DNA of 64,000 nt. Source: Gluconacetobacter azotocaptans. Its GTDB lineage: Bacteria > Pseudomonadota > Alphaproteobacteria > Acetobacterales > Acetobacteraceae. The stretch spans positions 1 to 64,000 of the forward strand of contig NZ_JABEQF010000019.1 of the NCBI RefSeq assembly GCF_014174355.1, given 5' to 3'. Numbering within the stretch: position 1 is the first letter of the stretch; the number at the start of each line of letters is the position of its first letter. Positions 1 to 64,000 of the stretch are shown in pieces. The position numbers and the translations under genes are program-made. The notes beneath the pieces were generated by a model, which was given only the letters and a program-made list of their open reading frames with translations, did not search any database and had not been told where the DNA came from.

Positions 1-96
1 GATGCCCTCCAAGACGCGGTATGCAGCGCAATCGACGACGTCGGTCACAGTCAAGCCGCCGCCTGCTTTGCTGCCGCCGGATATGAACCAGATTGA
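1..96 (+). CDS. IS630-family transposase, C-terminal end (partial)
   Basis: Only the last 31 codons are in the window. The reading frame is open from base 1 and ends at a TGA at 94-96, with the closing residues CFAAAGYEPD. An ending of the form 'YFA.aGYdp' is typical of IS630-family (Tc1/mariner-related DDE) transposases, which cut and paste DNA at TA dinucleotides. It lies next to a CTAG sequence that interrupts a minus-strand regulator gene, as expected for the right end of such an element. The catalytic DDE residues are outside the window, so the family call rests on the C-terminus and the context. Confidence 0.6.
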   Translation, partial: DALQDAVCSAIDDVGHSQAAACFAAAGYEPD

Positions 97-108
97 TCGG
101 ATTATGCT
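1..108 (+). mobile_element. Right end of an IS630-like insertion sequence
   Basis: The element includes the transposase tail and about 12 further bases. Reading out of the element on the minus strand, the end would begin near GAGCATAATCCG. The next bases are CTAG (109-112), a preferred target of many IS630-group elements. From 112 onward the minus strand is a clean GlxA-family coding sequence, which is how the junction was placed. The left end is outside the window, so neither the inverted-repeat partner nor the TA duplication can be checked. Confidence 0.55.
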
Positions 109-109
109 C

Positions 110-694
110 TAGGTCAGATTCCACCTGGGCCAGGGCAAGATCGATTCCAGCTGTAACGCCGGCCGACGTCCATATCGTGCCGTCTCGAATGAAAATTGGA
201 TCAGATTCAACGCTTACGGCGGGAAATCGCTGGGCCAGTTCGGTGCAGCGCGACCAATGCGTGGCGGCACGCCTGTTGTCGAGCAATCCGGCTTCTGCCA
301 ACAGAAAAGCGCCCGTGCAGATCGAGGCCACACGCCGGGCCGCTTGTGCGCGATCGCGCAGCCACTCCACCAGACCGGGATCAGCGGCGGCCTCACTCAC
401 ACCGATCCCACCTGCGACCATGAGTGTGTCGACAGGTAGGGTCATGGGCGGCAAAGGGTGCGCTACCAACCCCAGACCGGACGAACTGGTCACGACCGGA
501 TGCGCCGCGATCATGACCGGGACGTAAAAGGGGGCCGATCGACCGGAATGTTTGATGGCGACATTCGCGGATCCAAAGACCTGAAGGGGACCGGTGACGT
601 CGAGCAGTTGCACGTTCGGAAAAGCTAGGATCTCGACACGGCGAGACTGGTGCATGACGGCCAAGTTTGGCGGAAAATGAGGGTCATCTGGCAT
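110..694 (-). pseudogene. GlxA/FtrA-type transcriptional regulator, truncated by the IS
   Basis: The minus strand from an ATG at 692-694 encodes the DJ-1/PfpI (GATase1-like) N-terminal half of an AraC-type regulator. Visible motifs are VEILAFPNVQLLDVTGPLQVF, a nucleophile-elbow-like ASICTGAFLLAEAGLL, RRATTHW and TSAGVTAGIDLAL. The similarity stops at ESDL, exactly at the CTAG next to the IS630-like end, so the C-terminal AraC helix-turn-helix half is missing. In this family the PfpI half senses a ligand and the AraC half binds DNA. Without the latter the remnant should not regulate anything. It lies divergent to a PfpI-only gene, a common regulator/target arrangement. Confidence 0.75.
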
Positions 695-745
695 GGCCGC
701 CAGATCCTGCACCGGTATGGTGGTTTCACTCAACCATAGAGAGGC

Positions 746-1439
746 ATGATCGCAATGGCGCTGCGTATTGGGTTGATGCTGTTTCCACGGGTACAGCAGT
801 TGGATCTGACCGGACCATATGAAGTTTTTGCCATGCTTTTCGAATTGCCAAGTCGATCTGGTGGCACGAACCATGCAGCCGGTGACGACGGCAACTGGGC
901 TGATCCTGACGCCGACGACAACATTTGAGACGTGCGGAACGTATGACGTCCTGTGCGTGCCGGGAGGCGTAGGGATTACGCCTTTGCTGGAGGATCGGGA
1001 TGCCTCGGGTTTCGTACGACGACAGGCTGAGACGGCACGCTATGTCACATCCGTCTGCACCGGTGCGCTATTGCTGGGCGCTGCGGGATTGCTGCGCGGG
1101 CGGCGTGCCACAACACATTGGAGCGCGCTGGATCTGCTGCCGCTCTACGGGGCCGAGGCAATTCGTGAACGGGTCGTGCGGGATGGGAACCTGATTACCG
1201 GAGGTGGGGTAACAGCGGGAATCGATTTCGCTCTGACGTTGACCGGAGAAATTGCCGGACATGAGGCCGCGCAGGCCATTCAGTTGCAGTTGGAATATGC
1301 TCCCGCACCCCCATACGATGCCGGAACGCCAGACGGTGCGCCGATGGCCATCGTGGCGCAGACTCGAGTGCGACTGGCGGGAATACGGGCGGAACGAGAG
1401 GGCATTGTCCGGCGGAGCATGACTTCCAAGTATTGTTGA
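746..1439 (+). pseudogene. DJ-1/PfpI family protein (isonitrile hydratase-like), frameshifted
   Basis: The start (ATG 746 or 755) reads RIGLMLFPRVQQLDLTGPYEVFA and then loses similarity. The next frame carries on with CQVDLVARTMQPVTT, DVLCVPGGVG, the cysteine elbow VTSVCTGALLLGAAGLL, RRATTHW and GGGVTAGIDFAL, ending at 1439. Removing one T from the run of four at 837-840 would join the two parts into a normal protein of about 230 residues. Intact relatives resemble isonitrile hydratase InhA, which hydrates isonitriles to N-formamides using the elbow cysteine. With the frameshift the gene is probably inactive, unless this is a sequencing error in a homopolymer. Its divergent regulator is also broken. 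Confidence 0.75.
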
Positions 1440-1554
1440 ACAGATATATTCATTGCGCCTTTTGCATATGACGCGTGTTGCAACAACGTTCTGATATGAA
1501 AGTCGAGTAAATTTTACAATATTGGAACAACGAAAACCTATGGAAGAAGAACAG

Positions 1555-1887
1555 ATGATATTTATATTTTCTTACGGAACCTTGCAGAAGGACGAGGTTC
1601 AGCTTTCTTCGTTTGGCCGTCTATTGGATGGTCAGAATGACATTCTTGTTGGTTATCGTATGTCGATGGTTGAAATCACAGATCCAGATGTTGTCCGTAC
1701 CAGTGGAAGCCGGTTTCATCCGGTTGTCGAAGCGAGCGAGAACGATGAAGATGAGGTAAAAGGAAAAGTCTTCACAATTATCGAGGCTGAATTGGCAGAT
1801 GCGGACCGTTATGAGGTCTCCGATTATAAGAGAATTACTGTTACGCTCCGGTCAGGACGAAATGCTTGGGTTTATGTTCGCGCCTAA
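1555..1887 (+). CDS. Gamma-glutamylcyclotransferase (AIG2-like) family protein
   Basis: About 110 residues starting MIFIFSYGTL. The YGTL loop near the N-terminus is the substrate-binding signature of the gamma-glutamylcyclotransferase fold, and the acid expected for catalysis is in RYEVSDYKR. The start at 1555 is preferred because it follows GGAAGAAG at good spacing and begins directly with the first strand; in-frame starts at 1522 and 1540 would add a short charged leader. The family releases 5-oxoproline from gamma-glutamyl amines or peptides, but the substrate cannot be told here. The gene and its flanks are much more AT-rich than its neighbours, which suggests recent transfer. Confidence 0.7.
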   Translation: MIFIFSYGTLQKDEVQLSSFGRLLDGQNDILVGYRMSMVEITDPDVVRTSGSRFHPVVEASENDEDEVKGKVFTIIEAELADADRYEVSDYKRITVTLRSGRNAWVYVRA

Positions 1888-2133
1888 TTCGAAGAACTGA
1901 TCTGGCGTTTGTATTGCAGTTGCGCAGCGCGTCATTCTCTAATTTTTTATGGTAGCGATGTTTTTGGAAGGCGCAAATTTGCGGCGGGTTACGTCGGACC
2001 AATTTCGAATTCATCACTCTTTATTCAAGTACATGTAAAATTTGACTGTCATAAAGATAAGGCCGGCCCCGCCCAGACGCGGAAGGATGGCGTCCAGTTC
2101 TTGCCTTATTGGCGGGGCAGCCTTCTCGATGCA

Positions 2134-3189
2134 TTACGATGTTTTCGGCAACTCCCCAGCACGAGCGCCGGCGCGATAGCCGCTTTGTCGTTCGATCATC
2201 CAGCCCGGATATTCCGGCGGCAGGGCGCTGACCGCATCCAGCGTCGTCAGGTCCTCGGGCGACAGCGTGACGGTAGTGGCCGCGATATTGTCCTGCAACT
2301 GCTCCGGACGTTTCGCCCCGATGATGACGCTGCTCACCACCTTGCGGTGCAGCAGCCAGGCGATGGCGATCTGCGCCACGCTGCGGCCATGTGCTTCGGC
2401 GATGGGGCGCATGGCGTCGATGACCGCGAAGGCCCGGTCGCGATTGACCGGCGGGAAATCGAAGCTGGCGCGCCGACCGTCACCGCTGACCGATGTGCCG
2501 TCCCGATGGTATTTGCCCGACAGTAATCCACCTGCCAGCGGGCTCCACACCATCAGTCCCACCTGTTCCTCATCCAGCATCGGCGCGATCTCGCGCTCCA
2601 GATCGCGTCCAGCGATGGTGTAATAGGCTTGCAGTGAGCGGATCATCGCCAGGTTCCGGCACTCGGCGATGCCCAGTGCCTTGCTGATCTGCCAGGCCGC
2701 CCAGTTGGAGACGCCGACATATCGGACGGCTCCGGAGCGGACCAGCGTATCCAGCGCCTCCATTGTTTCCTCGATCGGGGTGATCGGATCCACGCCATGG
2801 ATCTGGTAGAGATCGATATGGTCGAGTTGTAGCCGCTTCAGGCTGGCGTGGCATTGCGCGATGATATGCGCGCGTGAGGCGCCACGGGCGTTCGGACCGT
2901 CGCCCATCGGTCCCAGCACCTTGGTCGCGACCACGACGTCGTTGCGCACCACGCCGAGGTTGCGCAGGGCCTGGCCGGTGATCTGTTCCGACAGTCCGTT
3001 GGAATAGACGTTCGCCGTGTCGAGGAAGTTGATCCCGGCATCGAGTGCTGCGCGGACAAGCGTGTCCGCGCTGTCCTGCGCTAGGCCGCCGATCTGTTCC
3101 CAGATGCCCCCCTGACCGCCGAAGGTCATGGTGCCGAGGCAGAGTTCCGAGACCAGGAGGCCGGTACGGCCGAGCGGATTGTATTTCAT
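2134..3189 (-). CDS. Aldo/keto reductase
   Basis: 351 residues from ATG at 3187-3189, the start giving the usual MKYNPLGRTGLLVSELCLGT opening. Conserved features are DTANVYSNG (catalytic Asp and Tyr), VATKVLG (Lys), YQIHGVDP (His) and GAKRPEQLQDN, which together form the NADPH-binding TIM barrel of the aldo/keto reductase superfamily, close to the voltage-gated-channel-beta/YajO-like group. It would reduce aldehydes or ketones with NADPH in the cytoplasm; the substrate is unknown. It is divergent from the AraC gene at 3370, with 180 bases between them, a common regulator-target pairing. An upstream in-frame extension to 3342 has no support. Confidence 0.88.
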   Translation of the reverse strand: MKYNPLGRTGLLVSELCLGTMTFGGQGGIWEQIGGLAQDSADTLVRAALDAGINFLDTANVYSNGLSEQITGQALRNLGVVRNDVVVATKVLGPMGDGPNARGASRAHIIAQCHASLKRLQLDHIDLYQIHGVDPITPIEETMEALDTLVRSGAVRYVGVSNWAAWQISKALGIAECRNLAMIRSLQAYYTIAGRDLEREIAPMLDEEQVGLMVWSPLAGGLLSGKYHRDGTSVSGDGRRASFDFPPVNRDRAFAVIDAMRPIAEAHGRSVAQIAIAWLLHRKVVSSVIIGAKRPEQLQDNIAATTVTLSPEDLTTLDAVSALPPEYPGWMIERQSGYRAGARAGELPKTS

Positions 3190-3369
3190 GGGACGAGATC
3201 TCCGCGAGAAAAGACGGACCGCGTGATGCGGCGTAGCGGCATGGTGCTCCCCGGGAAGGGCATCGCGGTAGGAAAATCCCATCGCATTCTTGCCCGATGC
3301 TATCAGAAACAGAAACCGCGCCTTGTGCGCCGTTATTCTCACGGGCAGTTTTCTGGCGGAGGGTTATGG

Positions 3370-4290
3370 ATGTTGGCGATCGATCATCTGCGCGATCTTA
3401 TCGGGCGCCACGTGGCCGGACGGCGCACACCGACCGCCGTGCCCGGCCTCATGCTGTTCCGCTCCGAAAGCCGGTCGGTGCCGCTGAACTGCATCTATCG
3501 TTCCCGGCTCTACCTGATCGTCCAAGGCCGCAAGCGGGTCGAGCTTGGAACGCATGCCTTCACCTATGACGACAGCCATTACCTGATCACGACGGTCGAT
3601 CTGCCGGTCAGCAGCGCGGTGATCGAGGCCAGTCCGCACCAGCCCTATCTGGCGCTCAGCATCGATTTCGATCCGGCGGCGCTGGCGAACCTGCTGCTGT
3701 CCGTGCCAGTTGGCGGGGTCAGAGGGGCAGGGGAGGAAGCCGGTCTAGCCGTCGCATCGCTGGACGAGGCATTGCTGGATTCCGTGCGCCGTCTTGTCGC
3801 GCTGCTGGATACGCCCGGCGATATTCCGGTTCTCGCTCCGCTGGTGCAGCAAGAAATCTATTACCGCTTGCTGACCGGGCCGCTCGGCGCCCGGCTTCGG
3901 GCCATCGCGGTGGCAGACAGCCACATGACCCGGATTGCCCGGGTCATGGCCTGGATGCGGGCGCATTACGCCGAGGATTTCGGGATCGACGATCTGGCGC
4001 GCCTTGCTGGCATGAGTGCGCCTTCGCTGTTCCGGCATTTCAAGGCAGTGGCGCTGATGAGCCCGATGCAATATCGCACCTGCATCCGGCTACAGGAAGC
4101 GCGGCGGCGTCTGGTGGCGGACGGTGACGACGCGGCGGAAGCCGGTTTCGCCGTGGGTTACGATAGTCCGTCCCAGTTCAGCCGCGACTACCGGCGCATG
4201 TTCGGGGTGCCCCCGGCCCGTGATGCCGCCCGGCTGCGGGGGGACTCCATGCTCCTTGCGCAGGAGGTCGAGGAAGAACGCCTTTCCTGA
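3370..4290 (+). CDS. AraC-family transcriptional regulator (AraC_N type)
   Basis: 306 residues from ATG 3370. The N-terminal half (about 15-180) is an AraC_N-type ligand domain (LIVQGRKRVELG, DLPVSSAVIEAS). The C-terminal 100 residues hold two helix-turn-helix motifs: IDDLARLAGMSAPSLFRHFK and AGFAVGYDSPSQFSRDYRRM. This architecture is common in regulators divergently paired with aldo/keto or short-chain reductases, so the reductase at 2134-3189 is the likely target (inference from position). An upstream frame extension to 3223 reads into the intergenic region and does not resemble the family. Confidence 0.85.
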   Translation: MLAIDHLRDLIGRHVAGRRTPTAVPGLMLFRSESRSVPLNCIYRSRLYLIVQGRKRVELGTHAFTYDDSHYLITTVDLPVSSAVIEASPHQPYLALSIDFDPAALANLLLSVPVGGVRGAGEEAGLAVASLDEALLDSVRRLVALLDTPGDIPVLAPLVQQEIYYRLLTGPLGARLRAIAVADSHMTRIARVMAWMRAHYAEDFGIDDLARLAGMSAPSLFRHFKAVALMSPMQYRTCIRLQEARRRLVADGDDAAEAGFAVGYDSPSQFSRDYRRMFGVPPARDAARLRGDSMLLAQEVEEERLS

Positions 4291-4472
4291 ACATGTCTGT
4301 CGGGTTTCGTCTGCCGGTTTCGATAAACCGCCAGAAGCAAGTAAAACCCGCATCCGTTACGATCCTGTACGATCGCAGGAAAATGCTGTTGAAAACGGGA
4401 GAAAACAGCACTCTTTAATGATCCCCGTCGTCGTCCGGGCAGGCCGGATGACCCCTACGGACGGGGGCTTCC

Positions 4473-5450
4473 ATGGCGGTTACACCGATTGAGAACGGCG
4501 CTCGCATGCGTGGCATTTCCATGCTGCGCACGGCCATGGGACCGGCGATCGCGGGATATCTTGCCGATGCGGCCGTCGTCGAGGTGATGCTGAATCCGGA
4601 CGGGCGGTTATGGATCGATCGGCTGTCCGAGGGGCTATCCGACACGGGCGAGACGATCGCCCCGGCCGATGCCGAACGCATCGTGCGGCTGGTCGCCCAC
4701 CATGTCGGGGCGGAAGTCCACGAGGCAGTCCCACGTGTGTCGGCTGAACTGCCGACCGGGGCGCGGTTCGAGGGCTTGCTGCCACCAGTGGTGACGGCCC
4801 CCAGCTTCGCGATCCGCAAACCCGCCGTCGCCGTGTTCACCCTCGACGATTATGTCGCCGCCGGAATCATGATGGCAGGGCAGGCGGCATATCTCCGCCA
4901 GGCTGTTGCCGCGCGCAGGAATATCCTGGTCGCGGGCGGGACCAGTACCGGCAAGACCACGCTGGTCAACGCCCTGCTGGCCGAGGTGGCGAAAACCGGC
5001 GACCGCGTCGTGCTGATCGAGGATACGCGTGAACTGCAATGCACGGCGCCGAATCTCATTGCCCTGCGCACCCGCGAAGGTGTCATCACGCTGTCGGATC
5101 TCGTCCGCTCCGGTCTGCGCCTGCGCCCCGACCGTATTCCCATCGGGGAGGTGCGGGGCGCCGAGGCACTCGATCTGGTCAAGGCATGGGGTACCGGCCA
5201 TCCGGGCGGCATCGGCACGCTGCACGCCGGTTCGGTGTTGGCGGCCCTGTATCGTCTGGAGCAGCTGATCCAGGAGGCCGTGGTCACGGTGCCACGCGCC
5301 ATGATCGCGGAAACCATCGACGTGATCGCCGTGCTTTCGGGACGCGGTAATTCCCGCCGGCTGTCCGAACTCGCCACCGTGGACGGGCTCGATCCCGCCA
5401 CAGGCTCGTATCGCATTCATCCTGCTTACACCGAAGGAGATTCCCGATGA
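4473..5450 (+). CDS. trbB: Conjugal transfer ATPase TrbB
   Basis: 325 residues, a VirB11-type hexameric ATPase that powers assembly and substrate switching of the type IV secretion channel at the inner membrane. Visible are Walker A GGTSTGKT (about 155-162), the Asp-box-like [20 protein letters not shown] (about 221-232) and the His box [12 protein letters not shown] (about 241-252). It is the first gene of a compact operon: its stop overlaps trbC by four bases (ATGA). The 180 bases upstream presumably hold the operon promoter. The length is normal for TrbB. Confidence 0.95.
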
Positions 5451-5779
5451 CCCGTGCTCTCTTTCGCGTGCGCCAGCACGCGCCTGCCATTTCCGCCATG
5501 CTGCTGCTTTCGGTCGCATGGTGCTCCTCGGCCCTGGCATCCGGGTCGGACATGCCGTGGGAAACGCCCCTGAACGAGATCCTGGAATCCGTGCAGGGGC
5601 CGGTCGCCAAGATCATCTCGGTCATCATCATCACCGTAACCGGCCTGACCCTGGCCTTCGGGGAAACATCGGGGGGCTTCCGCCGCCTGATCCAGATCGT
5701 CTTTGGCCTGTCGATCGCTTTTGCGGCCAGCTCGTTCTTCCTGTCTTTCTTCTCCTTCTCCGGCGGAGCGCTGATCTGA
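5447..5779 (+). CDS. trbC: TrbC/VirB2-type conjugative pilin
   Basis: 110 residues. A leader of about 33 residues ending SSALASG suggests signal peptidase cleavage, followed by two hydrophobic helices (IISVIIITVTGLTLAFG and a second near SIAFAASSFFLSFFSF). This is the standard layout of TrbC/VirB2 prepilins, which become the pilus subunit after processing. It overlaps trbB upstream and trbD downstream (shared A of TGATG), consistent with translational coupling. Confidence 0.9.
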   Translation: MTRALFRVRQHAPAISAMLLLSVAWCSSALASGSDMPWETPLNEILESVQGPVAKIISVIIITVTGLTLAFGETSGGFRRLIQIVFGLSIAFAASSFFLSFFSFSGGALI

Positions 5780-6054
5780 TGGCGGGATATGAGGATGACG
5801 CGGTGCCGGGCTTCCATGTCCCGGTGCATAGGTCACTGACCGACCCGATCCTGCTGGGCGGGGCACCCCGAGCCGTGGCCATTGCCAATGGCACACTGGC
5901 GGCTGCGATCGCGCTGGGCCTGCGCCTGTGGCTGATCGGGGCCGTGTTCTGGATCGTCGGGCACGGGCTCGCGGTCTGGGGTGCGAAGCGCGATCCGCTA
6001 TTCATCGAGGTCGGGCGCCGGCATCTCCGTTACCCCGCCTGGCTGCGGGTATAG
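5779..6054 (+). CDS. trbD: TrbD/VirB3-like inner membrane protein
   Basis: 91 residues, opening MAGYEDDAVPGFHVPVHRSL and then one long hydrophobic stretch from about 40 to 70 (GTLAAAIALGLRLWLIGAVF). TrbD/VirB3 proteins are short inner-membrane components that associate with the TrbE/VirB4 ATPase. The start ATG overlaps the trbC stop, and trbE follows after 17 bases with a GGGAGGGGA-type ribosome binding site. Confidence 0.92.
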   Translation: MAGYEDDAVPGFHVPVHRSLTDPILLGGAPRAVAIANGTLAAAIALGLRLWLIGAVFWIVGHGLAVWGAKRDPLFIEVGRRHLRYPAWLRV

Positions 6055-6071
6055 GGGAGGGGAGATCGGCC

Positions 6072-8507
6072 ATGATGTCCCTTGGCGAATATCGCAATCG
6101 CAGTGCCCTTCTATCTGATTTTCTGCCTTGGGCGGCACTGGTGGAAAAGGGCGTCGTCCTCAACAAGGACGGCAGTTTCCAGCGCACGGCGCGCATCCGT
6201 GGCCCCGATCTGGACAGCGCCACGCCCGCCGAACTGGTCGGTGTCACCGGGCGGCTGAACAATGCCCTGCGACGTCTGGGCTCCGGCTGGGCGGTGTTTG
6301 TCGAGGCGCAGCGTGTCCCCGCCACACTCTATCCCGACAGCGATTTCCCCGATCCCGCCAGCGAGATGGTGGATCTCGAACGTCGTGAGGCATTCGAGGA
6401 CGAAGGGGCGCATTTCGAGAGTCGGTATTTCCTGACCCTGGTCTGGCTGCCACCGGCGGAATCATCGGGCCGTGCCGAGCGGTTTCTCTATGAGGGCAGG
6501 GAGCGCGATGGCCCTGATCCGCATGGGATGCTCCTTGCGTTTGTGGATCGCACGGACCGTATGCTGGCCCTGCTTGAAGGCTTCATGCCCGAGGCGGCGT
6601 GGCTGGGTGACGGCGAAACCCTGACCTATCTGCATTCCACCATTTCCACCCGCAACCAGCGCGTCCGGGTGCCGGAAATCCCGATGCACCTTGATGCCCT
6701 GCTGGTGGATCAGCCGTTCTCGGGCGGGCTGGAACCAAAACTCGGTGATGCGTTTATCAAAACCCTGACGATCACCGGTTTCCCGTCGCGGACCTTCCCC
6801 GGAATTCTGGATGACCTGAACCGGCTGGCGATGCCCTATCGCTGGTCCACCCGGGCCATCCTGCTCGACAAGATGGATGCGACGAAGGTGCTGACCCGCA
6901 TTCGTCGCCAGTGGTTCGCCAAACGGAAATCGATCGCGGCGATCGTGCGCGAGGTGATGACCAACGAGGCGTCGGCGTTGGTCGACAACGATGCCGCCAA
7001 CAAGGCGGCCGACGCCGATCTGGCGCTGCAATCGTTGGGCGCGGATGATGTCGGGCAGGCGTACATCACCGCGACCGTCACGGTCTGGGACGGCAGTGCC
7101 AGCATCGCGGCCGAGAAGCTCCGCCTCGTCGAGAAGATTATCCAGGGCCGCGACTTCACCTGCATGGCCGAAAGCCTGAACGCGGTCGAGGCGTGGCTGG
7201 GATCTCTGCCAGGTCATGTCTATGCCAATGTGCGTCAGCCCCCGGTCTCGACGCTGAATCTGGCGCATATGATCCCGCTTTCCGCCGTGTGGGCGGGGCC
7301 AGAGCAGGATGGCCATTTCCGTGCGCCGCCGCTGTTCTATGGTAAGACGGCCGGAGCGACCCCCTTTCGCGTTTCCTTGCATGTCGGCGATGTCGGCCAC
7401 ACGCTGATCGCAGGGCCGACAGGAGCAGGCAAATCCGTCCTGCTGGCGCTGATGGCGCTCCAGTTCCGCCGGTACGCGGGCGCTCAGATGTTTGCCTTCG
7501 ATTTTGGCGGATCTATGCGTGCGGCGACGCTCGGTATGGGCGGAGACTGGCATGATCTCGGGGGCGGCCTGACCGACGACGCGGACGAGAATGATCCTGC
7601 CGTGCCACTCCAGCCGCTGGCGCGGATCGACGATGCCGACGAGCGCAAATGGGCCACGGAATGGCTGGGTCAGATTCTCGTCGGCGAGGGCGTGGCACTG
7701 ACGCCGAAAGTCAAATCCCATCTCTGGTCGGCGCTGAACTCCCTGGCGTCGTCTCTCGTTCATGAGCGGACCCTGTCCGGGCTCGTAGCACTCCTCCAGT
7801 CCAACGCCCTGAAGCAGGCACTGGCTCCTTACTGCCTGGGCGGTCCCTATGGCCGCCTGCTCGATGGGGACGTCGAGCGGCTGGGTGATGCCGATGTGGT
7901 GGTGTTCGAGACCGAGGGGCTGATCGGCTCCGGCGCAGCATCATCGGTTCTCTCATACCTATTCCACCGTATCGAAGGCCGTCTGGATGGGCGTCCCACC
8001 TTACTGGTCATCGACGAAGGCTGGCTGGTGCTGGATGACGGCGATTTCGCAGGCCAGCTCCGGGAATGGCTGAAAACACTGCGCAAGAAGAATGCGTCGG
8101 TGATCTTCGCCACGCAATCCCTGTCCGATATCGCGAACAGCGCCATTGCTCCGGCCGTGGTGGAAAGCTGCCCGACGCGGATCTTCCTGCCCAATGAACG
8201 GGCGATTGAGCCGCAGATCATGACGATCTATCGCGATTTCGGGCTGAACCAACGGCAGATCGCCATCATCGCCCGCGCGACCTCGAAGCGGGAATATTAC
8301 TGCCAGACCCAGCGCGGCAACCGGCTGTTCGAGCTGGGGCTCGGTCCCGTCACTCTGGCGCTCTGCGCCGTCTCCGGCAAGGACGATCACAGGCTGATCG
8401 ACCAGATACTCGTCGAACATGGCCGTGCCGGATTCCTGCCGGCCTGGTTCGAGGCACGAGGCGTCACCTGGGTCGCTGACCTGTTGCGCGAAGGAGGGGC
8501 GTCATGA
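6072..8507 (+). CDS. trbE: Conjugal transfer ATPase TrbE (VirB4-like)
   Basis: 811 residues from ATG 6072, starting MMSLGEYRNRSALLSDFLPW as in other TrbE proteins. The CagE/TrbE/VirB N-terminal domain precedes a FtsK/HerA-type ATPase with Walker A AGPTGAGKSVLL (about residue 446-457) and a Walker B-like LLVIDEGWLVLD (about 645). A Q-rich sensor, IFATQSLSDI, follows. VirB4 ATPases energise pilus biogenesis and DNA transfer at the inner membrane. A strong AGGGGAGGGGA site lies just upstream of 6072, so the longer in-frame opening from 5928 inside trbD is rejected. The stop overlaps trbJ. Confidence 0.95.
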   Translation: MMSLGEYRNRSALLSDFLPWAALVEKGVVLNKDGSFQRTARIRGPDLDSATPAELVGVTGRLNNALRRLGSGWAVFVEAQRVPATLYPDSDFPDPASEMVDLERREAFEDEGAHFESRYFLTLVWLPPAESSGRAERFLYEGRERDGPDPHGMLLAFVDRTDRMLALLEGFMPEAAWLGDGETLTYLHSTISTRNQRVRVPEIPMHLDALLVDQPFSGGLEPKLGDAFIKTLTITGFPSRTFPGILDDLNRLAMPYRWSTRAILLDKMDATKVLTRIRRQWFAKRKSIAAIVREVMTNEASALVDNDAANKAADADLALQSLGADDVGQAYITATVTVWDGSASIAAEKLRLVEKIIQGRDFTCMAESLNAVEAWLGSLPGHVYANVRQPPVSTLNLAHMIPLSAVWAGPEQDGHFRAPPLFYGKTAGATPFRVSLHVGDVGHTLIAGPTGAGKSVLLALMALQFRRYAGAQMFAFDFGGSMRAATLGMGGDWHDLGGGLTDDADENDPAVPLQPLARIDDADERKWATEWLGQILVGEGVALTPKVKSHLWSALNSLASSLVHERTLSGLVALLQSNALKQALAPYCLGGPYGRLLDGDVERLGDADVVVFETEGLIGSGAASSVLSYLFHRIEGRLDGRPTLLVIDEGWLVLDDGDFAGQLREWLKTLRKKNASVIFATQSLSDIANSAIAPAVVESCPTRIFLPNERAIEPQIMTIYRDFGLNQRQIAIIARATSKREYYCQTQRGNRLFELGLGPVTLALCAVSGKDDHRLIDQILVEHGRAGFLPAWFEARGVTWVADLLREGGAS

Positions 8508-9232
8508 GGCGCGTCCTGTTCTTTTACGGTGTCGTCGTAATTTCCTTTTCCGCTGTTCCTGCCCGAGCGCAATGGGCGGTGTTTGATAGTGCTAACTTCG
8601 GCCAGAACGTGCTACAGGCTGCCCGCGCGTTGCAGCAGATCGACAATCAGATCACGTCGCTTGCCAATCAGGCGCAGATGCTGGTCAATCAGGCGAAGAA
8701 CCTCGCCATGTTGCCCTTGTCGACATTGTCGACGCTGCAATCAACGATTTCCCAGACGACGGCACTTCTCGCGCAGGCGCAGAACATCGCCTACAGCGTC
8801 ACATCAGTCGAGCAGCAATACCAGCAGGCGTACACGTCGATCTCGTCCTCCATGTCCGACAGCGCCCTGTTCAGCCAGGCGCAGACGCGGTGGCAGAATG
8901 CCGTGGGTGGGTTCGAGGATGCCCTGAAGATGCAGGCCCGCGCTGTCGGCAATATCCCGTCCGACAGCAGCGCCATGACCCAGCTCGTTTCGGCCAGCCA
9001 GAGTTCGGCCGGCGCCTTGCAGGCCGCACAGGCCGGTAATCAGTTGCTCGCCCTGCAATCGCGCCAGCTCTCCGACGTGGTGGCCGTGCTGTCGTCCAAC
9101 GGACGGGCACAGGACCTCGACCGGGCGCGTGAGGCGGCGGCCGAGGCGGAAGGTCAGGCGCAATACGAACATTTCGCGCAGCATGACGCCTACGTGCCCG
9201 GCGCCGTCTCTGTGTTCAACGACGGGAACTGA
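8504..9232 (+). CDS. trbJ: TrbJ/VirB5-like conjugal transfer protein
   Basis: 242 residues. The signal peptide ends SAVPARA before QWAVFD. The mature part is helical and rich in Gln and Ala, with the TrbJ pattern QNVLQAARALQQIDNQITSL followed by long coiled-coil-like repeats. TrbJ/VirB5 proteins are periplasmic and thought to sit at the pilus tip. The start overlaps trbE by four bases (ATGA). In many trb operons trbK (entry exclusion lipoprotein) follows trbJ; here trbL follows after only five bases, so trbK is absent. Confidence 0.92.
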   Translation: MRRVLFFYGVVVISFSAVPARAQWAVFDSANFGQNVLQAARALQQIDNQITSLANQAQMLVNQAKNLAMLPLSTLSTLQSTISQTTALLAQAQNIAYSVTSVEQQYQQAYTSISSSMSDSALFSQAQTRWQNAVGGFEDALKMQARAVGNIPSDSSAMTQLVSASQSSAGALQAAQAGNQLLALQSRQLSDVVAVLSSNGRAQDLDRAREAAAEAEGQAQYEHFAQHDAYVPGAVSVFNDGN

Positions 9233-9237
9233 CGGTC

Positions 9238-10686
9238 ATGGCGGCTACAGGCATGACGAACGCGGGGGTTATCGACAATTTCCTGAATACGTTCACCACG
9301 ACGATCGATACCGGCTTCGGTCTGGTGAAGGGTAATGTGGTCTCGCTCGCCGGATCGCTCTCCGTCCTCGACATCGCGCTCGCCGGGCTGTTCTGGGCCT
9401 GGGCGGCGGATGAGGACATCATCCAGCGTCTGGTGAAGAAGACGCTCTATATCGGCTTCTTCGCGTTCGTCATCGACAATTTCGACGCACTCTCGAAGAA
9501 GATCTTCGACAGTTTCGCTGCCCTTGGCCTGAAGGTCGGCGGCGGAAAGCTCGCGCTCGGTGATTTCTTGCATCCCGGCAGGCTGGCGGCGACGGGGTTT
9601 GATGCGGCCCAGCCGCTGCTGGACGCGATGCATCAGTTCCTCGACCCGATCCATTTCTTCACCGGCTTCGCCCAGATCGCGGTGTTCCTGATCTCCTGGT
9701 TCATCGTCATGGCGGCGTTCTTCGTGCTGGCCGTCCAGCTCTTCGTGGCGATCGTCGAGTTCAAGCTCACCACGCTTGCAGGGTTCATCCTGATTCCATT
9801 CGCGCTGTTCAACCGTACGGCGTTCCTGGCCGAGAAGGTGCTGGGCAATGTGGTGTCCTCCGGCGTGAAGATCATGGTCTTCGCCGTCATCAGCGCCATT
9901 GCCTCCACGCTGTTTTCTCAGTTCACCACGTCCTATGGCGACAGCCTGCCGACGATCGGTCAGGCGCTCTCCGTGGTGCTCGCAGCACTCGCGATGATCG
10001 GGCTCGCCATGTATGGCGGCAGCGTCGCCAATGGGCTGATTTCCGGTGCGCCCCAGCTTGGCGCGGGAGCGGCGGCCGGGACCGGAATGGCGGTAGGTGC
10101 CATGGGAGCCGCTGCCGTGGCTGCCCCTGCCGCCCTGGCATCCGGGGGTGCCGCCGCCCTTGGTGCGACCGCTGCCGCCGCACGGGGAGGTGCTGCGATC
10201 GCGGGCGCTGCGACCACCGCATATTCCATGGGAGCTGCGGGGCAGACGGGCGCGGCCGGTATGGCCGCCGCTGCTGGCAATGTCGGTCGTGCTGCCGGCG
10301 GCGCTGCCATGAACGCGGCGAAGAGCAAGGTCGGCGCGGCGGCATCCTCATTGAAGGAAAGCTATGCTGCCGGTGGACGCTGGGCCGCCGGTGCGATGGG
10401 CGGTGGTGGAGGAAGCGACGGTCCATCAGGTGACGGTAGGTCCTCAGGCCCGTCCGGCGGCGGGGGTGACCCTGGTGCCGGGCCCGCCGGTAGCGGCAAC
10501 CCCGGTGGCGATGGTCCCGATGGAGGCGATGGCTCCGGCCCGACATCTGATAGCAAGCCACCCCGCTGGGCGCGGAAGATGAAGCGCCGGAATGCGGCCG
10601 CCCATGCGGTGGAAGCCGCAAATGTCATCCGCTCCGCCGATGGCGGCGGCGGGTCCGCCTCCATCGATCTCTCGGAGAAAGAATGA
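9238..10686 (+). CDS. trbL: TrbL/VirB6-like polytopic membrane protein
   Basis: 482 residues. The first 270 or so contain at least five hydrophobic segments (for example VFLISWFIVMAAFFVLAVQL and LSVVLAALAMIGLAMYGG) and match the TrbL family, the inner-membrane channel part of conjugative secretion systems. From about 280 the chain becomes Ala/Gly-rich and then a low-complexity Gly/Ser/Pro/Asp tail (about 385-445) before a basic end. Such tails are common and variable in TrbL. The stop overlaps trbF (ATGATG). Confidence 0.93.
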   Translation: MAATGMTNAGVIDNFLNTFTTTIDTGFGLVKGNVVSLAGSLSVLDIALAGLFWAWAADEDIIQRLVKKTLYIGFFAFVIDNFDALSKKIFDSFAALGLKVGGGKLALGDFLHPGRLAATGFDAAQPLLDAMHQFLDPIHFFTGFAQIAVFLISWFIVMAAFFVLAVQLFVAIVEFKLTTLAGFILIPFALFNRTAFLAEKVLGNVVSSGVKIMVFAVISAIASTLFSQFTTSYGDSLPTIGQALSVVLAALAMIGLAMYGGSVANGLISGAPQLGAGAAAGTGMAVGAMGAAAVAAPAALASGGAAALGATAAAARGGAAIAGAATTAYSMGAAGQTGAAGMAAAAGNVGRAAGGAAMNAAKSKVGAAASSLKESYAAGGRWAAGAMGGGGGSDGPSGDGRSSGPSGGGGDPGAGPAGSGNPGGDGPDGGDGSGPTSDSKPPRWARKMKRRNAAAHAVEAANVIRSADGGGGSASIDLSEKE

Positions 10687-11369
10687 TGTTCCGTCGCTCC
10701 ACCACACGCTACGGGACCACACCCGAGCCAGTGACACCCTATCAGAAAGCCGCCCAGATCTGGGACGAACGCATTGGCTCCGCCCGCGTCCAGGCGCGCA
10801 ATTGGCGGCTGATGGCCTTCGGCGGCATGCTTCTCTCGGCCGGTCTCGGGGGCGCGCTGATCTGGCACTCCGCGCGCGGCACGATCGTGCCCTGGGTGGT
10901 GCAGGTCGACAGGCTCGGCCAGGCACAGGTCGTGGCCCCGGCGACAGGGGGCTACACGCCTGCAGATCCGCAGATCGCCTGGTATCTGGCGCAGTTCGTT
11001 CATGACGTGCGGTCCCTGTCGTCCGACGCTGTGGTGGTCCGGCACAACTGGCTTCGTGCCTATGACTTCACCACGACATCCGGCGCGGTTGCCCTGAACG
11101 ATTACGCCCGCCTGAACGATCCGTTCTCGCGCATCGGGCATGAACAGGTCGAGGTGGACATCGCCTCGGTGATCCGGGCATCGCCCGGTAGCTTCCGCGT
11201 CGCCTGGACCGAGCGCCATTACCGCGACGGCGCCTTTACCGGCACCGAACGCTGGACCGCCCTCGTCTCGGTCGTTTTGCGCACGCCCCGCGATGCCGAT
11301 CATCTGCGGAAAAATCCCCTTGGAATCTATGTCTCTGCCATCAACTGGTCGAAGGAGCTCGGACAATGA
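10683..11369 (+). CDS. trbF: TrbF/VirB8-like protein
   Basis: 228 residues starting MMFRRSTTRYGTTPEPVTPY, with the usual 'PYQKAAQIWDERIGSARVQA' opening, one membrane helix near 38-60 (RLMAFGGMLLSAGLGGALIW) and a periplasmic NTF2-like domain. VirB8 proteins nucleate the inner-membrane complex. It overlaps trbL and trbG by four bases each. Confidence 0.94.
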   Translation: MMFRRSTTRYGTTPEPVTPYQKAAQIWDERIGSARVQARNWRLMAFGGMLLSAGLGGALIWHSARGTIVPWVVQVDRLGQAQVVAPATGGYTPADPQIAWYLAQFVHDVRSLSSDAVVVRHNWLRAYDFTTTSGAVALNDYARLNDPFSRIGHEQVEVDIASVIRASPGSFRVAWTERHYRDGAFTGTERWTALVSVVLRTPRDADHLRKNPLGIYVSAINWSKELGQ

Positions 11370-12367
11370 TCCGCATGGTCATGCGCGCGTTGCCGCTGAT
11401 GCTGCTCGCCCTGTCCGCTTGTGCGGGGCAGTATCATCCGCCTGTCATTCGCTACGATGATGCGGCTAAGGCGACACATCTGCCCGACCCACCGAAACCG
11501 GTGCAGGTCGTGGAGGTGCCACAGCCACTCCCGCTGCCTGGGCAGCTCAAGCCGCTGCCGTCACGACGTTCTGGGCGCACCGCCCCCGAAGTCGCCGACC
11601 CGACCATGCGCGTGACCCAGGCCAATCTGGCGGCGCGCATCCAGCCCACGCGGGCTGGGTTCATCAACGCGGTGCAGGTCTATCCCTACAGCGCGGGTGC
11701 GCTCTATCAGGTCTATGCCTCACCTGGTGAAATCACAGACATTATGCTCCAGCAGGGCGAGAAGCTGGTCGGTACGGGGCCGGTTGCGGCCGGCGACACG
11801 GTGCGCTGGATCATCGGTGATACCGAGAGCGGGGCAGGGGCGACGAAGCGCATCCATATCCTGGTCAAGCCGACCCGACCGGATTTGACCACCAACCTGA
11901 TCGTGAACACCGATCGCCGGACCTATCTGGCCGAACTGCGCTCCACCCCCGCCACCTATATGGCGTCGGTATCCTGGGACTATCCCGAGGATGACCTGAT
12001 CGCCCTGCATAGGCAGGACAGTGTCGCAGATGACGATGCTCCCGTTGAAACGGGCCTCAATCTTGATGCCCTGAATTTCCGCTATGCCATCCAGCCGGTG
12101 AAAGGGGGTACACCGCCCTGGCTGCCCAGCCGGGCCTTCGATGATGGCCATAAGGTCTATATCGCCTTCCCATCGGGAATAGGGCAGGGGGAACTACCGC
12201 CGCTCTTCGTGCTGGGGGCAGACGGCGGTCCGGAACTGGTCAATTATCGTGTCCGGCAGAACTGGATGATCGTGGACCGGCTGTTTGCCGCCGCTGAACT
12301 GCGACTGGGCGACAAACACTCCGAGCAGCGCGTGCGGATCGTGCGCACCGACGGGCGGCCGACATGA
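11366..12367 (+). CDS. trbG: TrbG/VirB9-like lipoprotein
   Basis: 333 residues. The signal peptide ends in a lipobox, LLALSAC, so Cys-19 or so is expected to be lipidated. The C-terminal two thirds match the VirB9/CagX outer-membrane core component (TRAGFINAVQVYPYSAGALYQV, NLDALNFRYAIQ, YVIAF-type strands). Together with TrbI it builds the outer-membrane core of the channel. It overlaps both neighbours by four bases. Confidence 0.94.
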   Translation: MIRMVMRALPLMLLALSACAGQYHPPVIRYDDAAKATHLPDPPKPVQVVEVPQPLPLPGQLKPLPSRRSGRTAPEVADPTMRVTQANLAARIQPTRAGFINAVQVYPYSAGALYQVYASPGEITDIMLQQGEKLVGTGPVAAGDTVRWIIGDTESGAGATKRIHILVKPTRPDLTTNLIVNTDRRTYLAELRSTPATYMASVSWDYPEDDLIALHRQDSVADDDAPVETGLNLDALNFRYAIQPVKGGTPPWLPSRAFDDGHKVYIAFPSGIGQGELPPLFVLGADGGPELVNYRVRQNWMIVDRLFAAAELRLGDKHSEQRVRIVRTDGRPT

Positions 12368-13536
12368 CGGGGCAGGACCAGGCTGCCGGCGGGACGTCCG
12401 CGCCACTTCCATCACCTCCCGATCTGCGCCTGCGGGCGGAAGGGCCGCGCGTGGTACGCCTTAACCGCACCGTGGTCTGGGCGCTCGGCGGGGTGGGCAT
12501 GCTTACCCTCGGTCTCGCGCTCGGCTACGCGCTGGAGAACAGCAGCCATAAAACTTCATCCGCCGCCAGCCAGGACACGGATGCCCGTCCGTCCGCCGAT
12601 GGGCTGGCGCGGTTGCCCTCCGACTATGTCGGCAATGGCGTGCCAAAGCTCGGCCCCGCACTGTCCGGTGATCTGGGGCACACCATCCTGAAAGCGCAGC
12701 AGCAGGGGCGAGCAGCATCCGGCGGGGAGGATCGCCGTGCCGCACAGGAAATTGAGGCCGCGATCGCCAGCCGTCTGTTCGTGCAGACGGGTGAACGTGA
12801 CCGCGCCAGCGAACAGGCCACCCCGCCCACGCCGGGCGCTCTTGCCTCCCCGGGGCGGGCGCCCACCACGACCGGGCCACAGGCTGGGAACCTTGCCTTT
12901 CCGGAAGGGCAGCCCGACCGCTCGACAACCAGCCCGGACCGTATCGCACCTCCTGCCTCGCCCTATATCCTTCAGGCGGGCACGGTGATCGCGGGGGCGC
13001 TGAACACGAAAATCAGCTCCGACCTGCCGGGCCAGGTCACCGGCCATATCACGCAGAACGTCTATGATAGCCCGACCGGACGCTATCTCCTGATCCCGCA
13101 GGGCAGCACCTTGTTCGGAGCCTATAACAGTGGGATTTCTTTCGGGCAGCAGCGCACCCAGATCATCTGGACCCGACTGATCTTCCCGGACGGCGAGAGC
13201 CTGGTCCTGGAGAAACTGCCGGGTGGAGACGCCATCGGCCAGTCAGGTCTGTCCGATGAGGTCAACAACCATTGGGGTCAGCTCTTCAAGGCTGCCCTGG
13301 TCACGACCCTGCTCAGCATCGGTTCGGAAGCGGGCACGTCATGGAACGAGAACAATCTGATGCAGGCGATCCGCAGTGGGGCATCGAACGGTTTCTCGAT
13401 GGTCGGCAACCGGCTGATCGACCGCAGTCTGAACGTCCAGCCGACGCTCACCGACCGGCCGGGACTGCCCTTCACCGTCATTCTCAGCCGCGACCTGTTG
13501 CTCAAACCCTATCAGAACGGAGGAAATCCTCGATGA
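12364..13536 (+). CDS. trbI: TrbI/VirB10-like protein
   Basis: 390 residues. A cytoplasmic segment is followed by a membrane helix at about 38-58 (VVWALGGVGMLTLGLALGYA), a Pro/Ala-rich periplasmic linker and a C-terminal VirB10 beta-barrel domain (AGTVIAGALNTKISSDLPGQ; YLLIPQGSTLFGAYNSGISF). VirB10 spans both membranes and transmits energy from the ATPases to the outer pore. The stop codon overlaps the downstream DUF2274 gene. Confidence 0.95.
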   Translation: MTGQDQAAGGTSAPLPSPPDLRLRAEGPRVVRLNRTVVWALGGVGMLTLGLALGYALENSSHKTSSAASQDTDARPSADGLARLPSDYVGNGVPKLGPALSGDLGHTILKAQQQGRAASGGEDRRAAQEIEAAIASRLFVQTGERDRASEQATPPTPGALASPGRAPTTTGPQAGNLAFPEGQPDRSTTSPDRIAPPASPYILQAGTVIAGALNTKISSDLPGQVTGHITQNVYDSPTGRYLLIPQGSTLFGAYNSGISFGQQRTQIIWTRLIFPDGESLVLEKLPGGDAIGQSGLSDEVNNHWGQLFKAALVTTLLSIGSEAGTSWNENNLMQAIRSGASNGFSMVGNRLIDRSLNVQPTLTDRPGLPFTVILSRDLLLKPYQNGGNPR

Positions 13537-13766
13537 CAGAATTGAAGATCAGGGAAATCCCCGACGAGAAACCGGTGAAAATGACTGTGGCCTTACCTGC
13601 CGATCTTCATCGTGATCTGCTTGCCTACGCAGCGCTTCTTTCCGGCAATGATGGGGCGACGGATCCGGTCCGGCTGGTCGCGCCCATGCTTCGGCAGTTC
13701 ATGATGTCGGACAAGGGGTTCGCCAAAGCACGGAGAAAGGGGAAAGGAACGTCGTCGGAAAAATAG
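13533..13766 (+). CDS. DUF2274 family small protein
   Basis: 77 residues, MTELKIREIPDEKPVKMTVA at the start, then a ribbon-helix-helix-like stretch with LPADLHRDLLAYAALL and a basic C-terminus (ARRKGKG). Short proteins of this type regularly follow trbI in alphaproteobacterial and betaproteobacterial transfer islands. The function is unknown; a DNA-binding role is possible from the RHH-like pattern (inference). It is the last gene of the trb operon and meets the minus-strand LysR gene two bases later. Confidence 0.85.
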   Translation: MTELKIREIPDEKPVKMTVALPADLHRDLLAYAALLSGNDGATDPVRLVAPMLRQFMMSDKGFAKARRKGKGTSSEK

Positions 13767-13768
13767 CT

Positions 13769-14683
13769 TCATGGTCTGTGGACTTCGATATAGCGGGCGA
13801 AGCTCAGGGCGCAGGGATTTTCATTGTCAGGTCGCCAGACGATCCCGAATTCCAGATGGGAGGAGCCGCCCGCGTCCCGGATTTCCGTGATCGCGATGTC
13901 ATGGCCATGCCGATCGCGGATCAGCGGCAGCCACGAGGCGGGAAGCAGGGCGACGCCTTCGTGGTTCTGGACGAGTGCGACGATCCTGTTGCTGCCGATA
14001 TCATGACGCCGGATCTTCGGCCGGATGCCCGTCTCCCCAATCTTACGCAGGATGAGTGTCTCGAAGTCCTGGCCTGCGTTGTCACGTCCTGTGAGAAATG
14101 TTTCATGACGCAGGTCCGTCCAGGATAATTCCGGCCGTGTCGCGAGAGGATGATCGGCGGGGAGTGCGGCCACGATGCGTTCGCTCCACAGAGGCGTGAC
14201 CCGCAAGGCGGGCGCCAGGTCGCGGCGTGTGACGACCGCGAAATCGATCTGTCCGCGCTGGAGACGGCGCAGCAGTCTTTTGCCAGTGCCTTCGGAATAG
14301 CGAAAGGCGATATCGGGATGTGTGGCACGGAACTCCGCCGTGAAGGCCGAGAGCCGTCCTGGCAGGACGCAAGTCTGGATGCCGATCGAGATCTGGCCAT
14401 TCTCGCCCTTGCCCGTCCGCCGAGCGCGGGCGTTCATGCCGGCCACATTGTCCAGGATCGTCTGGCTCCAGCGGATGAATTCCTGACCGAACATGGTTGG
14501 GGCAGCGCCCGTCGGGGAGCGGATGAACAGCCTGACATCAAGCCGCTCCTCGAGGTTGTGCAGGGACCGGCTGACGGCAGATTGTCGGGTATTCAGGAAA
14601 CGCGCCGCGCCGTGGATACTGCCGTGCTCGGCGATTGCCCGCACGCACAGAAGTTGCCAGAGATCGAATGGCGGACGGCGCAT
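13769..14683 (-). CDS. LysR-family transcriptional regulator
   Basis: 304 residues with an N-terminal winged helix (RAIAEHGSIHGAARFLNTRQ, then SAVSRSLHNLEERLDVRLFI) and a LysR substrate-binding domain from about 90. It lies six bases behind the RND permease on the same strand, so it is probably cotranscribed with the efflux operon, unlike the usual divergent placement. It may sense an efflux substrate, or it may be a passenger. Its 3' end abuts the trb operon in a convergent arrangement with no visible terminator. Confidence 0.85.
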   Translation of the reverse strand: MRRPPFDLWQLLCVRAIAEHGSIHGAARFLNTRQSAVSRSLHNLEERLDVRLFIRSPTGAAPTMFGQEFIRWSQTILDNVAGMNARARRTGKGENGQISIGIQTCVLPGRLSAFTAEFRATHPDIAFRYSEGTGKRLLRRLQRGQIDFAVVTRRDLAPALRVTPLWSERIVAALPADHPLATRPELSWTDLRHETFLTGRDNAGQDFETLILRKIGETGIRPKIRRHDIGSNRIVALVQNHEGVALLPASWLPLIRDRHGHDIAITEIRDAGGSSHLEFGIVWRPDNENPCALSFARYIEVHRP

Positions 14684-14689
14684 GGCCTG

Positions 14690-17600
14690 TCACACCGTCT
14701 TGCCACGGCGCGGCTTGATGACCGTATAGACCGAGGGCAGCACGAAGAGCGTCATGGTCGTGCCGACGATCATGCCGACGACAATCACCGTTCCCAGTCC
14801 GAAGCGACTGTTCGCGCCCGCACCCGTGGCGATGACCAGGGGCGCAAGACCCACGACCATTGCAGCTGTAGTCATGATGATCGGGCGGAAACGGATGGCG
14901 GCGGCCGTCTCGATTGCTGTCCTGCGGTCTACATTGTCACGATGAAGGATCTCGTTTGCGAACTCGACCATCAGGATGCCATGCTTACTGACCAGTCCGA
15001 TCAGCGTAATGAGTCCGATTTCGGTATAGATATTTAAGGTCGTCACACCGAGAGCGAGCGGAATAAGGGCGCCGAACACGGATAACGGCACACTGACAAG
15101 GATGATGACCGGGTCGGTGAAGCTGTTGTACTGAATCGACAGGACGAGATAGATGGCAATCAGTGCGAAAAGGAATGCAAAAATGAGCGCGTTTCCTTCC
15201 TGTACATACTGTCGTGAATCAGACTGCCAGTCATAGCTGTAGCCGGGCGGGAACTCCGCCGCCTTTGCCTTCAGGAAGCTCACGGCGTCACCCATCGTCA
15301 CGCCTTTGGCGAGAATGGCCTGAAACGTGGCCGAATTCTGCTGGCCGAACTGGGGCAGGCGGTTGGGCTCCACATCGACGCGCACGCTGGCCAAGGCTGA
15401 CAGCGGTACCTGACGGCCATTCTGGTCGCGCATGTAGTAGGTCTTCAGGGCATCTGGTGTCAGGCGGGACAGGGGAACGGCTTGCGGGATCACGTCATAG
15501 GACCGGCCATAATAGCCAAAGCGATTGACGTAGTTTTCCCCGATCAGCGTGTTCAGTGCGTTGCCGATCCGCTCCATACGGATCCCGAGCGCATTGGCTT
15601 TGGTCCGATCGACCGTGACCCGGACAACCGGATTATCGAAGGCGAGGTCGCTATCGACCACGGCAAACAGACCGCTTTTAGAGGCTTCTTCCCGCAGGTG
15701 TGACATGACGCTGAAGACGTTGCGATAGCTGTCATCGCTGCGGACGACCATCTGGACTGGCAGGCCGCCGGTTGAACCCGGCAGTGCCCCCATCTGGAAC
15801 ACGAAGACGCTGGTCCCCTGGATGGAAGCAACACGCTGTTGCAGGTCCATCTGGATCTGATCGGCGTTACGCTTCCGCTTGCCCCAATCATCGAGATTGA
15901 CACCGCCAACGCTGTTGGCGATCCCGTCAATTCCGTTCATCTGCCAGTGGCTATGGCCTTCCGGGATTTCAGACATCTTCTCGTAAAGCGTCTGGGCGTA
16001 GGTCTCGACATAATGAAGATTGGCGTATTGCGGAGCCTTGACCGCCGTATAGACGATGTCCTGGTCCTCATTGGGTGCCAGTTCGCTCTGCGAGACATGC
16101 AGCATGACCGGAATAAGAAGGAAGATTACCGCCGCCGTGCCGAGTGGAACCCAGCGATGTCGTAGCGAAAAATCGAGAACGGTTTCATAGCGCGCGGTCA
16201 TGAAACCGAAGGCGCGCTCGGCCATCCGCTCCATGAAGCCTTCCTTCTCTTTCGCTTTGAGCAATTTTGCGCTCATGAGCGGCGACAGGGTGAGTGCAAC
16301 GACTCCGGAGACGATGACGGACCCGGCCAGCGTGAGCGCGAATTCCCGGAACAGCGTGCCCGTCAGTCCGCCCATGAAAGCGATCGGGGCGTAAACCGCC
16401 GTGAGCGTAAGGGTCATTGCGACAACAGGGCCTGCAACCTCACGCGCCCCGAGTAACGCAGCGTCGAAGGGGGATTTGCCCTCTTCGATATGGCGATGGA
16501 CGTTCTCGATCACGACGATGGCGTCATCGACCACGAGCCCGATGGATAGCACCATCGCCAGCAGGGTGAGCAGATTCAGACTGAACCCGAAGGTATACAT
16601 CAGCCCGACCGCGCCAAGCATCGAGAGGGGTATGGTGGCGATCGGTACGATCACCGCCCGCACGGTACCGAGGGAGAGGTAAATCACAAGGATGACGATG
16701 AGCAGCGCCTCGATGAAGGTCTCGGTCACTTCATCGATCGACGCCTGAATGAAATGTGCGGTCTCGTATGGGACGCGGACATCAATTCCCGGCGGAAGCG
16801 TCGCCTTGAGTTTCGGCATGATCTCGTTGAGACGCGAGATGATCGTAAGCGGATTGCCCGTCGGCGACGGCTCCAGGCCCACGAAGATCGAAGGGCGGGG
16901 CGTCGGCTTGCCATTCGGCGGCCGAAGCGTGCTGGTCTGCGAACTGGTGTCCGTATTGTCCGGCCCCAGTTCTGCTCGCCCGATGTCCCGCACCCGGATA
17001 ACCCGGCCACCGGTCGAGCGCAGCACCATGTCGCGGAATTCCTCGACGGTTTTTAGATCCGTGTTGAGGTTGATATTGCTGATCGTATAAACGCCGCGGA
17101 TCCGTCCGGGTGCGGCCTGAAAATTGTTCTCCCGGATGGCCCGTGCCACGTCCTCGCCAGTCATGTCGTTGGCGGCCAGTTTCTCGGGGTCGAGCCAGAG
17201 GCGCATCGAAAGGCGCTGCTCTCCGAAATAACTGATCTCGGATACACCCTCTATGCCCGAGAGCATCGGTGCTGCGACCCGGTGAATATAATCCGAGATT
17301 TCGTAGAGAGGGCGCGTCGTGCTGGCGAAACCGATATAGGCGACGGCGGTGAAGCCGCCCGAGGTGCGTTTGATGACCGGATCATACGCGCCTTCCGGCA
17401 ACCGGTATTTGACGGCGTTCACCTTGGACATGACGTCGGTCAGGGCGCGCATGGAATCATAATTCAGCATCATGCGCACCGTCACCACGCTGAGGCCCTG
17501 CGTCGTGGTGGAGGAAAGATAATCAATGCCCTCGACGGACGCGACGGCCTCGCTGATCGGCTGGGTCACGAAGCCCTGCATGAGGTCCGATGATGCCCCC

Positions 17601-17755
17601 GGATAGCGGGTCGAGATCAGGATCGTGGAGGTTTCGAGGGTTGGATATTGACGTGTTGCGATGGAATTGAAGCCCTTGATCCCGAAGAGAACAATCAGGA
17701 TCGTCACGACGATCGCGAGGACAGGCCGCCGAAGGAAGCGATCAGTAAAACTCAT
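14690..17755 (-). CDS. RND-family multidrug efflux permease (HAE-1 type)
   Basis: 1021 residues starting MSFTDRFLRRPVLAIVVTIL. It has the full AcrB-like plan: twelve membrane helices and two large periplasmic loops. The paired Asp of the proton relay are in GLVVDDAIVVIENVHRH, and the C-terminal half has SQYNS-like LSIQYNSFTDPVIIL and GLVSKHGILMVEFANE. It resembles the MexW/MuxB/VexD-like subgroup with a QYPTLE start loop. It would export toxic compounds using the proton gradient together with the fusion protein (17752-18822) and outer membrane factor (18917-20437). It overlaps the fusion-protein gene by four bases. Confidence 0.95.
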   Translation of the reverse strand: MSFTDRFLRRPVLAIVVTILIVLFGIKGFNSIATRQYPTLETSTILISTRYPGASSDLMQGFVTQPISEAVASVEGIDYLSSTTTQGLSVVTVRMMLNYDSMRALTDVMSKVNAVKYRLPEGAYDPVIKRTSGGFTAVAYIGFASTTRPLYEISDYIHRVAAPMLSGIEGVSEISYFGEQRLSMRLWLDPEKLAANDMTGEDVARAIRENNFQAAPGRIRGVYTISNINLNTDLKTVEEFRDMVLRSTGGRVIRVRDIGRAELGPDNTDTSSQTSTLRPPNGKPTPRPSIFVGLEPSPTGNPLTIISRLNEIMPKLKATLPPGIDVRVPYETAHFIQASIDEVTETFIEALLIVILVIYLSLGTVRAVIVPIATIPLSMLGAVGLMYTFGFSLNLLTLLAMVLSIGLVVDDAIVVIENVHRHIEEGKSPFDAALLGAREVAGPVVAMTLTLTAVYAPIAFMGGLTGTLFREFALTLAGSVIVSGVVALTLSPLMSAKLLKAKEKEGFMERMAERAFGFMTARYETVLDFSLRHRWVPLGTAAVIFLLIPVMLHVSQSELAPNEDQDIVYTAVKAPQYANLHYVETYAQTLYEKMSEIPEGHSHWQMNGIDGIANSVGGVNLDDWGKRKRNADQIQMDLQQRVASIQGTSVFVFQMGALPGSTGGLPVQMVVRSDDSYRNVFSVMSHLREEASKSGLFAVVDSDLAFDNPVVRVTVDRTKANALGIRMERIGNALNTLIGENYVNRFGYYGRSYDVIPQAVPLSRLTPDALKTYYMRDQNGRQVPLSALASVRVDVEPNRLPQFGQQNSATFQAILAKGVTMGDAVSFLKAKAAEFPPGYSYDWQSDSRQYVQEGNALIFAFLFALIAIYLVLSIQYNSFTDPVIILVSVPLSVFGALIPLALGVTTLNIYTEIGLITLIGLVSKHGILMVEFANEILHRDNVDRRTAIETAAAIRFRPIIMTTAAMVVGLAPLVIATGAGANSRFGLGTVIVVGMIVGTTMTLFVLPSVYTVIKPRRGKTV

Positions 17756-18822
17756 TGTGCCAGCTCCCGCAGGCCGGCCAGAGGCAGGACTTCCGGAATC
17801 TCGCGCACCTTCACGCCGGTGACGAGGCGGTTCTGGCCGCTGGTTACGACACGGTCGTCCGGCTTCACCCCGTCATCGATGACCACCCATCCGTTGCGGC
17901 GGTCGCCCGCGCGTACAGCCGTCGCGGTGACGGTCGGACCATCGGTGGACGGCTGCTCGACGAAAAGCGTCTCTCCGTAGGCGGTATAGGTGACGGCGGT
18001 TTCCGGGACCACGAGGTGTGGCGCCACCTTCGCGGCAATGGAGACATGGGCGTAGGTGCCCGGATGCAGGTCGGCCGGCGGCGCGTCGAGCAGGGCCTGA
18101 ATGGAGAGCGTATGCGAACCGTCGATGCGCGGGTCGATGGTGGTGACCGTGGCGGTGAAATCCTGCCCCGGCGTCGTGTCGAATGTCAGGTGGACGGTCT
18201 GCCTGAGCTGCACGCTGGCTGCGTTCTCCTCGGCGAGGATGAAGTTCACTCGCATTCGGGCGTAGGACGTCAGCGTGGCGATGGCATCACCCGGATTCAG
18301 ATACTGGCCGAGATTGATCTGTCTGATCCCGACGGAGCCGTCGAAGGGCGCGCGGATATGCTTCTGGTCGATCACCGCCTGCACTCTGGCGACATTGCCT
18401 TTCGCGGCTTCGAAGCGTGCCGTGGCTGTCTCCAGATCCTCGTGGCTCTCTACGCCGGTGCGGATGAGAGAGCGGGCACGGGCGAGATCAGCTTCGGCCG
18501 CCCGCAGTTCGCCGCTCTGGCGGATCAGCTCGCCCTGTTCCGGCGCGTCATTGAGGACCAGGAGCAACTGGCCTTTCCGGACGGTCGCCCCGGAATCGAA
18601 ATCCAGTTCGGTGATCCGGCCGGCGATTTCAGGGGAGAGCGTTACCCCCTGGAACGGCTCGACCTGACCGATCGTCTCGATATGGGCGGCGAAAGGGACG
18701 GGTCTGACCGGCCAGACGGAGACCGCTGTTGCCGGAGTGTCGGCAGCCCTGCCGACGGCGGGCAGGGACATCAGCACCGCTAGAGCGGTGGCATGGTGCC
18801 AGGGGACGGAGAAGCGTCGCAC
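17752..18822 (-). CDS. RND efflux periplasmic adaptor (membrane fusion protein)
   Basis: 356 residues with a signal peptide ending AVGRAADTP. The lipoyl/barrel-sandwich halves are seen at VTLSPEIAGRITELDFDSGA and RAPFDGSVGIRQINLGQYL, with a coiled-coil hairpin between them, followed by beta-barrel and membrane-proximal domains. It links the permease to the outer membrane channel. It is translationally coupled to the permease. An inverted repeat 24 bases upstream of the start (18846-18863) is a likely operator. Confidence 0.93.
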   Translation of the reverse strand: MRRFSVPWHHATALAVLMSLPAVGRAADTPATAVSVWPVRPVPFAAHIETIGQVEPFQGVTLSPEIAGRITELDFDSGATVRKGQLLLVLNDAPEQGELIRQSGELRAAEADLARARSLIRTGVESHEDLETATARFEAAKGNVARVQAVIDQKHIRAPFDGSVGIRQINLGQYLNPGDAIATLTSYARMRVNFILAEENAASVQLRQTVHLTFDTTPGQDFTATVTTIDPRIDGSHTLSIQALLDAPPADLHPGTYAHVSIAAKVAPHLVVPETAVTYTAYGETLFVEQPSTDGPTVTATAVRAGDRRNGWVVIDDGVKPDDRVVTSGQNRLVTGVKVREIPEVLPLAGLRELAQ

Positions 18823-18845
18823 AGATATCTCCCGAAATTATTATT

Positions 18846-18863
18846 ATACGCGGATATACGTAT
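18846..18863. promoter_or_regulatory. Inverted repeat ATACG-N8-CGTAT, putative ArsR-type operator
   Basis: Perfect five-base arms around an eight-base AT-rich spacer, located upstream of the membrane fusion protein start (minus strand). The same architecture occurs before the outer membrane factor (20472-20489) and the FrnE-like gene (21729-21746). The regulator encoded at 20592 is the likely binder; this is inferred from the shared motif and its proximity. Confidence 0.6.
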
Positions 18864-18916
18864 CTAAAGCGCTGGAAAATCCGAACATTAGAGGCCGAAC
18901 GTGCATCAGATGCCGG

Positions 18917-20437
18917 TCATCGCGCCGCGAGCCGGACAGATCGCCACTGATCGGGTGTGACATGAGCATCGGCCAGCCCACCGCCCGTCGCCACCATGAT
19001 CCGTACCGTCTGACGGAACATCTCGGTCTGTGCCCGGACGGTGTTCTGGCGCGCGAGCAGAACGAGCCGTCGGGCGTTGATCGGCTGGAGGATGGTCTCC
19101 CGGCCCGCCTGATACCCGGCCTGGCTCAACGTCAGCGCATCATCGGCCGAGGTCAGGGCCTGTCGCAGGTTGTCCAGTTCCGTCGAGGCGTTCTTCAGGC
19201 CGTTCAGGCCATCGGCGACTTCGCGGAAGCCATTGATGACTACTGATTGGTAATGATCGAAAGCGATCCGGTAATCCTCTTCCGCCTGTTTTTTCCGGGC
19301 CATGAGGGTGCCGCCATGGAACAGCGGCAGAGCCGCACCGCCGATCAGGCGCCATGCCGCGCCGGCGGGGCCGCCCATCAGACCCTCGGCGGCGACGGCC
19401 GCGCTGAGGGTCAGGCGGGGATAGAGGTCGGCGGTCCGGACGCCGATTTCGGCATTCGTCGCGCGCATCATGGCTTCGGCACCGATGATGTCCGGGCGGG
19501 CATGCACGAGTTCGGATGGCACCACCACGGGAATGTCCGAAGGCAGGTTGAAATCGGCAAGGGTCAAGGTCGGTGCGGTCCAACCAGCCGGCGAATGCCC
19601 GGTCAGGACGGCCAGCGTCGTTCGCGCGGCCTCAAGAGCATTGATCAGCGGCGGCAGGAGAGACTGGTCGTGCGCCAGTTGTGCTTCGGCGGTCACGACA
19701 TCCAGCCGGGGCCTCCTACCCGCCTGCCAGGCGAGTGTCGCCAGCCGAAGCGTTTCCCGGTCAGTGTCGATCACACCCCGGATCACGGTGATCTGGTCTG
19801 CTGTCGAGGCCGCTTCGAAGGCGGTCAGGACCGTGTCGCCAACCACCAGCAGCATCGTGACATCACGGCGCTCCCGTTCGGCATCTTTCTGTGCGCCGGC
19901 CATCTGCACCAGACGGTGGTTACCGCCAAAAATGTCGGGGTCATAGGAAACGTCGAGACCGGCCGAATAGGCGGAGAAGGCCGGGAAGGTCCACGCCCAG
20001 GGGCCGAACAGGGCTGCCCCGTATTCCTGTCGCCCCTCGCTACCGGTGGCGTCGATCTGGGGCATCAGACTGCCTTGGGCGGCATGGAGCCCCTCAGCCG
20101 CCTTGCGCAGGTTGGCCTGGGCCGCCTGGATCGACCAATTGTTCCGAAGTGCCTCGGTGACGAGGGCATCCAGCCGGGGCGAGCGAAAGAGACGCCACCA
20201 GTCGGAACCTGGCTTTCCGGCGACCTGATACGGGGAGTTGGCCGAAGCGACGGTCGCTGTTTCCGACCGGGTTTCGCCGATTGTTGCGGCATCCGGTGGC
20301 TGGGGGGCCTTATAGGTCGGGCCGACTGTGCAGCCTGTGAGGCCCGGCACCAGAGCAACGAGAATCAGCTGGGCCGCGCGTGATGCGGCGGCGACCCGCT
20401 TTGGCCTCTGGGTATGGAGCAGGAAATTGGGTGGCAA
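18917..20437 (-). CDS. Outer membrane factor lipoprotein (NodT/OprM type)
   Basis: 506 residues. The leader ends in lipobox LTGC, followed by the family signature TVGPTYKAP. Two OEP repeats of long helices and strands follow (for example WSIQAAQANLRKAAEGLHAA and LTLSQAGYQAGRETILQP). It forms the trimeric outer-membrane duct of the efflux pump. It precedes the fusion protein on the same strand, with a 94-base gap that holds its own putative operator, so the two may be transcribed from separate but co-regulated promoters. Confidence 0.92.
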   Translation of the reverse strand: MPPNFLLHTQRPKRVAAASRAAQLILVALVPGLTGCTVGPTYKAPQPPDAATIGETRSETATVASANSPYQVAGKPGSDWWRLFRSPRLDALVTEALRNNWSIQAAQANLRKAAEGLHAAQGSLMPQIDATGSEGRQEYGAALFGPWAWTFPAFSAYSAGLDVSYDPDIFGGNHRLVQMAGAQKDAERERRDVTMLLVVGDTVLTAFEAASTADQITVIRGVIDTDRETLRLATLAWQAGRRPRLDVVTAEAQLAHDQSLLPPLINALEAARTTLAVLTGHSPAGWTAPTLTLADFNLPSDIPVVVPSELVHARPDIIGAEAMMRATNAEIGVRTADLYPRLTLSAAVAAEGLMGGPAGAAWRLIGGAALPLFHGGTLMARKKQAEEDYRIAFDHYQSVVINGFREVADGLNGLKNASTELDNLRQALTSADDALTLSQAGYQAGRETILQPINARRLVLLARQNTVRAQTEMFRQTVRIMVATGGGLADAHVTPDQWRSVRLAAR

Positions 20438-20471
20438 GGCGGCCTCCGGTCGTCATGAACGAGTCTCATTG

Positions 20472-20489
20472 ATACGAATATAGACGTAC
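20472..20489. promoter_or_regulatory. Inverted repeat ATACG-N8-CGTAC, putative ArsR-type operator
   Basis: Nine of ten arm bases are complementary, around the spacer AATATAGA. It lies about 35 bases upstream of the outer membrane factor start and in the region shared with the divergent ArsR-type gene at 20592, so one site could control both. See the matching sites at 18846 and 21729. Confidence 0.55.
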
Positions 20490-20571
20490 ATACGGATTAA
20501 AAGCCAGTCTTATTGGGACACAGGCTTATGATGGGGGTTCGGAAGCAGCGTTTTCTTGACCCGCTCCCATG

Positions 20572-20581
20572 ATACGCGTAC
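20572..20581. promoter_or_regulatory. Abutted half-sites ATACG-CGTAC before the ArsR-type gene
   Basis: The ten bases contain the same two half-sites as the three spaced repeats, but with no spacer (core TACGCGTA). They end ten bases before the preferred ATG at 20592. This could be an autoregulatory site or chance. It would lie inside the coding region if an upstream TTG (20556) were used, which favours the ATG. Confidence 0.35.
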
Positions 20582-20591
20582 CAATCCACAC

Positions 20592-20954
20592 ATGATCGCA
20601 CGCCATCCGAAACGCGAGGATATCCGGCTCGAAGCCGTGCTGACGGCATTGGGTAATCCCATCCGCCTTGCTGCGGTGCGGACGATCGCCGTGGGGGGCG
20701 AACATCCGTGCTGCGATGTGCTCCCACAGATTCCGAAATCCACCATGACGCATCACTGGCGCGCCCTGCGTGACAGCGGTGTGGTCTGGCAGCGCCATAT
20801 CGGTCGGGAGTATCGTCTTGAGTTGCGGCGCGAGGATCTGGACAGTCGGTTTCCCGGTCTGCTGGACTCCATCCTCGGCCCGCTTGTCAGTGATCCGCTC
20901 ACGCAGGAGACGATCGCCGAATACGACCGCTCCCGTCAGGGTGCGCCGGCCTGA
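20592..20954 (+). CDS. ArsR-type helix-turn-helix regulator
   Basis: 120 residues from ATG 20592 (a TTG at 20556 would add 12 non-conserved residues). The winged helix reads EAVLTALGNPIRLAAVRTIA, then IPKSTMTHHWRALRDSGVVW and a wing IGREYRLELRRED. A Cys pair in EHPCCDVLPQ lies just before the recognition helix and could respond to thiol oxidation or metal (inference). It is divergent from the RND outer membrane factor and convergent with the FrnE-like gene. The shared RTACG-N8-CGTAY repeats near it suggest it represses all three. Confidence 0.8.
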   Translation: MIARHPKREDIRLEAVLTALGNPIRLAAVRTIAVGGEHPCCDVLPQIPKSTMTHHWRALRDSGVVWQRHIGREYRLELRREDLDSRFPGLLDSILGPLVSDPLTQETIAEYDRSRQGAPA

Positions 20955-20961
20955 CGGGAGC
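20929..20961. terminator. Perfect 12-bp hairpin between convergent genes
   Basis: GCTCCCGTCAGG at 20929-20940 pairs fully with CCTGACGGGAGC at 20950-20961 around a nine-base loop. It overlaps the ArsR-type stop codon and lies 20 bases beyond the end of the convergent FrnE-like gene. No T-run follows on either strand, so it is either a weak intrinsic terminator or an mRNA-stabilising end. Confidence 0.5.
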
Positions 20962-20981
20962 ACTGACAGTACGGCCTTTGC

Positions 20982-21704
20982 TCAGAGATTACTGGCATCG
21001 GAAGGCGGACTGACGCATCCCGTGCTGTCGCAGGTCATGCCGGTGGTAGGATTCTCGACTACCGTTTTGCGTGCCTCGTTCCATGACTGGTGCAGGGCGG
21101 TCAGCAATTGGGCTTTCGGCTGCGCGCCTGAAAGAGCGTAGGCACCGTCGAAGACAAAGAAGGGCACGCCGTGAATGCCTGCCTGTGACGCATGGGTTTC
21201 ATCATGCCTGACATCTTCCGCGAAGTCGGTGCCCATCAGCATGGCGCGCACGGCGTTGCCATCAAGACCGACATCCTGCGCAAGGCCGACAAGCACATCA
21301 TGGTCGGCGAGGGGAAGATTGTCGGTGAAATAGGCCCGGAACAGCCGCTCCGTCATGTCCGCACCGCGTTCGTGCTGCTCGGCGAATTTGGTCAGCCGGT
21401 GCGCGTCGAAGGTGTTGGTGTAGCGGACCGAGGCATAACGCATGTCGAGACCGCATCTCTCGCCCATGGATGTGATGTGGTCGATCATGGCCTGGGCGTC
21501 GCTCCGGCTTTTGCCGTATTTCCGCATGATGCGGTCGAGCGTTGTTGTGGTCACCGCCGGACCCGACGTCGGATCGAGTTCGAAGGCGCGGAAGACGATC
21601 TCGATTTCACGGGCATGTTCGAATTCGGCCAGGGCGGCTTCGAGAAACCGCTTGCCGATATAACAGTAGGGGCAGGCATAGTCGGACCAGATTTCGAGTT
21701 TCAT
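20982..21704 (-). CDS. DsbA-family oxidoreductase, FrnE-like
   Basis: 240 residues starting MKLEIWSDYACPYCYIG. The CPYC active site (residues 11-14) sits in a thioredoxin fold with a helical insertion, and GIHGVPFFVFDGAYALSGAQ carries the cis-proline. No signal peptide is seen, so it is cytoplasmic like FrnE and 2-hydroxychromene-2-carboxylate isomerase relatives. A second Cys pair, C-D-S-T-G-C near the C-terminus (about 225-230), matches the CX4C motif described for the oxidative-stress FrnE of Deinococcus. The promoter carries the inverted repeat at 21729, linking it to the efflux regulon. Confidence 0.88.
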   Translation of the reverse strand: MKLEIWSDYACPYCYIGKRFLEAALAEFEHAREIEIVFRAFELDPTSGPAVTTTTLDRIMRKYGKSRSDAQAMIDHITSMGERCGLDMRYASVRYTNTFDAHRLTKFAEQHERGADMTERLFRAYFTDNLPLADHDVLVGLAQDVGLDGNAVRAMLMGTDFAEDVRHDETHASQAGIHGVPFFVFDGAYALSGAQPKAQLLTALHQSWNEARKTVVENPTTGMTCDSTGCVSPPSDASNL

Positions 21705-21728
21705 GACAGCCTCCGCATGCTTGATAAT

Positions 21729-21746
21729 GTACGATTATACCCGTAC
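21729..21746. promoter_or_regulatory. Inverted repeat GTACG-N8-CGTAC, putative ArsR-type operator
   Basis: Perfect five-base arms around ATTATACC, 25 bases upstream of the FrnE-like start on the minus strand. It has the same arm sequence and spacing as the sites at 18846 and 20472. Confidence 0.6.
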
Positions 21747-21794
21747 CATAGTTTCATCAAGCATTACGAACGCCAATGGTGAAGGGAGCAGGGG

Positions 21795-22463
21795 ATGAAG
21801 CCGCTGAAAGCGCTGGAGGTCGAAACCGGGAAAAATCCCGTCGCGTCGATCATCCTCATTCACGGCCTGGGGGCGAGTGGCCGGGATCTGGCGCCCATTG
21901 CTCAGGCGTTTGATCTGCGCTCCGTTGGGTCGGTCCGGTTCATTTTTCCCAATGCGCCCGTCCGACCGGTTTCGGTCTGCGGCGGCGAGCGCATGCCGGC
22001 GTGGTATGACCTTCTCGCGACTGACCTGCTTCTACGGGAAGATGAGGCAGGGCTCCGTGACGCCCAGGCCTATCTGGCGAGCCTGATCGACCAGGAAGTC
22101 GCGCGCGGCATTCCGTCCCGGCGCATCGTGATCGGTGGGTTTTCCCAGGGCTGTGCGACGTCACTGATGACCGGGTTGCGCTACCCTTTACCCTTGGCAG
22201 GGATCGCCGGTCTGTCCGGCTATCTGCCGCTGGCCGGGCAGACGGGAAGGGAGGCAACAGAGGCCAACCGGGCAACGCCGGTTTTTCTGGCACACGGTGA
22301 GGGCGACACGGTCGTGCCGCTGGCGGCGGCTCGCCTCGCACGGGACTGGCTGCGTGCCGAGGGGCATGACGTTGCCTGGCATGTGTATCCGATGGCGCAT
22401 GAGATCATCGGTGCGGAGATTGCCGATCTCAATACCTGGTTGATAGGGTGTCTCGTGTCATGA
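21795..22463 (+). CDS. Alpha/beta-hydrolase carboxylesterase (phospholipase/carboxylesterase family)
   Basis: 222 residues. The triad is readable: Ser-117 in GGFSQG, Asp-171 in HGEGDTVVP and His-202 in YPMAHEI, with the oxyanion region IHGLGASGRD. This matches small cytoplasmic carboxylesterases such as Pseudomonas EstB, which hydrolyse short acyl esters. A GGGAGCAGGGG sequence precedes the ATG. It is divergent from the FrnE-like gene, and the operator at 21729 is in their shared promoter region, so it could belong to the same stress regulon. Confidence 0.9.
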   Translation: MKPLKALEVETGKNPVASIILIHGLGASGRDLAPIAQAFDLRSVGSVRFIFPNAPVRPVSVCGGERMPAWYDLLATDLLLREDEAGLRDAQAYLASLIDQEVARGIPSRRIVIGGFSQGCATSLMTGLRYPLPLAGIAGLSGYLPLAGQTGREATEANRATPVFLAHGEGDTVVPLAAARLARDWLRAEGHDVAWHVYPMAHEIIGAEIADLNTWLIGCLVS

Positions 22464-22638
22464 TGGTATCGGTCAAGGGGAGTCCTTGTGACGCATCTCA
22501 GACTTTAATGGCCCAAGTGGGGGCAGGCTGAGGCCTTTACAGAGCCTCTGGTCCATGATAGAACAAAACATAAACAAATTGCGTTCCTGAGCGGAATCTG
22601 TAGCTTACGCTTCGTGTGATTTCATTGGGGGGAAGCAA

Positions 22639-23625
22639 TTGCAGTTATCAGAAGAAGAGATCGAAAATCTCTCGATCGACAAGTTCATCTTTCATGTCGT
22701 TCATCATCATAACGATGAGCCGATCTTGCTCGATGAGACGCCCATCGGAGATTTCGAGGATTTCTTCCTCGAGAGGGCGATGGAGACGTTGCGGGGAAAC
22801 CAGTTCACCTTCGCTGACGGTTCCATAACCAGGACACTGCTAAAGCAGGTCTTGGAGGACGAAAGCCAGTTCGTACCGGTGTCAAAGACGCTCGCGCAGA
22901 CATTTCACGCTGGCAGAGATAAGCGCATCAAGCCAGGCGTGATGATCTTGATGACGCTGATCACCGGACAGCGCAAGCTGTTGTCCTTGCTGAAATACGA
23001 CCATGAAGAGGCAGTCACCTACGACATTACCGATGATGCAAAAGCGATCCTGAAAGCAATTACGAATTCGTTCACGAAATCGGCCGACGCGCTGCAAAAG
23101 TCTGCCTTAATCGAGATTGTCGATGACGATGACAACATCGTTGTTGTAGACAAAACCGTTCGTCACGAGATCACCGACTTCTTCCGTGGATTTCTTGTAT
23201 GCAAGCGCCTCTTCGATGACAAGCAAATGACCCAAGCCGTCGAGGCACTGGTCGTTGAAGTGGTTAAAAAACATCAGAACGACCTGCCGAACGATATCAC
23301 GCAAAATGTGCGTGATCGGTACTACGACACGGTTCAGAAGCGCGATAAATTCGATGCCACCGAGTTCTTCGCCGAATTTTTCGGTGCACATGGCAGCGCT
23401 GCAGTGCGGGCCAGCTTCGACAAAGGTTTGGCCAAAACAGGCATGGAAGGCGAGGTCTTCAACTTCGACAAAGGTGCAGTGAAAAAGCAGCGTCCACAGA
23501 AGTATAAGACTGCTGAAGGTGTGAAGATCGACGTGCCGGAGCAGGCTTCGGATACCGTGAAAACGACAACAACGGCATCGGGTACCGTCATTACCATCAC
23601 GACTAGCCGATTGACGAACCTATGA
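22639..23625 (+). CDS. Nucleoid-associated (NdpA/YejK-like) protein
   Basis: 328 residues from a TTG start at 22639 preceded by GGGGGGAAG. The sequence has the NdpA-family layout: an opening IDKFIFHVVHHHNDEPILLD, a middle with FFRGFLVCKRL, and a C-terminal lobe. Classical NdpA proteins bind the nucleoid. This copy is coupled by a four-base overlap to a membrane-anchored partner at 23622 and lies beside defence genes, which suggests a specialised role in a two-gene defence or stress module (inference). Codon use is visibly less GC-rich than the RND genes upstream, in line with transfer. Confidence 0.65.
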   Translation: MQLSEEEIENLSIDKFIFHVVHHHNDEPILLDETPIGDFEDFFLERAMETLRGNQFTFADGSITRTLLKQVLEDESQFVPVSKTLAQTFHAGRDKRIKPGVMILMTLITGQRKLLSLLKYDHEEAVTYDITDDAKAILKAITNSFTKSADALQKSALIEIVDDDDNIVVVDKTVRHEITDFFRGFLVCKRLFDDKQMTQAVEALVVEVVKKHQNDLPNDITQNVRDRYYDTVQKRDKFDATEFFAEFFGAHGSAAVRASFDKGLAKTGMEGEVFNFDKGAVKKQRPQKYKTAEGVKIDVPEQASDTVKTTTTASGTVITITTSRLTNL

Positions 23626-25106
23626 CGCTCGACGAGATTGTCGAACTCGGTGTACTGTTTCAGCGAATGGCCGCATCGGAAGGTGCAGTCTTTACCGAGA
23701 CGACGTCGGTCTGCCGAGTCGATCAAATCTCGAAAATTACCGCTGCGGACTTCAAACGGATTTCTGAGTTAGCCTCGGCGCTGGCCCAGGCCAAGCGAGG
23801 AAAGCTGGCCGTGTTTGGAAGCATCAGCGGGGAAGTTGACCTCGAAAGGGGGGACGTGTCGAGCATAGAGGGCGAAGCTGTCGCCGTTCGTCTGACGAAG
23901 AACGTCGAAGCGGAGGCGGCGTATTTTGTCACTCGAGGAGGCTTCGAGGCTGCCCTCAGTGATGAAGAGTTCATGCGTGGCACTCACAAAATCTGGATCG
24001 CCGAAGATTTTTTGCCCTTTTCTACGAGATCATGCGTCTATTCCCCTTGGGGGAGCGCGGTCAAACATAAGCGCTTCGAAGACACCTTTGACAGCCCACG
24101 GCGGTTAGTTCGGGACCAGAGCTATCTTTCGGCTCCAACCGACATCAGACCCTGGTACCTTATGATTCCAGGTGATGAGAATTCCGGCGTTTTCGCCGCT
24201 TGGAAAGAAGCTGCCGTGAGGAACCTGATCTTTTGTCTGCCAACCGAAATTCGAGCCTCGGATGAAACCAGACAGGTCGTGTTGAAAGGCGCCAGGTCTG
24301 TCTTCGCCGATGTCGATCTCAGCAAGTCGCAATCTCAGCTTTTTGACGTTGTCACGGATGCGGTCCGGTGGGTCTACGATCAACGGCGTGATACCGAGAC
24401 GAAGTTCCACCTGCTCAACAACCACTTGGCGTTGTACTGGCCGGAGAAGGCTAAGTGGCCCATGGGTCTGGCAGACGTGTTGGACCACGCGTTGGCCAGC
24501 GCTCGAGAGGCCTTTGCTTTCCACCTACAGGACGATAGCAAGGAGGCAATCAAATCACTAGGCGATCTCCGGAAGGCTTTGCAGGAAGAGGTTACGCGAT
24601 CGCAGTCAGCCACGCGCGATCTTTTGTCTGCTCTTTGGCGAGATGCAGCCATCGCGGGTGCGGCATTTGCTTTGCGTTCGGCTACAACCAATTCCTCTGC
24701 GGTGAACATTGCCTCGTTGGGTGCGGCGGCTCTGCTGTTTGCGAGCTTGCTGACCACGGTGCTTTCCAATTGGCGATTTGATGTCCTCGCCAAGCAAGTG
24801 CGCGGGCAATGGCGGGAGCGCCTTTACGCCTTCATGTCCGAGAAGCAGTGGGTTGAACTGGTGACCCAACCAGTCTCTCGAGCTCGATGGGTTTATCGAG
24901 TTTCAATTGTCCCGGTGTTCGCAGTCTATGTTGTGCTGATTGGTGCACTCTTGTGGGTAGTGTATCCCGCCGAAGTGATGGCAGTTGCGGGGCCTATCCT
25001 CGCCGTGTTGTCAGACGCTTGGCGTTCGATTGGCGACCTATGGGATCGGTTTACACCTGCTCCGATCTTAACGTCTTCGCCCCCATCTACACCAACACCT
25101 TCATAA
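23622..25106 (+). CDS. Membrane-anchored protein of unknown function, partner of the NdpA-like gene
   Basis: 494 residues that I do not recognise. The first 330 or so are soluble, with no obvious nuclease, protease or NTPase motif. Then come a hydrophobic segment near 362-382 (IASLGAAALLFASLLTTVLS) and another near 425-448 (VYRVSIVPVFAVYVVLIGAL), and a Ser/Thr/Pro tail. A hydrophobic stretch near 342-352 may be part of a third. A soluble sensor domain with C-terminal membrane helices is common in abortive-infection effectors, but that is an analogy only. It overlaps the NdpA-like gene (ATGA), so the two are made together. Confidence 0.6.
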   Translation: MTLDEIVELGVLFQRMAASEGAVFTETTSVCRVDQISKITAADFKRISELASALAQAKRGKLAVFGSISGEVDLERGDVSSIEGEAVAVRLTKNVEAEAAYFVTRGGFEAALSDEEFMRGTHKIWIAEDFLPFSTRSCVYSPWGSAVKHKRFEDTFDSPRRLVRDQSYLSAPTDIRPWYLMIPGDENSGVFAAWKEAAVRNLIFCLPTEIRASDETRQVVLKGARSVFADVDLSKSQSQLFDVVTDAVRWVYDQRRDTETKFHLLNNHLALYWPEKAKWPMGLADVLDHALASAREAFAFHLQDDSKEAIKSLGDLRKALQEEVTRSQSATRDLLSALWRDAAIAGAAFALRSATTNSSAVNIASLGAAALLFASLLTTVLSNWRFDVLAKQVRGQWRERLYAFMSEKQWVELVTQPVSRARWVYRVSIVPVFAVYVVLIGALLWVVYPAEVMAVAGPILAVLSDAWRSIGDLWDRFTPAPILTSSPPSTPTPS

Positions 25107-25217
25107 CCCGGGCGTGAAATGTCCGCTTTGCGCCAATATCAGACAGAGCCTACGCTGGTCTTCTATGACGGCAATGAAGGCGTAAGAGGATAGGGCTCTG
25201 AATAAAGAAACCTTCTG

Positions 25218-25361
25218 TTTGAGGAGGGCTGGGGCCCATTAATTTTAGGAATGGGTCAGGCACAGGCGGAAAAAAGTTTATTGAAATAGTCTATTAATAC
25301 CGCTTCGCTCTCAACTTGCGATTGTCGCAATTTGAGGATCAATCCTGCCCCGCAACCACTT
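25218..25361 (+). repeat. Direct repeat R1 ending in a tRNA-3'-like core
   Basis: About 145 bases that align with 31062-31203 with scattered differences. The best-kept parts are CTATTAATACCGCTT, GCTCTCAACTTG and the terminal CCCCGCAACCACTT. The last part, AATCCTGCCCCGCAACCA, resembles the T-arm and acceptor end of a tRNA such as the initiator tRNA-fMet, but no tRNA body precedes it. Integrative elements often insert at tRNA 3' ends and leave such cores. The pair encloses the nuclease and Hachiman genes. Confidence 0.7.
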
Positions 25362-25371
25362 GCAGTTTTTG

Positions 25372-25405
25372 AAACCTCGCGAAGTCAACGGCTTAGCGGG
25401 GTTTT
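25372..25405. terminator. Hairpin with T-run after repeat R1
   Basis: AAACCTCGC at 25372-25380 pairs with GCGGGGTTT at 25396-25404 (one G-T mismatch), followed by T. It lies where a terminator would stand behind a tRNA gene, directly after the tRNA-like core of R1. It could also end transcription from the NdpA-like pair. Confidence 0.55.
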
Positions 25406-25578
25406 GCTATGCATAAATTGAGGCCGTCATTTTGAGAACTGTTTAATTCCAGAGACTTAAGGGAGGTGGGTTCAAAGCGGGGATATCATACCTCGCAACC
25501 ACTTGCGATTATCCGCATTGACGTGAGCTACTGTTACAATCAGGGTCAGGAGCAAATGTAATTTTAGCTTCTGGACTG

Positions 25579-26856
25579 ATGACCGACCTTATTCGAGACC
25601 TCATGCTTCGCTGGCGGGACGATCCGGCAGGGACTTATCAGAGCTGGTTTCTGTGGGATGAGCGCCTCAAGAACTTCCGGTCTATCCGCCGCGGGCTGCA
25701 GCAGGTTGTCGCCGAAATTGCCGCTGGCACGTTCGGGGTCGCCTATCGTGGCTCATCCCTGGAAACGGTTGTCCATTCGATTGCGGAGCAGCGCCAGATT
25801 TTCAAGGGTGCGGATCACGCCTTCCTGTGGAAGCCGAAGCTACGCATTCCCGATATCTACGAAGATTCTGCCAACCAGAAAGCATTCGGACAGCTTCTTG
25901 ATACCTGTCTGTGCTGCAATACTGAAGAACATGTGGTCTCGGCCATTCATACAATCGATGCCCGGAAGATAAAAGGGCTGGGACCAGCCGTCGCCAATCT
26001 GTTGTATTTCCTGCATCCGACGATCATGCCGCCTTTCAATACGGCGATCGTGAACGGCTATAATGCCCTGACCGGCTCAAAGGTGAAGCTGGGGCGATGG
26101 GACGAATATCTTGCCATGCGGCAGGGCATCCTGAAGCTGAATGCGACCTATCGTTCGCTGCTGTCCAATGATCTTGGTGCCATCGGAGGACTGCTGTTTG
26201 ATCTCGGAAGCGGACGCTATACAGCGCCGCCTCTCAAGGATGACGAAACAGCGCGAAAACTCTGGGAAGCCGATCTTCATCAGGTGAGGGAGCAGAGCGC
26301 AAAAGAGACCCGGATCCTCGCATCGGAGCGTGAAACGGATCATACTCATACCGAAATTCAGGGCTGGCTTCGCGATCTGGGGCTTTCCCTGGGGTATGAT
26401 GTCTGGATTGCCGCCAACGATCGCAGTCGTCCATGGCAGGACGGTAAATTGGGGGATGGCTGCCTGTCAGTGTTGCCGGGGTTCACGACGGAAACGCAGG
26501 GAGCGGAATCTGTGCGTCTGATCGATGTCCTATGGCTGGACCGGGACAGCTACGGGATTGTTGCAGCCTTCGAGGTCGAGCATTCAACGACCATCTATTC
26601 CGGCATCGTGCGGATGCTCGATCTTGCTCTCGGGTCAGAGGCGCAGGCTCTAGAGGGGCTGTTCCTTGTCGCGCCGGACAAGCGGGAAGCCGATGTGCGG
26701 GAACAGTTGAGACGACCGGCCTTCAGTAGGATAGCCGATCTGAAAGTCCGGTATCTGCCTTATGGGGCGCTTGAGAAGGATCGTGAGGCAATCGAACGCT
26801 TTGGTTACGGACTAAAGCCTATCCAGGCCATATCCCATCTGCTTGCCCCAGTATGA
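25579..26856 (+). CDS. Restriction-endonuclease-like protein: HhH domain plus PD-(D/E)XK-type nuclease domain
   Basis: 425 residues. The N-terminal half contains a helix-hairpin-helix-like stretch, IDARKIKGLGPAVANLLYFL (about 126-145), as in DNA glycosylase-type DNA binders. The C-terminal half (about 255-400) fits a PD-(D/E)XK fold with Glu-259, Asp-316 in RLIDVLWLD and E332-V-E334 in AAFEVEHST. The usual ExK is ExE here, a variant known in some restriction-like nucleases. A cytoplasmic DNA-cleaving role in defence is likely from domain content and its place between R1 and Hachiman. No methyltransferase partner is seen, so it is either modification-dependent or guided otherwise. Confidence 0.6.
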   Translation: MTDLIRDLMLRWRDDPAGTYQSWFLWDERLKNFRSIRRGLQQVVAEIAAGTFGVAYRGSSLETVVHSIAEQRQIFKGADHAFLWKPKLRIPDIYEDSANQKAFGQLLDTCLCCNTEEHVVSAIHTIDARKIKGLGPAVANLLYFLHPTIMPPFNTAIVNGYNALTGSKVKLGRWDEYLAMRQGILKLNATYRSLLSNDLGAIGGLLFDLGSGRYTAPPLKDDETARKLWEADLHQVREQSAKETRILASERETDHTHTEIQGWLRDLGLSLGYDVWIAANDRSRPWQDGKLGDGCLSVLPGFTTETQGAESVRLIDVLWLDRDSYGIVAAFEVEHSTTIYSGIVRMLDLALGSEAQALEGLFLVAPDKREADVREQLRRPAFSRIADLKVRYLPYGALEKDREAIERFGYGLKPIQAISHLLAPV

Positions 26857-27055
26857 TGGTGATGGCCGGAATGCAGGGAGAGCGGTATGTCGGTTATCGG
26901 GACGAGACGGCCGATAGCAGCCATTAGCAGTGTTCACGTTCATGACAGCTACCACTAATTGCGCTCAAGTATTTATTGCGAATTCTTGTCGTGTGCAGCG
27001 AAGAAGGCACGCGACCGAATTCAATCAGACTTAGAGCGGTGCAGGGGAAAGAATT

Positions 27056-27868
27056 GTGCCACTACCTGACCACTTAGCGTGGCTGACCGACACCGGCCAG
27101 CGGCAAAATACCGCTTGCGGACGAGAGGTTCAGATTTGGGCACTGACGCCCCAAGAAGATGCAACGATCCTCTCGTCATGGGCGAAGCACTTCCGAGAGC
27201 ATTACATTAACGACACCGACTTGCCGATCATGGTAAGTGGCACGGGCCAATCTAATGCTGAATATTTGCGATCGACACTATTCCCTGATCGCGCGCAAGG
27301 CTCCGGTCCGAGCCTGCGTTCAGGGGATTTCGGTGAGATACTTGTGGCCGACTATATTGAACACTTCCTCGGATACTGGTGTCCTCGCGAGCTTCGGTAT
27401 CAAGACCGATGGAACCGCAACGACTCCACAAAGGGATGTGACGTCATAGGCTTCAAATTTGCCAATGCCGTTCCCGGCCCCGATGATGAACTTTTCGTGT
27501 TCGAGTCCAAATCAGGTCTCCGTCCCAGTCTGGCTCATCGCCTACAGGACGCGATCGACGACAGTATCAAGGACAGACTTCGCGAGGGCATGAGCCTCAA
27601 CGCAATCAAACGGCGTTTCGTAGACCGCGGGGCAATCGATGATGCTCGCCGCGTCGAACGGTTCCAGAGCATTGCGGATCGTCCTTTCCGACGCATCAAT
27701 GGCGCGGCGGCCATTCTTGATGACGCGGTGTTTGCGGGGACGGATCTGACAGTCGCAACGGCTGCCGCTCATTTTAATCAGGAAAACCTGCGCCTTATCG
27801 TCATTCGTGGCCCGGATTTGATGACCCTTGTCCACGCCCTCTATGAGCGCGCAGCCGATGAAGCCTGA
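27056..27868 (+). CDS. hamA: Hachiman anti-phage protein HamA (DUF1837 nuclease)
   Basis: 270 residues from GTG 27056, six bases behind AGGGGAAAG. It fits the HamA/DUF1837 family: a PD-(D/E)XK nuclease core with Glu-94 in SGDFGEIL, Asp-129 in TKGCDVIGFK and E150-S-K152 in FVFESKSG. In known Hachiman systems HamA is a nuclease held inactive by the helicase HamB and released on DNA damage or phage DNA sensing, degrading DNA broadly. All three catalytic positions are present, so it should be active. The hamB gene overlaps its 3' end. The promoter is probably in the AT-rich 199 bases upstream. Confidence 0.85.
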   Translation: MPLPDHLAWLTDTGQRQNTACGREVQIWALTPQEDATILSSWAKHFREHYINDTDLPIMVSGTGQSNAEYLRSTLFPDRAQGSGPSLRSGDFGEILVADYIEHFLGYWCPRELRYQDRWNRNDSTKGCDVIGFKFANAVPGPDDELFVFESKSGLRPSLAHRLQDAIDDSIKDRLREGMSLNAIKRRFVDRGAIDDARRVERFQSIADRPFRRINGAAAILDDAVFAGTDLTVATAAAHFNQENLRLIVIRGPDLMTLVHALYERAADEA

Positions 27869-30800
27869 AGCGAATTCTCTCACGATCCTGTCGACCGCTC
27901 GAGCGCGTGCGAAGATGCACGAGTTTCGTGTCGCACCAGAGGACTTCAACCGGCTTCCCCGCGATCCGTTCATGCTGTTCGAGCTTGCGATCGGTATCCT
28001 TGGTGACATCTCCTCATCTATTGCGGACACAATCGGGGGCGCTCCTGGGGTAGGAATGCCGACGCCCGCAGGGTGGGTCGAAGCCGACAATCCCCGCGAC
28101 GCTTTACGTTTCGCGTCCGTCTTCTTCGATGCCTATCTCAATGCAAAACTAGATGCAGAACTGACCGTGGAGTTCTCACTCCTATGTGCCGCCTCTTATT
28201 ACATTGCGGGTAACGTCGGCAGTGCAGCGGTCATCGCCCGACACATGCCCGTGCCGGACGTCGATTTGTCTGGTGGTCTGGGCGTCCTACTCTACAAGAT
28301 TCTTCGCAACGACTTCACGCCAGTGGAAGGGGGCCATACCCACCAATTGGCCACCAGTCGACTGCTGGGAACGCTCGGATCATTCTTCCGTTTGGAAGTT
28401 GGTGCTGCGGCCGTCGCCGACGCGGTAAGGCACATCCGCCAATATTTTCATCGTGCCGGTTCGCCCCGCGAACTGCTTTATGCGGATCTCTTCGGGGCAC
28501 TGTGCGCCATGAAAATTCAGAATGGGTCACGCACAATCCTCCCCAATGCCTCGGGGCTCTCGATCGATCTTTGGCGTTCTGCTCTCGCCAAGGTTCATTT
28601 TCCGATCGAGCTTTGGCCAGCGCAACAACGTATAGCGCAAGCGGGCATATTGCAGGGTAGGTCTGCCGTGATCCAGATGCCGACCAGTGCCGGCAAGACG
28701 CGCGCGACCGAACTCATCATCCGATCCGCCTTTCTGTCTGGCCGGGCACACCTTGCGATCATCGTGGCGCCTTATCGATCCCTCTGCCACGATATCCGCA
28801 GCGATCTCGCGACAGCCTTTGCCGGTGAAAACGTGCGCCTTGATGAGGCTTCCGACTCCTTTCAACTCGACCTTGTGCTCGATTTTTTATTCGCCGAGGA
28901 CTCAGTGCTCGTCGTTACCCCGGAGAAGCTGCTCTACATGCTTCGAAGGGCGCCTGAACTCGCTGACCGCATCGGCCTGCTGATCTATGACGAAGGCCAT
29001 CAGTTCGACGGCATTACCCGAGGCCCAACATATGAGCTGTTACTGACGTCGTTGAGGATGGCGCTCTCAGCGGAAGCACAGACGGTCCTGATCTCTGCGG
29101 TTATCGGCAACGCATCTGACATTTCCGCATGGCTGATCGACGACCCTGAAGCGGTCATTGGAGGGGAAGGATTGCTCCCGACCGCGAAGAGTATCGCGTT
29201 CGCCAGTTGGCAGGATCAGCGCGGACGGCTGGAATACGTTCGTCCAGAGGACCCGTCCGAGCGCGAATTCTTCGTACCTCGCATCATCGCTGACATGGAA
29301 ATCCCGCGACGTGGGCGGGAACGCATACAACGCCGTTTCCCCGAAAAAACCGGTGGGGACGTAGGGCTCTTCCTTGGCCTTCATGTTGTCCCCAATGGCA
29401 GCGTCGCTATTTTCTGCGGGCGGAAAGATAGCGTCACTAAGATTTGTTCGCGTGCAGTCGATCTCATGGATCGCAGGCTGGAAATGGAATGGCCAGTGGC
29501 GCAATCCGACGCGTCCGAGATCGAGAAGCTGCGAGCCCTCTCAGAGTATCAGCTCGGCGCCGCAGCGCCCGCAACACGGGCGGCGGCCCTCGGAATTTTC
29601 GCACACCACGCTGACACCCCGCATGGCATTCGACTGGCGATCGAATATGCGATGAAAGAAGACCTCGCCAAGTTCGTCGTTTGCACATCAACGCTTGCCC
29701 AAGGGGTCAATTTCCCACTCAGATACCTTATCGTCACGTCGATGCGCCAAGGCGGTGAGCAGATATTGGTCCGGGACTTTCACAATCTTATGGGCCGTGC
29801 CGGTCGCGCGGGAATGCACACCGAGGGGAGTGTTATCTTCTCGACGCCCTCGATTTACGACCAGCGTAAGCAGATCAACGGAAGATGGACCTGGAATAAC
29901 GTTACCGAGCTACTCGATGCCAACAATTCGGAGCCTTCGCATAGCTCAATTCTGGCGCTCTTTAATCCCTATGTGCAGCGCCAGCCACCTATAGTCCAGG
30001 AAATGTCCTCGGCCTGGCTGAACCTTTCATTCGCCGATGCTGCGCGCATCGACGCGGTCGTTGCCGAGGCCCTGGCGGTGCAACCCAACATTAGCGAGCG
30101 AGAGTTCCGGCGTTTCATCGAAGGCCGTGCCCGAGCCGTCCAGAATATCGCTGCGTTTCTCATGGCGAACATGACCTTCGCAGATGGTGAAGATATGGGT
30201 GCCCGCACGACCGAGTTGGCGACCCATACGTTGGCCTATTTTCTGGCGGATGATGCTACGCGTCTGCAATTAATCGAGGTTTTCCGTTCGATCGGCCAAG
30301 CCATCATAGCAAATACGGACGGCGATCAGCGCGCCCTCATTCGGCGCTCGCCGCTCCCACCCGCGGCGGTCGCAGAGCTTCAGACATGGGTGGTGGAAAA
30401 TCTTGATTCCTTGCGCGCCGCTGCGGTTGAAGGCCGATTGTTCGCGGAAATCTCCCCAGTCATCCTTCGCTTCGTATCCTCTCGGGCGGTCCGGACTATC
30501 AGCGTTCCCGCAATCATTCCGCGCGCGTTGCAGGAATGGGTGGCTGGTCGAACCTACGCCTCGATATTTGAGACGCTTTCAGAGGCCGGTGTTCGGGTGA
30601 GCGGCGGCCACGTTACCGTTGAGGATACGGTCGCTCTTTGTGAAAGCGGCTTCGGCTTTGATGCGGCAATGATTGCTGCCTCGATCGCGGATTTGACCGA
30701 AGACCTTGATGGCCAGTTGCACTCCGCAGCCGCATTTCTACAAAGACAAATCAAGTATGGCCTAACCGATAGGGCGACGATCGCTTTTCACGAGGCCGGC

Positions 30801-30968
30801 TTCGCGGATCGCTACGTTGCTACAGTCCTAGGCATGGCATGGGCAAACGTGACAGACCGCAGCGGGGTGAGAGCCGCCTGTCGGCAGGAAGAGGTGATGC
30901 GGGCGGTGCTCGCCAATATCCCGAGCTACTTTATGACGGTCGCAGCGGAGCTTGGCGGCTGGGTGTAA
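27843..30968 (+). CDS. hamB: Hachiman anti-phage helicase HamB (DEAD/DEAH, Ski2-like)
   Basis: 1041 residues from ATG 27843 (ATG 27858 and TTG 27828 are alternatives), overlapping hamA. After an N-terminal region of about 260 residues come superfamily 2 helicase motifs: Walker A MPTSAGKTRATE (about 280), DEGH box in LLIYDEGHQFDG (about 385), CTSTLAQGVNFP (motif V) and NLMGRAGRAG (motif VI). A long helical C-terminal part of over 300 residues follows. HamB binds and unwinds DNA with damage-like structures and controls HamA. Size, order and overlap match two-gene Hachiman loci. Confidence 0.87.
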   Translation: MSAQPMKPEANSLTILSTARARAKMHEFRVAPEDFNRLPRDPFMLFELAIGILGDISSSIADTIGGAPGVGMPTPAGWVEADNPRDALRFASVFFDAYLNAKLDAELTVEFSLLCAASYYIAGNVGSAAVIARHMPVPDVDLSGGLGVLLYKILRNDFTPVEGGHTHQLATSRLLGTLGSFFRLEVGAAAVADAVRHIRQYFHRAGSPRELLYADLFGALCAMKIQNGSRTILPNASGLSIDLWRSALAKVHFPIELWPAQQRIAQAGILQGRSAVIQMPTSAGKTRATELIIRSAFLSGRAHLAIIVAPYRSLCHDIRSDLATAFAGENVRLDEASDSFQLDLVLDFLFAEDSVLVVTPEKLLYMLRRAPELADRIGLLIYDEGHQFDGITRGPTYELLLTSLRMALSAEAQTVLISAVIGNASDISAWLIDDPEAVIGGEGLLPTAKSIAFASWQDQRGRLEYVRPEDPSEREFFVPRIIADMEIPRRGRERIQRRFPEKTGGDVGLFLGLHVVPNGSVAIFCGRKDSVTKICSRAVDLMDRRLEMEWPVAQSDASEIEKLRALSEYQLGAAAPATRAAALGIFAHHADTPHGIRLAIEYAMKEDLAKFVVCTSTLAQGVNFPLRYLIVTSMRQGGEQILVRDFHNLMGRAGRAGMHTEGSVIFSTPSIYDQRKQINGRWTWNNVTELLDANNSEPSHSSILALFNPYVQRQPPIVQEMSSAWLNLSFADAARIDAVVAEALAVQPNISEREFRRFIEGRARAVQNIAAFLMANMTFADGEDMGARTTELATHTLAYFLADDATRLQLIEVFRSIGQAIIANTDGDQRALIRRSPLPPAAVAELQTWVVENLDSLRAAAVEGRLFAEISPVILRFVSSRAVRTISVPAIIPRALQEWVAGRTYASIFETLSEAGVRVSGGHVTVEDTVALCESGFGFDAAMIAASIADLTEDLDGQLHSAAAFLQRQIKYGLTDRATIAFHEAGFADRYVATVLGMAWANVTDRSGVRAACRQEEVMRAVLANIPSYFMTVAAELGGWV

Positions 30969-31061
30969 ACGAACCTCCGCTTCTGGGATGGGCTCCAAGG
31001 GTCTTGAACGGCCGAATGGAGACGGAAGCTGACGTAGCTTTGGATTCATAAACTCTACGTT

Positions 31062-31203
31062 TTATGAGGGCAGGGGCCATTTATTTCAGTAAGAGGTCAT
31101 GCATCGGTCGAAAAAAGTGCATTAAAACAGCCTATTAATACCGCTTTGCTCTCAACTTGTGATTGCCGCAAGCTGAGAGCTAATCTTGCCCCCGCAACCA
31201 CTT
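31062..31203 (+). repeat. Direct repeat R2, partner of R1, right border of the defence segment
   Basis: It aligns with 25218-25361 and ends CCCCCGCAACCACTT (31189-31203). Inside it GCTCTCAACTTG (31148-31159) and CAAGCTGAGAGC (31169-31180) can form a stem with one mismatch. The preceding AATCTTGCCCCCGCAACCA resembles a tRNA acceptor end. The minus-strand LysR gene ends four bases after the core. No integrase gene lies in the window. Confidence 0.7.
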
Positions 31204-31206
31204 CTG

Positions 31207-32154
31207 TTATAGCTCGCTGATCGTAGACGTATAATGCGGATCAGACGCATGCTCCGTTGTTTGGGCCTCCGACAGTAACCATTCCGTAAATGCCAGGAGC
31301 GGACCTGGGCTCAGCCTGACCGGCTCCGGCAGAACGAGACAGAAGGTCTTGGAGATCGAATCCCCATTAGGCCAGGGCGCGATCAGACGGCCTTCCGCTA
31401 GTTCGGTCTCGACATAGAGGCGCGGTATTAGCGCCACACCGAGACCGGCCAGCGCGGCCTCAATCAGCATGATATGCAGATCATAACGGGCACCGATAGC
31501 GGGGTTCGTCAGTGTGATCCCGGTTTCCCGTGCATATCGTTGCCAAGCGTCCGGGTTTTGCCGTCGATGCAGGCGCGGTAAATCATCCAGCGTCGTCGCC
31601 CCGTTCCTGCCCAAAAGCGTGGGATGGCAGACGGGAAGCAGCACTTCATTCAGCAGGTGGTGCGTCCGCATTCCCGTCCAGGCCGGGTGGTCGAAATGGA
31701 TCGCGGCGTCAAAACCGCTGCCGGCAAGGACAAAGGGTTCCATCCGCTCTGCGAGATGTACTGTGACATTTGGATGCAGTTCCCCGAACCGTCCTAATCG
31801 AGGAATGAGCCACCGTGTTGCGAAAGTCGGGATAGTGGCGATGTCGAGGCTCGCGCCATCCCTGGGTTGTCCCATCAGCACCTGACTATCACGCTCCAAG
31901 CGGTCGAGTGTCTCGCGAACCTGAGCAGCATAACGTTCTCCGTTCGGCAGGAGGCGAACACGATTTCCGATCCGCTCGAATAGTATGACGCCGAGAAAGG
32001 CCTCAAGCCGGGCGATCTGACGGCTGATCGCTCCTTCGGTCAGAGCTAGTTCATCCGCTGCACGGGCAAAACTGCCATGACGAGCCGCAGCTTCGAAGGC
32101 CATGAGCGCGGAGTTGCTTGGTATCTTGCGGCGCATGAGCGATTTCCGACTCAT
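31207..32154 (-). CDS. LysR-family regulator (GcvA-like)
   Basis: 315 residues from ATG 32154, or 308 from the in-frame ATG at 32133, which gives the common MRRKIPSNSALMAFEAAARH opening. The winged helix includes GSFARAADELALTEGAISRQ and the substrate-binding domain begins near residue 95. It is divergent from the small operon at 32309-34055, with 154 bases between them, so that cassette is the probable target. Its 3' end touches repeat R2, meaning it lies outside the defence segment and marks older DNA. Confidence 0.85.
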   Translation of the reverse strand: MSRKSLMRRKIPSNSALMAFEAAARHGSFARAADELALTEGAISRQIARLEAFLGVILFERIGNRVRLLPNGERYAAQVRETLDRLERDSQVLMGQPRDGASLDIATIPTFATRWLIPRLGRFGELHPNVTVHLAERMEPFVLAGSGFDAAIHFDHPAWTGMRTHHLLNEVLLPVCHPTLLGRNGATTLDDLPRLHRRQNPDAWQRYARETGITLTNPAIGARYDLHIMLIEAALAGLGVALIPRLYVETELAEGRLIAPWPNGDSISKTFCLVLPEPVRLSPGPLLAFTEWLLSEAQTTEHASDPHYTSTISEL

Positions 32155-32308
32155 TGATTCATTTCTTTGGTCAGTCTTGCCATGACATTAGATCACTGAA
32201 GGATGATCCAATATCGATATATGTGCCGAGATTATCCGATTACCATGATAAACAATCAACCATAGATGTGGTCAGGCCGTATTAACGGTGCCGGTCAAGG
32301 GATGTCAG

Positions 32309-32863
32309 ATGATCTACACGGTGGAATGCAGCTTTGCCGATCCGCGCAGCGAAGCGGAATGGAACGATTTCTACAGTCTGGACAAGTTGCCGGCTCTGGT
32401 CTCGGTCAGCGGCTTTCATACCTCCCAGCGTTTCAAGGCATTGACTGAAGGTTGTCCCGTCTATCTTGCCGTTCACTCGATCGACGGCTTCGATGTCCTG
32501 ACAAGTGAAGAGTATCGTCAGAAGGGCGGTGGCAATTTCGCGCGGTGGCAGCCTCACATTACCGACTGGCATCGCAATCTTTACGCTGGTCTTGATCGCG
32601 CTCCCTCCGTCGGGCCGGACGAGATTCTGGCGATGAGCGCGAAAGGCCCGGAATCCTTGATCCGCTTGGGCTTCGCCTTCAACGAACTGCACGCGGTCGC
32701 GTTGGAAAAATTCCCGGAATATCGATGGCTCGCCAAGCTGCACCGCTCCCAGACGTTCGAGGCTCTGTCGACGGATATTCATCTCTATGAGCCGATGACC
32801 GCACAGTTGGTCAATTCCGAAGATGCCGTCCCCGAAAAGCCTCGGCAGGCCAGCGATGCCTAA
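32309..32863 (+). CDS. Dimeric alpha/beta-barrel-like protein of unknown function
   Basis: 184 residues from ATG 32309, seven bases after AAGGGA (the GTG at 32288 lacks a site). The opening MIYTVECSFADPRSEAEWND followed by YSLDKLPALVSVSGFHTSQR resembles EthD-like/ferredoxin-fold proteins that bind small aromatic or polyketide-like molecules: 'W..FY...H..ALL.VPGF..a.R'. The second half has no clear motif. It overlaps the tautomerase gene by eight bases and is followed by a metallo-hydrolase. A role in modifying a small organic acid or aromatic compound is likely but not specified. Confidence 0.6.
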   Translation: MIYTVECSFADPRSEAEWNDFYSLDKLPALVSVSGFHTSQRFKALTEGCPVYLAVHSIDGFDVLTSEEYRQKGGGNFARWQPHITDWHRNLYAGLDRAPSVGPDEILAMSAKGPESLIRLGFAFNELHAVALEKFPEYRWLAKLHRSQTFEALSTDIHLYEPMTAQLVNSEDAVPEKPRQASDA

Positions 32864-33182
32864 CGTCACGCTTTTTATATTGCAGGACAAGATGCCGTCG
32901 GAAGAGACACTTACGACGCTCACTCAGGAATGCACAGCGCTTTGCACGGACCTCCTCGGGGCAGCATTGGACAAGGTGCATATCATCTACGTCGCCGTCC
33001 GGCACGGTCGTGGGCATCCGGTTTTTGCCGAAATTAAATTTCGGCTGGAAGTGTTTCGAACAGCCTCTGTCATGGAAAAGTTCATGGAGGAAATCGGTGA
33101 CAGCATAAAGCGCAATACGGACCTTTCTGCCCGTATTCGCTGCTTTGGATATCCGACCGAAAACATTCACGCCCGCAACTGA
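32856..33182 (+). CDS. Tautomerase superfamily protein (4-oxalocrotonate tautomerase-like)
   Basis: 108 residues starting MPNVTLFILQDK. Removal of Met would expose Pro-1, the catalytic base of this superfamily. The first strand, the helix SEETLTTLTQECTALCTDLL and the strand VHIIYVAVRHGRGH fit a tautomerase subunit, here with a longer C-terminal region than the 60-residue single-domain forms. Members isomerise enol/keto acids or hydrate halo-acrylates in aromatic degradation. It overlaps the preceding gene by eight bases and ends 33 bases before the metallo-hydrolase start. Confidence 0.7.
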   Translation: MPNVTLFILQDKMPSEETLTTLTQECTALCTDLLGAALDKVHIIYVAVRHGRGHPVFAEIKFRLEVFRTASVMEKFMEEIGDSIKRNTDLSARIRCFGYPTENIHARN

Positions 33183-33215
33183 ATGACCGCCAAGCAGAGA
33201 ACTCAGGAGAGAGTA

Positions 33216-34055
33216 ATGTCGGCTACACAATTCCCCTCCCAGCAGGTCGGAGATTTCACGATCACGGCGATCAGCGATGGCAATCTGAGCGCCAGTCTGG
33301 ATCTCCTCCCGAATATCGAGCCCACGGATGCGGTACGGATGGAAGATGAAGCGGGGGTGAAGGACACCTCCGCCATTCATATAAACTGCTATCTGGTACG
33401 CGGGGGTGGTCGCACGGTCCTGATTGACGCTGGAGCTGGTGGTTTCAAGCAATGGGGAGGCCTTCTGGCGTCCAATCTTCCACAGACCGGAGTGCAGCCT
33501 TCCGGGGTCGACACGATTCTGCTGACGCATGCTCATCCAGATCATGTTGCTGGGCTTTTGGATAAGAACGGGGAGTCCGTCTTTCCGAATGCCGAGCTTG
33601 TCGTCCATAGGCGAGAAGTCGAGTTCTGGCAGGATGACGGCAATCTGAGCCGCGCAAGCGAGCGGGCGCATGGGAATTTCCTCATGGCGCGTCAAGTATT
33701 CGAAAATTATCGAGACAGGTTACGTCTTTTCGAGGGTGGTGAGGTATCCCCCGGCCTGACGGCCGCGCCGCTTCCGGGACATACGGCGGGGCATACTGGC
33801 TATCGCCTCGAATCCAGCGGTCGAAACCTTCTGATCTGGGGGGACATCGTTCATTTCCCAGAGATTCAGATTCCACGCCCGGATGTGTCGATCGCTTTCG
33901 ACCTAGACCCACTTCTCGCAGCTGAGACACGGGCACGACTGCTTGACCTCGTTAGTTCTGAGCGATTGCTGATTGCCGGCATGCATCTTCGCGAACGCGG
34001 TTTCGGACGCATTGAGCGAAAAGATGGGAGTTACTGCCTTGTCTATGAACGATAA
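33216..34055 (+). CDS. MBL-fold metallo-hydrolase
   Basis: 279 residues from ATG 33216, which follows AGGAGAGAG (an in-frame ATG at 33183 lacks a site). It carries the metal motif LLTHAHPDHVAG (HxHxDH), further ligands in PLPGHTAGHTGY and WGDIVH, and a final His in AGMHL, so two zinc ions are expected. It is of the quorum-quenching lactonase/glyoxalase-II-like branch, without a signal peptide. It is probably the last gene of the LysR-linked cassette. Confidence 0.85.
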   Translation: MSATQFPSQQVGDFTITAISDGNLSASLDLLPNIEPTDAVRMEDEAGVKDTSAIHINCYLVRGGGRTVLIDAGAGGFKQWGGLLASNLPQTGVQPSGVDTILLTHAHPDHVAGLLDKNGESVFPNAELVVHRREVEFWQDDGNLSRASERAHGNFLMARQVFENYRDRLRLFEGGEVSPGLTAAPLPGHTAGHTGYRLESSGRNLLIWGDIVHFPEIQIPRPDVSIAFDLDPLLAAETRARLLDLVSSERLLIAGMHLRERGFGRIERKDGSYCLVYER

Positions 34056-34091
34056 GCCACGGACGGCTTGCTACTGCCGATCCGACAGCCC

Positions 34092-34727
34092 TTACGGTGT
34101 GCTCCGTACGGCGACGGCGAGCGCCTTTTCCAGATCCAGCTTGTTCAGTCTGGCGCAATAGGCGGGCGTGCCGTTCTCGAAGCGCCAGCCTTCCGAAAGC
34201 GGCCCTGCGTCCACGGTATCGAAGCAAAATTCCTGATAGAGTTGCGCGGCGACCGCCTTGGCCTGCGGGTCGTCGCCGGCAAGCGGCAAAGCCAGCCGTT
34301 CCGGCGATCCAACAGGGCGACTGTCTTGCTCAAGATCGGTCATCCGAACGGCGTTGAAGGCTTTCACGATGCGCGAGTGCGGCAGATGGGCGGCCAGCAA
34401 TTCGCTGGTGGTGGTTTCATGCCGGTCCAACTCGGAAATATGGCCGTCCCGTTCCGGATAGTAGTTGTCGGTATCGATTACGATCTTTCCAGCCAGCGGC
34501 GCGACCGGCACGGTGCGGTAGGCGGACAGGGGAACGGCGACGACGGCGATCTCCCCGAATCGGACTGCCTCGTCGACAGTGCCAATCTCGCAGCCGATGA
34601 GGGCGCGAAGACTGAAGAGCGTCTGTGGCCCGCGTGAATTGCTGACCATGACCTGATGACCAGTGCGAACGGCCAGTGTCGCGATGGTGCGCCCGACGAA
34701 TCCCGCGCCGATGATGCCGATTTTCAT
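34092..34727 (-). CDS. NAD(P)-binding F420-dependent-oxidoreductase-like protein
   Basis: 211 residues from ATG at 34725-34727, preceded by AGGAGG. The Rossmann start MKIGIIGAGFVGRTIATLAV and VSNSRGP suggest NADP binding, as in the family annotated 'NADP oxidoreductase, coenzyme F420-dependent'. FNAVRMTDL and VDAGPLSEGW are typical of the proteobacterial members, which usually work as NADPH-dependent reductases in organisms without F420. It is divergent from the LysR gene at 34829 with a 101-base gap, so it is the likely target of that regulator. Confidence 0.82.
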   Translation of the reverse strand: MKIGIIGAGFVGRTIATLAVRTGHQVMVSNSRGPQTLFSLRALIGCEIGTVDEAVRFGEIAVVAVPLSAYRTVPVAPLAGKIVIDTDNYYPERDGHISELDRHETTTSELLAAHLPHSRIVKAFNAVRMTDLEQDSRPVGSPERLALPLAGDDPQAKAVAAQLYQEFCFDTVDAGPLSEGWRFENGTPAYCARLNKLDLEKALAVAVRSTP

Positions 34728-34828
34728 GATGGTCCTCCTGTTTTCTCGTCGAGAACCACGGTAATTGGGTGTCGTGTAGCGATAAATAACGTATTTGGCT
34801 TCATACTCACAACCATGAGGAGGCAATC

Positions 34829-35767
34829 ATGGACCGGCTGACCAGCATGGGCGTGTTCGTCAAGGCGGCCGATCTCGGATCCTTCGCCGCGACAGCCGAG
34901 GCGCTGGGTCTGTCACCACAGATGGTCGCCAAGCATGTCGCGTTTCTCGAAAGTCGCCTCGGCGCGACTCTGCTGGCCCGCACCACGCGCCGGCAGAGCC
35001 TGACCGATATCGGCCGGGCCTATTACGATCGCTGCAAGGCGATCCTGGCGGAGGCGGAAGCCGCCGACGCGCTGGCAGCGGATATGCGTGCCCGGCCGAC
35101 CGGCACGCTGCGGGTCAATGCGCCGATGACTTTCGGCACCTACGCGCTTGTCCCGTTTGTTACCCACTATCTCGCGGAATATCCGGAGATGCGGATCGAT
35201 CTTACGCTCAACGACCGTTTCGTCGATCTTCTGGAAGATGGATATGACGTGGCAATCCGCATCGGCGAGGTCGGTGATACATCGCTCGCGATACGCTCGC
35301 TGGCTCCGTACAGGCTGATCGCCGCTGCCTCGCCTGCCTATCTCGCCGCACGGGGCATCCCACGCACGCCCGTCGAACTGGGGGCGCATGACTGCCTCGT
35401 CTATGCCTATTGGTCGCCGTCGATTCCCTGTCGCTGGCGCTTCATCCGCGATGGCAGAACGGAAGAAGTGCAGGCCAACGGGCGGCTGCGCAGTAACGAC
35501 TGGAATGCAGTGCTACGGGCCGTGCAGGAGGGATTCGGCATCACGCTGGGACCGGAGAGCGTTCTGGAGCCCGAGATCCAGGCTGGCCGCCTCGTCCGGC
35601 TCTTGCCGGATTATGAAGGACCCGCCCGCCCGATGCATGTCCTCACCTCGGCCGCGCGCCGTCCGACCGCGAGCCTGCGCAGCTTCGTGGAGGCCGTCGT
35701 TGAAGAATTCGGCGAATGCGGCCTGTACGATTCCTTGCGCGCTCCACCATCGACACGGACAGATTGA
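34829..35767 (+). CDS. LysR-family regulator
   Basis: 312 residues starting MDRLTSMGVFVKAADLGSFA. The helix-turn-helix LGLSPQMVAKHVAFLESRLG and a full substrate-binding domain (TGTLRVNAPMTFGTYALVPF) place it in the CrgA/AaeR-like subgroup that usually controls an adjacent reductase. GAGGAGG precedes the start. It is divergent from the NAD(P)-binding gene. Confidence 0.88.
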   Translation: MDRLTSMGVFVKAADLGSFAATAEALGLSPQMVAKHVAFLESRLGATLLARTTRRQSLTDIGRAYYDRCKAILAEAEAADALAADMRARPTGTLRVNAPMTFGTYALVPFVTHYLAEYPEMRIDLTLNDRFVDLLEDGYDVAIRIGEVGDTSLAIRSLAPYRLIAAASPAYLAARGIPRTPVELGAHDCLVYAYWSPSIPCRWRFIRDGRTEEVQANGRLRSNDWNAVLRAVQEGFGITLGPESVLEPEIQAGRLVRLLPDYEGPARPMHVLTSAARRPTASLRSFVEAVVEEFGECGLYDSLRAPPSTRTD

Positions 35768-35876
35768 TCGTCGCAATAAAGAGTCTTCGACCCCGAAGGG
35801 TTCGCAGAAGCCGGGCAGCAACGCGATTTCACCCGCCTCGCCGGCGGGAAGGCATTGGATTCGCAGGATTTTGTCT

Positions 35877-36821
35877 TCAGAAAGTCGGCCTGACGGTGAA
35901 CCGCTCGCGGTATTCGGCGGGCGAGAGGCCGGTGAGCCGAAAGAAGAGCTTCTTGAATGCGCCGGTATCCTGATAGCCGGCCTCCCATGCGATCCGCTCC
36001 AGCGGCAGGACGGTTGTCTCCAGGAGGTCACGGGCCCTCTCCACTCGCAGATGCTGGGCATATTCTCTCGGCGAAATCCCGGTCGCCTTACGGAAGCGGC
36101 GCAGGAAGGTCCGTTCCTCCAGGCCCGAAACGCGAACCATCTCGGCAACGCGCGCCTCGCGGGCTGCATCCGTGCGCAGCCAGTGCTGGATCGTCAGGAT
36201 TGCGCGGTCGCCATGGGTGAGAACCGGAGCGAACTGCCGATAATGGCGCTGGTCGCGCCTTGGCGGATCGATCAGCAGGTCGCGCGCCGTTTCGGCCATG
36301 ACCATCGGCCCCAGCAACTTCTCGATCAGGCGCAGGCCGAGATCGGGCCAGGACATCACGCCCGCAACCGTCAGGATGTCGCCGTCATCCACCAGCAGCC
36401 GGTCGGGATCGACGCGGATGGTGGGATGCAAGGCCCGTAGCCGTTCGGCGGATCGCCAATGCGTCGTCGCCGCCCGGCCGTCGAGCACGCCGGTGGCGGC
36501 AAGCAGGAACGTGCCGGCACACACGGCGGCGAGGATCGTGCCGCGTTCGTGGCAGGTTCGCATCCATGCCAGAAGGCCGGTCATCGTCTCGGGTGCGGGT
36601 GATCCGGTCAGGGTAGGCGGCACGATGATCACGGAAGGCGTCGTGGCAGGGGGCGGGTCCTCCGTGATTGTCGTGACGCGGAGCAGTGGCCCGTTTCGGT
36701 CGAGATGCGTTCGGGCCTGTTCGTCGGCGACGGCGAACAGATCCTCCATGCCGTGCAAAGCGGCCTGCTGCGCGCCGGGATAGGCGACGAGAACGATCTC
36801 ATGCGGTTCCGGTGTCGTCAT
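35877..36821 (-). CDS. GlxA/FtrA-type transcriptional regulator (DJ-1/PfpI + AraC)
   Basis: 314 residues with an N-terminal DJ-1/PfpI domain (IVLVAYPGAQQAALHGMEDL; AAVCAGTFLLAATGVL) and a C-terminal AraC pair of helix-turn-helix motifs (VSGLEERTFLRRFRKATGIS; IAWEAGYQDTGAFKKLFFRL). It is complete, unlike the truncated relative at 110-694. It is divergent from the cysteine-hydrolase operon beginning at 36915, the most frequent partner arrangement for this regulator type, and so probably activates it in response to a small ligand. Confidence 0.88.
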   Translation of the reverse strand: MTTPEPHEIVLVAYPGAQQAALHGMEDLFAVADEQARTHLDRNGPLLRVTTITEDPPPATTPSVIIVPPTLTGSPAPETMTGLLAWMRTCHERGTILAAVCAGTFLLAATGVLDGRAATTHWRSAERLRALHPTIRVDPDRLLVDDGDILTVAGVMSWPDLGLRLIEKLLGPMVMAETARDLLIDPPRRDQRHYRQFAPVLTHGDRAILTIQHWLRTDAAREARVAEMVRVSGLEERTFLRRFRKATGISPREYAQHLRVERARDLLETTVLPLERIAWEAGYQDTGAFKKLFFRLTGLSPAEYRERFTVRPTF

Positions 36822-36914
36822 GTGTCGGATATGACCATGATTTTGTCTTTTCCGCCACTGGGCGGCGGTTGCGGCGCCAGTATTCTGCCCGCATCAGACC
36901 AAAGGAGAGCGGAT

Positions 36915-37463
36915 ATGACGGACAAGGCCCTGATCATCGTGGATCTCCAGAACGATTATTTCCCCGGCGGGCGCTGGGAACTGGTCGGTATCGAGCGGGC
37001 AGTCGCCAATGCGGCGCGCGTGCTGGCGACCTTCCGGGAGAAGGGGCTGCCGATCATTCATATCCGGCATGAATTTCCGCCGGAGAACGCCCCGTTCTTC
37101 GCGCCAGGGTCGGACGGCGCGAAAATCAACGCCGCCGTCGTGCCACGAGAGGGCGAGACGGTCGTGCCTAAGCATCACCCGAACGCGTTTCGGGACACGC
37201 CGCTCAGGGCGCTTCTCGATGAGAAAGGCATAAGCGCGCTGACGGTCCTCGGCGCCATGAGCCATATCTGCATCGATGCGACCGTCCGCGCGGCGGTAGA
37301 TTTCGGATATGACGTGACACTCGTCTACGACGCCGTCGCCACCCGCGACCTCTTGTTTAACGGGGTTTCGGTTCCTGCGGCGCACGTCCACGCCGCCTAT
37401 ATGGCCGCGCTATCCTTCGCCTATGCGACTGTGGTGTCCACGGACGAAAGCCTCGGAACATGA
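36915..37463 (+). CDS. Isochorismatase-like cysteine hydrolase
   Basis: 182 residues from ATG 36915, after AAAGGAGAG. The catalytic triad of the family is readable: Asp-10 in IIVDLQNDYFPGG, Lys-86 in VVPKHHPNAF and Cys-119 in AMSHICIDAT. Members hydrolyse amides or vinyl ethers (nicotinamidase, N-carbamoylsarcosine amidase, isochorismatase); the substrate is unknown here. A longer reading from 36705 runs back through the promoter into the divergent regulator and is rejected. It overlaps the cupin gene by four bases. Confidence 0.88.
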   Translation: MTDKALIIVDLQNDYFPGGRWELVGIERAVANAARVLATFREKGLPIIHIRHEFPPENAPFFAPGSDGAKINAAVVPREGETVVPKHHPNAFRDTPLRALLDEKGISALTVLGAMSHICIDATVRAAVDFGYDVTLVYDAVATRDLLFNGVSVPAAHVHAAYMAALSFAYATVVSTDESLGT

Positions 37464-37795
37464 TTGAAGATGGTGTGGACATGGCCCGCGTCATTCGGTC
37501 TGGAGACTATATCGGCGGCAAGGCATGGGATGCCTTGGAGATCGAGACGTTCGAGGATGTCACCGTCCGTCTTCATTGGACCGATCGTCCCTATGTCTGG
37601 CACGTGAATGACGGTCCGGAAGTGTTCGCAGTGCTTGACGGGGTGGTTGAAATGCATGTGCGTCATTCTGGCGGACAGCGGATGTTCCGCCTGGAACCTG
37701 GCGATATTTTCCATGTTCATGAGGGCGACGAGCATAGGGCAATGCCGCAGGGTGCCGCACGAATTCTCGTCATCGAGCGAAAGGGCAGTGTATGA
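37460..37795 (+). CDS. Cupin-domain protein
   Basis: 111 residues. The metal-binding cupin motifs are partly kept: WHVNDGPEVFAVLDGVVEMH (G(X)5HXH-like with His replaced in part) and EPGDIFHVHEGDEHRAMP. It overlaps both neighbours by four bases. Such short cupins in hydrolase operons are often dioxygenase-like or binding proteins; the function is not set by the sequence. Confidence 0.75.
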   Translation: MIEDGVDMARVIRSGDYIGGKAWDALEIETFEDVTVRLHWTDRPYVWHVNDGPEVFAVLDGVVEMHVRHSGGQRMFRLEPGDIFHVHEGDEHRAMPQGAARILVIERKGSV

Positions 37796-38133
37796 GCCTC
37801 GCGCAAACGCCTGAACCGCCCTATTATGCTGTTATCTTCACGTCGATCCGAACAGATCTCTCCGAGGGATACGACGAGACGGCGCAGAGAATGGAACTGG
37901 CTGTCACGATGCCGGGCTTTCTCGGGGTCGAGTCGGCCCGGAATGACGTCGGCATCACGGTTTCGTATTGGCGGACCCTCGATGACATTGCATGTTGGCG
38001 TGAGCATGCGGAGCATCGTCTGGCCCAGCAAATGAGCCGAAGCACATGGTATTCGTCCTATACGACGCGCATCTGCCGTGTTGAGCGGGCTTACTCCCAT
38101 AAGAAGACTCAACATCCGGAAGACAAGCCATGA
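37792..38133 (+). CDS. Antibiotic biosynthesis monooxygenase (ABM)-domain protein
   Basis: 113 residues with a ferredoxin-like ABM fold: YYAVIFTSIRTD, a helix YDETAQRMELAVTMPGFLGV and SYWRTLDDIACWREHAEH. ABM proteins may oxidise aromatic compounds without cofactor or bind small ligands. It is the last of three overlapping genes (hydrolase, cupin, ABM), which suggests one small pathway. Confidence 0.78.
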   Translation: MSLAQTPEPPYYAVIFTSIRTDLSEGYDETAQRMELAVTMPGFLGVESARNDVGITVSYWRTLDDIACWREHAEHRLAQQMSRSTWYSSYTTRICRVERAYSHKKTQHPEDKP

Positions 38134-38271
38134 TTGGTAGAGGCTATCACACGGAGATTCGTCCACATTGTCTCCGGTTTGATCGGAATGTTAGAAGAAC
38201 GTAATGTCGGCAAAAGCATCATCCAAGTGTAGAATACGAATGGATTGCCGCGATCCGGGAACGCGACCGTG

Positions 38272-38784
38272 ATGATTGAGACCGAGAGATTGCGCCTTTC
38301 GCTCCATCAGGCGACAGATTTCGACGATCTGCGCGAGATGTGGGGCGATCCGAATGTCGTTCGCTACATCAGCGGTGTGCCCTCTTCGGAACAGGAGAGC
38401 TGGTTTCGCCTTCTCCGATATCGCGGCCTGTGGGATCTCCTTGGATACGGATATTGGTGCGTCCGGTCGAAAGCGGACGGACGATATGTGGGCGATGTTG
38501 GCTTCGCCGATCTGAAGCGCCTGATTGAGCCGCCCTTGGGGGCCGTCCCGGAAGCCGGATGGGTTCTGGCGTCGTGGGCTCATGGTCGGGGATTCGCCAC
38601 GGAGGCGCTCCGGGCCGCGTTGGCATGGATGGATGGACGCGGTGTGGACCGCACGGTGTGCATTATGGCTTCGGAGAACGACACATCCCGCAGGGTGGCT
38701 GAGAAATGTGGATATTCTCTGAAAGGCAACGTCAGCTTCCGGGATCGGCCGACGCTGCTTTTGCAGCGCGAGAGGAAACGATAA
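38272..38784 (+). CDS. GNAT-family N-acetyltransferase
   Basis: 170 residues from ATG 38272 (IETERLRLSLHQATDFDDLR is the usual RimJ/RimL-like beginning; a TTG at 38245 would add nine residues). Acetyl-CoA binding is indicated by VLASWAHGRGFATEALRAAL, and the C-terminal NDTSRRVAEKCGYSLKG is typical of the Acetyltransf_3 group. The substrate is unknown. The stop overlaps the start of the truncated oxidoreductase at 38784 by one base. Confidence 0.87.
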   Translation: MIETERLRLSLHQATDFDDLREMWGDPNVVRYISGVPSSEQESWFRLLRYRGLWDLLGYGYWCVRSKADGRYVGDVGFADLKRLIEPPLGAVPEAGWVLASWAHGRGFATEALRAALAWMDGRGVDRTVCIMASENDTSRRVAEKCGYSLKGNVSFRDRPTLLLQRERKR

Positions 38785-39242
38785 TGACGATCCCGCATGC
38801 TTCGACATACCGTGCCTGGGCTTGGCAGCAGCCGGGTGAACCTGAACAGCTTCTACTGGAGGAGCAGGTCGTTGCGCCTCCGGGGCCAGGCGAGATCGTC
38901 GTACGAAACACCATAATCGCGCTCAATCCGGTCGATTGGAAGGTCATTGCGCAAACACCTGCCGGTTGGAGACCTGGGCATGTGCCGGGCGTTGATGGTG
39001 TCGGGACCGTCTCGGCGGTCGGCGAGGGCGTGAGTGTCCCGGTCGGAGCCCGCGTGGCCTATCATCAGGGCCTCGGCAAGCCGGGCAGTTTCGCGGGCTA
39101 TACGACCATGGATCCCGATTGCGCGCTCGTCATTCCAGGGAGTGTGAGCGACGAGAGCGCTGCAGGAATTCCCTGTCCGGGACTGACGGCGTGGCAGGCG
39201 CTGGCCAAGGTGCCGGACATACCGAATCGCGACGTATTAGAA
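38784..39242 (+). pseudogene. MDR/quinone-oxidoreductase-like alcohol dehydrogenase, truncated by an IS481-type element
   Basis: The first 153 residues are normal for a zinc-independent medium-chain dehydrogenase: VVAPPGPGEIVVRNTIIALN, PVDWKVIAQ, PGVDGVGTVSAVGEGV and PCPGLTAWQALAKV. The sequence stops at NRDVLE, just where the glycine-rich NADPH loop (VTGAGGAVG-like) should follow, because the left inverted repeat of the IS starts at 39243. The frame continues for 45 nonsense codons into the IS. The cofactor-binding half is absent, so it is inactive. The missing part does not reappear after the element. Confidence 0.85.
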
Positions 39243-40286
39243 TGTTTAGTCCCGGGATTTGATGGTGCATTGTTTTCCCGAGAGTGGAGGGATGCGCTAT
39301 GGGCCAGGTTCACCACGGGAGCGCCACCACGACAGCGGCAGTCCGTCGAACGATACAGCATAGTCAAGAGAGTCTGAGGGTTTTGGCGAAACGCTATGGG
39401 ATCAACCCGAAGACAGTCGCCAAATGGAAGGGGCGGTCCGATACGACGGATCGGCGCACTGGCCCGAAGGCTCCTCTTTCGACGGTCTTGTCGATCGAGG
39501 AGGAGGCCATTGTCGTGGCGTTCCGCCGCCATACATTATTGCCTCTGGATGACTGCCTTTACGCGCTACAGGCGACGATCCCGCATCTGACGCGCTCTTC
39601 ACTGCATCGTTGTCTTCAGCGCCATGGGATCAGCCGCCTGCCCGATACCGAAGGCGACAAGCCCAGGCGCTCGAAGTTCAAGACTTATCCGATCGGCTAT
39701 TTTCATATCGACATCGCCGAAGTCCGCCCCGAAATGGGGCGCCTCTATCTCTTTGTGGCGATCGACCGGACGTCGAAATTTGCATTCGTCCAACTGCACG
39801 AGAAAGCAACACGTCGCGTTGCCGGTGACTTCTTGCGCGCCCTCGCCGCTGCGGTTCCATACCGCATCCATACCGTGCTGACAGACAATGGCACGCATTT
39901 CACCGATCCGACCGGCGACGGATGGACACCGGAGGATATCAAAGCCATGCGGGCCGATGGCGTCCTGTTCCGTTGCCATTCTTTCGAAGCGGCCTGTGCC
40001 GACCTCGATATCGAGCATCGCCTGACAAAACCCCGACATCCGTGGACGAATGGCCAGGTCGAACGCATGAACCGGACGATCAAGGAGGCGACGGTCAAGC
40101 GCTTCTATTACGAAACGCATGACCAACTGCGCCAGCACCTCACCGATTTCGTCGCGGCCTACAATTTCGCCCGCAGGCTCAAGACACTGCGCGGGCTCAC
40201 CCCATATGAATTCATTTGCCAGCAGTGGGAAAAAGAACCATCACCGTTCATACAAAATCCGCACCACCAAATCCCGGGACTAAACA
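39243..40286 (+). mobile_element. IS481-family insertion sequence
   Basis: 1044 bases bounded by inverted repeats: TGTTTAGTCCCGGGATTTG at 39243 and the same 19 bases, read on the minus strand, ending at 40286 (the match extends a few bases further, GTGGTGC versus ATGGTGC). One transposase gene fills the element. Flanks are TTAGAA on the left and GCTAGA on the right, with no clear target duplication. The left flank is the truncated dehydrogenase and the right flank an IS5-family fragment, so the insertion was accompanied or followed by a deletion or recombination. Confidence 0.85.
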
Positions 40287-40291
40287 GCTAG
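39299..40291 (+). CDS. IS481-family transposase
   Basis: 330 residues from ATG 39299 (39284 is also in frame). There is an N-terminal helix-turn-helix (SLRVLAKRYGINPKTVAKWK) and an rve integrase core with the DDE triad: Asp in GYFHIDIAEV, Asp in HTVLTDNGTHF and Glu in TNGQVERMNRTIKEA. The core looks intact and probably active. The stop codon TAG (40289-40291) lies beyond the right inverted repeat, so the last codons come from the flanking DNA. Confidence 0.9.
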   Translation: MGQVHHGSATTTAAVRRTIQHSQESLRVLAKRYGINPKTVAKWKGRSDTTDRRTGPKAPLSTVLSIEEEAIVVAFRRHTLLPLDDCLYALQATIPHLTRSSLHRCLQRHGISRLPDTEGDKPRRSKFKTYPIGYFHIDIAEVRPEMGRLYLFVAIDRTSKFAFVQLHEKATRRVAGDFLRALAAAVPYRIHTVLTDNGTHFTDPTGDGWTPEDIKAMRADGVLFRCHSFEAACADLDIEHRLTKPRHPWTNGQVERMNRTIKEATVKRFYYETHDQLRQHLTDFVAAYNFARRLKTLRGLTPYEFICQQWEKEPSPFIQNPHHQIPGLNS

Positions 40292-40488
40292 ACCGCCAGG
40301 AGCATCGCCCGAAACATCGAAAGGGGCGGCCACGTAGGTTCGCCCTGCGTCGAAGGATACAGCGGTGCCAGCATATCGCCGATTGGCTTCCAATCGATCA
40401 GGGCTGCGATCTCGTCCAGCGATGACGTAGGCCGATCCGCGCGGGAGAACCCAAGACAATCCTGACCGATTGATCGATGCGCCATCAC
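40287..40488 (-). pseudogene. IS5-family transposase, N-terminal fragment
   Basis: From an ATG at 40488 the minus strand reads FSRADRPTSSLDEIAALIDW, then KPIGDMLAPLYPSTQGEPTW and PPLSMFRAMLLAV, the typical N-terminus of IS5-group transposases. It ends at the IS481 border after about 66 residues; the DDE core is missing. It is therefore a remnant left by the IS481 event or an earlier deletion. The upstream 150 bases probably include its old inverted repeat, but I could not define it. Confidence 0.8.
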
Positions 40489-40638
40489 AGTCTCCGACGT
40501 CCCGAATCGAATGCCAGCGAATCATCAATTGCACCCGCCGTCCGCTATCCGCACACAGGTTCACTACGGCCGAGCAAAGCCATTGAATTCACGACATATC
40601 CCTTCTCTGTTACCCACGTTGTGGGAAGGGGTAAAATT

Positions 40639-40654
40639 AGTTGAAAGTTCACAT
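40639..40654. promoter_or_regulatory. Putative MarR-type operator (site 1), before the MHS transporter
   Basis: AGTTGA-AAGT-TCACAT, 43 bases upstream of the start at 40697. It fits the pattern AGTGGA-N4-TCCACT found in its best form at 50077-50092, with imperfect arms. AT-rich promoter-like sequence follows. Confidence 0.45.
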
Positions 40655-40696
40655 GATGTATGATCTAATCTTGTAATGATATCGGAAGGTGTCCGC

Positions 40697-41962
40697 ATGA
40701 AACCTGCCAAGCGTGCTTTATGCAGTGCAATGGCCGGAAATATTGTGGAATGGTATGATTTTTCTTTGTACTTGGCCGCAGCCCCGTTAATTTTTAGTCA
40801 ATTATTCTTTTCGGGAGCGCAGACGGCTTTCATGCATCAGGTCGAGGCGGCGGCGTTTTTTGCCGCAGGCTTCGTGGTGCGTCCCGTCGGTGGCATTCTA
40901 TTCGGCTATCTTGGAGACCGCTACGGGCATCTGGTTTCACTGCGTTGGACGTTGCTCCTGATCGGCGCGGGGACGGCCGCGATTGGAGCGTTGCCCGGTT
41001 TCGATACGATTGGCCTTTATGCGCCGTCGATCCTTCTTCTGCTCCGTCTTGTGCAGGGTGTCGCTGCCGGGGGTGAGTGGGCCGGTAGTATTCTGGTGAT
41101 CGAAGGTGCAGCCGCGGGCGCGCGGAACAAGACCGTACTGTTGTCCCTGAGTCAGGCCGGCGTTGCGGCTGGCATGGTCCTGGGAACGGTCGCGCTTTGG
41201 CTGGCCAGTTGCCTGCCCCATGAAGCATTCCTGCGCTGGGGGTGGCGAGCGGCCTTCGTGGCGCCTTTACCGTTCGTCGGGCTTGGGATCTTGCTCCGAA
41301 CCTCGATGGACGGAGGGGCGAGAAGGGTGGAGCCGCACGGCCTCTCACGCTTTCCGTTGGTGACCCTCGTACGTCGCGAGCCGGTGGCCGTTCTGCGCGG
41401 GATCGGCATTCGTCTGGCGGAAAATGGCGGCGTCTATCTGATGACCGTTTTCGGCCTGTCGTACGGACGGGAGCAGCATATACCGGACACTGTTCTGCTG
41501 CTGGCCATGACACTGGGCCTTGCCGCAGACGGCCTGGCGATGCCGCTTTTCGGCTGGCTTGCGGTCCGATACGGCGCGCAGCGCGTCTATTTGGGGGGTA
41601 TCATCGGGCTCTCCTGTCTGGCGCCGCTATTTTTTCTCCTGGTCGCGTCGGGCCAAACGGGGTATGTCATGCTTGCCTTCGTTCTGGTCATGGCGCTAGG
41701 TCACGCGCCGATGATCGCCGTCGAGCCGATCTTGCTGGCGCGCCTGTTCGCCGATGGAGAGCGCTATACCGGGGTGGCCGTTTCTCATGAAATCGGGGCG
41801 GTGCTGGCGGGCGGCCTTTCACCCCTTATGGCGACGCTTCTCTATCATGCGAGCGGGAGCGTGAATGGCGTCATTCTCTATCTTCTGCTGCTGGCGACGT
41901 TCTCGGCGATCGCACTTTGCGGGCGTGGAACAGGGCGTGACAAACCCGCTTCCTTCTCCTGA
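40697..41962 (+). CDS. MFS transporter, metabolite:H+ symporter (MHS) family
   Basis: 421 residues from ATG 40697, seven bases after GGAAGG (an ATG at 40676 is less well placed). There are twelve predicted membrane helices, with the MHS hallmarks NIVEWYDFSLY and FGYLGDRYGHLVSLRWTLLL. MHS carriers import organic acids such as alpha-ketoglutarate, shikimate, dicarboxylates or aromatic acids. With the MarR gene downstream and a shared operator motif, import of the substrate of the iac-like cluster is likely (inference). Confidence 0.85.
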   Translation: MKPAKRALCSAMAGNIVEWYDFSLYLAAAPLIFSQLFFSGAQTAFMHQVEAAAFFAAGFVVRPVGGILFGYLGDRYGHLVSLRWTLLLIGAGTAAIGALPGFDTIGLYAPSILLLLRLVQGVAAGGEWAGSILVIEGAAAGARNKTVLLSLSQAGVAAGMVLGTVALWLASCLPHEAFLRWGWRAAFVAPLPFVGLGILLRTSMDGGARRVEPHGLSRFPLVTLVRREPVAVLRGIGIRLAENGGVYLMTVFGLSYGREQHIPDTVLLLAMTLGLAADGLAMPLFGWLAVRYGAQRVYLGGIIGLSCLAPLFFLLVASGQTGYVMLAFVLVMALGHAPMIAVEPILLARLFADGERYTGVAVSHEIGAVLAGGLSPLMATLLYHASGSVNGVILYLLLLATFSAIALCGRGTGRDKPASFS

Positions 41963-42012
41963 AGGGATGGGCTAGGTCTGCGGACCGTAACAGAGGCGGC
42001 TGGGGATAGCAC

Positions 42013-42480
42013 TTGAAGCGCGGCAAAATTTGGCGGCAGGCGAATCCGACGGATCCCGCCTTCTCCCCCGAGACATCTCCCTTCTTTCACCTGTCCCGCC
42101 TGGTCGGGCTTTATCATCTACGCATGGATGCGCACCTGAAGCCGATCGGGATGGATGTGCCGCGCTGGCGCGTCATCAATATCCTCCATGAGCATGAGTG
42201 CGCGACGATCAGTACGATTGCCGATCTGGCGGTGATCCGCGTCTCGACCATGACCAAGCTGGTCTATCGGATGGAAGGCGAAAGGCTGGTCAGTACTGCG
42301 GTCTCATCGACCGACGGTCGCGTTACCGAAGTGCGCCTGACCGAGAAGGGGCGTAACGCGCTGGATCAGGTGCGAAGCAAGGCGGGGCTGATCTTTGAGC
42401 GCGCGTTTCATGACATCGAGGATGCGGATATACAGACCTTCATGACCCTGACACGGAAAATTTACGACAATATTTATTGA
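42013..42480 (+). CDS. iacR: MarR-family regulator, probable IacR-like repressor
   Basis: 155 residues from a TTG at 42013 (no ATG gives a complete N-terminal helix). The winged helix-turn-helix is clear: RVINILHEHECATISTIADL, VIRVSTMTKLVYRMEGERLV and wing SSTDGRVTEVRLTEKGRNAL. MarR proteins bind pseudo-palindromes and are released by phenolic or indolic ligands; iac clusters for indole-3-acetate breakdown are normally controlled by a MarR protein, IacR. It sits between the transporter and the catabolic genes, all of which carry a similar inverted repeat in their promoters. The symbol depends on the iac identification. Confidence 0.7.
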   Translation: MKRGKIWRQANPTDPAFSPETSPFFHLSRLVGLYHLRMDAHLKPIGMDVPRWRVINILHEHECATISTIADLAVIRVSTMTKLVYRMEGERLVSTAVSSTDGRVTEVRLTEKGRNALDQVRSKAGLIFERAFHDIEDADIQTFMTLTRKIYDNIY

Positions 42481-42582
42481 GGATCGGAGCGGAGGGTGCG
42501 GTTGCGAATCCGCGCCCCGCCGTCTGTCTCCTGTCCTGGCACCGGCCGCAGCCATGCATGCGGCAAAAAAATTTGCCAAATA

Positions 42583-42598
42583 AGTGGAATAATCAACT
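42583..42598. promoter_or_regulatory. Putative MarR-type operator (site 2), before the oxidase/ALDH/PQQ-ADH operon
   Basis: AGTGGA-ATAA-TCAACT in an AT-rich patch 60 bases upstream of 42659. It also lies in a longer palindrome, TGGAATA-N6-TATTCCA (42585-42604). The arms match the perfect site at 50077-50092 in 11 of 12 positions. Confidence 0.55.
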
Positions 42599-42658
42599 AT
42601 TCCATATTAGCATCGGTATCGCTGCCCCTGGCGGCGGCGATGTGGGTGTGGAGTAGGC

Positions 42659-43828
42659 ATGATCGTTTCCGTGGACCAGCTCCGTCAGGCTGCGCGTGGC
42701 ACATTGCCACGCTGGCTGTTTGATTATGTCGATGGCGGTGCGTACTCAGAAGCGACCCTAAGACGTAACAGGGACGCGCTTGCCGAGCGGCATCTGCTTC
42801 CTTTCGTCCTGCGTGGCGTGGCGCGGCCCGATGCCGGCGCGTCGATCCTGGGTGTCAGGCAACCGTTTCCGATCGGGCTCGCCCCGGTGGGAATGGCCGG
42901 CATGTTGGACGCACAGGGAGAGATCGCCGCCGCGCGCGCGGCGACCGCCCGTGGTGTGCAGATGTGCGTTTCTCACTTCTCGATCTGTTCGATCGAGGAG
43001 ATCGCGCGTGCTGTCGATCCTGCATTTCTGATGTTCCAGCTCTATATTTTTCGCGATCGTGCGGTCACCGAGGACATGGTGCGGCGCGCCTGGGCAGCAG
43101 GTGTCAGGACGCTGGTCGTGACCGTCGATACCCCGGTCACACCGTTGCGGGAGCGGGATGTCCGGAATGGATTCCGCCAGATTTCCCGTCTGTCCCTTCG
43201 GCAGATCGGGCAGATGCTTCCGCGCCCCGGATGGACCTGGCGCATGGTGCGGCGCGGACATTGCGTGATCGGCAACCTTGTTCCCTACGATATGGGGACG
43301 ACCCTTTTTTCGCAGGCGGCGGCTATTTCCCGGTCGCTCGATCCGGCGATCGGGTGGGACGACATGGCATGGCTGCGTACGATTTGGAAAGGTCGTCTTG
43401 TCGTCAAGGGCGTCATGCAGCCGGCCGATGTCGCGACATGTGCCGATCTGGGCCTGGACGGCGTCGTGCTGTCCAATCATGGCGGGCGGCAGCTCGATGG
43501 CAGCGCTTCGGCGGTCGATGTGCTGGAGGCCGGCATACGTGCGGCGAATGCCCGGCTTCAGATCCTGGTGGATGGCGGGTTCCGGTACGGTGGAGACGTC
43601 GCGAAGGCCCTCATGCTTGGTGCCGCCGGCGTGATGATCGGCCGCCCGTGGGCTTACGCGCTGGCCGCGAATGGAGAGAAGGGCGTTACCGACGTGCTGA
43701 AATATTTCCGGGACGGACTTCTTTCGACCATGACCTTGCTGGGGGCCGCCGATCTCGGTGCGCTGCGCGGCGGGCGGAAGTCGCTTCTTCTTGAAGCACG
43801 CCAGACGACATCGTTCGATGAAGAATAG
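42659..43828 (+). CDS. FMN-dependent alpha-hydroxy acid oxidase/dehydrogenase (LldD-like)
   Basis: 389 residues with the TIM-barrel FMN dehydrogenase pattern: LFDYVDGGAYSEATLRRN, PIGLAPVGMAGML, LVVTVDTPV, and the active-site block LSNHGGRQLDGSASAVDVL with catalytic His, followed by DGGFRYGGDVAKALMLGAAG. It oxidises an L-2-hydroxy acid (lactate, mandelate, indole-3-lactate and the like) to the 2-oxo acid. It is the first of three consecutive genes with ALDH and PQQ-ADH, preceded by operator site 2. The specific substrate is not fixed by sequence. Confidence 0.87.
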   Translation: MIVSVDQLRQAARGTLPRWLFDYVDGGAYSEATLRRNRDALAERHLLPFVLRGVARPDAGASILGVRQPFPIGLAPVGMAGMLDAQGEIAAARAATARGVQMCVSHFSICSIEEIARAVDPAFLMFQLYIFRDRAVTEDMVRRAWAAGVRTLVVTVDTPVTPLRERDVRNGFRQISRLSLRQIGQMLPRPGWTWRMVRRGHCVIGNLVPYDMGTTLFSQAAAISRSLDPAIGWDDMAWLRTIWKGRLVVKGVMQPADVATCADLGLDGVVLSNHGGRQLDGSASAVDVLEAGIRAANARLQILVDGGFRYGGDVAKALMLGAAGVMIGRPWAYALAANGEKGVTDVLKYFRDGLLSTMTLLGAADLGALRGGRKSLLLEARQTTSFDEE

Positions 43829-43837
43829 GGGCATTAG

Positions 43838-45331
43838 ATGAGCATGACATCCGTCCTGCCCGACGTGCGGGCATTTCTTGAACGCCGCCATGGTCTCTAC
43901 ATCGATGGAGGATGGGTGGCCTCGTCCGGCGAGGCGCGGCTGCCGGTTTTCGACCCTGCGAGCGGGGAGAAGATATCGTCGGTGGCGGACGCCACCGAGC
44001 AGGACGTCCAGCGCGCGGTACAGGCGGCGAAGGCGAGTTTCCTTTCAGGACCATGGCGCGGCATGCCGCCGGTCGCCCGTGAACGAATCCTGCTGCGCTT
44101 GGCCGACCTGGTCGAACGTGATGCGGAAATCCTGGCCCAGCTCGAGACGTTGGAACAGGGAAAATCCATTACCCTGTCACGTATTCTGGAGGCCGGATCG
44201 TCACAGGCGTGGATCCGCTATGTCGCGGGTCTAGCAACGAAAATAACCGGGCAAAGCTTCGACGTATCGATCCCGTTGCCGCCGGGGGCGCGTTACGCGG
44301 CCTATACCCGAAAGGAACCGGTCGGTGTCGTCGCCGGTATCGTGCCGTGGAATTTTCCGCTTCTGATCGGCGTCTGGAAAGTATTGCCGGCCCTGGCGGC
44401 CGGGTGTTCCGTCGTTGCCAAACCGTCTGAAACGACCCCGCTGACGATGCTGCGCCTTGCCGAACTGGCGACCGAGGCGGGAGTCCCGGATGGTGCATTC
44501 AACGTCGTGACCGGCAGCGGCGGCGTCGCCGGTGAGGCGCTCGTGCAGCATCCGGATATCGCCAAGGTCAGTTTCACGGGTTCGACGCCGGTCGGCAAGC
44601 GCATTGCCCGGAATTGTGCGTCGCGTCTGGCCCGCGTGTCCCTGGAACTGGGTGGAAAGAACCCGGCGATCGTCCTGGCGGATGCGGATGTCGATCGTGT
44701 GGTCGGCGGATTGACCTTGGCTGGCTTTCTCAATCAGGGGCAGGTCTGCGCGGCATGTTCCCGAGTGTATGCCGAGGCGTCGATTTTCGATCGGGTGGTG
44801 GCGGGATTGCAGCAGGCGGTGACCGGTATGTCTATCGGGCCCGGCATGGACGAGACGGCGCAGATCAACCCCGTCGTGTCGCAGGCTCATCAGAAAAGGA
44901 TTCAGTCTTACCTGGAGCGGGCGGAAAAGGCAGGAGCGGAGATCCTGTCGGGACCTCCCGCACCGGAGGGACGCGGATTCTACGTTCCGCCCGCCCTTGT
45001 CGTGAATCCCGACGATACGCTCCCGCTTGTACGAGAAGAGGTATTCGGACCGGTCATGACGGTCACACGCGTGGCCAACGCCGAAGAGGCACTTGTGCGG
45101 GCCAACGACACGCCCTTCGGTCTGGCCGCGAGCGTCTGGACCGGCAGCCTTCAGGCGGCGATGGAACTGCCGCCCCTGTTGCAGGCCGGGACAGTGTGGG
45201 TGAACAGTCACGTCATGATTGATCCGAATATGCCGTTCGGCGGTATGAAAGAGTCCGGGGTCGGCCGGGATTTCGGAACGGGATGGCTCGACGCCTTCAC
45301 CGAAACGAAATCCATCTGCGTCCGGTATTGA
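43838..45331 (+). CDS. NAD(P)-dependent aldehyde dehydrogenase
   Basis: 497 residues of a standard class 1/2-like aldehyde dehydrogenase: [26 protein letters not shown], catalytic Glu in LELGGKNPA (about residue 270) and catalytic Cys in [11 protein letters not shown] (about 303), then [10 protein letters not shown] and [16 protein letters not shown]. It converts an aldehyde to a carboxylic acid. It lies nine bases behind the hydroxy-acid oxidase and nine bases before the alcohol dehydrogenase, so an alcohol-aldehyde-acid sequence is plausible; for an iac locus the product would be indole-3-acetate (inference). Confidence 0.92.
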
Positions 45332-45340
45332 GACGACATC

Positions 45341-47452
45341 ATGCGGAATCGCTTCTCGCGCTACGGTCTCGTCGTGGCGTGCCTTTCCATGCCGGTGACG
45401 GCCGTGTTCTCCGGCGCGTCGGCCGACGATAATCCATCGGACTGGCCTCAGCACGGCCGTACGACCTTCGAGCAGCGATTCAGCCCGCTGGACCAGATCA
45501 ATACGCGGACGATCGGGAGACTGGGGCTGGCCTGGCGCCAGGATTTCGACACGTCCCGCGGGCAGGAAGGCACGCCGCTGATCGTCGATGGCGTCATGTA
45601 CGTGACGACCAGCTGGAGCAAGGTCGAGGCGCTGGATGCCGCGACCGGGCGTGTCCTGTGGCGTCACGACCCGGCGGTTCCGGGGGGCGTCGCGGTCAGG
45701 GGGTGCTGCGATACGGTCAATCGCGGCGCCGCGTACTGGGACGGGCGCGTGTATGTCGGGACGTTCGACGGCAGGTTGATCGCCCTGGACGCGAAGACCG
45801 GTCGCCTGGACTGGAGCGTGAATACGATTCCGCATGATGCCGCCTTGGGCGATATCCGTTCCTACACGATCGATGCGGCGCCGCGGATCGCCAAGGACGT
45901 TGTGATAATCGGCAATGGAGGGGCGGAGTTCGGGGCCCGCGGGTTCGTGTCCGGATTCGACGCCCGGACCGGTCGGTTGAAATGGCGTTTCTTTACGGTG
46001 CCGGCACCCGGAAACCAGCCTGACCATGCGGCGTCCGACAACGTTCTGTCGTCGGTCGCCTACAAGACCTGGAGTCCGACGGGTGGATGGACCCATTCCG
46101 GTGGCGGCGGTACCGTCTGGGATTCGATCGTCTATGATCCCGTGACCGGTCTGGTCTATCTGGGGGTGGGAAACGGCGCCCCCTGGAACTACAAATTCCG
46201 TTCGAACGGCGAAGGGGATAACCTGTTCCTGGCCAGCATCGTCGCCATCAGGCCGGAAACGGGCAAGTATGTCTGGCATTTCCAGGAAACGCCGAAAGAC
46301 CAGTGGGACTTCACCGCGTCCCAGCCCATGATGGTGCTGGACCTGCCTGTCCAGGGGCGGATGCGCCATGTCCTTGTCCAGGCGCCGAAGAATGGTTTTT
46401 TCTATACGCTGGACGCGCGGACCGGTGCCTTTATATCGGCGATACCTTATACGTTTCTGAACTGGGCGAAGGGTATCGATCCAAAGACGGGGCGTCCGGA
46501 CATCGTGCCCGACGCCTTGTGGTCGCTGACCGGCAGGACGTGGTTCGGCATTCCCGGTTCGCTCGGCGGACATAACTGGGCGCCGATGGCCTACAGCCCG
46601 CAGACCGGATACGTCTACATCCCGGCACAGCAATTGCCCGAGCCGTTCAAGGCGGATGACCATATGCGCCTGCACGATATGGGCGTGAATCTCGGCATAG
46701 ACATGACGGGGCTGCCGGCCGACCCGAAGGTGCTGGCCGCTGTCGGGAAGACCGTGCAGGGGTGGCTGCTGGCCTGGGATCCGGTTGCAGGCAAGGCCGC
46801 GTTCCGCGTGCAGCACGATACGCCATGGAACGGCGGCGTCCTGGCTACAGCCGGGGGCCTTGTCTTTCAGGGGCTCGCCACGGGCGGATTCGAAGCATAC
46901 GACGCCCGCACCGGCGCGCGCCTGTATCATTTCGACGCCCATAGCGGGATTGTCGCGCCACCGGTCGCATATGCTGTCCATGGCCGTCAGTATGTAGCGG
47001 TCGAAGTGGGCTGGGGCGGCATCTTTCCGCTGATGGGCGGGGCCTTGGCAAGGATGCGCAACGACAGCGTGAATCATTCTCGCTTGCTCGTTTTTGCGTT
47101 GGACGGGAAAGATCGCCTGCCGGCAGACAGCCGGCCTGTTCAGACCCTGGCGGACGGGGTGGGATCGTTCGAGCCCGAGCGCGCAAGACGCGGCTATGTA
47201 TCCTATCAACATTTCTGCATGGCGTGTCATGGCGACAACGCGATTGCCGGCGGTGTGCTGCCGGACCTGCGCTGGTCGGGGGCGCTCGGCAGTCCCGATG
47301 GCTTCTATAGCATTGCAGGGATGGGGGCATTGAAGAATTTCGGCATGGTTGGCTTCTCCAGCGTTCTGAAGCCCCAGGAGATCGAAGACATCCGGCAGTT
47401 CCTGATCAGCCGCGCCCGACATGATGCCGCTCTTGGCGAAGATAAAAAATAA
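45341..47452 (+). CDS. PQQ-dependent quinohaemoprotein alcohol dehydrogenase with fused cytochrome c domain
   Basis: 703 residues with a signal peptide (cleavage near SGASADD), so periplasmic. The eight-bladed PQQ propeller has the adjacent disulfide C122-C123 (VRGCCDTVN), Glu-196 in GGAEFGARG, Asn-278 and catalytic Asp-323 in QWDFTASQPM. Thr, not Asp, stands two positions after it, which points to a Ca2+-type rather than a lanthanide-type enzyme. A C-terminal cytochrome c domain carries CMACH (about 626-630). Such type II enzymes oxidise primary or larger alcohols and pass electrons to the respiratory chain. No separate cytochrome subunit gene is adjacent. Confidence 0.9.
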   Translation: MRNRFSRYGLVVACLSMPVTAVFSGASADDNPSDWPQHGRTTFEQRFSPLDQINTRTIGRLGLAWRQDFDTSRGQEGTPLIVDGVMYVTTSWSKVEALDAATGRVLWRHDPAVPGGVAVRGCCDTVNRGAAYWDGRVYVGTFDGRLIALDAKTGRLDWSVNTIPHDAALGDIRSYTIDAAPRIAKDVVIIGNGGAEFGARGFVSGFDARTGRLKWRFFTVPAPGNQPDHAASDNVLSSVAYKTWSPTGGWTHSGGGGTVWDSIVYDPVTGLVYLGVGNGAPWNYKFRSNGEGDNLFLASIVAIRPETGKYVWHFQETPKDQWDFTASQPMMVLDLPVQGRMRHVLVQAPKNGFFYTLDARTGAFISAIPYTFLNWAKGIDPKTGRPDIVPDALWSLTGRTWFGIPGSLGGHNWAPMAYSPQTGYVYIPAQQLPEPFKADDHMRLHDMGVNLGIDMTGLPADPKVLAAVGKTVQGWLLAWDPVAGKAAFRVQHDTPWNGGVLATAGGLVFQGLATGGFEAYDARTGARLYHFDAHSGIVAPPVAYAVHGRQYVAVEVGWGGIFPLMGGALARMRNDSVNHSRLLVFALDGKDRLPADSRPVQTLADGVGSFEPERARRGYVSYQHFCMACHGDNAIAGGVLPDLRWSGALGSPDGFYSIAGMGALKNFGMVGFSSVLKPQEIEDIRQFLISRARHDAALGEDKK

Positions 47453-47484
47453 ATCGAATACAGAATGATTCGAATAGACAATTA

Positions 47485-47500
47485 AGTGGAAATTTCACAT
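47485..47500. promoter_or_regulatory. Putative MarR-type operator (site 3), before the TonB receptor
   Basis: AGTGGA-AATT-TCACAT, about 150 bases upstream of the receptor start. Nearly the same right half, TCACATGAT, occurs at site 1 (40649-40657). The left arm is identical to that of site 4. Confidence 0.5.
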
Positions 47501-47649
47501 GATAAATCGACCTACGGCTCCGGGCGGGGCCAGGGGGATACGGATTATGACGGCATCCGGACTTCATGCGGGGCGGTCTGTCGGGATAAACATTACGATA
47601 TGGTTCCATTCCGGCTTGAACGTGCGCCGGATGACGAGGAGTGCGCAAT

Positions 47650-50022
47650 ATGTTCGCAGGACCATCGGAAGGGCTTTCAAGGCGGGAGGCATTTCGTCTT
47701 GCAGGAATTGTCCGATCCATTTTTCTATCTTCCGGCTGTTCGGTTCTGGCGATGTCGCTCATGCTGGACACTGCCCGGGCGCAGACCGGAGCGGAGGTGG
47801 CACCCTCGCCTGCCACCCAGAAGAAGCCTGTAGCGCCCGCGCACCCGCGGCGGGCGTCCGCCAACGGGACACGCCTTGAGGAAGTGACGGTCACGGCGCG
47901 TCGTCGCACCGAACGGATCGAACGGACGCCGATTTCCATGACCACGGTCACGGGTACCCAGTTCGCGGAACGTGGCATCACCTCGATCGCAAAAATCCAG
48001 AACCTCGCACCCAATATCTCGTTCGGGAATGTGGCTGCGAGTTCCGGTGTCGCGAACGCGGCGGCCATTTTCATTCGTGGCATCGGCCAGACCGACTTTT
48101 CGTTCGGTGTCGATCCGGGCGTCGGGATGTATGTCGACGGCGTATATGTCGGCAGCCCGGTTGGTTCGGTTCTTAACATGGTCGATATTTCCAGCGTTTC
48201 CGTGCTGAGGGGACCGCAGGGAACGTTGTTCGGGCGGAATACGATTGGCGGCGCGGTGGCCGTGACGTCCCTGCAACCGAACGACCATCTGTCGGCACGG
48301 GCGGACGTCAAGTACGGCACGGCAAACCGCATCGATACGCGGGCGTTCGTCAACGTGCCGCTGTCCAGTACGCTGTTCGCCAACTTCTCGGTAGGAAGTT
48401 TCATGCAGGACGGGTACGTCAACGCGCCGTACCAGAAGGATGAACGCAAACTGGGCAGTCAGGACACCCGGGTGTTCAAGGGGGCGCTCCGATGGCATCC
48501 GATCGACAAGCTGAATGTGGTTCTGCGTGGCGACTGGACCCGCGATCGCAGCAACGGCGCGCCATTCGTGACGACGGGCGTGAATCCGACGGCGACCGGC
48601 AGCATGATCGCGCTGAACAACGCTCTTGCGGGTGGAACCCTGACGAATTGTACGGCGGCAGCGTGCTATAATTCCCGTTATTTCAGCAAGAATACCAATT
48701 ATGGTACGGGACCTGACTACTCGAACCTGGTTAACTGGTCGACATCCGGGACGATCGACTACGAACTGACGCCATGGCTCGATCTGAAATCGATTACGGC
48801 TTATCGCAAGAGCGAGGGGCAGTTTACCCAGGATCGTGACGCATCCCCCGTCAATATCAATTTCGTCAAGGATTTCTATATGGAGAAGCAATTCTCCGAA
48901 GAGTTTCAGGCGAACGGTCGCGCATTAAACAATCGTCTGCATTATTCTACCGGCGTCTATTATTTCGACCAGTCCGGATATGACATCAATCCGGTGAATT
49001 TCTACGTTCTCAGCCTGCTGAGCGGCGGAGATTTCCGTGATCGGAACTATGCGGCCTATGCCCAGTCGACCTATGCGGTTACCCGGAAGTTCAATGTCAC
49101 GGTCGGTGTCCGCTATACGGAAGACAATAAGAGCTTCCTGCCGAACCAGTATTATATCAGTTCGATCGGCGCTCCGATCCTGTCCATTCCGCCAGGAACG
49201 CGGATCGTGCCCGAGCGCTGGTATCACAACAACAATGCCCGTTGGACGCCGATGGTCAACCTGTCCTATCAGGTGACGCCGGAGTTGATGGCCTATACGA
49301 CGTTCTCGCAAGGCTTCAAGGGCGGCGGATTCACGCAGCGGCTGACGAACATCGCGCCGTCTCCGCCGTCCTTCCGGCCGGAATCGGTCAATTCGTTCGA
49401 AGGCGGCCTGAAATTCTATGGACTGGACCATCGTCTGCGGGTCAGCGCGGCCGGGTTCTTTACATTCTATGACAATGTGCAGCTTCTGGTCGCGGATGCG
49501 ACGCATATCGGCCCGTACTATACCAATGCGGGCAAGGCGCATATATCGGGCTTCGAACTCGAATCGCAATACGCGTTGGGTGACGGCTGGACGGCCAGCG
49601 GTTCCGTCGGCCTGACCGATGCCCACTATACGTCGCTGACGAACAGCGTGCAGGGGCTGACCCTGGATTCGATGTTCGTGCTCGTTTCGAAATGGACGGC
49701 CAACCTGGGACTGTCCAAGCGGATCGACATGGGGAGGTACGGTGTCCTGACGCCGCGCGTCGATGCGGTCTATCGGTCGCGGTATAATGCGAACGTAAAC
49801 GCGATCATGTATAATGAACTGATCCAGCCGAAATATATTCTGGTCAACCTCGGGGCGCGATGGGCCAGCGAGAGCGGCCGGTATAATTTCAGCGCCGGGC
49901 TGGACAATGCCACGAACGAAAAGTTCATGGCGTGGGGAAGCTATTCCGGCAGCTTTGGCAATTATCAGAAATCGTTCGATCGGGGTCGCCAGTGGTTCAT
50001 CCAGGGCGGTGTTTCGTTCTGA
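47650..50022 (+). CDS. TonB-dependent outer membrane receptor
   Basis: 790 residues from ATG 47650 (GTG at 47641 is an alternative). A long leader ends near MLDTARAQTG. The plug domain has EEVTVTARRRTERIERTPIS, AAIFIRGIGQTDF and VSVLRGPQGTLFGRNTIGGA, followed by a 22-strand barrel ending QWFIQGGVSF with the usual terminal Phe. It belongs to the large group taking up complex organic substrates rather than a recognisable siderophore type. Its place between the alcohol dehydrogenase and the iacA-like gene, and the shared operator, suggest substrate uptake for the catabolic cluster. Confidence 0.9.
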   Translation: MFAGPSEGLSRREAFRLAGIVRSIFLSSGCSVLAMSLMLDTARAQTGAEVAPSPATQKKPVAPAHPRRASANGTRLEEVTVTARRRTERIERTPISMTTVTGTQFAERGITSIAKIQNLAPNISFGNVAASSGVANAAAIFIRGIGQTDFSFGVDPGVGMYVDGVYVGSPVGSVLNMVDISSVSVLRGPQGTLFGRNTIGGAVAVTSLQPNDHLSARADVKYGTANRIDTRAFVNVPLSSTLFANFSVGSFMQDGYVNAPYQKDERKLGSQDTRVFKGALRWHPIDKLNVVLRGDWTRDRSNGAPFVTTGVNPTATGSMIALNNALAGGTLTNCTAAACYNSRYFSKNTNYGTGPDYSNLVNWSTSGTIDYELTPWLDLKSITAYRKSEGQFTQDRDASPVNINFVKDFYMEKQFSEEFQANGRALNNRLHYSTGVYYFDQSGYDINPVNFYVLSLLSGGDFRDRNYAAYAQSTYAVTRKFNVTVGVRYTEDNKSFLPNQYYISSIGAPILSIPPGTRIVPERWYHNNNARWTPMVNLSYQVTPELMAYTTFSQGFKGGGFTQRLTNIAPSPPSFRPESVNSFEGGLKFYGLDHRLRVSAAGFFTFYDNVQLLVADATHIGPYYTNAGKAHISGFELESQYALGDGWTASGSVGLTDAHYTSLTNSVQGLTLDSMFVLVSKWTANLGLSKRIDMGRYGVLTPRVDAVYRSRYNANVNAIMYNELIQPKYILVNLGARWASESGRYNFSAGLDNATNEKFMAWGSYSGSFGNYQKSFDRGRQWFIQGGVSF

Positions 50023-50031
50023 CCATGAGCT

Positions 50032-50068
50032 CTGCCGGACCTGGGGTATCCTCGTCCGGCAGATTTTT
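50032..50068 (+). terminator. Intrinsic terminator after the TonB receptor
   Basis: CTGCCGGAC (50032-50040) pairs perfectly with GTCCGGCAG (50054-50062) around a 13-base loop, followed by ATTTTTC. It begins ten bases after the receptor stop and separates it from the next promoter. Confidence 0.8.
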
Positions 50069-50073
50069 CAGAA

Positions 50074-50095
50074 TTTAGTGGAAATATCCACTAAA
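50074..50095. promoter_or_regulatory. Perfect inverted repeat, MarR-type operator (site 4) before the iacA-like operon
   Basis: TTTAGTGGA-AATA-TCCACTAAA: nine-base perfect arms, four-base spacer. It is the best copy of a motif also seen at 40639, 42583 and 47485. It lies 108 bases upstream of 50204, directly behind the receptor terminator. Its size and symmetry suit a MarR dimer. Confidence 0.7.
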
Positions 50096-50203
50096 TGACG
50101 ATAATCTATCGTCGATGCTTCGGCCGGATGAAAGGTTTCTGATGAACAGGTATGAGTCGGATGGGGAACTGGCCGTTGCGATCGCGCCGAGGGTGGCCTC
50201 CCG

Positions 50204-51358
50204 ATGCTGAATCATGTTGGCATTTGCTCTGGCGTGGCGGACATGGATGACGCTCTGGCGCCTCTTCTGGCGGAGATCCGGGCACGAGCCCTCGAGTTCC
50301 GGCGCGCGCGGAAGATACCGGAGGAAATTGTCGAGAAATTTCGGCAGGTCGGGGTCTATCGCGCCCTGGTGGCGCGGCGTTTCGGCGGGATGGAGCTTTC
50401 GCCTGCGGTATTTCTCGAACTGATCGAAGTGATCGGCAACGCCGACGCCTCGGCGGGCTGGGTCGCCAGTTTTGGTATCTCCGCGACGTATCTCGCGGCG
50501 CTGCCCATCGCCACGCTGGAGACGATCTACCGGCACGGGCCGGATGTCGTCTTCGCCGGCGCGATTTTCCCGCCGCAGAAGGCGGAACGCGCGGATGACG
50601 GGTTTATCGTGAACGGCCGCTGGCCATATGCCAGCGGTTGCACCGGCGCATCGCTCATCGGGGTGGGGATCGGCATTCCGGGCGAGAAGGGGGCGCTGCC
50701 GCGTACCGCTGTGATGCCGGCGTCCGCGATCCGGATCGAGGAAGTCTGGGATACGATCGGCCTCGCGGGCACGGGGAGCCACGACGTCGTGGCACGGGAC
50801 GTCCATGTGCCGGAGAGCTGGACATTCATTCGCGGGGGCGCGCCCAGTATGGACCTGGCAATCTACCGCTATCCGTCTCTCGGTTTCGCAGCGCAGGTTC
50901 TGACGGCCGTCGGATTGGGATGCGCGCGGCGCGCGATCGACGAGGTGACGGAAATGGCGGCCGTGCGTCAGTCCATCACCGGAGCGCCCACCATGGCCGA
51001 CAGGTCCCATGTCCAGGCCGAACTGGCCGAGGCCGAGGCGATGCTGTCGTCGGCCCGCGCATTCTTCTATGCCGTGACGGAGGAAGTCTGGTTCCTGGTG
51101 GAGGGCGGCGCGGAGGTGCCGGAGGCTCTGGCAAATCGGATTCGTCTTGCCGCGACACACGGGGCGCAGGTGGCGGCGGCAGTGACGCGGAAATGTTTCG
51201 GTCTGGGCGGTATCGCGGCGGTGCAGTCGGAGCACATTCTGGGGCGCTGCATGCAAGATTGTGCCGTCGTGGCGCAGCACGCGTTCATGGCGCGGGGCAA
51301 TTACGAGGCGGCGGGCCGTGTCATGCTCGGCCGCGGCGGCCGTCCCGGCTATCCGTAA
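50204..51358 (+). CDS. iacA: Acyl-CoA-dehydrogenase-like flavin monooxygenase (IacA-like)
   Basis: 384 residues (ATG 50204; ATG 50243 is possible). It has the acyl-CoA dehydrogenase fold of group D flavin monooxygenases: IPEEIVEKFRQVGVYRALVA, RFGGMELSP, NADASAGWVASFG and, in the helical C-terminal domain, CFGLGGIAAVQSEHILGRCM. It lacks the acyl-CoA dehydrogenase catalytic Glu context. Such enzymes hydroxylate aromatics with FADH2 from a separate reductase, here probably the gene at 56586. In iac pathways IacA starts the attack on indole-3-acetate. The call rests on the family plus the set of neighbours. Confidence 0.75.
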   Translation: MLNHVGICSGVADMDDALAPLLAEIRARALEFRRARKIPEEIVEKFRQVGVYRALVARRFGGMELSPAVFLELIEVIGNADASAGWVASFGISATYLAALPIATLETIYRHGPDVVFAGAIFPPQKAERADDGFIVNGRWPYASGCTGASLIGVGIGIPGEKGALPRTAVMPASAIRIEEVWDTIGLAGTGSHDVVARDVHVPESWTFIRGGAPSMDLAIYRYPSLGFAAQVLTAVGLGCARRAIDEVTEMAAVRQSITGAPTMADRSHVQAELAEAEAMLSSARAFFYAVTEEVWFLVEGGAEVPEALANRIRLAATHGAQVAAAVTRKCFGLGGIAAVQSEHILGRCMQDCAVVAQHAFMARGNYEAAGRVMLGRGGRPGYP

Positions 51359-51398
51359 AGCGGCAATTTTCTGAAGATTTTTACGAGGGAAGAGGCAT

Positions 51399-52682
51399 AT
51401 GCAGGATTTACCCGACCCCCGGACACTCCTCGCGCCCGATCGGGCCGACGGATCGATCTATAGCGACCCCGATCTGTACGACATGGAGATGGATCGCATC
51501 TTCATGCATAACTGGATCTGGGTCGCGCATCGCAGCGAAATTCCGGAACCGGGCGATTTCATCACGACGTTCGTCGGGCCGCATCCGGTCATCGTCTGTC
51601 GTGATCGGCAAGGTGTCGTGCACGTGATGCTGAACCGGTGCCGCCATCGCGCGGCGACGGTCTGCGAACTCAGGCGCGGGAAGACGGCCAGCTTTGTCTG
51701 TCCTTATCATGGCTGGGCCTACGGGCTGGACGGGACGCTGCGGGGCGTCCCGCATCAGGAAGGCTATAGCGGGCACCTCGACAAATCATCTCTTCCATTG
51801 GTGAATCTGCGCGTCGAGGAATATAACGGCCTGGTTTTCGCCACGTTCGACGAAACGATCCCGTCGCTCGATTCATGGCTGGGTCGGACAAAGCCCTGGA
51901 TCGACCTGTTCATGAAACAGGGTGCGGGCTGGCCGGTGAAGACCATGGGCGAGCATAAATTCACTTTTCCGGGCAACTGGAAGATCCAGCTCGAAAACAC
52001 GACCGACGCCTATCATTTTCCGATCGTGCACAAGTCGTTCCTGGATTCCGTCGACCAGGAAACACAGGATACGCTGAACTTCGTCGGCGGAAAGGGATTC
52101 GTCGAGGATCTGGGCAACGGTCATTCCGTTATGGTCATGATCCCGGAACTGGTGGATCTGGACGAGAATCTCGACGCGCCGATCCCCGAACGTTTCGCCG
52201 AACTGGCGGCCGGGCTGTCGAAGGACTACCCGCCGGAAAAAGTGCGCCAGATCATCCGCGCCGTGGGCGGTTCGGGATTCAACCTGAACCTTTTCCCGAA
52301 CCTGGCCTGTTCCATGGCTTTCTTTCGCGTGCTGCGCCCTTTGAGCGCGACATCGACCGAAATCCGGCATATCGCCATCGGCATGGATGGCGGTCCGGAC
52401 GTCGCCAACCAGGCGCGCCTGCGTCTGCACGAGCATTTTCAGGGGCCGATGGGTTTCGGCACACCCGATGACGCCGAGGCGTGGGATCGGGTACAGCGCG
52501 GTTCGCTGGCAGGAAAGAACATAGACATTCTGCTGAATCGCGGCTTGGGGCACGAGGCGCAGCGACCGGACGGGAACCTGTACAGCGATGTCAGCGCCGA
52601 AACCGGCATGCGCGCCGCTTACCGCCAATGGCTTGTCGCGATGACGGACAAGGCGTTTCCCGCCGAGGGAGAGGGCGCATGA
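51399..52682 (+). CDS. iacC: Rieske aromatic-ring-hydroxylating dioxygenase, alpha subunit (IacC-like)
   Basis: 427 residues. The Rieske centre is complete: C81-R-H83 in NRCRHRAATVCE and C101-PY-H104 in FVCPYHGWAYG. The catalytic domain has the iron site TTDAYHFPIVHKS with His-206 and His-211, and Asp-203 for electron transfer between subunits. A good GGGAAGAGG site precedes the ATG. The beta subunit follows with a four-base overlap. In iac pathways IacC/IacD open the way from the dioxindole intermediate to catechol. Confidence 0.85.
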   Translation: MQDLPDPRTLLAPDRADGSIYSDPDLYDMEMDRIFMHNWIWVAHRSEIPEPGDFITTFVGPHPVIVCRDRQGVVHVMLNRCRHRAATVCELRRGKTASFVCPYHGWAYGLDGTLRGVPHQEGYSGHLDKSSLPLVNLRVEEYNGLVFATFDETIPSLDSWLGRTKPWIDLFMKQGAGWPVKTMGEHKFTFPGNWKIQLENTTDAYHFPIVHKSFLDSVDQETQDTLNFVGGKGFVEDLGNGHSVMVMIPELVDLDENLDAPIPERFAELAAGLSKDYPPEKVRQIIRAVGGSGFNLNLFPNLACSMAFFRVLRPLSATSTEIRHIAIGMDGGPDVANQARLRLHEHFQGPMGFGTPDDAEAWDRVQRGSLAGKNIDILLNRGLGHEAQRPDGNLYSDVSAETGMRAAYRQWLVAMTDKAFPAEGEGA

Positions 52683-53152
52683 GCATCACGCTGCAGGATG
52701 CGGTCGCGTTGATCGCGCTGGAGGCCGATCTGCTGGATCATGGCGCGTTCCGCGACTGGCTGACGCTTTATACGCCCGACGGCCGATATGTCGTGCCGAT
52801 CGATCCGGACGTCGAGGATTTCGAGAGCGTCCTGAATTACGCCTATGATGATGCGGCGATGCGGGAAAAGCGCGTCGAACGCCTGCTGGGGGGACGGTCG
52901 ATCTCGGCGGCGCCGCCTGCCCGGACCGTTCGTCTGCTGTCGCGCTACCGGATGCTGGAGACCACGGACGCGACCTGCACACTGCGCTGCGCGCAGCACC
53001 TGATGGAACTTCGCCAGGGGCGTCAGCGCGACTATGCCGCCAATGTCACGTATCGCCTGAAGAACACGGACGGGGGACTGAAGATCGACCTGAAGGTCAT
53101 CCGCCTTCTGACCGCGACCGAGGCGCTGACGGCCGTGAGTTATATCCTGTGA
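52679..53152 (+). CDS. iacD: Aromatic-ring-hydroxylating dioxygenase, beta subunit (IacD-like)
   Basis: 157 residues of the NTF2-like beta-subunit fold: EADLLDHGAFRDWLTLYTPD, GRYVVPIDP, and the C-terminal strand TYRLKNTDGGLKIDLKVIRL. It forms the structural alpha3beta3 partner. It overlaps the alpha subunit and the following dehydrogenase by four bases each. Confidence 0.87.
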   Translation: MSITLQDAVALIALEADLLDHGAFRDWLTLYTPDGRYVVPIDPDVEDFESVLNYAYDDAAMREKRVERLLGGRSISAAPPARTVRLLSRYRMLETTDATCTLRCAQHLMELRQGRQRDYAANVTYRLKNTDGGLKIDLKVIRLLTATEALTAVSYIL

Positions 53153-53883
53153 CGCCTGTCGCGCTCATAACGGGCGGTGCCCGGGGGCTTGGCGCCTGCA
53201 TCGCCGGGCAACTCGCGGCCGGGGGGTACCAGGTCGTGCTTGGGGACATCGACCCGGCCGCGGCGGCGGAGACGGCGCGCCGGCTGGGTGATGGCGCGGC
53301 GGCGCTGGAACTCGATGTCTCGTCCGAAAGTGGCGTTGATTCGGCACTGGATGAGGTGGAACGGCGTTTCGGGCTACCGTGGCTGCTGGTCAACAATGCC
53401 GCGATCATGAAGGCGCAGAAGGTCCTGGAGATCGACATCGCGACGTTCGACGCGGTGATGGCCGTCAATCTGCGCGGGACGTTTCTGTGCAGCCAGCGCT
53501 TCGCGCGTCGTCTTCGGGCGCGGGAGCAGGAAGGCCGGATCGTGAATATCGGTTCGCTTGCCGGCCAGAACGGCGGGACGGCCACCGGCGCGCATTATGC
53601 CGCGTCGAAGGGGGCGGTTCACACGCTGACCAAGGTTTTCGCCCGCGACCTCGCGCCGTTCGGAATTACCGTGAACGCGATCGCGCCGGGGCCGCTGGAT
53701 CTGCCATCGGTGGGCGAGACGATCGGGGTGGAAAACGCCGCCCGCGTCTTCGCCGGCCTGCCGACCGGCAAGCCGGGCGACCCGCGGACCGTCGCCCGGA
53801 TGGTCGTGGAACTGGCCCGGCCGGATGCCGGCGGGATCACGGGGGCGACCATCGACATCAATAGCGGGCTTTACCTGCGATGA
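53149..53883 (+). CDS. iacE: Short-chain dehydrogenase/reductase (IacE-like)
   Basis: 244 residues from a GTG that overlaps the upstream stop (GTGA). Cofactor loop TGGARGLGACIAG with an acidic GDID suggesting NAD; also LLVNNAAIM, catalytic Ser in IVNIGSLAG and Tyr/Lys in AHYAASKGAV. In iac clusters IacE acts with IacA on the oxidised indole; elsewhere such enzymes serve as cis-diol dehydrogenases behind ring dioxygenases. It overlaps both neighbours. Confidence 0.82.
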   Translation: MTPVALITGGARGLGACIAGQLAAGGYQVVLGDIDPAAAAETARRLGDGAAALELDVSSESGVDSALDEVERRFGLPWLLVNNAAIMKAQKVLEIDIATFDAVMAVNLRGTFLCSQRFARRLRAREQEGRIVNIGSLAGQNGGTATGAHYAASKGAVHTLTKVFARDLAPFGITVNAIAPGPLDLPSVGETIGVENAARVFAGLPTGKPGDPRTVARMVVELARPDAGGITGATIDINSGLYLR

Positions 53884-54839
53884 GTGATACCGGTGTGATC
53901 GACGTGACCGTCGCGGCGGTCGAGCGGATGGGACGTGTCTTGTGTTTCGACCTGCGCGCCGTCTCCGGCCAGCTGCCCGCGTGCCGGGCGGGCGCGCATG
54001 TCGACCTGCATCTCGGGGACGGGCTGATACGCCAGTATTCGCTTTGCGGTGATCCGGCGGACCGGGAACGGTATAGGCTGGCGGTGCTTCTGGAACCGGC
54101 GTCTCGCGGCGGGTCGCGCCGCGTACATGAGATCGTGTCGCCCGGTGCGATCTTGCAGGCGCGACAGCCGCGAAACCTCTTTCCTCTGGCGGTGGGGGCA
54201 TCCCGTTCCGTGTTGGTCGGGGGAGGAATCGGCGTGACCCCCCTGATCGCCATGGCATACGAACTGCACGCGGCGGGAGCGCCCTTTACCTTGCATTATA
54301 TCGCCCGCGATCCGGTCTTCGCGGATCTTCTGTTCCGGACCCCGTTCGCGGGGGCGGTACGGATCCATGACCGCAGCGATGCCGCGTCGCCGCGTTTCGA
54401 ACCTGCTGCCGTGCTGTCGGCGGCCGTGGCAGATGGCGCGGCCGTCGCCGGCCTGCATGTGTATAGCTGCGGCCCCAACAGTCTGATGGATGCGGTGGAC
54501 GCCGCGGCGAAGGCGATCGGCCTGCCGGACGACAACGTGCATCGCGAGGCGTTTTCCGCGCTGCCCGTCGCGGGCGGAACGGGTTTCGAGGTTCTGGCCG
54601 CCAAATCCTCCGTGCGGGTGTCGGTCGGAGAGAACGAGACCATCGCGGCGGCCCTCGCGCGGGTGGGGGTGAAAGTCGCCGTCAGCTGCGAACAGGGTAT
54701 CTGCGGGACATGCGTGGTGGACCTGCTGGAAGGGATGCCGGATCACAGGGACGAGTATCTGACCGAGGAGGAGCGGTCTGAGCAGATCGCGCTGTGCTGC
54801 TCGCGCGCGCGCTCGCCGCTTCTGGTGGTCGATCTCTGA
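53880..54839 (+). CDS. iacF: Phthalate-dioxygenase-reductase/VanB-type ferredoxin reductase (IacF-like)
   Basis: 319 residues: a flavin (FMN-type) barrel with IRQYSLCGDP, an NAD domain with GGGIGVTPLIAMA and CGPNSLMDAV, and a C-terminal plant-type [2Fe-2S] domain with Cys-270, Cys-275, Cys-278 and Cys-306 (CEQGICGTC...ALCC). It passes electrons from NADH to the Rieske centre of the dioxygenase. It overlaps genes on both sides. Confidence 0.87.
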   Translation: MSDTGVIDVTVAAVERMGRVLCFDLRAVSGQLPACRAGAHVDLHLGDGLIRQYSLCGDPADRERYRLAVLLEPASRGGSRRVHEIVSPGAILQARQPRNLFPLAVGASRSVLVGGGIGVTPLIAMAYELHAAGAPFTLHYIARDPVFADLLFRTPFAGAVRIHDRSDAASPRFEPAAVLSAAVADGAAVAGLHVYSCGPNSLMDAVDAAAKAIGLPDDNVHREAFSALPVAGGTGFEVLAAKSSVRVSVGENETIAAALARVGVKVAVSCEQGICGTCVVDLLEGMPDHRDEYLTEEERSEQIALCCSRARSPLLVVDL

Positions 54840-55831
54840 TGCCGGGGCTGAAGATCTGCGTGGCCGGGGTCGGGGCGATGGGGGGGATGCTCGCCGGCAT
54901 GCTCGCCCGCACGGACGTGGACCTGTCGCTCGTCGCGCGTGGCGAAACGCTCCGGACCCTTCGGGAGAAGGGGCTGACCGTGCATGACGGGCAGTCGGCG
55001 CGCATCGTGCGATGCGCCGCGAATACGCGCGCGCCCGACACGGTGCAGGACGTCGTCATCCTGGCGGCCAAGTCCCAGCAGCTTCCCGCGCTGGCTGCGT
55101 GCGTGTCGCACGCCGTCGGACCGCAGACGCTGGTCGTGCCGGTCGTCAACGGCCTGCCGTGGTGGATGACGCTGCCGACAGGAAGCCCCTGCGGCGCGGC
55201 CCGCGCCTGCGTGGATCCGGGGGGGGAGCTTGCGCGCGCGTTTCCTCCCGCCCGCGTGGTCGGGTGCGTGGCCTATGCGTTCGCATCGCTGGATGCGCCG
55301 GCGGTGGTGCGATCGGCGAAGGCGCCGACACTGGTGCTGGGGCGCGTCCAGGGGGGGAACGCCGACGACCCGGAGGTGGCTGCGCTTGTGCAGGTTCTGG
55401 ACGCGGCGGGCGTCGTGATCACCCGCAGCCCCGACATACGGTGCGATGTGTGGGCCAAGCTGGCGGTCAATCTTGCCACGAATCCGCTTTCGGTTGTGTG
55501 TGAGGAGACATTGGGCGGGCTCGTCGCGGCACCGCCGACGCGTCAGGTCGTCCGCGACATGCTGGAAGAGGCCGTCACCATCGGCCGGGCATGTGGTTTC
55601 GGTCCTCTTCGCAGCGTGGACGAACAACTCGGCTCCATCGCCGTGGCAGACGGTCATCGGACGTCGATGCTTCAGGATTACCAGGCGGGCCGCGCGCTTG
55701 AACTGGATGCGATCGGATATGCGGTCATGCGGGTGGGGGCTGTCTGCGGCGTGGCCATGCCCGTAACCGCGACAATTCTCAGGCTGGCGGATTTCAAGGC
55801 CGCGCGGCCGGACAGGCAGGGAAATCGCTGA
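54839..55831 (+). CDS. Ketopantoate reductase-like (2-dehydropantoate 2-reductase family) protein
   Basis: 330 residues. Rossmann start KICVAGVGAMGGMLAGMLAR, then AAKSQQLPA (family lysine region), VVNGLPWW, and the C-terminal helical domain with KLAVNLATNPLSVV carrying the Lys and Asn of the active site. True pantoate genes rarely lie in degradation operons, so this copy likely reduces another 2-oxo or 3-oxo acid. It overlaps iacF by one base (TGATG) and the aldolase by one, so it belongs to the operon; it is not part of the standard iac gene set. Confidence 0.8.
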   Translation: MPGLKICVAGVGAMGGMLAGMLARTDVDLSLVARGETLRTLREKGLTVHDGQSARIVRCAANTRAPDTVQDVVILAAKSQQLPALAACVSHAVGPQTLVVPVVNGLPWWMTLPTGSPCGAARACVDPGGELARAFPPARVVGCVAYAFASLDAPAVVRSAKAPTLVLGRVQGGNADDPEVAALVQVLDAAGVVITRSPDIRCDVWAKLAVNLATNPLSVVCEETLGGLVAAPPTRQVVRDMLEEAVTIGRACGFGPLRSVDEQLGSIAVADGHRTSMLQDYQAGRALELDAIGYAVMRVGAVCGVAMPVTATILRLADFKAARPDRQGNR

Positions 55832-56589
55832 TGACCATGGGTGTTCAAGAGGAAGAATGGCAGCTCCGGACACGACTGGCCGAATGCTACCATCTGATCA
55901 GTTATCATGGCTGGACGGAGATGATCTTCAATCATATCTCCGTCCGCCTGCCGGGTGAGCCGAAGCGCTACCTGGTGAACGCGTTCGGGCTGAATTACGA
56001 CGAGGTCACACCAGAAAACCTTTTGGTCGTCAACGCGGACGGCCAGCTGGTCGGGGAAGCCTCCAGCAAGCCCAATCCGGCGGGTTTCGCTCTGCATGGG
56101 GCGATCCATGCGGCGCGGGACGACATTCACTGCATCATACATACCCACACGAACGCGGTCTGCGCCGTCGCGATGAAGCAGGACGGCTTCAGCCACGACA
56201 ATTTTTACGGCGCGCAACTTTTCGGCCGTGTCGGCTACCATGATTTCGAGGGCATCACCCTGTATGACGAGGAACGCCCCAGGATGCTGGCCAGCCTGGG
56301 CGACAAGCATGTGCTGGTGCTGCGCAACCATGGAATCGCGGTCGGGGAAAGCGACGTCGCACGGGCCTTCTTCCTGCTATGGACTGTCCAGCGCGCCGCG
56401 GAAATCCAGTGTCACGCCGGCATGATTCCGGGGGCGGACGTCATCATTGCCGATACCGTCAAGCAGGCATGCGCGCGCGACGCGGCACGGCTGATCGCCA
56501 GATCATCAGCGGCGGACAAGATGTTCGACGCGGCGGTTCGCAAGATGCGCAGGGAATGCGGCCCGCTATGGCCGGGGGATAAAACATGA
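55831..56589 (+). CDS. Class II aldolase/adducin-family protein
   Basis: 252 residues. Metal-binding His pair in CIIHTHTNAVCAV and third His in LVLRNHGIAVGES; HISVRLPGEPKRYLVNAFGL is typical of the adducin-like branch. It could be a fuculose-phosphate-type aldolase, an epimerase or a decarboxylase acting on a 3-hydroxy or 2-oxo acid. It is an extra member of this cluster compared with known iac loci. It overlaps the next gene by four bases. Confidence 0.82.
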   Translation: MTMGVQEEEWQLRTRLAECYHLISYHGWTEMIFNHISVRLPGEPKRYLVNAFGLNYDEVTPENLLVVNADGQLVGEASSKPNPAGFALHGAIHAARDDIHCIIHTHTNAVCAVAMKQDGFSHDNFYGAQLFGRVGYHDFEGITLYDEERPRMLASLGDKHVLVLRNHGIAVGESDVARAFFLLWTVQRAAEIQCHAGMIPGADVIIADTVKQACARDAARLIARSSAADKMFDAAVRKMRRECGPLWPGDKT

Positions 56590-57068
56590 CCGGCGTGACG
56601 GCGGACGAATTCCGCAAGGCCATGTCGCATTTCGCGACAGGTGTGGCCGTGGTCATGGCGGCGGGAGACGAGGGAGAACACGGGGCGACAATCAGCGCGC
56701 TCAGTTCAGTCTCGCTCGATCCTTTGACGCTGCTGGTCTGCCTGAATCGCAAAAGTGCGACCTGTCGCGCCATCGAAAAAAACGGGAGCTTCGGTCTGAG
56801 CATACTGCGACGGGACCAGGCGGATATCGCCCGGCATTTTGCCATGCCGGCCCATGCCAAGATAGTGCATGACCACGGTATCCGCCATGCCGACGGCACG
56901 TCCTTCGTCCGGGGTGCCCTGGTGCAGATCGGCCTTGAGGTCGTGGAGACCCTGCGGGGCGGAACGCACGAGGTCTTTATGGCGAGGCCGCTGCATATCG
57001 CCATGAATGTCCGGTCCGAGGTCGAGCCGCTTCTGTATTACCGGGGGACGTTTGACCTGACGCCCTGA
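56586..57068 (+). CDS. iacG: Flavin reductase (IacG-like), partner of the two-component monooxygenase
   Basis: 160 residues: HFATGVAVVMAAG, ATISALSSVSLDPLTLLVCL and NRKSATCRAIEKNGSFGLSI are characteristic of the HpaC/flavin-reductase-like domain. It makes reduced flavin with NAD(P)H and hands it to the acyl-CoA-dehydrogenase-like monooxygenase at 50204. It overlaps the aldolase-like gene; the amidase follows after 28 bases. Confidence 0.8.
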   Translation: MTGVTADEFRKAMSHFATGVAVVMAAGDEGEHGATISALSSVSLDPLTLLVCLNRKSATCRAIEKNGSFGLSILRRDQADIARHFAMPAHAKIVHDHGIRHADGTSFVRGALVQIGLEVVETLRGGTHEVFMARPLHIAMNVRSEVEPLLYYRGTFDLTP

Positions 57069-57096
57069 CGAAGCCAGCGGGAAGGAGAAACGACGC

Positions 57097-58344
57097 ATGC
57101 ACGACGAGACAGAGCAGGAAATCGCCACGCGCCTTATCGGCCGTGTTGATCGGTACGAGTCCACCATTCGGGCCTTCGCCAGCTACGATCCCGCCCGGGC
57201 AAGGCAGGAGGCCGCGACGGCCGCGCAGGGGCCGCTGTCCGGCCTGTCCGTGGGCGTCAAGGACATCATCGATACGGCGTATTATCCCACCGGGCACGGG
57301 TCGCCCATCTATGACGGGAACCATACGCGAAACGACGCGGCCTGCGTCACGCTTCTCCGGCAGGCCGGCGCATTGTGCGTCGGCAAGACGGTGACCACGG
57401 AATTTGCATTTTTTCGCGCGGGCGCCACCGTCAATCCGTACGATCTGTCCCGGACGCCGGGCGGTTCCTCAAGCGGTTCCGCCGCCGCGGTTGCCGCCGG
57501 CATGATCGATATCGGGCTGGCATCGCAGACGGCGGCATCGCTGACCCGGCCGGCATCCTATTGCGGGATCGTCGGATTTAAGCCATCCTACGGGCGCTAT
57601 GCGGCGGCTGGCGTCAAGGGGCTTGCACCGTCGTTCGATACGCTGGGAACATTGACGGCCGACGTGGCGACGGCCGTGCTGGCGGATGGCGTTCTGAAAG
57701 GTCCGTGTCCAGTCCGCATGACGCCGTCTGCCCGGGTGCCGGCGCGTATCGGCCTGTGCCGCACCCCTTGGTGGGACGAGGCAGAGGATTCCACGCGCCT
57801 GGCGCTACTGGATTCGGGCCGGCGTTTCGGTACCCATGCCGATGTGGAGGACGTCGACCTGTCGGCGTTCTCGGACGCGGCGGATCTTCATGTCACGATC
57901 ATGAGTTATGAAGCCGCTCAGGCTCTGGCATGGGAATTCACCGACAGGCGTGCCCTGATGAGCCAGCAGATCGTCGGCCTGCTGGAAGCCGGACGGGCGA
58001 TCGGATACGAGACGTACCGCGCTGCCCTGACACGCGCCGCCGCCTTGCGCGAGCGGATCGACACTCTGTTCGATCGCTACGACGTGCTGCTTGCGCCCGC
58101 CGCGCCAGGGGTTGCGCCGAAACGGGAGCAGGGTACGGGCAGCCCAATTTTCAGCCGGCTGTGGACGCTGTTGCGGCTGCCGACCGTAACGTTACCTGGT
58201 CCGGTAGGGGACGGCGGCCTGCCGGTGGGCGTGCAACTACTGGGCCGGATCGGAAGCGACGAGGATTTGCTGAATGTCGCCGCATGGGCGGAGGCCATCT
58301 TGCCCGCGCGGCCCGTTCCGGCTATCTGCCGACAGGGGGAGTAG
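57097..58344 (+). CDS. iacH: Amidase signature family hydrolase (IacH-like)
   Basis: 415 residues behind GGGAAGGAG. The amidase signature includes catalytic Lys in VGVKDIIDT, cis-Ser in TPGGSSSGSAAAVAAG and the nucleophile region ASQTAASLTRPASYCGIVGF. The residue before the nucleophile Ser is Ala instead of the usual Gly. An amidase is a diagnostic, still poorly understood member of iac clusters (IacH). It probably hydrolyses an amide-like or lactam intermediate. Confidence 0.78.
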   Translation: MHDETEQEIATRLIGRVDRYESTIRAFASYDPARARQEAATAAQGPLSGLSVGVKDIIDTAYYPTGHGSPIYDGNHTRNDAACVTLLRQAGALCVGKTVTTEFAFFRAGATVNPYDLSRTPGGSSSGSAAAVAAGMIDIGLASQTAASLTRPASYCGIVGFKPSYGRYAAAGVKGLAPSFDTLGTLTADVATAVLADGVLKGPCPVRMTPSARVPARIGLCRTPWWDEAEDSTRLALLDSGRRFGTHADVEDVDLSAFSDAADLHVTIMSYEAAQALAWEFTDRRALMSQQIVGLLEAGRAIGYETYRAALTRAAALRERIDTLFDRYDVLLAPAAPGVAPKREQGTGSPIFSRLWTLLRLPTVTLPGPVGDGGLPVGVQLLGRIGSDEDLLNVAAWAEAILPARPVPAICRQGE

Positions 58345-58911
58345 ATGACAACTCCGACGTTGGAACACCGTCTGGACGCCCTGGCGGCGCGCGTGGCGCA
58401 ACTGGAAGCCGAGGCGGAGATCCGCCGGATTCAGGCACGGTATATGTTCCTGTGCGATACGCCATGCCCCGAATTCGGCATCATGGACGATGCGCAGCGC
58501 ATCGATCGGATCATGGACCTCTATGCCGAAGATGCGATCTGGGAGGGCGTGGGCGATTATTATGACAACCAGTTCGGACGCTGTGTCGGCAAGGCGGCCA
58601 TACGTACGCATTTTGAAAGTTTCTGGAACGAAAAACGCGACCCGAATTTGCTTCTGAACGTCCATTATCTGACGTCCGAGCAGATTCACGTCCACGGCGA
58701 TACGGCGGATGGCCAATGGGTGCACTGCCAGCCATGGATTTTCAGTGACGGGACATCTCTGCTGCGGTCGAGCCGGCTGAACAATCTTTTCCGGCGCCAG
58801 GGCAATGTCTGGAAAATCACGCGCACCCGAACGGAAAATCTGTTTGTCGCGCCGCTGCCGGCTGGCTGGGCCGGCAGCTTTCCTGCGCGTTCCGTACTGA
58901 TGAAGCCGTGA
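58345..58911 (+). CDS. SnoaL/NTF2-like protein (IacI candidate)
   Basis: 188 residues: an N-terminal helix with the coiled-coil-like DALAARVAQLEAEAEIRRIQ, then the cone-shaped NTF2 fold (DDAQRIDRIMDLYAEDAIWE; TADGQWVHCQPWIF). Such proteins are isomerases, hydratases or dehydratases, or binding subunits, in aromatic degradation. The start directly follows the amidase stop. It may correspond to one of the small iac proteins (IacB or IacI), which I cannot decide by eye. Confidence 0.7.
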   Translation: MTTPTLEHRLDALAARVAQLEAEAEIRRIQARYMFLCDTPCPEFGIMDDAQRIDRIMDLYAEDAIWEGVGDYYDNQFGRCVGKAAIRTHFESFWNEKRDPNLLLNVHYLTSEQIHVHGDTADGQWVHCQPWIFSDGTSLLRSSRLNNLFRRQGNVWKITRTRTENLFVAPLPAGWAGSFPARSVLMKP

Positions 58912-59014
58912 GGATGTTCAGAAAATTTCCCATTCATGGTTTTTACCACTTCCTTCCCCTGCCCGAGCATGTGTTCGAGCAGGATCAGTTCTGCCATGGC
59001 AGGAAAGGACGAAC

Positions 59015-59410
59015 ATGACCGATATCGCTGATGTGGTGACCAAGGAGATCGTGGAGCTGCATCGTCTGTTGCAGGCGTGGTTTTGCGGCGAGGGAACGAA
59101 TGATCCCGAGGTCATCCTGGAACGGTTCGATCCCGGCTACATGATGGTGGGTGCGGCCGGTCGCGTCGTGAGTTATGAGGATTTCCAGAAAATTCTTCCC
59201 GCGCTGCACGGTTCGCGCCCGACGCTGGTCATGCAGATCTCTGACGTTCGGGTCTGTCATGCATTCGAAGGGGGTGTCCTGGCCTTCTATCGGGAAGTCC
59301 AGACCACGGGGGAAAGCCGCAACGCACGCTGGTCCAGCGTCATGTTCCTGTTTTCAGAGGACGGTCAGGCGCTGCGCTGGCGGCATCTGCACGAAACGTT
59401 CGTGGCCTGA
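59015..59410 (+). CDS. DUF4440/NTF2-like protein
   Basis: 131 residues, preceded by AGGAAAGGA. The pattern EIVELHRLLQAWFCGEG, FDPGYMMVGAAGRVVSYEDF and ARWSSVMFLFSEDGQALRWR, ending HLHETFVA, is a small NTF2 domain. It lies 103 bases after the previous gene and is probably the last gene of the operon. Function unknown; it may be the counterpart of a small accessory iac protein. Confidence 0.65.
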   Translation: MTDIADVVTKEIVELHRLLQAWFCGEGTNDPEVILERFDPGYMMVGAAGRVVSYEDFQKILPALHGSRPTLVMQISDVRVCHAFEGGVLAFYREVQTTGESRNARWSSVMFLFSEDGQALRWRHLHETFVA

Positions 59411-59720
59411 TATCTTATCGTCCTATTTCCTCGCGCCGGCGGTGACGCTGGCCGGGGACGCGCGGCGATGAGCGATGCATCGTCTTACGCGGTTGCCGGG
59501 CGCGGCAAAGGGCAGGGATCGTTCGTCTTCGAATCAGGTCATTATTCAATAAAATTCAATTGTATCGGGGTAATTTTTCATCTGCTTGCCTGGCGTGGCA
59601 GTTTGAAAATTTGTTACAATATCATTGCGAAATGCATGGAATCATGCCTAGCCTAGCGTAGTCTTGCGCAACGTGAACGATGCGTCGTCCGAAATATGCT
59701 TCGGCCCAAGGGCAGCCCAG
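59411..59720. other. 310-base intergenic stretch
   Basis: No convincing gene; a short open frame at 59468-59656 lacks similarity to anything I know and has poor codon use. The second half (59540-59640) is AT-rich and presumably holds the promoter for the transporter operon. A weak resemblance to the MarR-type operator near 59601-59618 is too poor to call. Confidence 0.5.
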
Positions 59721-61046
59721 ATGCAGATAGTTGAACAATCACGTGAACTGGAATACGAATCGGCGGGTCTGTGGAAGGCCTGGTCAATCGTCCTTCTGTG
59801 CATGCTCGCCTATATCTTGTCCTTTATCGATCGACAGATTCTTGCGCTGCTTGTCGGTCCGATCCGGGCCGATCTCCACATTTCCGATACGCAATTCGGC
59901 CTTTTGAACGGCCTCGCATTCTCGATTTTTTACGCCACCATGGGAATCCCTATTGCGGGCCTGTCCGATCGTTCATCCCGTCCACGGATCATCGTCTGCG
60001 GAATTGCGGTGTGGAGCGCCGCCACAATGGCGTGCGGCATGGCAAGATCATTCGGCCACCTCTTCCTGTCGCGCATCCTCGTCGGTGCCGGTGAAGCGGC
60101 GCTCTCGCCTGCCGCCTACTCTCTCATTGCGGATCTCTTTCCGCGCGACAGGATGGGGCGAGCTCTGGCCGTCTATTCACTCGGAACGCTGCTGGGAACC
60201 GGACTGGCCTTTCTCGTCGGCGGCGTCGTCATTGCGGCCATATCGTCGGCGGCCCGCTATTCTCTTGCCGGCCTGTCGTTCTCGCCTTGGCAGGTCACGA
60301 TGTTTATCGTCGGCGCGCCCGGAATTATTCTTGCCATCGTCATTGGAACAGTCGTCAAGGATCCGCGGCGTGCACGTGCCCTGGATCCCTCTGTTCCTAC
60401 GATCGCGAGCGTATTTCGAGAGCTGACCTCTCAGCCTGGTATCTACGTGCCTCTTCTGCTCGGCTTTTCGCTTGCGGCGATGGCGCTGTATGGTCTCCTG
60501 AGCTGGATCCCCGCGCATCTGATGCGTCGCTTCGACATGGGGCCCCGTCAGGTCGGATTGCTGCTCGGTCCGATCGCGATCATTGCAGGCGGCGGAGGCA
60601 ATCTCGTCAGCGGGTGGCTGGTCGACGGTTTCGCCGGAAAGGGCCGGCACGATGCACCGTTTCTGGTGGGCATGATCGGCGCGGCCGGCGTGGCACTCCC
60701 GTCGCTCGCAATCGGCCTCGCACCCAGTTTGGGGATCGCGATCCCGCTTGTCGCGGCCGCACTGTTCTTCGCTGCGTTCCCGATGGCGCCATCAACCGTC
60801 GTCATGCAGGTCGCCGCACCGGCATCGATACGCTCGCGCGTATCGGCCATCTTTCTGTTTTGCAATTCCTTCATCGGCCTGGCCCTGAGTTCGGCGCTGA
60901 TCGGCTTTACCAATGATCGCTTCTTCGGGGGCAATGACATCGGGTTGGCGATGGGCATCGTCGTCTCGATCGCCGCGGTTCTCGCAATCTTCGTTTTGCA
61001 CATGGGACGGCGCCCATTCGGCGCCCGGCATCCCTTCCGGGCCTGA
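59721..61046 (+). CDS. MFS transporter (spinster-like)
   Basis: 441 residues from ATG 59721 (upstream TTG 59664 would add 19 residues). Twelve membrane helices, with the spinster-type opening LAYILSFIDRQILALLVGPI, DTQFGLLNGLAFSIFYATMG, GLSDRSSRPRII and FPRDRMGRALAVYSLGTLLG. Such carriers in alphaproteobacteria often lie in degradation clusters for aromatic acids. It probably forms an operon with the two dehydrogenases that follow 20 bases later. Confidence 0.85.
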   Translation: MQIVEQSRELEYESAGLWKAWSIVLLCMLAYILSFIDRQILALLVGPIRADLHISDTQFGLLNGLAFSIFYATMGIPIAGLSDRSSRPRIIVCGIAVWSAATMACGMARSFGHLFLSRILVGAGEAALSPAAYSLIADLFPRDRMGRALAVYSLGTLLGTGLAFLVGGVVIAAISSAARYSLAGLSFSPWQVTMFIVGAPGIILAIVIGTVVKDPRRARALDPSVPTIASVFRELTSQPGIYVPLLLGFSLAAMALYGLLSWIPAHLMRRFDMGPRQVGLLLGPIAIIAGGGGNLVSGWLVDGFAGKGRHDAPFLVGMIGAAGVALPSLAIGLAPSLGIAIPLVAAALFFAAFPMAPSTVVMQVAAPASIRSRVSAIFLFCNSFIGLALSSALIGFTNDRFFGGNDIGLAMGIVVSIAAVLAIFVLHMGRRPFGARHPFRA

Positions 61047-61066
61047 TTCCAAGGAGATCATCAAGG

Positions 61067-62149
61067 ATGCGTACAGCAGTATTGGGCGGTGGGCATGGTT
61101 GCTACGCCGCGGCGGCGGAGTTGTCCGAAAAGGGGCATGAAGTCTGGTTCTGGCGCCGGGACGCCAATGCTTTCGCGCCGGTGACCGAGAGTCGCGCGAT
61201 CAAGGTGAAGGATCGCCACGGCGTGCGCACCGTCGCGATCGCTCACCCGACGACCGACCTTGCCGAGGCCGTGGCCAATGCAGAGCTGATTGTCATTCCC
61301 CTGCCGGCGATCGCGCAAGAGGGACTGGCCGGACAGGTCGCGCCGCTCCTCCGCGATGGCCAGGTCATCTTCCTGCCGCCCGGTACGCTCGGCAGTATCG
61401 TCTTCGCCCAGGCCATGGCGAAGGCGGGCAATCATGCCGATGTCGCGATCGCCGAGACCGGCACGCTGCCTTACCTCGTCCGCAAGCATGGGCCGGCTTC
61501 GATCGTTGTCAGTGGCTACGCGACCCGGTTGCCGACGGGTATCTATCCGTCGCGCCTGGCGGGCCATGCCTTGCCGATTCTCCAGCGGGCCTATCCCTCG
61601 ATCGAACCGATCGAGGATGCGCTGTCCGGAGCGTTGATGAATGCCGGCCCGGTCATCCATCCGCCGCTCATCCTGCTCAATGCCGGTCCGCTCGAACATT
61701 TCGAGAGCTGGGATATCCACAATGAGGGCACCCAGCCGGCAATCCGCCGTGTCACCACCGCGCTCGACCGGGAGCGGATGGACGTTCGTGAGGCGCTGGG
61801 CTATGGCGCACCGCATTTCCCGCTCGCCGATCATTATGACGAGAGTGGCGACGAGTGGATGTATGGCCGCCGGGCGCATGGCGAATTGACCGACAGCGGT
61901 GACTGGCGGGAAAAGATCGACCTCCAGACGCATCGCTACATGCGCGAGGATACGGCGCTGGGTCTCGCGCTGCTCGTGTCGATCGGCCGTTGGGCCGGTT
62001 GCCCGACGCCGGTCGCCTCGGGGCTGCTCGCGGTCGCGAGCGCGGTGACGGGGGAGGATCTCTATGCCGGTGGCCGCACGCTCGAAGCTCTCGGGCTTGC
62101 CGGGCTCGACCGCGCCGGCATGGATAAGGTCATGACCGATGGCTTCTGA
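61067..62149 (+). CDS. NAD/NADP octopine/nopaline dehydrogenase-family protein
   Basis: 360 residues. Rossmann start VLGGGHGCYAAAAELSEKGH, then VIPLPAIAQEGL and the alpha-helical opine dehydrogenase C-terminal domain (ALMNAGPVIHPPLILLNAGP; YGAPHFPLADHY). This fold makes or oxidises N-(carboxyalkyl)amino acids, but related enzymes act on other 2-oxo or 2-hydroxy acids. It overlaps the following dehydrogenase gene by 11 bases. The role and substrate are unknown. Confidence 0.82.
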   Translation: MRTAVLGGGHGCYAAAAELSEKGHEVWFWRRDANAFAPVTESRAIKVKDRHGVRTVAIAHPTTDLAEAVANAELIVIPLPAIAQEGLAGQVAPLLRDGQVIFLPPGTLGSIVFAQAMAKAGNHADVAIAETGTLPYLVRKHGPASIVVSGYATRLPTGIYPSRLAGHALPILQRAYPSIEPIEDALSGALMNAGPVIHPPLILLNAGPLEHFESWDIHNEGTQPAIRRVTTALDRERMDVREALGYGAPHFPLADHYDESGDEWMYGRRAHGELTDSGDWREKIDLQTHRYMREDTALGLALLVSIGRWAGCPTPVASGLLAVASAVTGEDLYAGGRTLEALGLAGLDRAGMDKVMTDGF

Positions 62150-63143
62150 GCATCGGGTCGCGGTTCTCGGGGCCGGCCGCATGGGGCGGGGCATCGCGCT
62201 CTCCCTCTCGTACGCGGGACATCCGGTGGTGGTGGTCGATCTCATGCCGCGCGAGGCCGCGGCCTCGCGCGGGCTGGAGGCCGAGATGCGGGCGGAGATT
62301 GAACGGGATCTCGCCTTTCTTTCGGACGTCGGCGTACTCGAGGATGGCGGGGGCGAGGTGGTACAGGCCTCGATTCGTTTCGCCGACGCGGCTAGGGCCG
62401 CCGACGCGGTGGCTGACGCGACGATCGTGTTCGAGTGTGTGCCGGAGACGATCGAGGCCAAGCGGCCCTGTTACGAATGGGTAAGCCGCCATGCGCCGGC
62501 GGATTGCATCGTCGCTTCGACCACCTCGACCATCGATGCGCAGACGCTGGCGGCGCTGGTCACGAGGCCGGAGCGGTTCCTCAATGCGCATTGGCTCAAT
62601 CCCGCGCATCTGATCCCGCTGGTCGAACTCAGCCCTTCGGTTGCGACATCGTCCGATACGATTCATCGGATGAAGCAGTTCTTGTCCGCTTGCGGCAAGG
62701 TGCCGATCGTGTGTGCCTCCTCGCCTGGCTATATCGTGCCGCGTATCCAGGCGCTCGCGATGAACGAGGCGGCGCGGCTGGTCGAGGAAGGCGTCGCGAG
62801 CGCGGAAGATGTCGACATGGCCGTCCGTGTCGGCTTCGGTCTGCGCTTCGCGGTGCTCGGTCTCCTCGAGTTCATCGATTGGGGAGGTTGCGACATCCTG
62901 CATCATGCCAGTTTCTTTCTGTCCGCCAAGGTGGATGCAGCTCGCTTCGCCGCGCCGAAGCTGATTTCCGATCACATGGAACAGGGCCGACGCGGCCTGC
63001 GCGACGGCGCGGGATTCTATGAGTACGAAGGTGTCGATCTCGGCGAATATCGTCGGAAGCGGATGCATGACTTCATTCACCTGCTGCAGGCGCGGCAATT
63101 GATGCCGGTGCGAGGTGGCAATACCCGCCCGGACCATCAATGA
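62139..63143 (+). CDS. 3-hydroxyacyl-CoA dehydrogenase-like, NAD-binding protein
   Basis: 334 residues: VAVLGAGRMGRGIALSLSYA, FECVPETIEAKRPCYEWVSR, catalytic-type His and Glu in NAHWLNPAHLIPLVELSP, GYIVPRIQALAMNEAARLVE and a C-terminal dimerisation domain. The length (about 330) and single module match stand-alone beta-hydroxyacid or L-carnitine/L-gulonate-type dehydrogenases rather than fatty-acid multienzymes. It is coupled to the opine-dehydrogenase-like gene. Confidence 0.83.
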   Translation: MASEHRVAVLGAGRMGRGIALSLSYAGHPVVVVDLMPREAAASRGLEAEMRAEIERDLAFLSDVGVLEDGGGEVVQASIRFADAARAADAVADATIVFECVPETIEAKRPCYEWVSRHAPADCIVASTTSTIDAQTLAALVTRPERFLNAHWLNPAHLIPLVELSPSVATSSDTIHRMKQFLSACGKVPIVCASSPGYIVPRIQALAMNEAARLVEEGVASAEDVDMAVRVGFGLRFAVLGLLEFIDWGGCDILHHASFFLSAKVDAARFAAPKLISDHMEQGRRGLRDGAGFYEYEGVDLGEYRRKRMHDFIHLLQARQLMPVRGGNTRPDHQ

Positions 63144-63311
63144 GACAGCTTCGACAATGTCCATGCCTGGGACGTGACAGCCCATGATTTTATGGCGCGA
63201 CGGCGCCGGCACTCTTCGCAGTGCCTGCCGAACCGTAGACGGAGAGAACATCGCGTCCGACAGAACCGCGCCGCGGACGCTTTGCCCTATATGTCGGGAA
63301 AGAGGCGCAGC

Positions 63312-64000
63312 ATGCAGTTCCGCTCATTTCTGTCGTGCCGACATGCACGAGCCGGGTCCGGCGCCCATCGATCCGATGCCGACGTCTCGAAGAGTTCCGC
63401 TTCCGGAGGCGCGGCACGGTTACGTGTCGTCCCTGTCTTTCTCGGGCTGGTCGCCGCTGTTCTGCCGGGAGCCCATGCCGCCATCGGCGCGAGCAGGCCC
63501 GATCCGGCGCGCACCCTCAGCATCGTGCTGACGGGCCAGTCGCTGATCCGCTCGGATATCCGCGTGACGTCGCCTTCCACAGGTCCGGCGATAGAACCGA
63601 TGCTGAAGGCTGACGCGGTCTTTACGAACTTCGAGACCACGGTGGGCGAGGGCGGCGAAACGGGCAAAGGGTTCAACGCGCCCTCATTTTCGGCTCCTCC
63701 CCAGGCAGTCGACGCCCTCCGGTCGCTGGGGTTCAATCTCATATCTCTGGCAAACAATCATTCGTGGGATCTGCGGACGCGCGGAATCGAGAACACGCTT
63801 CGGAAGATGACGTCGGCCGAAATAGTCCATGCGGGAGTCGGCGAAAATCTGCACGATGCGGAAGCACCAGCCTATCTGACGACGCCGCATGGCACCGTTG
63901 GACTCGTCGCGATGGCGTCGGGCTTGATTGCTCCGGGCGCGGCGGCCGCACCAGGCCGCGCCGGGGTCAACGAACTGCGCGTGGAAGGCAACGGCAATCC
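63312..64000 (+). CDS. CapA-family (PGA_cap) protein, N-terminal part
   Basis: The frame from ATG 63312 runs off the window end (229 complete codons). After a hydrophobic segment (VVPVFLGLVAAVLPGAHAAI, likely signal or anchor) come LSIVLTGQSLIRSDIR, DAVFTNFETTVGEGG and LISLANNHSWDL, the metal-site motifs of the CapA/poly-gamma-glutamate synthesis superfamily, which adopts a calcineurin-like phosphatase fold. Members in soil bacteria occur near degradation genes without a capsule role. The 168 bases before it show no gene. Confidence 0.8.
   Translation, partial: MQFRSFLSCRHARAGSGAHRSDADVSKSSASGGAARLRVVPVFLGLVAAVLPGAHAAIGASRPDPARTLSIVLTGQSLIRSDIRVTSPSTGPAIEPMLKADAVFTNFETTVGEGGETGKGFNAPSFSAPPQAVDALRSLGFNLISLANNHSWDLRTRGIENTLRKMTSAEIVHAGVGENLHDAEAPAYLTTPHGTVGLVAMASGLIAPGAAAAPGRAGVNELRVEGNGN

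Follow-up and report, generated by a model that had tools for sequence, protein, structure and literature searches.

The locus considered here raises the question of whether a gene cluster in the acetic acid bacterium Gluconacetobacter azotocaptans is of the iac type, which converts indole-3-acetate (IAA) to catechol, and, if so, what its substituted and additional genes do. The route from 3-hydroxy-2-oxindole-3-acetate (DOAA) to catechol and the roles of IacB, IacH and IacI are described as unsolved in the available parts of PMC7225977 and PMC9613470. We analyzed positions 1 to 64,000 of contig NZ_JABEQF010000019.1 (assembly GCF_014174355.1), hereafter the window; all features described below lie on the + strand.

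By sequence relationship, the cluster belongs to the iac family, as the earlier note had proposed. The IacA-type flavin monooxygenase, the oxygenase component (50204..51358), shares 51% identity over 371 columns with the monooxygenase of an annotated Klebsiella iac plasmid locus. The Rieske oxygenase alpha subunit, IacC (51399..52682), was identified by its Pfam match, contains the Rieske and mononuclear-iron motif residues, and is placed inside the IacC clade by phylogenetic analysis. Among the 40 plasmid records listed in a search with this subunit, 30 showed 53-67% identity and the other 10 showed 34-36%. The adjacent gene encodes the beta subunit, IacD (52679..53152, PF00866; 46-47% to canonical IacD), and is followed by genes for the short-chain dehydrogenase IacE (53149..53883, PF13561; 49-50% to canonical IacE) and the VanB-type reductase IacF with its 2Fe-2S domain (53880..54839, PF00111; 46-47% to canonical IacF). 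The flavin reductase in the IacG position (56586..57068, PF01613) is of the right family, yet only ~28% identical to IacG. The outcome named beforehand as counting against an iac assignment, a best match of the monooxygenase or the Rieske alpha subunit to another pathway, was checked and did not appear. A steroid HsaA-type pathway was rejected, as the monooxygenase reached 155.9 bits to HsaA, for which the cut-off is 450.

Both auxin pathways employ a Rieske alpha/beta pair together with a MarR regulator, and these would also fit an iad-like (isatin/anthranilate) route or another Rieske pathway. However, iacA is present, neither a CoA ligase nor a thiolase turned up when the cluster genes were compared with Pfam, and the homologue on a Variovorax plasmid, whose neighborhood is of CoA type, shares only 34% identity with the Rieske alpha subunit. 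The regulator points the same way. The MarR gene (42013..42480, PF01047) lies 7.7 kb upstream of iacA, and the best PDB match of its product is 7KUA, named as P. putida MarR_iacR in its paper. It scores 104.7 bits to IacR and 33.5 bits to IadR structures. We thus consider an iad-like or other Rieske pathway highly improbable. In an alignment offset for an assumed 24-residue tag, the protein retains the tyrosine located at the carboxylate of IAA in P. putida IacR. On these sequence features it is the probable regulator of the cluster. The earlier note had counted a MarR regulator among the cluster genes; it is present and of the IacR type, but at 42013-42480 it stands outside the 50204-59410 range to which that note assigned it.

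The ten genes described previously in the order A-C-D-E-F-KPR-aldolase-G-H-NTF2 do occur in that order and, together with one extra gene, form intact ORFs, the position labeled H being occupied by an amidase (AMI) that is not IacH. The claim that nearly every gene overlaps the next holds from C through G, where six of the ten junctions are overlaps (4, 4, 4, 1, 1 and 4 bases), but not elsewhere, where one junction is abutting and three are gaps of 40, 28 and 103 bases. A Pfam search backs the families of the cluster genes, although the last gene matches only DUF4440, weakly and short of the cut-off. The order A-C-D-E-F-KPR-ALD-G-AMI, in which KPR and ALD are the reductase and aldolase described below, recurs at 42-87% protein identity in loci L041-L045, which come from Gluconobacter, Nguyenibacter and Gluconacetobacter. 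In the computable comparisons dN/dS is low, which we read as purifying selection, with synonymous sites close to saturation. Since the order is retained at such identities with low dN/dS, the arrangement is not due to chance. The nearest named host by IacC is Gluconacetobacter asukensis (99%).

The cluster is nevertheless more than the rearranged iac set it had been taken for: it lacks IacB, its SnoaL protein belongs to another clade, and it carries an additional KPR-aldolase pair. A plain canonical iac cluster was likewise rejected, as three defining genes (IacB, IacI and IacH) were not found. The IacI homologue that is present, the SnoaL_4 protein I2 (58345..58911, PF13577), is 35% identical to IacI and forms a clade apart in the tree; we propose from this relationship that I2 stands in for IacI. 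The last gene encodes an NTF2-fold protein (NTF, 59015..59410), whose AF model has a pLDDT of 95.6 and matches PDB 1tp6 with a TM-score of 0.89. IacB did not align with this protein, and the G. asukensis locus L040, which is almost identical to the present one, contained no match to IacB either. The predicted model of IacB (pLDDT 84.1, best TM ~0.56) has a ferredoxin-like beta-alpha-beta-beta-alpha-beta fold, and the idea that IacB and NTF share one fold was rejected on the structure models. NTF is present where IacB is absent, and the NTF/B switch occurs in only 2 independent pairs on the IacC tree (sign test, median p 0.5). This tree contains 79 rows after nine truncated, partial or duplicate loci were dropped, and I2 for L119 was assigned by hand.

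The amidase (57097..58344) was previously taken to be IacH, and its presence to be close to diagnostic of iac. This did not hold, as the protein is 31% identical to IacH, falls in a separate clade and has another active-site motif. Its sequence places it in a malonamidase-E2-like clade, with 229.8 bits over 383 residues to malonamidase E2 (PDB 1obj), compared to 119.6 bits for the next family. It shares with malonamidase E2 (1obj and others) the Lys-cisSer-Ser amidase-signature triad and the S-x-x-R-P nucleophile motif. The arginine of this motif presumably binds the substrate carboxylate in malonamidase E2, and a search of the literature on Arg158 found nothing useful. The likeness offers a concrete guess at the substrate of the amidase. 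On the IacC tree, AMI and IacH change in opposite directions in an average of 4.1 of 6 independent pairs (median p 0.125), and AMI and ALD change the same way in 1.8 of 6 (median p 0.5). These tree statistics, like those for the NTF/B switch, do not strongly favor the interpretation given here.

After IacF and before the flavin reductase, the translationally coupled run contains genes for a ketopantoate-reductase-like 2-ketoacid reductase (KPR, 54839..55831, PF02558 and PF08546) and a class II aldolase/adducin-family enzyme (ALD, 55831..56589, PF00596, with NF005451 above cut-off). The pair recurs beside iac: an aldolase of at least 60% identity occurs near 22 of the 87 iac loci in a census drawn from the best 80 of 535 IacC relatives, and KPR is likewise found beside iac elsewhere. 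The best aldolase among 288 other alphaproteobacterial genomes reached 51%, and the aldolase was also found in 3 of 194 Acetobacteraceae without iacC. Fisher tests of gene linkage ignore relatedness. KPR and ALD could be passengers, which together with the second amidase serve another substrate and share only the operon of an ordinary iac pathway. KPR-ALD, or ALD by itself, does exist outside iac, and neither gene was found within ~10 kb of the iac loci of Enterobacter soli, a validated iac organism, and other enterobacteria. Given this absence, the core pathway must be able to run without the pair. Passengers would not be expected, however, within a coupled run, nor would an aldolase gained or lost ~11 times on the IacC tree be expected to recur beside iac, to be about as conserved as IacC, and to exceed the 51% background. 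We regard the passenger explanation as a credible but minority possibility. PMC11630574 contained no passage on aldolase, Rieske, amidase or Acetobacter.

The flanking genes bear on the substrate. An FMN-dependent 2-hydroxyacid dehydrogenase (42659..43828, PF01070), a possible feeder with a substrate suggested by its family, stands upstream in the same gene string, and its homologues adjoin several other iac loci. One is also listed in the Marinomonas iac cluster in the available part of PMC11373566. These observations would suit another indole acid, or a broader range of them, with indole-3-lactate as an example; there, a dihydroxyglutaramate fragment would yield pyruvate and glyoxylate via the amidase, 2-hydroxyacid oxidation and the class II aldolase. 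According to the accessible sections of PMC7225977, Caballeronia glathei IacA oxidizes several 3-substituted indoles, among them indole-3-lactate (43% conversion), but 2-oxindole-3-lactate was not a substrate of C. glathei IacE, and indole-3-lactate did not support growth of P. putida 1290. The regulator is, moreover, of the IAA-binding IacR type, and we consider such a substrate unlikely. Next in the string are a phenylacetaldehyde-dehydrogenase-like aldehyde dehydrogenase (43838..45331; best NCBIfam StyD, 636.7 bits, below the cut-off of 850), a PQQ-dependent alcohol dehydrogenase with a cytochrome c domain (45341..47452; TIGR03075, 627.7 bits, above cut-off; PF01011, PF13442) and a TonB-dependent receptor (47641..50022; PF00593, PF07715). 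Possible roles of the two dehydrogenases are conversion of indole-3-acetaldehyde to IAA and oxidation of tryptophol, respectively, and they may thereby feed both compounds into IAA. Downstream are an MFS transporter (59721..61046, PF07690; start codon uncertain), possibly for uptake, an octopine-dehydrogenase-like gene (61067..62149, PF02317) and, paired with it, a 3-hydroxyacyl-CoA-dehydrogenase-like gene (62139..63143; NF006125 above cut-off). The octopine-dehydrogenase-like protein has homologues (60-68%) encoded next to iac genes in Pseudomonas, in Acinetobacter and in a single Acetobacteraceae genome, and its partner has homologues (46-53%) at the same loci.

The window contains no catechol ring-cleavage gene, as stated before. 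In the genome, rated 100% complete, there was no match for an intradiol dioxygenase (PF00775), and catechol-2,3-dioxygenase (TIGR03211) gave a 38-residue scrap and no full match, in an extradiol search that covered two families. Of 14 acetic acid bacteria that carry iacC, 11 likewise have no intradiol dioxygenase. In Acetobacter orleanensis, catB-catA-pcaD adjoin a homologous cluster. As the genome has neither an intradiol nor a catechol-2,3-type enzyme, catechol is probably released or is a dead end of the pathway, and the cell would gain its carbon and nitrogen from the side chain. A LigB-family gene elsewhere in the genome (134.8 bits to 4,5-DOPA dioxygenase, below the cut-off of 233) may account for some ring cleavage.

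Taken together, the locus is likely to be an iac variant of acetic acid bacteria, in which side chain and nitrogen would be harvested and catechol is probably left uncleaved. By orthology to studied iac systems, IacA, the flavin reductase and IacE would convert IAA to DOAA, and IacCDF would dioxygenate the ring and release catechol. The four-carbon side chain would take the ring nitrogen along and leave as an amide, for which mass balance gives C4H5NO4, 2-oxosuccinamate; malate as the released fragment was rejected on this formula. KPR would probably first reduce this C4 amide, and the amidase would hydrolyze it to ammonia and a C4 acid, with I2 and NTF replacing IacI and IacB. Least certain is the part of the aldolase, which may catalyze or accelerate the retro-aldol step that frees catechol. 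A more specific reading, which we put forward tentatively and hold to be doubtful as a whole, is that KPR, the aldolase and the amidase form the end of the iac pathway, from dioxygenated DOAA to malate and ammonia. After IacCDF, the aldolase would cut the former indole C3a-C3 bond by retro-aldol, catechol leaving as a metal-chelated enediolate; KPR would reduce 2-oxosuccinamate to malamate, and the amidase would release malate and ammonia. Acetic acid bacteria would in this manner keep the side chain and nitrogen and discard the ring as catechol.

The iac family itself is known; what is new here is a variant with three helper genes swapped and two extra enzymes. The natural swaps of IacI for I2, IacB for NTF and IacH for a malonamidase-like amidase, together with the recurrent extra pair, provide candidate enzymes for the unsolved end of the pathway. 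Acetic acid bacteria share niches with plants and with tryptophol-making yeasts, and the gene content suggests that they can remove auxin, possibly releasing catechol. We know of no I2/NTF-type locus that is a proven IAA degrader. The iac markers in PMC9613470 are IacA, IacB and IacI, and this choice implies that surveys relying on iacB and iacI may overlook some loci of this kind.

Compared to P. putida 1290 and its relatives (iacABCDEFGHI, iacR), the cluster shares the IacA, C, D, E and F orthologues, the C-D adjacency, a flavin reductase and an IacR-type MarR gene. It differs in having no IacB, I2 rather than IacI, a malonamidase-like amidase rather than IacH, an inserted KPR and aldolase, and in lacking any gene for catechol cleavage within the window. 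The available part of PMC11373566 describes a class II aldolase and a 2-dehydropantoate 2-reductase, both of unknown function, in the iac cluster of Marinomonas NFXS50/MWYL1, which also shares an alpha-hydroxy-acid oxidizing enzyme and has an amidase 28.6% like IacH. Unlike the present locus, however, Marinomonas is reported there to keep IacB and IacI (78.3% and 62.2% to P. putida), to carry the aldolase and reductase apart from the iac genes, beside ABC transporter genes, and to have a catechol pathway in its genome. Alphaproteobacterial iac loci of the I2/NTF type, from Bradyrhizobium (L060, L077), Methylobacterium (L085) and Rhodopseudomonas (L117), differ in that no malonamidase-like amidase lies nearby, IacC falls in a separate clade, and KPR-ALD is divergent in L060 and L117 and was not seen in L077 and L085; yet these loci, likewise without IacB and IacI, share A, C, D, E, I2 and NTF with the cluster described here.

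The eleven plus-strand genes at 50204-59410 are best described, from sequence, as an iac-family locus for auxin catabolism whose gene set is a new variant. The iac assignment made in the earlier note stands: the Rieske oxygenase alpha subunit lies inside the IacC clade of a 92-row tree, in which 90 IacC rows split from two outgroup rows on extremely long branches (support 97/98), and IacA is 51% identical to an iac homolog. In this tree, the 16 rows from acetic acid bacteria group together as a clade (support 100/100). In a family search, the tier below IacC reached at most 36% identity over full length, with partial N-terminal matches of up to 45%. A plasmid search with the alpha subunit gave, among the best 40 of 940 records, 30 matches at 53-67% and 10 at 34-36% identity. 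Gene neighborhoods were inspected for five of these 30: four contain most or part of an iac set, and the fifth, on a Rhodococcus plasmid, has no adjacent iacA or SDR gene.

The window covers the first 64,000 of the contig's 66,081 bases. Six gene junctions overlap, from C through G, so that the earlier description of nearly every gene overlapping the next holds for that stretch. Upstream, on the same strand, lie genes for a MarR regulator (start 42013), an FMN-dependent 2-hydroxyacid dehydrogenase (42659), an aldehyde dehydrogenase (43838), a PQQ-alcohol dehydrogenase (45341) and a TonB receptor (47641). About 2 kb 5' of the MarR gene is an IS3-type integrase-core ORF (39284-40291); the ORF before it (38706-39377) encodes just a zinc alcohol dehydrogenase N-terminal domain. 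Downstream are an MFS transporter gene and, together spanning 61067-63998, octopine-dehydrogenase-like, 3-hydroxyacyl-CoA-dehydrogenase-like and PGA_cap (CapA-like) genes. The first two of these three adjoin iac as a pair in several Pseudomonas loci, which also have a distant FMN 2-hydroxyacid dehydrogenase; one of the loci, L080, further encodes an OprD porin and a NIPSNAP protein.

The amidase (AMI, 57097-58344) had been taken as IacH, an identification that we abandon: the comparisons show that it is not that enzyme, with 31% identity to IacH. Among solved structures it matches malonamidase E2 best (229.8 bits; following family, 119.6), while IacH of E. soli is closer to other amidases (132.6 bits) than to malonamidase (92.4). 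The nucleophile motif is S-x-x-R-P in 19 of 20 AMI-type amidases and S-x-R-x-P in 57 of 58 IacH-type amidases, the remaining sequence of each type being truncated; malonamidase E2, in which an Arg binds the carboxylate, has S-V-I-R-P. In an amidase tree, 19 rows stand apart from 57 (SH-aLRT 100, flagged for long branches). Both types are present in Ideonella oryzae (L072). Malonamidase E2 converts malonamate to malonate and ammonia (PMC8393822).

Two further iac proteins, IacI and IacB, appear to be replaced in this locus by the SnoaL_4 protein I2 (58345-58911) and the NTF2-fold protein NTF (59015-59410). I2 is 35% identical to IacI and has homologs at 72-79% in Bradyrhizobium, Methylobacterium, Rhodopseudomonas and on a Rhodococcus plasmid; in Rhodococcus sp. 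YL-1 (plasmid locus L037, 8234-10837) the actinobacterial homolog, at 72%, adjoins an IacC/IacD pair. A tree placed 62 IacI rows and 21 I2 rows in separate groups (SH-aLRT 100, again with a long-branch warning), and the folds of IacB and NTF differ. We compared 87 loci with IacC identity of at least 50%, a non-random set in which 79 come from the best 80 of 535 IacC relatives. IacB occurs in 62, NTF in 16, both in none and neither in nine, four of which are shorter than 13 kb. IacI occurs in 61, I2 in 20 and neither in six, although in one of these six (L119, genome G169) I2 lies about 10 kb away. The two swaps are separable, as IacB occurs together with I2 in Hylemonella (L094) and in G169. 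The IacC tree contains only two or three independent IacB/NTF switches, so their exclusivity is a pattern rather than statistical proof.

Between the genes for IacF and the flavin reductase lie those for a ketopantoate-reductase-like 2-ketoacid reductase (KPR, 54839-55831) and a class II aldolase (ALD, 55831-56589). Of the 87 loci, 22 contain ALD at 60% identity or more, L101 with just a 27-residue stretch of it at the edge. KPR occurs without a visible aldolase in 11 further loci, and extending the flank of one, Acetobacter orleanensis, revealed an aldolase (77%) adjoining KPR. The best background match among 288 other alphaproteobacterial genomes was 51%. Among 200 Acetobacteraceae, ALD is present in 4/6 iacC genomes versus 3/194 others (Fisher p 7.9e-6, uncorrected for relatedness, with G000 and G174 closely related), and lies within 5 kb of iacC in all four. 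The KPR-ALD pair also has a life outside iac. Two of the three ALD-bearing genomes without iacC were inspected: KPR-ALD adjoins a gluconolactonase-like gene in L144 (8354-11204), and ALD is close to a Rieske alpha gene in L143 (13-9817). ALD or KPR accompanies 15/18 AMI loci versus 18/63 without AMI (p 5.8e-5), an association that is not significant by independent pairs on the IacC tree. The sole prior report that we found of KPR and aldolase with iac, in Marinomonas, gives their function as unknown (PMC11373566).

In studied systems, IacA yields 2-oxindole-3-acetate and IacE yields 3-hydroxy-2-oxindole-3-acetate (DOAA; PMC7225977), and the route onward from DOAA to catechol is described as unsolved (PMC7225977, PMC9613470). 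By mass balance, DOAA (C10H9NO4) + O2 + 2 H would equal catechol (C6H6O2) + C4H5NO4. Dioxygenation at C3a and C7a with loss of the C-N bond would give a ring bearing an alpha-hydroxyketone, whose C3a-C3 bond could be cleaved by retro-aldol, catechol leaving as enediolate. Zinc class II aldolases stabilise enediolate-type leaving groups. The C4 fragment would be a keto-amide acid, fit for a 2-ketoacid reductase and a malonamidase. Enterobacterial iac loci have neither KPR nor ALD nearby, so the retro-aldol step has to be possible in the absence of both. Reading KPR, ALD and AMI as a module is testable and unproven.

For catechol ring cleavage, no PF00775 gene was found in the source genome (rated 100% complete), G174 or G169. 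Three of 11 further acetic-acid-bacterial iac genomes have one or two; two of these have a neighboring pair of matches, and the third is A. orleanensis. There, catB, catA and pcaD homologs, all above NCBIfam cut-offs (L150, 3765-7325), adjoin ALD-KPR about 12 kb from iacA, with LysR genes alongside. PF00775 occurs in 3/14 acetic-acid-bacterial versus 15/17 hand-picked other iac genomes (Fisher p 2.6e-4, relatedness ignored); outside this comparison, the Acetobacteraceae iac genomes G059 and G019 have it and G178 has none. In the source genome, a catechol-2,3-dioxygenase model matched only a 38-residue scrap, and the closest family for a LigB gene is 4,5-DOPA dioxygenase, with a score under the cut-off.

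Solved MarR regulators include P. putida MarR_iacR (7KUA), with Tyr44 placed at the indole-3-acetate carboxylate, and Variovorax MarR_73 (7KFO) (PMC9613470). The window's MarR protein scored 104.7 bits against 7KUA, 88 against 7L19, 54.5 against 7L1I and 33.5 against 7KFO, an IadR structure. The Tyr44 equivalent appears conserved, if the crystal chain bears the 24-residue tag that we assume for the numbering.

The distribution of IacC in Acetobacteraceae is patchy: matches of at least 64% occur in 6/200 genomes, one with an internal TGA, and G042 and G123, of the same genus, have no match at E 1e-40. Gluconacetobacter asukensis IacC is 99% identical to that of the window. Second, partial copies occur in Gluconacetobacter sacchari (C-D-F-AMI-I2; L049, 10001-14525) and Nguyenibacter vanlangensis (C-D-F, running to the contig end; L050, 8374-10788); they have no IacA or IacE matches and adjoin a different TonB receptor. 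Among the literature titles listed (15 of 52 and 12 of 969), none describes iac genes in an acetic acid bacterium, which argues weakly against an earlier report, and the text of PMC9613470, leaving aside its figure naming 221 genera, does not mention Gluconobacter, Gluconacetobacter or Acetobacteraceae.

The upstream aldehyde and PQQ-alcohol dehydrogenase genes are both present in 7/14 acetic-acid-bacterial loci (L040-L053), and also in G169. The aldehyde dehydrogenase is nearest to phenylacetaldehyde dehydrogenase, with a score under the cut-off. Indole-3-acetaldehyde supports growth of P. putida 1290 (PMC7225977), and on an Acinetobacter plasmid, genes with the annotations alkJ and feaB occur close to iac. 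The canonical iac locus of an uncultured Erythrobacter (L113) likewise has PQQ-alcohol (51%) and aldehyde dehydrogenase (37%) genes nearby, resembling the putative feeder genes of the window.
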